A model generated the notes under the pieces. It was given only the letters and a program-made list of their open reading frames with translations, made no database searches and was not told where the DNA came from. Position numbers and translations under genes: made by a program. From a virus: DNA of 28,974 bases. The stretch is taken from positions 1-28,974 of IMG/VR virus record IMGVR_UViG_3300031951_000912. One strand, 5' to 3'. Below, piece by piece: positions 1 through 28,974 of this stretch (position 1 is the first letter of the stretch; each line of letters begins with the position of its first letter).

Positions 1-2
1 TA

Positions 3-299
3 ATGGCGGCAACACCTGAAGCTAAAGTCAAGGCCAAGATCAAAAAAATCCTGAAAGACAACAACGTCTATTTCGCCATGCCAATCGGCACTGGCTACGG
101 CAGTTCAGGAGTCCCCGACTTTCTTTGTTGTGTCAACGGACACTTCCTTGCGATTGAAGCCAAGGCAGGTAAAGGCACGACCACAGCATTGCAAGACAAA
201 AACATTCGAGAGATAAAAGAATGCGGTGGCACAGCCGCTGTCATTGCCGAAGAGCAACTCGAATATCTCGAACAACTTATTCAACTGATGAAACAATGA
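3..299 (+). CDS. VRR-NUC domain nuclease
   Basis: A 98-residue protein with the VRR-NUC form of the PD-(D/E)XK nuclease fold. The pattern visible is G-x-P-D39-F, then E52-A-K54, then a conserved-type Gln at 64, in the spacing usual for the single-domain phage members. Family knowledge: stand-alone VRR-NUC proteins are structure-specific nucleases thought to cut branched DNA such as recombination or replication intermediates. The protein fills the whole normal length of the domain, so it is complete. The ATG at 3 shares a base with a TAA at 1-3, which is probably the stop of an upstream gene cut off by the window edge. Its TGA at 297-299 overlaps an ATG at 296, but the next gene more likely starts at 311. 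It heads the DNA-metabolism operon. Fold call firm, substrate inferred. Confidence 0.88.
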   Translation: MAATPEAKVKAKIKKILKDNNVYFAMPIGTGYGSSGVPDFLCCVNGHFLAIEAKAGKGTTTALQDKNIREIKECGGTAAVIAEEQLEYLEQLIQLMKQ

Positions 300-300
300 A

Positions 301-309
301 GGAGCTAAC
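301..309 (+). promoter_or_regulatory. Shine-Dalgarno GGAGCTAAC that sets the start at 311
   Basis: AAGGAG at 299-304 lies six bases before the ATG at 311, much better than anything before the in-frame ATG at 296 or 221. The 9-mer GGAGCTAAC recurs before the gene at 5896 with the same spacing. Confidence 0.6.
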
Positions 310-310
310 G

Positions 311-784
311 ATGAGCGAGTTCTGCGCGGGGGTAAAAATTTTGCTGGAGCGCATGAAGTCCAACCCCGAGGACTTTGAAATGGTTGAGTACCATATGGCT
401 ACCGACCAAGGTGTACAAGGGCGCTTCTACCAATTTGCGCAGTCAATGGACGATGTAATTTTGGGTAAGCAAAACAAAGACAGACCGTGGCGAGACTGGC
501 AGTACTTCACCGAGGAGGAACGCCAAGCCTTGGTTGAGGGGTTCAAGGAAATGAAGCGAGCCAAGTTTGACAAGACGGTCATGGAGCGGGTGTTTGATGA
601 GCAATACATTGAACGTCAACAGGAGCGAATACGGTTTGCTACCCAAAGCATAAACACAGCCAACTTACAAAACATGGCGGCAAAAGGCGCACAACAAACA
701 CCTCCGGGTACTTTCATAACTACAACCACCAACACAGGCAGTGGGCTTATGAGTGCTATTGGGCTTGGGGGCGTGTTCAAATGA
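311..784 (+). CDS. Hypothetical phage protein (157 aa)
   Basis: I do not recognise a named family. The protein is charged and mostly helical in its first 115 residues, with several Trp/Tyr positions (near PWRDWQYF) and many Glu, Lys and Arg. The last 40 residues change to a Gly/Thr/Ser-rich tail ending GLGGVFK. No membrane segment, signal peptide or Cys cluster is visible. The start at 311 is chosen on the AAGGAG Shine-Dalgarno; a longer reading from 221 would run through the VRR-NUC gene in another frame with an implausible Arg/Cys/Ser-rich leader. The stop overlaps the polymerase ATG (ATGA, 781-784), so translation is probably coupled to the polymerase. A role in replication is suggested only by position. 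Confidence 0.75.
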   Translation: MSEFCAGVKILLERMKSNPEDFEMVEYHMATDQGVQGRFYQFAQSMDDVILGKQNKDRPWRDWQYFTEEERQALVEGFKEMKRAKFDKTVMERVFDEQYIERQQERIRFATQSINTANLQNMAAKGAQQTPPGTFITTTTNTGSGLMSAIGLGGVFK

Positions 785-2601
785 ACATCATCACGGTTGA
801 CTTTGAAACTGCCTACGGCGGCGACCTTGGGTTTGCCAAGCAGACCACTGAGGAATACATTCGGGACAAGCGCTTTGAAGTTGTCGGTGTTGCAGTACAG
901 GTAAACGATGGCGAGCCGGAGTGGTTTAGCGGTACACACCAAAAGCTGTACAGCTTCCTGAACAAGTATGACTGGAAGAACTCCATTGCCTTAGCCCACA
1001 ACGCAGTGTTTGATGGGGCGATTCTGAATTGGCAGTTTGGCATCACCCCCAAGGGTTGGCTTGATACGCTGAGCATGGCACGTGCGCTTCATGGTACAAA
1101 CGTAGGCGGGAGTTTAGCGGTGCTGGCCGCTTACTACGGCCTTGGAGTCAAGGGCGAACAGGTCAAGCAGTACATCAATTACTTCCGCAAGGACTTCAGC
1201 AAAGAAGAGTTGGTTGACTACGGTGTCTACTGCAAGAACGATGTGGCACTGACGTGGGACTTGTATGGGTGCATGAGCCAAGGGTTCCCCGCATCCGAGT
1301 TGCGCCTGATTGACCTGACCGTGCGTATGTTCACCGAGCCAGTGTTGCAGTTGGACAAAGACTTGTTGCAAGACCACTTGATCTCAGAGCAAACACGTAA
1401 AGCCGAGTTGCTTGCCGCTTTTGACAAAGACATATTGATGAGCAACCCGCAGTTTGCCAACTTGCTTGTATCGTTTGGTGTTACGCCGCCAATGAAGAAA
1501 AGCCCCGCCACTGGCAAGCAAACCTTTGCGTTCTCTAAGACGGATGAAGAGTTCAAGGCCCTGTTGGAGCATGAGGATACTCGGGTACAAGCAGTAGTTG
1601 CGGCCCGGCTGGGAACGAAGTCAACCATTGAGGAGACGCGAACCGAGCGGTTCATTGGGATTGCCAAACGAGGGCCAATGCCAGTTCCCCTCCGATACTA
1701 CGCCGCTCACACCGGACGGTGGGGTGGTGACGACAAGATCAACTTGCAGAACTTGCAACGCAAGTCACCGCTAAAGAACGCCATCCTTGCACCGTTTGGT
1801 TACGTGATGATTGACTCAGACTCATCACAGATTGAAGCACGTACGCTGGCATGGTTAGCGGGACAGGACGATTTGGTTGAAGCATTTGAAAGGGGCGAGG
1901 ATGTATACAGAATCATGGCATCTGCTATCTATGGCAAGGCTGTCGAAAAGATTACCAAAGACGAGAGGTTTGTCGGTAAAACGACGATTCTTGGCGCAGG
2001 CTACGGCATGGGCGCGGCAAAGTTTAAGGCGCAACTTAAAAATTTTGGTGTTGAAGTTACGCTTGAAGAAGCACAGCGAATTATCGATACGTACCGAGCT
2101 ACTTATCCGAAAATTACTGCACTGTGGAAGTCTGCGGCGAATGTCCTCCCTGCGATTATCGGCGAGCAAACGACGGCGTTTGGGCGTGGCGACATACTTA
2201 AGGTAGATGGGTCACAGGGCATCCTACTACCCAACGGACTGCGCTTGAAGTACCCCAACTTGCGTTGGGTGGAGATGGAAGAAAACGGCAAACCCCAGTT
2301 TGTGTATGACACCAAGAAGGGCAAGGCAGTTATCCCCAACCGAATCTATGGCGGCAAGATAATTGAGAACGTATGCCAAGCACTTGCACGTATCGTGATA
2401 GGTGAGCAAATGTTGATGGTGGCCAAGAAGTATCGCGTGGTCATGACAGTGCATGACGCCGTGGCTTGTATTGCACCCGAGGCCGAGGCTGAAACAGGTA
2501 AGGAGTACGTTGAGTTGTGTATGCGCCTACGTCCGTCGTGGGCACCCGAGTTACCGTTGAACTGCGAAGCAGGGTATGGGAGAAGTTATGGGGATTGTTA
2601 A
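781..2601 (+). CDS. polA: Family A DNA polymerase with 3'-5' exonuclease domain
   Basis: A 606-residue replicative polymerase of the E. coli Pol I/T7 type. The proofreading domain is intact: Exo I D7-x-E9, Exo II N74-x3-D78, Exo III Y150-x3-D154. In the polymerase domain motif A is seen at 345-354 with catalytic D347 (DSSQIEAR, where most members have DYSQIELR), motif B as R396-x3-K400-x7-Y408-G409, and motif C as H558-D559-A560. Both catalytic aspartates are present, but the usual Glu of HDE is Ala, and the residue four after the motif B Lys, equivalent to E. coli Phe762, is Leu404. No 5' nuclease domain is present, as is usual for phage enzymes. ATGA overlap with the gene before; the next gene starts inside its 3' end. 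Gene identity is certain; the biochemical effect of the two substitutions is inferred. Confidence 0.97.
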   Translation: MNIITVDFETAYGGDLGFAKQTTEEYIRDKRFEVVGVAVQVNDGEPEWFSGTHQKLYSFLNKYDWKNSIALAHNAVFDGAILNWQFGITPKGWLDTLSMARALHGTNVGGSLAVLAAYYGLGVKGEQVKQYINYFRKDFSKEELVDYGVYCKNDVALTWDLYGCMSQGFPASELRLIDLTVRMFTEPVLQLDKDLLQDHLISEQTRKAELLAAFDKDILMSNPQFANLLVSFGVTPPMKKSPATGKQTFAFSKTDEEFKALLEHEDTRVQAVVAARLGTKSTIEETRTERFIGIAKRGPMPVPLRYYAAHTGRWGGDDKINLQNLQRKSPLKNAILAPFGYVMIDSDSSQIEARTLAWLAGQDDLVEAFERGEDVYRIMASAIYGKAVEKITKDERFVGKTTILGAGYGMGAAKFKAQLKNFGVEVTLEEAQRIIDTYRATYPKITALWKSAANVLPAIIGEQTTAFGRGDILKVDGSQGILLPNGLRLKYPNLRWVEMEENGKPQFVYDTKKGKAVIPNRIYGGKIIENVCQALARIVIGEQMLMVAKKYRVVMTVHDAVACIAPEAEAETGKEYVELCMRLRPSWAPELPLNCEAGYGRSYGDC

Positions 2602-3523
2602 TAAGCCATTGATCGACAAGTTTTTTGATCGTGTCACGTCCAATGAGTATGGGTTGCCGGTAGAGTTTAGACACAACGTACCGAAGAAGGATGTGCAAAC
2701 ATTTATTTTGTCGCCCGAAGTTGCGTTGAGCGCCGAAATGCTTGTGCGTTCTAAGTCTTTCAAGATGCCGACTCTTACTGAATTGCACATGCCATACCCG
2801 CACACGGTGATCGAGTACCCGCTAACAGAGGACATTCGCAAGCTACGCCACAACGGACTTATCAACGGCATCGTTGAGATAATACGCATCGGCGCGTACA
2901 TCCATGAGATCAACGAGGGTGTATTTACTTGTTTGCCGTATTGGGAGTTCATTGACGGCAGAATCCAACATAGCTTTTTTACGTTTTTGTTTGGTATGAA
3001 TGCCCTCGGCGCACTTAAAGTGTCTCTTAGCTCTAGGGTCAATGGGGACGATGCTGTTGATTGCAACATCATACCGTGCGTATCGTTCATTGTGGCCGCA
3101 GAAAAAGCGGGGGTTCCACCTGAGCGTTTTAAACAGCTATTTGAAGCACCTGAAACACAACAACACATCAGAGAAGCCGCCACAGAAATTCCATGCCTTA
3201 TGTTTGCCTCTTATCTTTTGCTTAGCTGTAAGAGCGGGGTAGGGCGGACTAAGGTTCCCGCACGGATACCCCCCAAGGGTACAAAACTCGGCGGTAAAAA
3301 ACAGAAGGCATACTCTGCTAGTGCGTACACATTGTTGCATTTGGAAGAGATTGAGAACGCCACCACCGAAGGTGTTGTCAGTCGCCGTTCAGATATTTCA
3401 GCCCATTACGTGCGAGGCCACTTCAAACAACGCAAGAGCGGTATCTATTGGTGGAATTCATTTGTGCGCGGCAACGGGGAACCCCGTAAACGCGAAGCTT
3501 ACTTAGTAGAGGAAACAGCATGA
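2588..3523 (+). CDS. Hypothetical phage protein (311 aa)
   Basis: No family that I can name. Residues 1-210 look like a compact alpha/beta globular protein with several hydrophobic stretches but no convincing membrane helix. Residues about 215-250 are basic and Gly/Pro-rich (GVGRTKVPARIPPKGTK). The C-terminus holds the pattern RGHFK-x5-GIYWWN-x3-RG (about 285-303), which resembles a short RGH...G...RG ending found at the C-terminus of various phage and plasmid proteins; this is from memory and only suggestive. I choose the ATG at 2588 because GGAG at 2579-2582 sits five bases upstream; an ATG at 2576 is possible and would add four residues. The gene overlaps the polymerase end by 14 bases and the next gene by four (ATGA), so it is in the same operon. 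Confidence 0.8.
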   Translation: MGIVNKPLIDKFFDRVTSNEYGLPVEFRHNVPKKDVQTFILSPEVALSAEMLVRSKSFKMPTLTELHMPYPHTVIEYPLTEDIRKLRHNGLINGIVEIIRIGAYIHEINEGVFTCLPYWEFIDGRIQHSFFTFLFGMNALGALKVSLSSRVNGDDAVDCNIIPCVSFIVAAEKAGVPPERFKQLFEAPETQQHIREAATEIPCLMFASYLLLSCKSGVGRTKVPARIPPKGTKLGGKKQKAYSASAYTLLHLEEIENATTEGVVSRRSDISAHYVRGHFKQRKSGIYWWNSFVRGNGEPRKREAYLVEETA

Positions 3524-4182
3524 ATATCGTATGGTCGTTCAGTAGCCTGAAAACATTTCAGCAGTGCCCCAAGAAGTACTATCACACCAAGATAGCCAAG
3601 GACGTTGTTGAACCTGACACAACGGCAACGCTGTACGGCAAGACGGCACACACTGTGGCCGAGGAATACATTCGGGATGACAAACCAATCCCGCCAGCGT
3701 TTGATTACATGCAAGACACGTTAGATGTACTGAAGCAGATTGATGGAGAGAAGCTATGCGAAGTGAAGTTGGGCTTGACGAAGAATTTGGAATCCTGCGA
3801 TTTTCACGCGACGAATGTATGGTGGCATGGTATAGCCGATTTGGTAGTCATCAACGAGGCGAAACAGTTGGCGCACTCAGTGGACTACAAGACGAGCAAG
3901 AGTGCGCGGTATGCGGATACCAAGCAACTCGATCTTGTGGCTGCTGGCCTTTTTGCCAAGTTCCCAAAGATCATGAAAGTGAAATCAGCCTTGATATTTA
4001 CTGTAAGTAAGGAGTTCGTACAAGCTACGCACTACCGAGAAATGATGCCGAAATATTTGGAGCAGCCAGCAAAAGATGTTGCACGAATTGAGGCGGCATT
4101 GGAAAATGGGGTGTGGAATCCAATCAGTGGGCCACTGTGCAAGTTCTGCTCAATTAAAGAATGTGAATACAACAGGAGTTAA
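3520..4182 (+). CDS. Cas4/RecB-like PD-(D/E)XK exonuclease with Fe-S type cysteines
   Basis: A 220-residue nuclease of the RecB/Cas4 group. It opens with the typical SFSSLKTFQQCPKKYY signature (C16), has a His near 56 (GKTAHTVAEEY), then D of HGIADLVV and the D-Y-K of SVDYKTSK, followed by a Gln-containing helix (TKQLDLVAAGL). Near the C-terminus are C207-x2-C210-x4-C215. One N-terminal and three C-terminal cysteines are the known arrangement of 4Fe-4S ligands in Cas4 and AddB-type nucleases. Family role: 5' or 3' resection of duplex ends in recombination. No CRISPR array or other cas gene is seen, so it is a phage recombination or replication nuclease rather than part of a CRISPR system. ATG overlaps the previous stop; Shine-Dalgarno GAGGA just upstream. 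Confidence 0.9.
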   Translation: MNIVWSFSSLKTFQQCPKKYYHTKIAKDVVEPDTTATLYGKTAHTVAEEYIRDDKPIPPAFDYMQDTLDVLKQIDGEKLCEVKLGLTKNLESCDFHATNVWWHGIADLVVINEAKQLAHSVDYKTSKSARYADTKQLDLVAAGLFAKFPKIMKVKSALIFTVSKEFVQATHYREMMPKYLEQPAKDVARIEAALENGVWNPISGPLCKFCSIKECEYNRS

Positions 4183-4184
4183 AG

Positions 4185-4460
4185 ATGCCCTACGTAAACA
4201 AACCAAGACCATACAAAAAAGAATACAAGCAACAAGTTGACCGAGGCGAACATGAAGACAGGATGGATAGACAACGTGCAAGAAACGAGATGGACAAAAA
4301 GGGCATTGACCGTACTGGAAAGGACATCGACCACGTGGTTCCATTGTCCAAAGGGGGAACAAATGCTAAAGGAAATCTTAAACTCAAAACGCCGAGCGCC
4401 AATCGTTCGTTCACTCGCAACTCAGACCATACGGTCAAAACCAACAAGCCAAAAAAATGA
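4185..4460 (+). CDS. Small HNH endonuclease
   Basis: A 91-residue basic protein whose C-terminal half is an HNH core: D49-H50 in DIDHVVPLSKGGTN, N64 of GNLKL, and N73-R-S-F in the final helix. The usual zinc CxxC pairs are absent, which is common in this short phage type. The first 45 residues are very rich in Lys, Arg, Asp and Glu and probably helical. The start at 4185 lies two bases after the stop of the Cas4-like gene and has AGGAG upstream; the stop overlaps the helicase ATG (4457-4460). It could be a homing-type nuclease, but its tight coupling with both neighbours favours a fixed part of the replication operon. Confidence 0.88.
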   Translation: MPYVNKPRPYKKEYKQQVDRGEHEDRMDRQRARNEMDKKGIDRTGKDIDHVVPLSKGGTNAKGNLKLKTPSANRSFTRNSDHTVKTNKPKK

Positions 4461-5845
4461 ACATATCAGCGTATGAGTGGCCTCGTCCACCGGGGTTCAC
4501 TCCATTCGAGCATCAGAAGACAACATCAGAGTTTCTCGTCAACAACCCCAAGTCGTTTTGTTTCAACGAGCAAGGTACAGGCAAGACAGCGTCAGTGATT
4601 TGGGCAGTAGATTATTTGATGAAGTTAGGTGTAATAAAACGTGTGTTAGTGATTTGCCCACTGTCGATCATGAAGTCGGCATGGCAACAAGATTTGTTCA
4701 AGTTCGCAATACATCGTACGGTCTCTGTGGCGCACGGCTCTGCCAAGAAGCGCAAGGAAATCATCAATGCGGGGTCAGAGTTTGTCGTTATCAATTTTGA
4801 TGGTGTTGGAATCGTTAAGAGTGAACTGCTCAAGGGTAAGTTCGATTTGATTGTGGTTGATGAAGCGTCAGCGTATAAGAATGCTCAGACAGATCGTTGG
4901 AAAGACCTGCGCGACCTAACAAAAGTTATCAAAGGTCTGTGGATGTTGACCGGAACGCCAGCCGCACAGTCGCCTGTGGATGCTTACGGATTAGCAAAGC
5001 TGATTAACCCGCACGGCATCCCCATGTTCTTTGGTCAGTTCAGAGATCAGGTGATGTACAAGATCAGTGAGTTCAGATGGATACCCCGCCCCGAGGCCAA
5101 GCACATTGTTCATAAGGCACTCCAACCCGCCATTCGGTTTGAGAAGCGTCAGTGCATTGACTTGCCTCCGATGACATACGTTGATCGTGATGCACCGATG
5201 ACGACACAGCAGATAGGCTTCTACAAGTTGTTGAAGTCACAGATGTTGATCGAAGCAGACGGCGAAGAAATCTCTGCGGTGAACGCCGCCGTGAAGGTCA
5301 GCAAGCTGTTGCAAATTGCATGTGGCTCAATCTACACCGACACTGGTGAAGTGATTGACTTTGATGTGTCCAACCGCATGAGTGTGGTACGTGAAGTGGT
5401 TGATGAGAGCAGTAACAAGGTGCTGATATTTGTACCCTTTACACATACCATCGCACTGCTTAAAGACTACCTGACCAAGCACAAAATAACGTGCGAAGTC
5501 ATCAACGGCGAAGTGAGTGTTAACAGACGTTCAGATATTGTTCAGCGTTTTCAAGCTAACCCTGAACCCAAAGTTCTCATCATCCAACCACAAGCGGCCT
5601 CCCACGGATTAACCCTAACTGCCGCCGACACCATCATCTGGTACGCTCCCTGTACCAGCGTAGAAACATACCTCCAAGCCAACGCACGAATTGACCGCCC
5701 CGGTCAGGTCAACCCAATGACAGTCGTGCATATAAATGGCAGTCCAATAGAGACAAGGATGTACGGCCTCTTGCGAGGCAACGTGAGTAATCACAACCAA
5801 ATCATTGACCTGTACCGACAAGAAATAATTTCTGAAGGTACTTGA
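4457..5845 (+). CDS. SNF2-like superfamily 2 helicase/ATPase
   Basis: A 462-residue two-domain SF2 ATPase. Motifs in order: a Q-like FEHQ at 17-20, Walker A QGTGKT at 39-44, motif Ia VICPLS near 65-70, Walker B VVDEAS at 133-138, motif III TGTP at 165-168, and in the second RecA domain HGLTLT near 384-389 and the arginine-finger motif QANARIDRPGQ near 406-416. These are the marks of compact phage SNF2-type enzymes that move on duplex DNA and act in replication or recombination. The ATG overlaps the previous stop. Its stop codon (5843-5845) lies within the palindrome that covers the next promoter. Confidence 0.93.
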   Translation: MNISAYEWPRPPGFTPFEHQKTTSEFLVNNPKSFCFNEQGTGKTASVIWAVDYLMKLGVIKRVLVICPLSIMKSAWQQDLFKFAIHRTVSVAHGSAKKRKEIINAGSEFVVINFDGVGIVKSELLKGKFDLIVVDEASAYKNAQTDRWKDLRDLTKVIKGLWMLTGTPAAQSPVDAYGLAKLINPHGIPMFFGQFRDQVMYKISEFRWIPRPEAKHIVHKALQPAIRFEKRQCIDLPPMTYVDRDAPMTTQQIGFYKLLKSQMLIEADGEEISAVNAAVKVSKLLQIACGSIYTDTGEVIDFDVSNRMSVVREVVDESSNKVLIFVPFTHTIALLKDYLTKHKITCEVINGEVSVNRRSDIVQRFQANPEPKVLIIQPQAASHGLTLTAADTIIWYAPCTSVETYLQANARIDRPGQVNPMTVVHINGSPIETRMYGLLRGNVSNHNQIIDLYRQEIISEGT

Positions 5846-5855
5846 CAATGTCAAG
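5841..5855 (+). promoter_or_regulatory. Perfect palindrome, candidate operator
   Basis: CTTGACA-A-TGTCAAG is a perfect 7+1+7 inverted repeat. It covers the -35 hexamer of the promoter at 5842-5869 and the stop codon of the SNF2 gene. With a one-base centre it cannot form a good hairpin, so a dimeric DNA-binding protein is the more natural reading. The small HTH protein at 7246-7485, two genes downstream, is the obvious candidate. Binding is inferred. Confidence 0.55.
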
Positions 5856-5869
5856 TTCTGTGATAGACT
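5842..5869 (+). promoter_or_regulatory. Sigma70-like promoter with extended -10
   Basis: TTGACA at 5842-5847 is an exact -35 consensus. After 16 bases comes TAGACT (5864-5869), four of six matches to TATAAT, preceded by TGA in the TGn extended -10 position. It stands in the only real gap between left-arm genes (5846-5895) and would drive the genes from 5896 to 10506. The expected start is near 5876. Confidence 0.65.
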
Positions 5870-5885
5870 GAACCCCCAAACAAAT

Positions 5886-5894
5886 GGAGCTAAC
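5886..5894 (+). promoter_or_regulatory. Shine-Dalgarno GGAGCTAAC that sets the start at 5896
   Basis: GGAG at 5886-5889 is six bases before the ATG at 5896. The in-frame ATG at 5884 includes this site and would be preceded only by a C/A-rich stretch, so 5896 is preferred. The same 9-mer precedes the gene at 311. Confidence 0.55.
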
Positions 5895-5895
5895 T

Positions 5896-6330
5896 ATGGA
5901 CGCATTAGAAGTTCAGGACGGAGAACCCACTCCATCCTTACCCCTCGACAAACTTGCCGCTATCTACATCAAGATACGCGATGCCAAGGACACACTCACA
6001 GCAGACTACAAGAAACAATACGCCGCTCTAGAAGAACAGATGGGCGTACTTGAAACTGAGATGCTTGAGACATGCAAAACAATGAATGCCGACAGCATTC
6101 GCACAAAAGCTGGCACGATCATCCGTTCAATAAAGTCACGGTATTGGACGAACGATTGGGATTCTATGTATCGTTTCATCAAAGACAACGATGCGTATGG
6201 CCTGCTGGAAAAGAGACTTCATCAGACACACATGAAAGAGTTTCTTTCCGAGAATCCCGACCTGCTTCCTATGGGCTTGAACGTAGAAAGCGAATACACC
6301 GTGGTTGTTAGACGTTCTAAGGAAAACTGA
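5896..6330 (+). CDS. Hypothetical phage protein, helical N-terminal half (144 aa)
   Basis: No family is named. Residues about 18-65 form a Lys/Glu/Ala-rich helix with coiled-coil spacing (YIKIRDAKDTLTADYKKQY and onward). The second half contains RYWTNDWDSMYRFI and a conserved-looking ending on NVESEYTVVVRRSK. No catalytic motif, Cys cluster or membrane segment is visible. It is the first gene after the promoter at 5842-5869 and directly precedes the ssDNA-binding-like gene with only three bases between, so a role in single-strand DNA handling or control of nucleases is possible, by context only. Confidence 0.75.
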   Translation: MDALEVQDGEPTPSLPLDKLAAIYIKIRDAKDTLTADYKKQYAALEEQMGVLETEMLETCKTMNADSIRTKAGTIIRSIKSRYWTNDWDSMYRFIKDNDAYGLLEKRLHQTHMKEFLSENPDLLPMGLNVESEYTVVVRRSKEN

Positions 6331-6333
6331 AAA

Positions 6334-7242
6334 ATGAGCAACATTACTTTGTTAAACCAAGACCTCCCCGACTTCCTGCAAACCGCTGGTGTCAGTGAGC
6401 TTACAAAAAACCTTGCTGGTCGCACTGGCGTTAAACGTATCGTCCCAAAGAACGGAATCTTCCGTAAAGTGGTTGGCGGTGAAGAGATGGGTAAAGTCAA
6501 GGGTGACTTGGAAGTTGTTGTTGTCAACGCTTCTCCCAAAGTTGGCCGTATCTTTTACGCTAAGCAGTGGACTCCTGAAGCTGAGCCAAGTGCGCCCGAT
6601 TGTTTCTCTAATGATGGCAATGTGCCTGATGTTGGTTCAACTAACAAACAGTCTGATCGTTGTGATTCATGTGAGCAAAACATTAAAGGTTCAGGCATGG
6701 GTAACTCCAAGGCTTGCCGCTACTCTCGTCGCATCGCTGTGACTTTGGTAGAAGACTTTGGTACTTCGCTTGAAGGTTCTGTGTATCAAATGAACTTGGC
6801 ATCCAAGTCTTTGTTTGGCGACAGTGTCGGTGACAACACTCATCCGTTTGAGAGCTACACCAAGTACTTGGCCAACAACGGCAAGAGCTTGGACTACGTC
6901 GTTACACAGTTGAGCTTCAACGAAGACAACGACAACCAGTCCATCTTGTTCACACCTGTGCGCTTCATCAACAAAGAGCAGTACGCAGTTACAAGCAAGG
7001 TTGCCGCATTGCCTGAGACACAGAAGATGGTCACCATGACACCGTACCAAGCCGATGCGTCAGGCCGTGCGCCCAAGTTGGAAGCACCTAAACCTGCGGC
7101 GTCAGCCCCTGAAGCTGAGGAAGCTGAGGAAGCCGAAGAAGCGCCAAAGAAGCGTGAGTCCAAGAAAGCCGCTGAAGTTACACCGACTGCCAAGAAGAGC
7201 CTCGCCTCTGTCGCGGCGGCTTGGTCAACAGACGAGGAATGA
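6334..7242 (+). CDS. Putative ssDNA-binding protein with zinc cysteines and acidic tail
   Basis: A 302-residue protein in two parts. Residues 1-235 look globular and hold C90, C110-x2-C113 and C128, a likely zinc site, with surrounding basic and aromatic residues (KACRYSRR, FYAKQW). Residues about 236-302 are disordered: Ala/Pro-rich, then a near-tandem A-E-E run, a Lys-rich part, and a final STDEE. A core with a zinc-bound insertion plus an acidic C-terminal tip is the design of phage ssDNA-binding proteins such as T4 gp32, and T7 gp2.5 shares the acidic tip, but I see no direct sequence match. Position beside helicase, nuclease and primase genes supports it. AAGGA lies ten bases before the ATG. 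Function moderately sure. Confidence 0.65.
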   Translation: MSNITLLNQDLPDFLQTAGVSELTKNLAGRTGVKRIVPKNGIFRKVVGGEEMGKVKGDLEVVVVNASPKVGRIFYAKQWTPEAEPSAPDCFSNDGNVPDVGSTNKQSDRCDSCEQNIKGSGMGNSKACRYSRRIAVTLVEDFGTSLEGSVYQMNLASKSLFGDSVGDNTHPFESYTKYLANNGKSLDYVVTQLSFNEDNDNQSILFTPVRFINKEQYAVTSKVAALPETQKMVTMTPYQADASGRAPKLEAPKPAASAPEAEEAEEAEEAPKKRESKKAAEVTPTAKKSLASVAAAWSTDEE

Positions 7243-7245
7243 CGC

Positions 7246-7485
7246 ATGTCCTATGGTTACAGCCAAAAGTTAGTTGACGCCAACGCAAAGGCCGACGCTG
7301 AATCTTTGGGCGTAGCCTTGGGCCGCTTCTGTATAGACAGGGAGATTACAGCTACATCAGTAGCGAAAGAACTTGGTGTGAGCCGCATGACGGTTTACAA
7401 CTGGTTCTGGGGTGAGTTCGCCCCGTCTCCCGCCTACTCTGAACAGATAGAGCGTTTCATGGCACGGCACAAAAAGCGCAAATAA
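7246..7485 (+). CDS. Small HTH DNA-binding protein (Cro/XRE-like)
   Basis: A 79-residue protein with a helix-turn-helix in TSVAKELGVSRMTVYNWFWG (about residues 37-56): the A-x3-L-G-V-S-x2-T-V-x2-W pattern is typical of XRE/Cro-type regulators. The helix before it and the C-terminal helix (YSEQIERFM) would complete a small four- or five-helix domain, and the end is basic (RHKKRK). There is no second domain, so no sensor or cleavage region. It is three bases after the previous stop and two bases before the primase, inside the operon begun at 5842, and could feed back on the palindrome there. The target is inferred. Confidence 0.82.
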   Translation: MSYGYSQKLVDANAKADAESLGVALGRFCIDREITATSVAKELGVSRMTVYNWFWGEFAPSPAYSEQIERFMARHKKRK

Positions 7486-7487
7486 CG

Positions 7488-10343
7488 ATGTCCACATTTG
7501 ATCTGCTTGACACCGTACTCCCAACGGAGGGACGGTACTGCGTGATTGGTATAGGGCGGTTTCCCGATCAGAGATTTGCAGATACCAGAGAAGAAGCTGA
7601 AGAAATAATCCAAGAGTTTGTTCGTGACAAGGTCGATGCCTATTTTGGTTGCGCTAAGTTTGGTGAGGCAGACGACCGCACACACGACAACGCCAAGTAC
7701 TTCCGCTCAGTGTGGATAGACATTGATTGCGGCCCGACCAAGGGCGTACCAAACGCTAAAGGGATTATTGAAGGCTACCTTGACCAGTACATAGGACTGG
7801 CCGAGTTCAAAAAGTTTTGCAAAGCAGTCGGCTTACCCCAACCAATCTTGGTGAATTCCGGTAACGGCATTCATGCCTACTGGCTACTTGAAGAAACGCT
7901 ATCCCGCAAAGAATGGGAACCGTTGGCCAAGCGGCTTAAACAACTGTGCAAAGAGCACGGCCTGATTGTTGATGAGAGAGTGTTTGAAGCGTCGCGTGTC
8001 CTGCGCCCGATGAACTCGTTTAATTTCAAAGACCCCAGTAATCCAAAACCTGTGGAGATTTGGAACGAGAACTCAGCAAGGATACCTGCCGAGGAGATGC
8101 GCAAGTTGTTGGGCGCACCTGAGCCTAAACCGGAAGAAGAAAAGCCCGACTTCGTGCCTTCGTCGATGAGTCCGATGATGGAAGCACTGATGGCCAACAA
8201 GGTCAAGAAGTTCAAGAACATCATGCTCAAGGCCGAGAACGGCTGTGCGCAACTCAACTACTGCTTCACAAACCAAGCCGAGATTGACGAGCCACTGTGG
8301 ATGTCAGCGCTGTCGATTCCAGCTTTTTGCGTAGACGGGGACAAAGCGGCACACAAGATGTCCGACCAACACCCCGAGTATGACCCCGCCGAGGTGGACA
8401 ACAAACTCAGGAACATACGCAAGCGCGGTGGCCCACACCACTGCACAACATTTGAAGAGCGCAACCCCGGTGGGTGCGATGGGTGTGTACACAAAGGCAA
8501 GATCACTTCACCTATCGTGTTAGGAATAGAAATAGAAGCGGCGGAAGAAGCCGACAACGAAGTCGTGGTTGAAACCGACAAAGGAGAGACCAAATACCAA
8601 ATACCTGAATATCCGTTTCCGTTTTTCAGGGGTAAGAAGGGCGGTGTGTATGTGCGCCCCGCCGAGGACGAGGAATCTGAACCAAAGCTGATCTACGAAC
8701 ATGACCTGTACGTGGTCAAGCGGATGAAGGACAAGGAGCTTGGGGAGATAGCTTTGTTCAGGCATCACCTGCCGCATGACGGTGTGAAGGAGTTTTCAAT
8801 CACAACTGCGGCGATCTCATCGAAGGACGAGCTACGCAAGCAACTTGCGCAACAGGGTGTGATGGCACACCACAAGCAGTACGACAACCTTGCAACGTAT
8901 GTCGTTACATCAGTAAAAAATTTGCAGTACACAAAGAAGGCAGAAACAATGAGAACACAATTTGGATGGGTCGAGAACGACAGCAAGTTCATCATGGGCG
9001 ACAAGGAGATTACCAAGGACGGCACGTTCTACAGCCCACCGTCATCAACAACTGAATTCTTTGCCGAGAAGGTTCACACCAAAGGCGACATGGAGAAATG
9101 GAAAGAGGTGTTCAACCTGTACGCGATGAAGGGCATGGAGCCACATGCGTTTGGGGCACTGACAGCGTTTGGTTCGCCACTGATGAAGTTCACCGGACTC
9201 AAGGGCGCAATCATCAACGTGATCTACGAATTTGCCGGATCAGGAAAATCAACCATCCTACGCATGTGCAACAGCGTGTACGGAATGCCGTACGAACTCA
9301 TGTCGATTGAGAAGGACACGCTCAACGCCAAGATGCAACAACTGGGTGTGATGAACAACCTGCCCAACACAATCGACGAGATCACCAACATGCTGCCCAA
9401 GGACTTCTCAGACTTGGCATACGGCATCAGTCATGGCCGAGGCAAGAACAGGTCAATGTCACAGGTCAACGCCCTGCGGGTCAACAACACATCATGGCAG
9501 AACATGACCTTGTGCTCGGCCAACGCCAGCTTTTACGAGAAATTGACTGCATTGAAGAACAGCCCGGACGGTGAATCAGTGCGGTTACTTGAGTACAAGA
9601 TAGAGCCGAACGACTTGATTGGCGTGGCCAAGGGCAAGGAGATGTTTGACCACCAACTGAACAACAACTACGGCCATGCTGGGGAAATCTACCTTACGTG
9701 GCTGGTGAACAACCTAGAAGAAGCCGTTGATCTGGTCAAGAAGGTTCAGGCCCGACTGGATAGGGAAGTCCAGTTTACCGCACGGGAACGCTTTTGGTCG
9801 GCCACAGCCGCTTGTAACATTGCCGGTGGTTTGATTGCTCGTCACCTTGGCCTGCACGACTTTGATATGGGCGCGGTCTACGATTGGCTCAAAGCAATGC
9901 TGGGTGAGATGCGCCACGATGTGAAGCCCCCGCAGTCAACTCCGATTCTCACGCTTGGTGAGTTCTTGACCAGCCATGCAAACCATACTTTGGTGGTCAA
10001 TGGGGAGGTGGATGCTCGAAGTACTTTGTCGGCACTACCAATTCAGGAACCGAAGTTTGAGTTGCTGGTACGCTACGAGCCAGATACACAACACGTTTAC
10101 GTTGCAGCCAAACAGTTCAAAGAGTTTTGCGTCAAGCAGCAGGTCAATTACAAAAGTTTGCTCAAACAGTTGGGCGACCTTGAGGTATATACGGAGCCTT
10201 GTAACAAGCGTATGTCCAAGGGTATGAAGATCGTGTCCCCGCCGATACGTACCTTGAAGTTTGACGCATCGAAGTCTGAGTTCCTACGCATTGACGTGAT
10301 ATTGGGCATTGATGAAAATCGAGACAATCTCTTATCAGCTTGA
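7488..10343 (+). CDS. AEP-type primase fused to helicase
   Basis: A 951-residue replication protein. Residues 1-200 show the archaeo-eukaryotic primase signature: D78-x-D80 in SVWIDIDCG, SGNG-x-H (124-129), then R-x2-R-P-x3-F-N in SRVLRPMNSFNF near 168-180. A linker and helical part follow, with a Cys group C319-x10-C330-x2-C333 (next to HH) that may bind zinc. The C-terminal half is a P-loop ATPase: Walker A GSGKST at 584-589, Walker B-like IDEI at 629-632, and a basic/polar sensor stretch near 690. This is the architecture of phage and plasmid primase-helicases that both prime and unwind. It probably does the work of T7 gp4 here. GAGG-type ribosome site weak; coupling to the HTH gene is likely. 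Architecture firm; the helicase subfamily (DUF927-like or SF3) is not settled. Confidence 0.9.
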   Translation: MSTFDLLDTVLPTEGRYCVIGIGRFPDQRFADTREEAEEIIQEFVRDKVDAYFGCAKFGEADDRTHDNAKYFRSVWIDIDCGPTKGVPNAKGIIEGYLDQYIGLAEFKKFCKAVGLPQPILVNSGNGIHAYWLLEETLSRKEWEPLAKRLKQLCKEHGLIVDERVFEASRVLRPMNSFNFKDPSNPKPVEIWNENSARIPAEEMRKLLGAPEPKPEEEKPDFVPSSMSPMMEALMANKVKKFKNIMLKAENGCAQLNYCFTNQAEIDEPLWMSALSIPAFCVDGDKAAHKMSDQHPEYDPAEVDNKLRNIRKRGGPHHCTTFEERNPGGCDGCVHKGKITSPIVLGIEIEAAEEADNEVVVETDKGETKYQIPEYPFPFFRGKKGGVYVRPAEDEESEPKLIYEHDLYVVKRMKDKELGEIALFRHHLPHDGVKEFSITTAAISSKDELRKQLAQQGVMAHHKQYDNLATYVVTSVKNLQYTKKAETMRTQFGWVENDSKFIMGDKEITKDGTFYSPPSSTTEFFAEKVHTKGDMEKWKEVFNLYAMKGMEPHAFGALTAFGSPLMKFTGLKGAIINVIYEFAGSGKSTILRMCNSVYGMPYELMSIEKDTLNAKMQQLGVMNNLPNTIDEITNMLPKDFSDLAYGISHGRGKNRSMSQVNALRVNNTSWQNMTLCSANASFYEKLTALKNSPDGESVRLLEYKIEPNDLIGVAKGKEMFDHQLNNNYGHAGEIYLTWLVNNLEEAVDLVKKVQARLDREVQFTARERFWSATAACNIAGGLIARHLGLHDFDMGAVYDWLKAMLGEMRHDVKPPQSTPILTLGEFLTSHANHTLVVNGEVDARSTLSALPIQEPKFELLVRYEPDTQHVYVAAKQFKEFCVKQQVNYKSLLKQLGDLEVYTEPCNKRMSKGMKIVSPPIRTLKFDASKSEFLRIDVILGIDENRDNLLSA

Positions 10344-10506
10344 TTGGAGCAAGTTTCGAGTCGGCCAGTCTGTATTTGTACCCTGTATTGACCACGCCGA
10401 GGCGCGAAGAACGCTGGCCGCTGTAACAAAAAGGTTGAAAATATCTATTGTTACAAAAGTAGTGATCGTGGATGGGGTGAAAGGACTGCGGATTTGGCGC
10501 ACCTGA
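10312..10506 (+). CDS. Small hypothetical protein, last gene of the left arm
   Basis: A 64-residue basic protein that I do not recognise. It alternates short hydrophobic and Lys/Arg stretches, with an AEARRTLAAVTKRL helix and a beta-like ending (VTKVVIVDGVKGLRIW). The fold could be a small alpha/beta DNA- or protein-binding domain. The ATG at 10312 is preferred to a TTG one codon earlier; the ribosome site is weak, which fits re-initiation because the gene overlaps the primase end by 32 bases. The terminator follows 48 bases after its stop. Confidence 0.65.
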   Translation: MKIETISYQLDWSKFRVGQSVFVPCIDHAEARRTLAAVTKRLKISIVTKVVIVDGVKGLRIWRT

Positions 10507-10516
10507 GTTAAACTCA
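10504..10516 (+). repeat. Short perfect palindrome at the end of the left arm
   Basis: TGAGTT-A-AACTCA is a 6+1+6 inverted repeat beginning at the stop codon of the last left-arm gene. It is unrelated in sequence to the palindrome at 5841. It may be chance. Confidence 0.35.
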
Positions 10517-10554
10517 CGTCTGAAAGTTAGCTCCTTTCGTTGCCTCTCCTTTTA

Positions 10555-10585
10555 CCCCCGCCTGAGTGCGGGGGTTTTTTATTTT
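10555..10585 (+). terminator. Rho-independent terminator of the left arm
   Basis: A seven-pair GC stem (CCCCCGC at 10555-10561 with GCGGGGG at 10568-10574), a six-base loop CTGAGT, and six T followed by A and four T. It is a strong terminator for + strand transcription. Read on the - strand the stem is followed by TAAAAGG, not a T run, so it would not be a good terminator for the right arm. The stop codon of the giant gene (10579-10581) lies in the T run. Confidence 0.92.
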
Positions 10586-13500
10586 CGGCCAGCTTTCTCT
10601 GCTTCTTTAGCGGCTTGACGGGAAGGTTTGAGGGCTTTGGTAAACAGTCCCGCGTCCTTATCGGTAAGAGTAACGCCGCGCCATGATTCCGCACGTGACT
10701 CGGCGCGTTGTTCAATTGAATCCAAGATGTTTTCATCCGTAATTTCAAACGTGGGGAAACGCTTGTTGAACTTAACTACGTCTTTGTTGATAAGTTTATT
10801 GAATTCCTTAAAATTTTTATTACGGAATTGTTTTTCAATTTCATCGGTTAACGTATCGCGCTCATTGACAATCCTTTGTTTCAAACCAATTACTTTGAAA
10901 TTCACATACTGTGTGTTGGCCAGCAGATCAGAACGGAAACCGACAGCCTGCCCAATTAACTCACCTGTGCTGAACGCATCTTTAGACAAGATTTTTACGC
11001 CCTTGTTGTCTTTTGCGCCTTCAGTGAATAAATCGTAAGCAGTCATAAAGTTGCGGAACCCAGCAGGAAAAGTTTTTTGCACACCTTTGTTGATGTCGCC
11101 ATGATAAAACGCTTCGATACCCTCAGCCAAAGACAGAAGCATGTTTATACCGGGGCCAGCTTTTTCTATGGCAAGATTTATAATCTCGTCTTTAATCCCT
11201 TTTGTTTCTTTGCTTTCACGTATCCACAGATTGTTAAGGCCGGTGCGACCTGAAATATCAAGACCAGTCAAAGCGTTTGCAACTCCACGTTCTACAACTT
11301 CCGACAATTTTTTACCGCCGATTTTTACGCCGCCAAGTTGTTCCTCAAGCCAAATAGTACGGAACCACAACTGAAAGTTCATAGACTTCATGTCTTCTGG
11401 CCAGTCGTCATCCTTCATTTCTTCCCAAGCCCAACCAAGCAAGCCCATGACTACGCTGAACATGGGAAGGCCAACAGCGCCAGCAAGAATAAATGAAGTA
11501 CCCATAGTGCCAAAGAATTTTTTAGCGGCTTCAGCACGGGTGCGCCCGTCCATTGGGACAGCCATCTCTTTGAAGTTCTTTAGCAGGAACAAAGTCACGT
11601 GCAGCGGATACATCATGAATTGAGTCAATACCTTGCCCGGCAAACTGCGCATGAATCCGGGTCGGTTGTAGTCACCATAGTTGCCAAGGGCTTCATTGGT
11701 GTCGTATGTTGCCTGCTCAATAGACTGTTCAAAGGTTTTGCCCGCTTGACGGTTCAACCTGAAAGAAGACATGAACATCATTTCACGAGAGAGGCGCTCA
11801 GTTGAGTGCATCAAGCCGCCAAGTACAAGCATGTCCACGGTGGACTTACCAAAGCTCGCAATTGGGGACGACAAGTTTTCGGTGGGGGTCTTTTTGTAAT
11901 CAAAGACTGCGTTAGCATACGTAGACGTCGTTACATCGCGGGCCAACATTTCACGAACCGCTTTGCGTTCTTCTGGGGTCAATGCTTTTGAATGTTCAAC
12001 AGAAGGCGCAACCCAAGACTTAGTGCCATCTTTGTTGTCTTTGTATGCGCCAAACTGTTGCCACACCTTCATCATGCGGCCCATTTCGCGGGTAGCGTTG
12101 ACTGTTCCGTATCTAGACAACACCGGCATACCGGTTTGGAAAATACTCAAAGGTTGCAACAGTGCGGAACTTGCGCCGCTCAAATAGAAAATGTACGACG
12201 CTTTGTTGAGTAAACCAACAAACTTAGCTGCTGGGCCTTCTACAAAAGCACCCAAAGATTCACGAACGCGATTGCCCATTTCAGTGACAAACGGCTCATA
12301 TGTTGGGCGGTTTAAAATTGAATCTTTTGCTGCCGACACAGAATTACGTAGCAACGGGGCGTACTTGATACGAGCAAGCTGCGTTGCCATCTTTGCAGTG
12401 GTGTGCGCCACATTGCGTAATAAGTCTGGACGGAAACCAGTTATCCCTTTGCGGTGAATAAACTGCTTACGGAAACTTTGATCCGGCATTGATTGCAAGT
12501 ACACCTGATACACAGCGTCTTTGAGAGTTTCTTTTGCTTCAGTATCGCCAAGGTCTGCGCCATCAATAGTGTTAAAAATTTCTATTAGCAAAGCGCTACT
12601 ATCCGCAGTGCGGTTGCGTAAATCTCTAATGCTGTTGCCGTGTACAAATTCTTGGTCGGTCAAGAGTTCCAACAAATTGTCGGCGCGGCGTTTTTCAAAG
12701 GCCGAGTTAGACTCGCCCGGTTTTTGTTTGACACGCTCATCAGCAAACTTTTGCATGGCGTTATCGCGTTCTTCAGCGGTTTCAAACATGAAGAACTTAC
12801 GGGTCTTGCCTTTACCAATTGCCAAGTAAAAGTCTCCCACACGCACCAATGGGAAGTACGGCGTGATCTTGCTACCGGTTTCGTAGATTGACCTGATCTT
12901 CTTCATCAGGTTTGCTTTTTCTGCAATCGGCAACTTGGAGTCAGTGATCTGGTCGTCGAGTAACTGAGTAAAGTACTGAGACAGACGTTCAAAATGTTGT
13001 TTGATCTGCTTATACACACGCTGACCATTTGCGCCAAGTTCTTTGTATTGCTTGTCCAACTCGGCATTGCGTACTTTGGCCAACGGGTCTGACGGGTCTA
13101 CTTCTGCAAGAGTAGACATAATCGTAATTTTGTCTAGCTTAGCCCGCAATGTGTGGTCGGCACGGAACGCACGTTCAATATCTTTGGTCAATTCTCCCGC
13201 CGATTTCAACAACTGAAGTGTCATGCCGTTCATCAAGCGCAGTAAACGCGATGTATTTTTTAACTCCGGCACTGTGTCTCCAGCCCAATCAGTTAAAAAT
13301 TCAGTGGTAGGTAGTTTGACCAAAGCGTTGCGCTGCATGAGCGTTGCGCGTTTCCAAAGAGCTTTGAGTGCGGGTATAACTTCAGTTGGGTTCTGCAACA
13401 TTTGAAGCACTGTCACTGCTTGAGAGAAATCGTAGCCTTTCTTAGACTCTGAGTATTGTTCGGCGGCAACCTTGACCGCCCTATCAACTTCTTTTTGCGT

Positions 13501-16500
13501 CCTTACTGCATCTCCGACTTCCTCAGCTTCGTTATTAAGTCCTTCACCGATGCTGACTTTTCCAGCACCCCCAGTGCCCTGCCCAGTGCTTGCGGATAAG
13601 CTTGGTCGCCATTCGTCTCCTGCTCCGCCAGTGCTTTCCATTGGCTTAGAAGAACCTTCATTCTCGATTTGCTGGTACCCGCCAGCGTCTTTGAAGCGGT
13701 TTCCACGAGGCTTGAGATTTCCATCACGGAACTCCTTGTTCAAAAAGTTAAAAATATCTTGGTTAGTTTTGATATGGCTGGTTAAATTTTTCTCCAGCGA
13801 AGCCAAATTTAAATTTGGAGAAACCTTCAACAATATCATTACCCGTTGCATTTCACTTGCAAAATCAGCACCGTGGCTCCGCACTCTAAAGTGCGCCAAC
13901 TCATGGATCATCGTACCAATCATAGACAGCGCAATTTCCTCCGGACTACCACGCAGGTCGGTTGTTGCAGGATTGATAAACATACCACGGAACGGCAATA
14001 TGATACTGACACCGTAATATTCATTATCAATACTTGTGCCAAGTGCCTGCTCAGCAAGAGAACCGTACTCAGCCCCAGAAGCAACCAAGGCATTACGAAG
14101 CGTTTGGAAAGTTTTTCCAATTGTTGCCAAGTACCTATCGTAGCGTTTGCCACCAAATTGCGCACGTGCTTTGTCTGAAAGAGACTCGCCCCCACTCTTT
14201 AATGACTCAGGTAACCACCCAAGGTTTTCTAATTGGTTCAAAATGGACTTAGCGTCACCCGTTAGTGTTCTTTCTACAGAAGTTCTATATCCGTCTTTAT
14301 CGAGACTAAAAACATCAAGCCCAATTATTTTGTTGTTTGAATCAAATTTGAGTAGAAACTCTTCCCCTGCTTCTGGGCTAAGTGTAAAGTCAAGTAACGT
14401 ATCTATAGGGTCTGAACTAGCTCTTATATACGTGGTGTTATCATGAATCATGACCTTTTGCGGGTCAATTTGATTTTGCGGTATGGTCAGTTCATCAAGA
14501 CGTGGCGCAGTATTTTTTAAATCGTCAAGAGACAACTCAGGAAGCTGACGGTTATTGACATACAACACGCCGTCTCTAACTTCAACTTCATCGCCGGGTT
14601 TGATAAGCGTAAAGGCGTTGTCTGTCATTGGGGCGTTAGGCTCCAATGTTTCTGCGGTAGTCAACGAACCATCGCTGTTTACGTACTGAATAGTGCCAAA
14701 GTTTTTTACACTCGCGGCCAAATCAAGTTGGCCATATATAGCAGTAATGTAGTTAAAGATTTTTTGGAAATCTTGGCCTGCTTGCTGAGAAAAGTTTTGT
14801 CGGTTTAAATCAAATGGATACGCAGCATCTTCAGGTTTTACGTTAGGCGCAGGAGATACGTCAACATAAAAAACTCGTTCAATTTGTTTGCCATCATAAC
14901 CGGGTCTATCTTTGATGTTGGTATCAAATTGCCACAAGCCGTTTGACAATATGTGCGTATTGCCTTTGTATGGGGGCCTTGCCTTTTCTTTTGTTACGTA
15001 AACACGTGCAGTGCCCCAAGCAAAATTTACATTTGCAAAAGGAGTGTAGTCTTGGATTGGAAAATTGTTTCCAAGGTTTAAAGTTTTTTCACGCCCATTT
15101 CTTGTTACCGTTACATCTATGTCATCGAATAAAGGACTGAACTCTAAGACTGGAGCATCTTCTAAATCGTACACATCAAATTTAATTTTCTTTTCTTCGC
15201 CAGTAGATGTGTCCGTATATGTTTCTGGTACTTGGATAACCACAGCCGTACCGTGACCGTCGGGAAACAAGGATTTATATTGCTCGATAGTGTCGGGATT
15301 GGATGAAGTGGTAATCTGTGGAGCAGGCCCAGAACCATCAAACGCTTCTTTTAAATCATCCCCAGTTGTTACCATACGTGACAACACACCATCGCGCAAA
15401 GACACAATTTCTAGTTTTTTGTTTTCAAACAAGAACAGCATCTTGGCAACACCAAGACCGCCTGATGCACGCTTAGTACCTTTGACAGTACCCGCAATCT
15501 GCAAAAACTGATTACCCATCACGCTGGTCGGCATACCGGGGCCGTTATCAACTACGCTTATGGTGCGGTTGCTGTCGTCTAACTTTATGTCAACCTTACC
15601 TTTTGTAATTTGCCCTTTTTCCATTCCCTCTTTGATTGCGTCAAAACCATTTTGAAACAACTCTTTGATGGATACCGCGCCAATATTTTCAGGTGAGCCA
15701 TACAGTTTAGTGCCAAGCATTTTGCTTAGTCGTTTCTGATTGACACTTGGCATGGCCGATATAGTTTCCCCCTGCACATCAGGGGTTGTATCTTTGCTTG
15801 TACGGCTGACCTGCTCGCCCTTACCTTTGAGCTTTGGTGGGCGGCTCTTCAAAATGTTTTCAGTAGCGACAATCAAGTCGGTCAAGGCGTTGGTATCGTT
15901 CTCACCCATACCAAACAAGTCACGTATCGCCCGCACAAAACGGCTCAAATACGATACGTCTTCCTCAAACCCTTCGGCGTGCATAAGGAAGTCTTGCATG
16001 GTCTCGTCTGTCAAACCATAAGCAACAAACTCGCGTGGGTCAGAGAAAATATCGCCGTCATACTTGAGCTTGACCATGTGCATTGGCAGCTTGTTTTGCT
16101 TGGCCAAATCTTCGTATGCACGCCCAGCACTGTTCATTGTGCGAATAAGGTCTTGGAATGCTTTTACAACCGGCTGGTTAAGGTAGATACCTTTGTCAAT
16201 AAAAGCTTTGGCCAAAGCAATCTTGCGGTTTGTCGCTGCGTGCAGCAACTCGTGCAGGACGGTGGTGTTATTTATGCCTTGGTCATTGCCAAAGGACGCA
16301 CCGCGCACGTATATGACTTGATCGCCTGTCTTGTAGTTTTCAACGTAGAGCGCAATTGAGCGATCCCATGCAGCGGCGTTCTTAGGAGTTTTTAATTGGT
16401 CAGGTACTTCTTGGCCTTCTTCAAGCACCACAAACCGAACCTTGGTTACAAATCCACGAAGACGTTTGGCCAACCGTTGTTGAAACTTTGTACCTGTCTT

Positions 16501-19440
16501 GGCAATATGGGATATTGCTTGCACACCTGTGGTGAACTTGTCGTACTTGGTATCTGCGGGTTCTTTGGTAGTAGTTGACGCAGATGGGCCAGACAGTTTG
16601 GCTTTGTTAACCGCATCAATACCAGCTTGTATCTCGGCTTTTTCTTTTGCAGAAATATCAGGGCGTGACAAAGCGGCGTTGATACGCTCGCCGGGTTTAG
16701 TTCCGCGCAAGGCTGGGTTGCCCTTGAGTATGAGCAGTTCTTTAATTGCCTCGCGGCGCTTAGCCCTTGTTGCTTTGACGGCTTCTTCGTATTCGTTCTC
16801 TGACTCAAACTCGTCTTCAGTTATTGGTTTGGCCAAAGCATCGAGCGTGCTGTTGATACGGGTAAGCGCACGTTCAGCACGAGCTTTTTCTGCTTGAACC
16901 GGCGCACTCTCAGCAAGTTTTTGTTTTTTCTGTTCTTCAGTAAGTCTTACTGGCGCACCACGGGGTTTGGGGGCAAGTTGTTTGACAGCGGCTTCTAGTT
17001 TTGTCCTTGCGTCGGCAAGAGCAGCTTGAGTTTGTTCGCTTTTTGCATAATAGTTTTGTCGTGCAGCGTTTGCGTAGTCCACCAAAGGTTGGCGAATAGG
17101 CTCGGGTACATGCGCAGGGAGTTCTGATGCGCTCTGGAATACGCCCTGCCGAGTATCACCTTGTCTTATAACGCCAGATTCTTTACCCGTTGGGTCTTTG
17201 ACAAACGTATCACCGTCGCTTGCAAACAAAACCTTAGCGCCATTGCCTAGCTCAAGCGTTTCCCTTGCACCGTCTTGTTTGTTTTCCTGCTCATTTGCGC
17301 TACGAAACCCTATTGCACTCGGTTTCGTCCCTTCTCGTTTAATAGTTCCTGCAACATCTTGTCCAGCAGAAACCACTCTACTTCGCTTAGCGCCTTTAGC
17401 TCCTCCGGGGGGTACGACTGCACCGGGCTGTCCAACCACTGGAACGCCTGTTCGACTTGTTGTGGGGTCAATTTGTCCAACATTTGTTTCTCCTTGTGCT
17501 TCTCTTGCAGCAAGCGCATCGGCCTCATCCTGTTCTTGTATTTCTGTTGCGGCTATTTGTACAGCTTCGGTTGGGTTAAAAGTCACACCCTCAGACAACA
17601 GTTCTTGTGCACGAGCTTTTACGCGATCTTCTTGTGGTTTAGTAACCAACTCAGCAGCAGCTTCTTTTTCTTTTATCTCTTGCCCAATTACTTGTGAAGT
17701 GGCAATACGGCGTGCGTCGTCGTCAGGTATGCCTTGTTCTTCAGCTATCTGTGTAGCCAGCGAATTGATTTGTTCTTCGCGGTCAAGATTTACTGATGCT
17801 TTACCGCCGAGGGGTGTTGGAGGAGTTACTTCCGCACCGGGGCGCACTGCACCTAAATCGGTGGTGATAGATGGTTCTCGTTCTAAGTCAACACCGGGGC
17901 GTTCTGCGCCAAGGTCATCTAAAGTAAATTCTTCCTGTTGCTTTTGCTGTCTTTGTTGGCGTTCTTCAGGAGCCAAAAATCCTTTTGACCGAGCAATCAG
18001 TTCAGACAACCCTTCGTAGCTTGTATCTTGCTGGTACGCGCCTTCACGGGGGGCAGGGGGAGCAAGCAACTCGGCAACTTTTTGCCCGCCTTTAACAACA
18101 CCTATGGTTGTACCCGCAGTCACGCCAGACTGAAGAATTGTTTGACGCAAAGTCTCTTCAAGTTGTTTGTACAAGTCCGTCAAGTTTGGGTTTTTGTTTA
18201 ACCCGATTTCTGGCATTGCATCAATTGCGTATTGCGTAGCAGTGGTAGCTAATTCTGAGGGCAGTTCAGTTGCAATAGATTGAGCCACGTACTTAGGCAC
18301 GCTATCCACGCCGTACTTGGCAATGTGAGATTTCAACCCAGCAAGAGCTTTGGTCATACCAAAACGCTCAAAGAACACTTCGGCTGCGGCTGTTGGGATA
18401 GCTCTTGCCGCCGATGCTTTACCAGACAAACCAGCAGCACGACCTTCTCCGTAGGCATCCCCAAACTGTTGAACTGCGGCCTGCGTTAATACAGGCAAAG
18501 CAGTACCTGTTACAGCACTCAAAACCAAAAACGGTGCTTGGGAACTTAAACTTGTCATTGCCCCTTGGAATGACTTTTCAAATATGCTTTCGCCTTGGGG
18601 GATAGCACCTTCACGGGCTTCTTCGATACGACGTGCGTTGTTTAAGTTGTTGCTAAATTGTTTATCACCAGTCAAATCTGCATAGGCTTGCAACAAACCC
18701 ATGCCCGACTTAGTAAATTGAGAACGTGTCCCCGCGCCAACGCGATCCATAAAATCAGCATCGGCAAGTTCTTTGGCGCGTTTTTGCGCTGCAATATCAG
18801 CTTGTTCACCCACCACATCAGCGGTCATTTGTTGCAAATCGGGTCTTAATCTCCCGCTCAACGCTTGCGCTTTAGCAAAATCTTCTGGGCGTTCTATACC
18901 CTGCTCAGCAAACCGTTCGGTTTGGGCTTCAAGGCGAGGGTCAAACTGCCTTGCTGTTTTAAGATCAAAGGATTTATCCATCGCCGCATAACGGCCAGCG
19001 ATAGCCCGAGCAGCACGGCCATATACATCTTGACGCTGTACCATTTTGTCCAATGCAGCTTGGCGCTGATCGGCTGGCAATGCGTTAAGTTGTGCCTGAA
19101 CTGCGTTTACAAACTTGGGGTTTACAACAGCTTTATCTTCGGTTGGAAGTTCAGGAATTTTCCTGTCTTCCATAATGCTGCGGTATGGTTTATTTTGTTG
19201 CTCAACGACAGATGCCCAAGCATCATCACCGCCCATAACATTTGATTCAGGGGGCGGGTTTACACGTTTTTGTGGCTCAGGATACCTTTTACCCTCTACA
19301 GTCCGAACAGGGCCTTGAGGTTTTCTGGGCACGTAATTTTTAACGTCCGCAGGTTTTTCCGCCGGAAACAAATCAGAAAGACCAAACTCTTCTTGAGGCG
19401 GTGGGGTTAATGCCTCTTCCAACGAAAAATCTTTAGCCAT
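10579..19440 (-). CDS. Giant polyvalent internal virion/ejection protein (2953 aa)
   Basis: One uninterrupted 8.9 kb gene. Residues 1-250 are disordered to helical; about 300-325 hold a hydrophobic Ala/Val/Leu segment; about 500-760 are low-complexity linker; 760-900 are coiled coil. Then come a zincin with HELLH at 1063-1067; a GHKL/Hsp90-type ATPase with the N-box Asn at 1264 (KELFQNGFDA), D1298-N-G-P-G-M and a Gly-rich SGGLG near 1326; and a second zincin with HELAH at 1846-1850 plus H1856-G-A-D-F. After a Gly/Ser linker, 2010-2940 form a long helical region with a membrane-like segment at 2648-2671 and FRNFMTAYDLFTEG near 2795-2808, like the C-terminal region of phage polyvalent (PLxRFG-type) proteins. 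Family knowledge: such proteins travel in the virion and enter the cell with the DNA. ATG with AAGGGG upstream, nine bases after the previous stop. Architecture seen; roles in ejection and anti-defence inferred. Confidence 0.9.
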   Translation of the reverse strand: MAKDFSLEEALTPPPQEEFGLSDLFPAEKPADVKNYVPRKPQGPVRTVEGKRYPEPQKRVNPPPESNVMGGDDAWASVVEQQNKPYRSIMEDRKIPELPTEDKAVVNPKFVNAVQAQLNALPADQRQAALDKMVQRQDVYGRAARAIAGRYAAMDKSFDLKTARQFDPRLEAQTERFAEQGIERPEDFAKAQALSGRLRPDLQQMTADVVGEQADIAAQKRAKELADADFMDRVGAGTRSQFTKSGMGLLQAYADLTGDKQFSNNLNNARRIEEAREGAIPQGESIFEKSFQGAMTSLSSQAPFLVLSAVTGTALPVLTQAAVQQFGDAYGEGRAAGLSGKASAARAIPTAAAEVFFERFGMTKALAGLKSHIAKYGVDSVPKYVAQSIATELPSELATTATQYAIDAMPEIGLNKNPNLTDLYKQLEETLRQTILQSGVTAGTTIGVVKGGQKVAELLAPPAPREGAYQQDTSYEGLSELIARSKGFLAPEERQQRQQKQQEEFTLDDLGAERPGVDLEREPSITTDLGAVRPGAEVTPPTPLGGKASVNLDREEQINSLATQIAEEQGIPDDDARRIATSQVIGQEIKEKEAAAELVTKPQEDRVKARAQELLSEGVTFNPTEAVQIAATEIQEQDEADALAAREAQGETNVGQIDPTTSRTGVPVVGQPGAVVPPGGAKGAKRSRVVSAGQDVAGTIKREGTKPSAIGFRSANEQENKQDGARETLELGNGAKVLFASDGDTFVKDPTGKESGVIRQGDTRQGVFQSASELPAHVPEPIRQPLVDYANAARQNYYAKSEQTQAALADARTKLEAAVKQLAPKPRGAPVRLTEEQKKQKLAESAPVQAEKARAERALTRINSTLDALAKPITEDEFESENEYEEAVKATRAKRREAIKELLILKGNPALRGTKPGERINAALSRPDISAKEKAEIQAGIDAVNKAKLSGPSASTTTKEPADTKYDKFTTGVQAISHIAKTGTKFQQRLAKRLRGFVTKVRFVVLEEGQEVPDQLKTPKNAAAWDRSIALYVENYKTGDQVIYVRGASFGNDQGINNTTVLHELLHAATNRKIALAKAFIDKGIYLNQPVVKAFQDLIRTMNSAGRAYEDLAKQNKLPMHMVKLKYDGDIFSDPREFVAYGLTDETMQDFLMHAEGFEEDVSYLSRFVRAIRDLFGMGENDTNALTDLIVATENILKSRPPKLKGKGEQVSRTSKDTTPDVQGETISAMPSVNQKRLSKMLGTKLYGSPENIGAVSIKELFQNGFDAIKEGMEKGQITKGKVDIKLDDSNRTISVVDNGPGMPTSVMGNQFLQIAGTVKGTKRASGGLGVAKMLFLFENKKLEIVSLRDGVLSRMVTTGDDLKEAFDGSGPAPQITTSSNPDTIEQYKSLFPDGHGTAVVIQVPETYTDTSTGEEKKIKFDVYDLEDAPVLEFSPLFDDIDVTVTRNGREKTLNLGNNFPIQDYTPFANVNFAWGTARVYVTKEKARPPYKGNTHILSNGLWQFDTNIKDRPGYDGKQIERVFYVDVSPAPNVKPEDAAYPFDLNRQNFSQQAGQDFQKIFNYITAIYGQLDLAASVKNFGTIQYVNSDGSLTTAETLEPNAPMTDNAFTLIKPGDEVEVRDGVLYVNNRQLPELSLDDLKNTAPRLDELTIPQNQIDPQKVMIHDNTTYIRASSDPIDTLLDFTLSPEAGEEFLLKFDSNNKIIGLDVFSLDKDGYRTSVERTLTGDAKSILNQLENLGWLPESLKSGGESLSDKARAQFGGKRYDRYLATIGKTFQTLRNALVASGAEYGSLAEQALGTSIDNEYYGVSIILPFRGMFINPATTDLRGSPEEIALSMIGTMIHELAHFRVRSHGADFASEMQRVMILLKVSPNLNLASLEKNLTSHIKTNQDIFNFLNKEFRDGNLKPRGNRFKDAGGYQQIENEGSSKPMESTGGAGDEWRPSLSASTGQGTGGAGKVSIGEGLNNEAEEVGDAVRTQKEVDRAVKVAAEQYSESKKGYDFSQAVTVLQMLQNPTEVIPALKALWKRATLMQRNALVKLPTTEFLTDWAGDTVPELKNTSRLLRLMNGMTLQLLKSAGELTKDIERAFRADHTLRAKLDKITIMSTLAEVDPSDPLAKVRNAELDKQYKELGANGQRVYKQIKQHFERLSQYFTQLLDDQITDSKLPIAEKANLMKKIRSIYETGSKITPYFPLVRVGDFYLAIGKGKTRKFFMFETAEERDNAMQKFADERVKQKPGESNSAFEKRRADNLLELLTDQEFVHGNSIRDLRNRTADSSALLIEIFNTIDGADLGDTEAKETLKDAVYQVYLQSMPDQSFRKQFIHRKGITGFRPDLLRNVAHTTAKMATQLARIKYAPLLRNSVSAAKDSILNRPTYEPFVTEMGNRVRESLGAFVEGPAAKFVGLLNKASYIFYLSGASSALLQPLSIFQTGMPVLSRYGTVNATREMGRMMKVWQQFGAYKDNKDGTKSWVAPSVEHSKALTPEERKAVREMLARDVTTSTYANAVFDYKKTPTENLSSPIASFGKSTVDMLVLGGLMHSTERLSREMMFMSSFRLNRQAGKTFEQSIEQATYDTNEALGNYGDYNRPGFMRSLPGKVLTQFMMYPLHVTLFLLKNFKEMAVPMDGRTRAEAAKKFFGTMGTSFILAGAVGLPMFSVVMGLLGWAWEEMKDDDWPEDMKSMNFQLWFRTIWLEEQLGGVKIGGKKLSEVVERGVANALTGLDISGRTGLNNLWIRESKETKGIKDEIINLAIEKAGPGINMLLSLAEGIEAFYHGDINKGVQKTFPAGFRNFMTAYDLFTEGAKDNKGVKILSKDAFSTGELIGQAVGFRSDLLANTQYVNFKVIGLKQRIVNERDTLTDEIEKQFRNKNFKEFNKLINKDVVKFNKRFPTFEITDENILDSIEQRAESRAESWRGVTLTDKDAGLFTKALKPSRQAAKEAEKAGRK
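13503..13724 (-). CDS. Candidate overprinted small gene inside the giant gene (73 aa)
   Basis: Same strand as the giant gene, +1 frame. The ATG at 13724 has AAGGAG at 13737-13732 with a seven-base spacer; a GTG one codon earlier also has it at four bases. The product is a regular helical protein (MEISSLVETASKTL, then VLLSQWKALAEQ, ALGRALGVLEK, VKDLITKLRK) with balanced composition, no Cys, one Trp and a basic end. In the giant frame the same bases encode a Gly/Ser/Thr-rich linker (about residues 1906-1979), just after the second zincin. A sound ribosome site plus a protein-like alternate frame over a linker is what an overprinted gene looks like. No homologue recognised. Could be chance. Confidence 0.5.
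   Translation of the reverse strand: MEISSLVETASKTLAGTSKSRMKVLLSQWKALAEQETNGDQAYPQALGRALGVLEKSASVKDLITKLRKSEMQ
17310..17483 (-). CDS. Candidate overprinted small gene inside the giant gene (57 aa)
   Basis: Same strand as the giant gene, +1 frame. AAGGAG at 17495-17490 is six bases before the ATG at 17483. The product is compact and protein-like: LTPQQVEQAFQWLDSP, then PPEELKALSEVEWFLLDKML and QELLNEKGRN, two amphipathic helices joined by a Pro turn with Trp at the same place in each. The layout (L-x-P-x-Q...W-L, PPEEL, L-x3-E-W-x-L, Leu-rich helix, Lys/Glu end) resembles in my memory a small conserved phage protein, which I cannot name or verify. In the giant frame the same bases give a Gly/Pro/Val/Arg linker (about 653-710). 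This is the stronger of the two nested candidates. Confidence 0.6.
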   Translation of the reverse strand: MLDKLTPQQVEQAFQWLDSPVQSYPPEELKALSEVEWFLLDKMLQELLNEKGRNRVQ

Positions 19441-19449
19441 AGTGACCCC

Positions 19450-22068
19450 TTATTGTGCTGCTACGGGCGTGAATTTTTGTGTCTTTGCGTTCCATTTACC
19501 GGGGCCTTTTGACGTACTATATACGACTCCATCTTTTAGGTCGGCGGCTGTAGCGTTGGCAGGTAACGGTTGTGCAGCAGGAGGTTTTGATGTTGGTTTG
19601 TCGCCGCTGAGTTTTCGCTTATTTTCAAGTTTAATTTCAATCTCTCTGTCAATTAAGCGTTTTTCAATCTTATCTTTTTCGTCTTGGCTGGTGGCATTCT
19701 GCCAATCTTCATTACGCAATGCGGCTTTCTTGCCTTTAGTATTAGCGTCTTCTGCTTCTTTGCTGCTGAGTTCTTCTTTTGACACGTCAACTTTTGATTC
19801 TTCAACATCCTTTTTAGTGTCCCCAATGTCTGACGTGACATTGCTTGAAACAGTACTTGTAGATTTGATGTCTTTCGTGCCTTTTAGCTCAAGGATTATT
19901 CGCGCCGCCATAGCATTTAAACGCGTCTTGTACTGCGCAGGTGTCTCACCTTCTTTCATTGGGTTTGTAGATTTAAGGTCTTCCGCAATATCTTCTTTGT
20001 TTTCAATGTCAAAGTTGCGTGTTGCAGCTTTGGCTGGTGCGTTGAGTTTTACCGCTTTTGCAGCAACTTCTCCCAGTGCTTTGTTTTTCGCAATATGCGC
20101 GGCATCCGCAGCCTGTTGGTCTCGGCGACCTGCTTCGGTAAGTTGACGTGCTTCGCCAACCAGACCAACTCGCATCTTGTACTGTGCGTCTTCTAAATTG
20201 TTTTTAGCACTCATGAGCGCACGTTTTTCTGCACGGTCGGCTTGAAGGGCCTTGCCGTACATGTCTCCAAATTTCCCAGCACCCGCACCTAAACCGCGAA
20301 CAGCGTTACTGCCCTGAAGAATCGCTGGTATTGCTGCAATAGCAGCCAAACCTTTTTGTTGTCTTAGCTCCCCAGCCTGCTGCTTTTCTTGTTCAGCTAT
20401 ACGGTCGCCCTGAGCTTTGTATGGGTTTGGGCCAGCCATGTCTTGTACTTCTTGGTAATACGCTTTTGTATTTGCTCGGCGTTGGTCTTCCGTCATTGTT
20501 CTAGGCTGGTAATTCATTATGTTTTCATAAGACTGACCCAGCCTTTGATTCCACACTGCTCTCTGGTCTGCATCGCCAGTGCCGCCTTCTTCGTCATCGT
20601 TTAACTCGGCTAGGACTTCCCGCATCTTGTCTTCAGTTACTAAACTTTGATCGTTTCCTGCAAACCCCATAATGCCGCCCCGTGCGGCTTGTACCATTGG
20701 TGCTTGTGGAGTTGCTTGTATTGTTGGTGCCTGTTCGGGCATCATGTTGTACGCGCTGGCCAAGCCTCTGCTTTCTGAAGCACGGGTAGCCAACTCTGTC
20801 TTGGCGGCTTGAAGTTCTGCCGCACTGGATGGTTGTTGAATGATTTGCTGAAGCTGCTCATCGCTAAGTTTGGATACCGCCCGCGCCATTTCTGTTGGGT
20901 CATCCATTGGAGAATGAGCAATATCAGTATCTCCGCCGTCACGGAACGCAACCATGCCACCACCGGCATAAGACCCAGCCAAGCCACCCTCTGCTTTAGG
21001 AGAAGGCGATCCATACATTTGGTTAAGGCCATAAGCGCCCATACCAAGTGCGCCCACCGTCTGCAATGTAGATGGAGGAGCTTGATAAACCGATTGCGTA
21101 GACTGCTGACCCAGCGGCAAGCCACGAACCATGTCGGACATGAAGCCCAACTGTTTATACGGGTAGTTCTGTTGGTTGATGAAGTCCTGATACGCCATGT
21201 CCAGCGGACGCTGGGCTTGCTGTTGCTGCTGTTGACCGTATGCGCTTTGCAGTTGGTTGATGCCCATCTTCTGGCCATATTCGGTTTGACCGAGTTGACC
21301 CAACTGCCCTGCGGCTTGCAAGCCAGTCTGAAGACCCTGCATACTCAAACCAGCGCCGTACTGGCGTGACTGCTCACCCATTCGTTGAGCTTCTAAATTT
21401 CTTCCCATGTCAGCATTAAATTGCTGTTGGGCGTTTTGAAACGCTGCTTGTTGTCCTGTGGCTGTTATGCCTTGGAGTTGTGAATTCAAAGCTCGTTGTG
21501 CTTCAGAATCCACAATCGCGGAACGACTTCCACCAAACGCGCCTTGTTTAACAGCTTGAGCCTGACGCATGGGTTGCGCCATTTCGAAGTCGCGCAAAGC
21601 CTGACCTTTTTGGTAATCCACCACATTCTGTGTGTACGGATTCATGTAGTCTTGAGCGGCTTGGTTGTTGAACTGCCCGCCTTGGAATTGACCGCCTTGG
21701 TAATTTGTGTTTAAAGCACCAAGGCCAGCCATGCCAGCCATGCCTGAAGCTTGATTTAACAGCGCAGAAGGCTGCATACCGGCAGCACCCGCAAAAGCTT
21801 GTTCTTGCATTGGCTGGAAGCCAGCAATGCGCTGCCCACCGTATTGTTGGTACGGGTTTTTGTTAATATCAGTCAGCGCAGACGCTTTGGCCAGTGTGTC
21901 TTTGGCGTAACCACGTGCCCACTCAGGTAACTCTACAGTGGTTGTAGTTTTATCAGGGGTGCTTGGAGCGTCACCGCCGCCATATACGCGACCACCGGGT
22001 TTTAGCCGAGTTACGCACTCGCCAAGGGGTTCGCCTAAAGCGTAAAGTTGTCTGCGTGAATAGTTCAT
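19450..22068 (-). CDS. Gln/Ala-rich internal virion protein (872 aa)
   Basis: A large structural-type protein with no catalytic motif. Residues about 1-60 contain a Gly-rich stretch and a Trp-containing helix; 70-310 are very rich in Gln, Gly, Ala and Met, with a GGQF repeat pair and a run of Gln near 275-285; 350-375 hold Gly/Ala/Met turns (GGLAGSYAGGGMVAFRDGG); 380-850 are charged and helical, with a strong coiled-coil stretch of Lys/Glu near 740-830. Such composition is usual for internal or ejection proteins and tape-like proteins of short-tailed phages. GGAG is five bases upstream of the ATG. It overlaps the GNAT gene by four bases and ends nine bases before the giant gene, so the three are probably co-translated and may form one internal complex. 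Structural role likely; exact function unknown. Confidence 0.78.
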   Translation of the reverse strand: MNYSRRQLYALGEPLGECVTRLKPGGRVYGGGDAPSTPDKTTTTVELPEWARGYAKDTLAKASALTDINKNPYQQYGGQRIAGFQPMQEQAFAGAAGMQPSALLNQASGMAGMAGLGALNTNYQGGQFQGGQFNNQAAQDYMNPYTQNVVDYQKGQALRDFEMAQPMRQAQAVKQGAFGGSRSAIVDSEAQRALNSQLQGITATGQQAAFQNAQQQFNADMGRNLEAQRMGEQSRQYGAGLSMQGLQTGLQAAGQLGQLGQTEYGQKMGINQLQSAYGQQQQQQAQRPLDMAYQDFINQQNYPYKQLGFMSDMVRGLPLGQQSTQSVYQAPPSTLQTVGALGMGAYGLNQMYGSPSPKAEGGLAGSYAGGGMVAFRDGGDTDIAHSPMDDPTEMARAVSKLSDEQLQQIIQQPSSAAELQAAKTELATRASESRGLASAYNMMPEQAPTIQATPQAPMVQAARGGIMGFAGNDQSLVTEDKMREVLAELNDDEEGGTGDADQRAVWNQRLGQSYENIMNYQPRTMTEDQRRANTKAYYQEVQDMAGPNPYKAQGDRIAEQEKQQAGELRQQKGLAAIAAIPAILQGSNAVRGLGAGAGKFGDMYGKALQADRAEKRALMSAKNNLEDAQYKMRVGLVGEARQLTEAGRRDQQAADAAHIAKNKALGEVAAKAVKLNAPAKAATRNFDIENKEDIAEDLKSTNPMKEGETPAQYKTRLNAMAARIILELKGTKDIKSTSTVSSNVTSDIGDTKKDVEESKVDVSKEELSSKEAEDANTKGKKAALRNEDWQNATSQDEKDKIEKRLIDREIEIKLENKRKLSGDKPTSKPPAAQPLPANATAADLKDGVVYSTSKGPGKWNAKTQKFTPVAAQ

Positions 22069-22541
22069 ACTGGCTCCGTGCTCAATATCTTTGTGTAGAC
22101 TTTGTCGGTGTGCTTGTACCCAAGGTACTCAAACAGCCGAGAATTGTCCAAATGAATTTTGGTATGCATGATGATTCTGTTGACACCATCTTGCTTGAGC
22201 ACGTCCTCGGCATACTGGAACAATCTAATCCCAGTACGGCCTTGACGGAATTCTTTCCTGAGAAAATATATGTCTTCAAAGGCGGTCTTGCAGGACATAT
22301 AGTGTAAATGCGGTTGCACAATAAAGATTATGTAACCAATCAAGTTCCCTTCAGCCCTGCATGTGACGCACCGCAACATACCGTTTACTGCCAAACGCCC
22401 GTAGGCCAAGTAGTCTGGCGCTAAGGGAAAGTCTTTGGTTACACACAGTTCATCGTAATGTTCTTGCAAAATGTGCTGCAACTCATCCACAAATGTGGCT
22501 GGGTCTTCATTGGCATATACGATGCTTGTGACTGCGTTCAT
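22065..22541 (-). CDS. GNAT-family N-acetyltransferase
   Basis: A 158-residue single-domain GNAT protein. The order of elements fits the fold: N-terminal helices, a beta strand (GNLIGYIIFIVQP, about 65-77), then the acetyl-CoA loop and helix RQGRTGIRLFQYAEDVL (99-115), and a final strand with N133-S-R-LFEYLGYK (133-143), the usual end of motif B. The pyrophosphate loop reads R-Q-G-R-T-G, close to the Q/R-x-x-G-x-G/A rule. Members occur in the structural clusters of several phages and presumably acetylate a virion or host protein, or a small molecule; the substrate cannot be told. ATGA overlaps at both ends tie it to the two internal-virion genes. Ribosome site weak, consistent with coupling. 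Confidence 0.88.
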   Translation of the reverse strand: MNAVTSIVYANEDPATFVDELQHILQEHYDELCVTKDFPLAPDYLAYGRLAVNGMLRCVTCRAEGNLIGYIIFIVQPHLHYMSCKTAFEDIYFLRKEFRQGRTGIRLFQYAEDVLKQDGVNRIIMHTKIHLDNSRLFEYLGYKHTDKVYTKILSTEPV

Positions 22542-24034
22542 GCTGGCAAATATTTTTCAGACCGGCTGTTTTTGGCAACCTTGCCTTTACCTACAGTTTT
22601 GCCGCGAGCCTTCTGAATCCTGTCCATCATGGCGTACAGCTTACGTGCGCCAGCCTCAGTCGAGCCGTTGCCCAACTCAGAAACGATACGTGCAGGTATC
22701 ACAAACTCACCGTCGGCTAAACGTGCAGGTTGCTTTTTGCCTATCACAGCAGGGATAGAGTCAGACACGCCGTCACCGGGGCCACGAAGCAGTCGGCCAC
22801 CATCTGAGTAGCCACCAAGGTTGTAGCCCGCATCAGAGATACCACCAGAAGCCATCATGCCACCGTCAGCAGCCCGTGGGACATACCGTTGGTTGTAATA
22901 TTTCTGCTCCCGACCATATGGGTCGGACACGGGTGTTGGGTTTGTTGCATTGGCCTCGTACGTGTACTGCTGGCCGGGGTCAGAATCAACGGGTTTTTTC
23001 TCCCTTGCTTTCTCCTCTGGTGTAAACGCTGTTACAGCCATACCCGCCGCCTGCAATGGGTTTTCCTTAGCGTAATTTACAAGGCTGTCAAAAGTTGCCC
23101 CCTTCTTCAGTGCTTCAAACCGCTGGGCGGTAGTCATGTTTTCTGGAGTAAGAGCGGGAGGGTTGGCGGTAGCAGTTGCTGCGGGTGAGGGTACTGACCG
23201 CGCCAAGTTGTAGTTACCCTCCATAGGTGCTTTTTGGTTTGTTATATCGTAATTGGCCATCCTTGGCGCTGAAGTATCCAAAGGCGCTTTCATACCCGGC
23301 CCCGTGCCTGTTGAGATGTAATCAAACTTTAGAGCAGGAGCGGCTTCAACTACAGGGGTTTCAGCTATAGGGACAGAAGCGGGAGGAAAATCGGGGCCGC
23401 GTAATGAAGTAGCTGGGCTAACTACGGGTGCTGGGGCAGGGGCAGGGGATAACTGTGTAGAGGCGACCTCAACTCGAGGTACAGCCTGCGTTACTTGAGG
23501 TATAGGCTGCGTTACATTCCCAACAGCATCTACTGTTACTGGGCTTGGGTTTATAGGCGCGGTTTCAAACAAATCCGGTCTTGGAAATTTACTTGCATCC
23601 ACAATAGGGGCTGGGGGTGTTGCTACTGCCGCCGCTTCTGGGGCTGCCGTCGCCGCCGCTTCTGGAGCAACCGATGATGCGCCAGCTTGCATCAAAGAAC
23701 CACTTAAACCAGCGCCACCATAAGCGCCCAAGCCAGCCATCAAGCCTTTCTTCAAGCTGCCTGTCGCAGCAGTGTATCCACCACCCACCATCAAAGCTGC
23801 CATAGGAGCGCCAACACCCGTTGCTGCCAAACCCGCGCCAATCACCATTGGGAGCATACGCTTCAAGAACCCAGCCTCGGGTAAACCCGTATGTGGATTG
23901 ATGGTCAGATGACCACCGGCAGCCATAGCCAAGTCGTTTAAACTCTTGACCTCGCTTTTTGACATGTGGACGAGGGTTGTATCTGGACCGCGACCATGCG
24001 CAGACAAGTGTTGTGCAGCGTGCTTTAGGCTCAT
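22538..24034 (-). CDS. Gly/Ala/Pro-rich internal virion protein (498 aa)
   Basis: The first 60 residues are helical and hydrophilic, followed by NPHTGLPEAGFLKRMLPM and an Ala/Gly/Met-rich hydrophobic region (about 60-120) that could insert in a membrane. The middle (about 125-330) is Ala/Pro/Val-rich and disordered, with alternating PAPAP. The C-terminal part (430-498) has a Gly-rich turn region (GGISDAGYNLGGYSDGG) and then a folded basic domain (IPAVIGKKQPARLADGEFVIPA, cut here) ending in Lys/Arg. The start at 24034 is chosen on GAGG upstream and because the longer reading to 24238 runs back through the preceding gene with a Cys/His/Gln-rich leader unlike protein. Probably an ejection or internal protein with the two large genes downstream. 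Confidence 0.78.
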   Translation of the reverse strand: MSLKHAAQHLSAHGRGPDTTLVHMSKSEVKSLNDLAMAAGGHLTINPHTGLPEAGFLKRMLPMVIGAGLAATGVGAPMAALMVGGGYTAATGSLKKGLMAGLGAYGGAGLSGSLMQAGASSVAPEAAATAAPEAAAVATPPAPIVDASKFPRPDLFETAPINPSPVTVDAVGNVTQPIPQVTQAVPRVEVASTQLSPAPAPAPVVSPATSLRGPDFPPASVPIAETPVVEAAPALKFDYISTGTGPGMKAPLDTSAPRMANYDITNQKAPMEGNYNLARSVPSPAATATANPPALTPENMTTAQRFEALKKGATFDSLVNYAKENPLQAAGMAVTAFTPEEKAREKKPVDSDPGQQYTYEANATNPTPVSDPYGREQKYYNQRYVPRAADGGMMASGGISDAGYNLGGYSDGGRLLRGPGDGVSDSIPAVIGKKQPARLADGEFVIPARIVSELGNGSTEAGARKLYAMMDRIQKARGKTVGKGKVAKNSRSEKYLPA

Positions 24035-24068
24035 AGTTGCCTCGTGTAAACAGGGGTGACTGATCGTA

Positions 24069-24761
24069 TCATGTTGAGAGTGCTGAGACAAATGTAATTG
24101 ACCCAATAGCGGATGGCACTGCTGGGTACGGCATAGGGGTTGTTTGGGCTGCGCGGTAGTCGATGTAGATGCCTGTTGCACCGCCAGATGTGGCAGCTTG
24201 GTTTGTACCCCACCACAACCCAACAGAGTCCCCAGCATTCAATTCAAAAGTAACCTCTGAGTACCCGCAAACAAAATTTGGAAGCAGCGCACTCTTTCGA
24301 GCTTGGAGGGTAAAAACAGTTGTTGAGTTTGGTACATCCGCAGCAGATGTAGAGCCGTTTACACGCAACCAAACAACAGCATCATGGATTGCATTGTCAT
24401 TGTTGGCAAACTGAAGGCTGTATGTAATCTTGTAAATGCCAGAATACTCTGCTGTTGCCGTGTTGCCAACATTTAACGTAAACCCGCTGCCCTCGTCCAG
24501 TGTGTCCCATTGAATAATGGTTGGAGTATCTGCCGCCGTTGCGTATTGAATTCCCCCATCTGATGCTGCAATAAATGGGAACTGAAGAAACCGCCCGCCG
24601 TTATCACTGAGCAAAGCCCCAGTCAAGTTATCAAGCTGGTTGAAATACAGACGCAGGATGTTTGAGTATTGTTCAATAAACTCGGCGTTGTACTCGTTCG
24701 GAGCCGCTGGCAGTCGTGGCTGGACGACTGGGCGATATCGGTTGATGATGGTTGTTGCCAT
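24069..24761 (-). CDS. Beta-rich phage structural protein (230 aa)
   Basis: No family name is sure. Residues 1-55 form a short N-terminal helix pair (YNAEFIEQYSNILRLYFNQL) that could dock to a tail or head complex. Residues 60-210 are a beta sandwich-like region with repeated Thr/Gly/Asn/Ser strands (SGIYKITYSLQFAN, DAVVWLRVNG, GYSEVTFELNAGDSVGLWW), the pattern of C1q/TNF-like jelly-roll domains seen in phage head and tail decoration proteins. It directly follows the gp10-like gene (stop and start share base 24761), so a tail-associated or decoration role is likely. Confidence 0.75.
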   Translation of the reverse strand: MATTIINRYRPVVQPRLPAAPNEYNAEFIEQYSNILRLYFNQLDNLTGALLSDNGGRFLQFPFIAASDGGIQYATAADTPTIIQWDTLDEGSGFTLNVGNTATAEYSGIYKITYSLQFANNDNAIHDAVVWLRVNGSTSAADVPNSTTVFTLQARKSALLPNFVCGYSEVTFELNAGDSVGLWWGTNQAATSGGATGIYIDYRAAQTTPMPYPAVPSAIGSITFVSALST

Positions 24762-26998
24762 CAGCGTCTGCCGTCTGGTCTGATGTCAATCCGAGGCACA
24801 CCCAACTGCCATTGGACACCAAGTTCGCTTGAACTTACCTTGAACGCCATCTGACGACCACGAATCCGTACATACACCTGTTGGGTGAACTCTTGGATGG
24901 CGTAGGTTCTTTGGTTCTGGTAGTTCTGTGTACTGACCACTTCAGGGTTGTTTGAGTTCCCGTAAGGCGCACCTGAGTTGGCGCGGGGCAGTACCGTAAA
25001 CATGGCGGTCGGCTGGTTCACATTCGATCCGTCAAACGTCAAGTCAGGGATCAATCTCCAGACAAACCCAAAGTTGTGTCCATCCCCGATGTCAAAGTCA
25101 GAGGAAGTCACCTGCGCCACAATTGGCACGGACGGGTTCACTGTGCCGTCATCTACTCCGCTCTCATGGTACAGAAGCTGTGCGTTTGAGTTGCCGCCTG
25201 CCACGCCGTATGTGGTTGCCATTGGGAATGAACGAAGAGAACTGTCCAGCCATGCTGTGCGGCCTTGGTTTGCGTTCTGGTAGTTGTCCCAGTCGCCGTA
25301 GTACCAAGTGTTTTCCAAGTGGTTGTAGATCACATAGCGGTCGATCACAGATGAGTTGGCAGAACAATACTGCCACCATACTTCACTGTAGCCCTCGTTT
25401 GTGCCAGCGCAAAACTGAAACGACTGCTCAAGGTTGATGTCGTTAAACACATACTCCCGCAAGGTGGACGGCAAGGTCTGCACCCGACCAGAGTACATAT
25501 AGAACTTGTCCGTACCCATCCAGTAGGTAATGTTGTTAGCGGTCGCTATCGCATTTGGCCCAGCAATAGATATGTTGTCGCCCATGATCTGGAAGCTCCA
25601 GACATACGGTGGGCCAAGGTACTGCATGGAATAAATCGCTGAATCCGTCAACACCAAAATCTCTTGACGGGTCTGCATGGCAGTCACAATTTGTGAGCCA
25701 TGACTCAATCGGTAGCTACCCGCTTGGTTTGTTACAGCCGGAATCCATGTAGCAAAACTCTCTTGGTCAGACCAGCGTATCAGTAAGGGGTCTTGAATGG
25801 CGCTGCCGTAATCGTTTACACCAAACGCAAGAACAAACCTTGAGGCATCCGACACCATGACAAAGTTGGCAACCGTTGGGCAGGCTGAGTCAGTGGTTAT
25901 ATTTCCAGACTTTGTGGCAATCGTAACGCTTGGGCCAAGGTATTGGCCTCGGTTAAATGTGCTGGCTGACGATGAATTTGCCCAGTAGTACAGCGCACCG
26001 CCACGGGGGTTGAAAATCAAGTCCTCGCCAAAGTTTGACTGGCTCCACAAGCGAAGTTGAATGCCGATACCCGTAGCCGCAGGAGAACCCCAACCCGTGA
26101 ATGTGGTGGACTGTGTCACTACTGCGTTGTCGGCATGGGAGGCGGCTGCGCCTGAGCCTGTGCCACTTAATCCACGGGTACAAAATAAAAATTGAGTTGA
26201 ATTTCTACTTGTATAAGAGATGTTCTCTGAGTCAATCAGAATGTTTCCGGCTGCTGAAAACGGAGTTGCGTCATCCACTGTGATTGTGGTGACAGAGTTG
26301 TTTATTGCCCCATCAAGTTGGTTTGTTGCTGTACCAAAAACAATACCACCCCAAGTGCCTGCACCCCAGCCCACATTCAGAGAGTAAATATCTACACCCG
26401 TTGTAATCTGGTATGCAGCAACTACCGATGACCCGCCGTTGCCCGAATCCCCTGCGGTTGCATTGACAGAAGCCGTGATGGTGTACTGGTTGGAGCTAAC
26501 GTAGGCCGTAATCTGAAACTCTGCGTTCAGGATGGTGGCAGTGATGTTGCCGCCCAAAGAAGCTGCGCCACTGTATGTAACGAAGTCACCTGCCTGCGCA
26601 CCGTGGGCAACATCCGTGACTGTAATGATTGGTGACCCAGTGGTTGCGGCAAAGGTGGCCTCACCTGCGCCAGTGGTAAAGCGCAGTGGGGTAACGTCAT
26701 ACACAAAACCATTTGGCCCGTTTTGAATGTAGTACTTGAGGTTTGTACCTATTGCCAACAAGTTGTAGCCCGCCAAATTAAGCCAGTTCCACAACCCCCG
26801 AGCAACACCCCAAAGCGTACCGGTTGTGGGTTTTAGCGTAGATGTAGTTGTTCCAGTGTCGGCTGCCCATCCGCCAATCTTCTCCGGCTGGCCTGAGCGA
26901 AACCGAATCTTGTTGGAGGCGTAGTAACCGCCCTCGTTGGAGTAGGAGGTGTTCTCCCTGTTTACACCGGGGCGGAATTGTAATTTTTGAAGTGGCAC
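24761..26998 (-). CDS. Tail protein, P22 gp10-like (stabilisation/hub) (745 aa)
   Basis: The N-terminus has the FRPGVNRENTSYSNEGGYYA and IRFRSGQPEKIGGW signatures seen in gp10-like tail proteins that stabilise the portal-tail junction. Two beta-rich insertions follow (about 112-187 and 226-296); the second has the IDSENISYTS and CTRGLSGT pattern of a small beta module common in virion proteins. The rest is beta-propeller-like with repeated Trp/Tyr-Gly turns (ALYYW, ENTWYYGDWDN). The protein is longer than P22 gp10 because of the insertions. The start codon is GTG (26998-26996) with only a weak ribosome site; nothing better lies downstream for a long way. It follows the endolysin gene by three bases. 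Confidence 0.8.
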   Translation of the reverse strand: MPLQKLQFRPGVNRENTSYSNEGGYYASNKIRFRSGQPEKIGGWAADTGTTTSTLKPTTGTLWGVARGLWNWLNLAGYNLLAIGTNLKYYIQNGPNGFVYDVTPLRFTTGAGEATFAATTGSPIITVTDVAHGAQAGDFVTYSGAASLGGNITATILNAEFQITAYVSSNQYTITASVNATAGDSGNGGSSVVAAYQITTGVDIYSLNVGWGAGTWGGIVFGTATNQLDGAINNSVTTITVDDATPFSAAGNILIDSENISYTSRNSTQFLFCTRGLSGTGSGAAASHADNAVVTQSTTFTGWGSPAATGIGIQLRLWSQSNFGEDLIFNPRGGALYYWANSSSASTFNRGQYLGPSVTIATKSGNITTDSACPTVANFVMVSDASRFVLAFGVNDYGSAIQDPLLIRWSDQESFATWIPAVTNQAGSYRLSHGSQIVTAMQTRQEILVLTDSAIYSMQYLGPPYVWSFQIMGDNISIAGPNAIATANNITYWMGTDKFYMYSGRVQTLPSTLREYVFNDINLEQSFQFCAGTNEGYSEVWWQYCSANSSVIDRYVIYNHLENTWYYGDWDNYQNANQGRTAWLDSSLRSFPMATTYGVAGGNSNAQLLYHESGVDDGTVNPSVPIVAQVTSSDFDIGDGHNFGFVWRLIPDLTFDGSNVNQPTAMFTVLPRANSGAPYGNSNNPEVVSTQNYQNQRTYAIQEFTQQVYVRIRGRQMAFKVSSSELGVQWQLGVPRIDIRPDGRR

Positions 26999-27001
26999 TT
27001 C

Positions 27002-27343
27002 TTAACCCACGTTACGTTCAAAATGAGGGCAGTCCACAAGAGTGGAAAAATTTCCGCCCCAACGGTTTTTGACATTCAAAGACTCCCAGTACGCACCCAA
27101 GGGGGCAATCGTTGCCTTGTCCCAGATTATCTTCCCATCCTTGAAAAAGTTCAAGTCGATGGCGCACCGCTTTAAATGGATGCTTTTCATGGTTCTGGAG
27201 CGCCCTGTTTTGACGTAAATGGCTTGCTGTTCTGGCGTACGGGCAAGCTCGCCACCGGTAACTTTAAACCCTTGCTCTGTGGCGTATTGAATCAGTTTGC
27301 AGGCATCCAGCAAGAATGCCGCTTGTTCGTTGGATAGGCTCAT
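27002..27343 (-). CDS. M15-type peptidase endolysin (L-Ala-D-Glu endopeptidase-like)
   Basis: A 113-residue single-domain lysin of the VanY/phage T5 endolysin group. The zinc-site pattern is complete: S54-x-H56-x6-D63-L for the first two ligands, and D104-x2-H107 for catalytic Asp and third ligand, the same D-x2-H spacing as in the T5 enzyme. Family role: cuts the peptide stem of peptidoglycan between L-Ala and D-Glu; it suits a Gram-negative host. No signal peptide, so it needs the holin encoded just upstream. ATGA overlap with the holin gene and GAGGAAGAA before the ATG. It is near the lower size limit of the family but not truncated. Confidence 0.92.
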   Translation of the reverse strand: MSLSNEQAAFLLDACKLIQYATEQGFKVTGGELARTPEQQAIYVKTGRSRTMKSIHLKRCAIDLNFFKDGKIIWDKATIAPLGAYWESLNVKNRWGGNFSTLVDCPHFERNVG

Positions 27344-27849
27344 TTCTTCCTCATGTCAGCAAGTTTTTCAATTGTTCTGCCACCAAAGTAAGCACCCATA
27401 ATCAGCATACCCCAGTTTCCAAGCAGGGTGACGTAACTTTCATTTGCGTTGTAGCCGTAGGCAGACATCATGGCAAACAGGAAATACCCTAGAAAAATGG
27501 CAATTAAGCTCATGGGGCGGATGTTCTTAGACAGCCATGAATCACTGGACATGTCTGCTTGCCAGCGGTCAGTTACGTTGTCTGCGTCACTTTGGGCGGC
27601 TTTTGCAAATAACTCCATCTCAGCCAATTCCATCTTGGCTTTTTCTATGCCAAGCTCTAACAGGCGTTCTTCATGGTCGTATTGAAGTTCTCGCAGCTTT
27701 GCAACATCTTCTGACGTGGGGTTGTCAGGAATCTTTACGCCAAGCGTTTTTTCTACAACATCTTTGCCTTTGGCTTGGATGGCAGACGACAGTAACCCCA
27801 GCCCGTTTTGGGCTAGGCTACCGAGGAGGGACGCTACTATTGGAATCAT
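27340..27849 (-). CDS. Holin, 3-TM gene-transfer-agent type
   Basis: A 169-residue membrane protein. The N-terminus has an amphipathic hydrophobic segment (IPIVASLLGSLAQNGLGLL), the middle is a long charged helix (KLRELQYDHEERLLELG), and the C-terminal third has two clear membrane segments (SLIAIFLGYFLFAMMSAYG and YVTLLGNWGMLIMGAYFGG) and a basic end. This matches the holins with three TMs known from gene transfer agents and many phages. I start at ATG 27849 with AAGG six bases upstream; a reading to 27867 would use TTG. It makes the membrane lesion that lets the endolysin reach the wall. It overlaps the gene before by 32 bases. Confidence 0.85.
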   Translation of the reverse strand: MIPIVASLLGSLAQNGLGLLSSAIQAKGKDVVEKTLGVKIPDNPTSEDVAKLRELQYDHEERLLELGIEKAKMELAEMELFAKAAQSDADNVTDRWQADMSSDSWLSKNIRPMSLIAIFLGYFLFAMMSAYGYNANESYVTLLGNWGMLIMGAYFGGRTIEKLADMRKK

Positions 27850-28123
27850 CTCTTGCCTTTCGTTCAAGCTCTCGCCTGAGTTTTTCTACCTTCTCTACTT
27901 GCATCCTGACTTCTTGCTTGGCCTCCAGAATATCCAGATACAACAAACCAAGCAACGGCAACAAGAACCCAACCAAAACCGAAGCAGCGACCCATCCCAT
28001 CACGTCTTCCCCCAACGATTTACGAGGAGGAGGAACGACCAGAGGTAGAGGAGGAATATAGTAGTCGCTATCAGGTACGCTGACTTTGCCTGAAGGTTTC
28101 TTTTTGCCTCCTGCCGTTGCCAT
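27818..28123 (-). CDS. Single-TM coiled-coil protein, possible spanin-like lysis protein
   Basis: A 101-residue protein with a Lys- and Pro-rich N-terminal tail (1-40, with PPLPLVVPPP), one membrane helix (about 43-66, GWVAASVLVGFLLPLLGLL), then a coiled coil (67-92, EAKQEVRMQVEKVEKLRREL). A membrane anchor followed by a coiled coil is the shape of inner-membrane spanins (Rz type), and the place just before holin and endolysin fits, but the long N-terminal tail is unlike classical Rz and no lipoprotein partner is seen. Shine-Dalgarno GAGG eight bases before the ATG. The first 124 bases lie inside the preceding gene in another frame and the last 32 inside the holin gene. Confidence 0.68.
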   Translation of the reverse strand: MATAGGKKKPSGKVSVPDSDYYIPPLPLVVPPPRKSLGEDVMGWVAASVLVGFLLPLLGLLYLDILEAKQEVRMQVEKVEKLRRELERKARDDSNSSVPPR

Positions 28124-28686
28124 TGCTTGTACCTCTGCTGCGCTTCCTGTTTCAACCTTGCCTGTTCTTGCTCCTGACCAATCGTTTCCCGCATCTCAAA
28201 TACCCTGCTGTACAACGCACCCAACTCAGGCGGGGATTGATACACCATTGTTTCTCTAACAGTCACTATCAGTTCTGCCATCTGCTGTTGCGCCAACACT
28301 CGTTGCAACGCAGCTTCCATCAGGTTGGCATCAGGGTCATAGACGTTCTTGGACTTTTCTTCTGCCTCCCGGATGTGTGTTGCTAACTGTTCTTCAAGCC
28401 TAAATAGCTTTGTAAGCTGACTGACGATGTCTGCCATGACTTGGGTTTCGTCAACGGCAATGTAGGTTTCTTTCTTTTTCGCCACAGGCTGGGGCGTGGC
28501 TGGCTCGGGGTTTGTCCCAAACAACTTTTGCCAAAAACTGCGAACCTGCTTTGCATCAGAAACAATCTCATTGACAGTCTTCTTGACTTCCATGAAAGAC
28601 GTTTTGGCGTCTTTGTACAGCTTGCATCCCTGCTTAATAGCGGCGACACAGGCATTGGCAGCAAAGAGGATACTGATCGGGTCAAT
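28000..28686 (-). CDS. Tail-anchored helical protein with a probable ATT start (228 aa)
   Basis: From the first ATG (28593) the protein has 197 residues, but that ATG has no ribosome site, and the reading frame stays open for 31 more codons upstream with sensible protein (DPISILFAANACVAAIKQG, then KLYKDAKTSF). The frame begins at ATT (28686-28684), preceded by GGAG at 28696-28693 with six bases between and a TAG two codons earlier. The body is helical with Gln/Glu/Arg-rich coiled coil (about 90-200), and a membrane segment lies at the C-terminus (about 203-225, LIATTIFLLYLWSFLLLV). No family is named. It lies between tail-fibre and lysis genes, so lysis control or internal virion membrane protein are both possible. 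Confidence 0.72.
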   Translation of the reverse strand: MDPISILFAANACVAAIKQGCKLYKDAKTSFMEVKKTVNEIVSDAKQVRSFWQKLFGTNPEPATPQPVAKKKETYIAVDETQVMADIVSQLTKLFRLEEQLATHIREAEEKSKNVYDPDANLMEAALQRVLAQQQMAELIVTVRETMVYQSPPELGALYSRVFEMRETIGQEQEQARLKQEAQQRYKQWQRQEAKRNLQAKSAYLIATTIFLLYLWSFLLLVNRWGKT

Positions 28687-28692
28687 TTTCTA

Positions 28693-28696
28693 CTCC
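28693..28696 (-). promoter_or_regulatory. Shine-Dalgarno for the ATT start at 28686
   Basis: GGAG on the - strand, two bases after the stop of the tail-fibre gene and six bases before ATT. No ATG, GTG or TTG in the right frame lies within reach; the TTG at 28685 opens another frame with unlikely product. This makes ATT the likely initiation codon. Confidence 0.5.
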
Positions 28697-28697
28697 G

Positions 28698-28974
28698 TCA
28701 GGCCGTGCGTTGCCACATATACACGACGATATATGGTTGAAGATTTGCATTTGCGCCACTTGAACCCGCAGACACGACTGTTGTTGTAATATTTGCTGTG
28801 CTGGAGTTTGTTGTGCTACCGGATTGAGATGGTATTCCAATACCGGGATTTCCTCCTCCAGCACTGTACTGAAAAGTTGATCCAGTAACATGACCAGCAT
28901 AAGGATGCGTGTGTCCAGAATCCGTAGAAGTAGCTGTGTGAGTGTGGCTAACAGTAATTGCATTTGAACTACCG
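28698..28974 (-). CDS. Tail fibre/collar protein, C-terminal part (cut by window edge)
   Basis: The reading frame is open from the window edge to TGA at 28700-28698, 91 codons, with no start inside the window. The sequence is a typical collar-type tail-fibre end: Gly/Ser/Thr-rich with the His pairs SHTHTAT and GHTHPYAGH, a Gly-rich loop (GGGNPGIGIPSQSGS), Ser/Thr/Asn beta strands, then the closing NLQPYIVVYMWQRTA, which matches the N-L-x-P-Y-x-V end of phage tail collar domains. The His pairs are known from fibres that bind metal along the shaft. Role: contact with the host surface. The N-terminal anchor would lie beyond the window. Confidence 0.85.
   Translation of the reverse strand, partial: GSSNAITVSHTHTATSTDSGHTHPYAGHVTGSTFQYSAGGGNPGIGIPSQSGSTTNSSTANITTTVVSAGSSGANANLQPYIVVYMWQRTA

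Follow-up and report, generated by a model that had tools for sequence, protein, structure and literature searches.

This locus raises the question of what a phage might do with a single 2953-aa chain that holds a predicted ATPase between two protease-like domains. The window, by which we mean the whole stretch of DNA analysed, is a complete IMG/VR virus record of 28,974 bases, and two of its genes are central here:

10579..19440, minus strand: gene of a giant, very probably polyvalent ejection-type protein (P0001, 2953 aa), from its open reading frame and the motif order in relatives
19450..22068, minus strand: adjacent gene of an 872-aa homologue of a DNA ejection protein (phrog_4287), from a PHROG match

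A first-pass annotation of the sequence had placed a 2953-aa open reading frame at 10579-19440 without stating its strand. We found it intact on the minus strand, with an ATG start and 0 internal stops, and the plus strand of the same stretch is full of stops. That annotation had also proposed a search of viral databases for the same domain order, and had named a chimeric assembly as something that would overturn its reading. The order HExxH, GHKL, HExxH was recovered in one open frame in 24 distinct IMG/VR relatives, of which three are cut by a contig or locus end (two at the 5′ end, one at the 3′ end) and three contain a further domain that separates zincin 1 from GHKL. Because so many distinct relatives keep this order, an assembly chimera is unlikely. 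A near-identity DNA search of cultured phages returned 0 matches; contigs of up to 67 kb carry near relatives of the giant gene.

The plus-strand genes of the window match endonuclease, DNA polymerase, exonuclease, HNH endonuclease, helicase and primase/helicase families, and the minus strand carries virion-structural, holin, endolysin, acetyltransferase and DNA-ejection genes, with the giant gene last. A 745-aa structural protein of the window matches 131 cultured-phage records; the eight listed are phages of 52–65 kb, some of these records being labelled ‘stabilization’ or tail-protein, and the virus is probably a short-tailed phage. The ejection-protein homologue ends 9 bases ahead of the start of the giant gene. 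Such a homologue lies at most 4 kb upstream in 48 of the 56 distinct relatives with room for it (directly adjacent in 26, 0.8–2.0 kb off in 22), and 50 of 69 relatives have a convergent primase homologue downstream. A GNAT-type PHROG acetyltransferase (22065-22541, minus strand) sits between the structural and ejection genes, and homologues of it are similarly placed ahead of the giant genes of several relatives. Within and across the giant gene, the following features were delineated, where L003 is a relative of the window:

18001..19143, minus strand: N-terminal region, residues 100-480, which differs strongly from one close relative to another in some cases
18472..18528, minus strand: hydrophobic stretch, residues 305-323, mean hydropathy 1.62
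15841..16548, minus strand: zincin-like domain 1, residues 965-1200, with HELLH at 1063-1067 and E1137 as candidate third ligand, from gp37 homology
13681..15840, minus strand: stretch differing from L003, residues 1201-1920, at 62–97% DNA identity
14491..15738, minus strand: predicted GHKL ATPase with transducer, residues 1235-1650, from Pfam, motifs and the predicted model
13636..14223, minus strand: zincin-like domain 2, residues 1740-1935, with HExxHxxxxxH at 1846-1856, from the motif, Pfam matches in relatives and the model
10582..13473, minus strand: C-terminal helical region, residues 1990-2953, common to DarB-like/PLxRFG giant phage proteins
11437..11493, minus strand: hydrophobic stretch, residues 2650-2668, mean hydropathy 2.19

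Residues 1235-1650 are a predicted GHKL ATPase, a Bergerat fold followed by a transducer. The window protein matched the Pfam families HATPase_c (E=1.3e-4) and HATPase_c_3 (E=2e-4) just under the curated cut-offs (24.9 versus a gathering score of 26.4, and 24.2 versus 25), and relatives pass the cut-off; in alignment A6, composed of the window and 48 more distant relatives, 48 of 49 members match HATPase_c/HATPase_c_3, at best with E=5.2e-12. An AlphaFold2 model of residues 965-1935, made from 75 sequences, had a mean pLDDT of 84.4. In fold searches with this whole core model the listed matches were filled by the GHKL part, and model residues ~268-682 aligned with Hsp90, TopoVIB and GyrB at Z scores of 16.7–19.7 among the 50 matches listed. 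These include the Hsp90 N-middle domains (8eob_A; Z 19.7, 289 residues, rmsd 4.0), TopoVIB (9o0g_D; Z 18.4, 289 residues, rmsd 3.9) and GyrB (3zkd_D; Z 18.2, 286 residues, rmsd 5.7), and Foldseek also matched MORC2 with DNA. All 74 rows with letters there have N1264 and D1298, and all 75 rows have K1333 and the transducer R1547. The N, G1, G2 and G3 motifs are present in the window protein and throughout the alignment with few exceptions (G1300 is A in 2 rows; G1328 is S or N in 5; G1395 is N or A in 4, with 7 gaps; T1398 is S in 2). The first-pass annotation had put a GHKL ATPase at residues 1264-1330 and held that a predicted structure lacking the fold would count against it; the motifs proved conserved, and the model has an Hsp90/GyrB/TopoVIB-like fold. 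The motifs and ~290 residues of fold are thus common to the window protein and to Hsp90, GyrB, TopoVIB and MORC, but unlike in those proteins the GHKL domain of the window belongs to a virion-type protein and is fused to a zincin-like domain. As a separate observation, 15 of the 49 members of A6, the window not among them, match the PADLOC type II restriction-enzyme model PDLC03419 (best E=6.6e-5), a match that perhaps runs through the GHKL domain.

The second zincin-like domain is equally well kept, with H1846, E1847, H1850 and H1856 retained in 75 of 75 alignment rows. WLM and YgjP were each matched by 35 of the 49 A6 members at E<=0.1; the window itself matched YgjP with E=0.0066 (score 16.9 against a cut-off of 26) and left WLM unmatched. 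The sole match among PDB sequences was Wss1p, weak at E=0.59 and with the same HExxHxxxxxHxxxF spacing. Zincin 2 has the HExxHxxxxxH and downstream F of WLM/Wss1 and YgjP metallopeptidases, although the window protein scores too low for the curated family threshold. In the model, both zincins place their HExxH in a helix that follows three strands and precedes another helix, a layout that matches the core of the polyvalent MPTases as described in the main text of Iyer et al. 2017 (PMC5512222). Both motifs claimed in the first-pass annotation are in place (HELLH at 1063-1067, and the second at 1846-1850, followed by another His at 1856), where the composition of P0001 would yield an expected 0.013 HExxH by chance. 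The zincin folds that it proposed are consistent with the helix and strand layout of the model, and zincin 1 found no convincing family match in Pfam. With dN/dS values against L002, L003 and L004 of 0.048–0.114 for GHKL and 0.097–0.197 for zincin 2, both domains are under purifying selection as judged from substitution ratios.

These two domains form a fixed pair. A wider set of 172 loci gave 77 distinct GHKL-bearing sequences, window included, grouped by a 70-residue GHKL stretch so that near relatives with the same stretch, such as L002 and the window, count once; L154 and L172 were too short for the 75-row alignment. GHKL and zincin 2 occur together in 77 of 77, and no open reading frame had either one without the other among the loci fetched by GHKL (the best 80 of 94) or by zincin 2 (69). 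Zincin 1 is more mobile. In the 61 of the 77 sequences that are open at neither end, where ends are those of the locus, it lies ahead of the pair in 24, lies behind it in 10 and went undetected in 27. Nine of the 10 cases behind the pair are partial matches of ~56–72 residues after an HEV-x-HA-like motif, only L055 having the whole domain, and the 27 are an upper bound for absence, with L140, L143 and L161 showing missed HExxHAAT-like motifs by eye. The ‘zincin-GHKL-zincin core’ of the first-pass annotation therefore gives way to a conserved unit of GHKL and zincin 2, because these are paired in all 77 sequences and zincin 1 lies before the pair, lies behind it or goes undetected. Distance correlations did not indicate that GHKL and zincin 2 co-evolve more than other parts of the protein.

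Against cultured phages the pair matched seven records at E<=1, all weakly on the GHKL side (E 0.01 to 1), namely topoisomerases, RIIA and a hypothetical protein. A GTDB genome search with the GHKL alignment gave 17 pattern stretches and 0 confirmed relatives, and one with the pair gave 126 stretches and three loci, L176, L177 and L178 (the L178 match covering ~62 residues). On L176, a MAG-binned contig of Deltaproteobacteria, GHKL and zincin 2 lie in a chain ending in a peptide-deformylase domain. On L177, a MAG-binned contig of Neisseriaceae, the halves of the pair are in separate open reading frames across a masked stretch, and E replaces H at the third-ligand position of zincin 2 (by eye). 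The genes around it look ligase-like and ribonucleotide-reductase-like by eye, which suggests that L177 is a phage contig.

Zincin 1 points to a different relationship. All 27 rows with letters keep its HExxH and E1137, and its profile gave three matches to PDB sequences at E<=1: the ‘Internal virion protein’ 9sfn_G (E=4.2e-17), the PhiM1 gp48 tetrameric ejection protein 8vb2_A (E=0.01) and an unrelated-looking phosphoribosyltransferase (E=0.097). The entry 9sfn is presumably of phiKMV type, its length of 1337 aa being equal to that of gp37. By tblastn, zincin 1 matched 103 cultured-phage records, of which every one of the 25 listed is from a Pseudomonas phage, with phiKMV gp37 among them; one comparison with 12 gp37-like proteins gave a probability of 97.8% (E=1.3e-12). 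On these profile matches, phiKMV gp37, which is an internal virion protein, has a HExxH domain homologous to zincin 1. HExxH is present in 10 of the 12 fetched gp37-like homologues, two of the homologues being 98% identical; one exception has no letters at the motif and the other has Q and Y for E and H. The phiKMV gp37-like protein at L173:3921-7934 and its homologues in L174, L181-L187 and L189 keep the HExxH and a downstream E, and the records label them ‘endolysin domain’ or exotransglycosylase. The wider region of gp48 that matches zincin 1 is likewise endolysin/exotransglycosidase-like in the PhiM1 authors’ description of it. From the conserved motif, phiKMV gp37-like internal virion proteins may be metallopeptidases.

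The homologous HExxH...E domain and the proximity of another ejection-protein gene are what the window protein has in common with phiKMV gp37 and PhiM1 gp48, which are T7 gp16-type ejection proteins. It differs in size, with 2953 aa versus 1230–1374 aa in 11 of the fetched gp37-type homologues and 1014 in one trimmed record, and in its other parts. The GHKL and zincin-2 models matched nothing in the 12 gp37-type homologues, the N-terminal region reached a probability of 0.2% against gp37-type proteins, and the C-terminal region showed only weak homology with the C-terminal body of gp37/gp48-type proteins (probability 24%, E=8e-4 against gp37-type C-termini). Zincin 2 reached a probability of 0.4% against gp37-type proteins, so zincins 1 and 2 are not demonstrated copies of each other.

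The C-terminal region connects P0001 to another group of giant proteins. About 750–800 C-terminal aa match DarB-like/PLxRFG giants (phrog_10089, E=6.1e-52). With the whole of P0001, 135 cultured-phage records were matched; the 40 listed fall within residues 2099-2941 at 21–28% identity, and several are annotated as DarB-like, methylase or helicase. The remaining 95 include many Pseudomonas phages and probably match via zincin 1. None of the 40 is among the seven records that the pair matched at E<=1, which suggests that the pair sits where other giants carry other effectors. DarB-like antirestriction proteins are defined by methylase and helicase domains, whereas the window protein matches neither; an identity as a DarB methylase/helicase was ruled out, as Pfam gave no adenine methylase or SWI2/SNF2 ATPase match at E<=1. 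A Foldseek search of the PDB with a model of the C-terminal region gave no match at E<=0.001, and VIA returned two ejectosome-protein rows with Z scores of 5.5 and 5.0, which are below the telling level of the tool and serve as hints. Two stretches of P0001, residues 305-323 and 2650-2668, pass a threshold of mean hydropathy >=1.2 over 19 residues, in agreement with the membrane-type segments noted earlier near both ends.

Taken with its setting, P0001 is very probably a polyvalent ejection-type protein. Several disparate domains lie in its one chain (the predicted GHKL fold and the HExxH domains), its gene adjoins phage structural genes, and LPD39 is matched at residues 2032-2177 below the Pfam cut-off (21.4 bits against 27). 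Relatives add ADP-ribosyltransferase and LPD domains, which argues for polyvalency: ART-PolyVal lies between zincin 1 and GHKL in L009, L020 and L027 (E 5e-18 to 1e-27), in L161 an ART precedes the pair and LPD38 lies close to the C-terminus, LPD22 occurs in L103, and L105 has ART and LPD39 behind the pair. The LPD matches of L103, L105 and L161 are above the Pfam cut-off, as are matches to ART-PolyVal in relatives, and that of L084 is below it. The polyvalent character assigned in the first-pass annotation is upheld by these domains, by the adjoining ejection-protein homologue and by the resemblance of zincin 1 to phiKMV gp37. The polyvalent proteins of Iyer et al. 2017, as their main text describes them, are also giant multi-domain phage proteins with zincins; the window differs from them in its fixed pair of GHKL and WLM/YgjP-like zincin, and the word ‘GHKL’ has 0 occurrences in the main text of PMC5512222, figures and ftp tables being outside this count.

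The best explanation of these features, to which we give an even chance, is that GHKL and zincin 2 form an ejected, ATP-gated protease effector of a polyvalent phage protein, where we infer the packaging, ejection, ATP gating, protease activity and target. The delivery part would consist of the C-terminal DarB-like helical region and the phiKMV-gp37-type zincin 1, with effector modules plugged in ahead of or between these parts, here the GHKL-transducer and the WLM/YgjP-like zincin. P0001 would travel in the virion and be ejected together with the DNA; once in the cytoplasm, which is rich in ATP, GHKL would bind ATP and close or dimerise as its Hsp90, GyrB and MORC relatives do, and this closure would switch on or position the attached protease. 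Zincin 2 would then cut a host protein, possibly a DNA-bound one, and zincin 1 may process or release domains. Hsp90, GyrB and MORC are known for ATP-driven closing or dimerisation, Wss1 is a protease of DNA-bound proteins, and the periplasm is without ATP. Since the protease was only seen fused to a GHKL switch, it would most simply be ATP-gated, with ATP signalling arrival in the cytoplasm. The resemblance to WLM/Wss1 makes DNA-bound host proteins plausible targets, at less than an even chance. A further-reaching version is doubtful: the GHKL clamp and zincin would be a new type of injected effector that is inert in the virion and periplasm, fires in the cytoplasm and strips away or cuts host proteins, perhaps DNA-bound defence proteins, its GHKL-zincin alleles being swapped between near-identical phages to match their hosts.

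Other readings were weighed against this one. In line with the suggestion of the first-pass annotation, P0001 could be a self-processing polyprotein, its GHKL part being an effector that both zincins release by cleaving the chain, either inside the capsid or once it has entered the cell. Two conserved zincin-like domains do flank GHKL in the clade of the window, and zincin autoprocessing is proposed in the main text of Iyer et al. 2017 (PMC5512222), where processing of P1 DdrB is cited; the same text reports that the N4 virion RNAP is packaged unprocessed despite its MPTase. We regard this reading as unlikely, as flanking is not required when, of 61 sequences, 27 have no detected zincin 1 and 10 have it behind the pair, and zincin 2 was never seen without GHKL. 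A movable or undetected zincin 1 beside an invariant pair fits an ATPase-coupled protease better than two flanking proteases that free an ATPase. It is distinctly unlikely that P0001 is a part of the ejection machine, in which GHKL would be an Hsp90-like refolding or DNA-handling aid to entry and the zincins would remodel the envelope or ejectosome. The best structural matches being Hsp90 N-middle domains, the match of zincin 1 to internal virion proteins and the nearby ejection-protein gene are all in its favour, but the 40 listed of the 135 cultured-phage records match the C-terminal region only, and none was among the records matched by the pair, so the pair is not generally needed for ejection.

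The least probable of the readings considered is a DNA-clamp counter-defence, with the GHKL-transducer clamping and shielding incoming DNA like MORC, MutL or TopoVIB and zincin 2 being regulatory or inactive. The fold matches to MORC2 with DNA and to TopoVIB are consistent with it, as are the restriction-enzyme model matches of those 15 A6 members and the protection of P1 DNA by DarB recounted in the main text of PMC5512222. Its difficulty is that the catalytic residues of zincin 2 are kept in every one of the 75 rows, unlike in an inactive domain. The ATP-gated protease effector thus stays our preferred reading.

We also compared DNA identity along the giant genes of close relatives. The window and L003 are 97–100% identical over residues 481-1200 and 99–100% from residue 1921 to the end, against 62–97% over residues 1201-1920; they also differ elsewhere in the gene and in neighbouring genes, in the bins 8401-9000, 18001-18900, 19501-19800 and a number of others from 20701 to 24300. 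Among pairs picked for detail because of their discordance in an earlier comparison, the GHKL-zincin 2 pair is 82–96% identical in L010/L016 against mostly 95–100% in the flanks, and 88–98% against 94–99% in L022/L028. The pattern is less clean in L014/L015 (pair 79–93%, behind it 92–96%), L169/L170 (pair 78–91%, flanks mixed) and L065/L069 (pair 74–96%, behind 93–100%, ahead equally variable). L084/L086 show the reverse (pair 99–100%, rest of the gene mostly 76–94%), and there is little or no dip at the pair in L045, L048 and L079 among themselves or in L082/L088. The N-terminal region is the most variable part in some pairs, and residues 100-480 have distances of 0.71–0.76 in four pairs in which the C-terminal halves are 0–0.09 apart. 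A 36-residue difference in G2-G3 length separates the partners of the otherwise near-identical pairs L010/L016 and L014/L015.

Compared pair by pair, GHKL was less identical than the C-terminal region in 14 of 15 pairs with a C-terminal identity >=0.93 and in 26 of 46 at 0.85–0.93, and then in 3/11, 29/324, 6/307 and 0/1008 pairs of ever more distant bins; choosing pairs by the same C-terminal identity that is compared biases these counts towards a high C-terminal value. As a control, one C-terminal half was used to pick close pairs and the other half was compared; pairs share members in all of these comparisons. GHKL was still less identical than the unselected half in 16/17 and 13/15 close pairs, and so were the 260 residues ahead of the pair (16/17 and 14/15); GHKL was lower than these 260 residues in only 9/17 and 7/15. 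As the 260 residues vary as much as GHKL, everything ahead of the C-terminal region varies and the pair is not singled out. Over distant pairs GHKL is the more conserved of the two (mean 0.46 versus 0.27 for the C-terminal region). From these alignments, some lineages appear to have swapped alleles of the pair en bloc, with breakpoints close to the borders of the pair, in a protein that has a mosaic front.

Polyvalent proteins, GHKL ATPases and WLM zincins are each already known separately. A fixed fusion of GHKL with a WLM/YgjP-like zincin was not found in print in the open-access literature, and GHKL and zincin/metallopeptidase are treated separately in the relevant parts of PMC7824862. If the preferred reading is true, an ATP-switched protease would join the list of what phages may inject, the pair would be a concrete place to seek host targets or defences, and giant polyvalent proteins would be linked to the internal ejection proteins of phiKMV-like phages. 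The comparison also draws attention to a pattern, HExxH...E, that is conserved in these ejection proteins and that records label only as ‘endolysin domain’ or exotransglycosylase. The closest predicted viral structure in BFVD was A0A516L4L2, an entry without description that is likened to the window protein by predicted structure (30% identity over 784 alignment columns, E=2.9e-52). Two giant-virus proteins in BFVD were also aligned with the core model, with gaps included in the column counts: A0A1V0SGC9 of Hokovirus (702 aa, 803 columns, TMq 0.30) and A0A5K0UA26 of Yasminevirus (759 aa, 823 columns, TMq 0.27).
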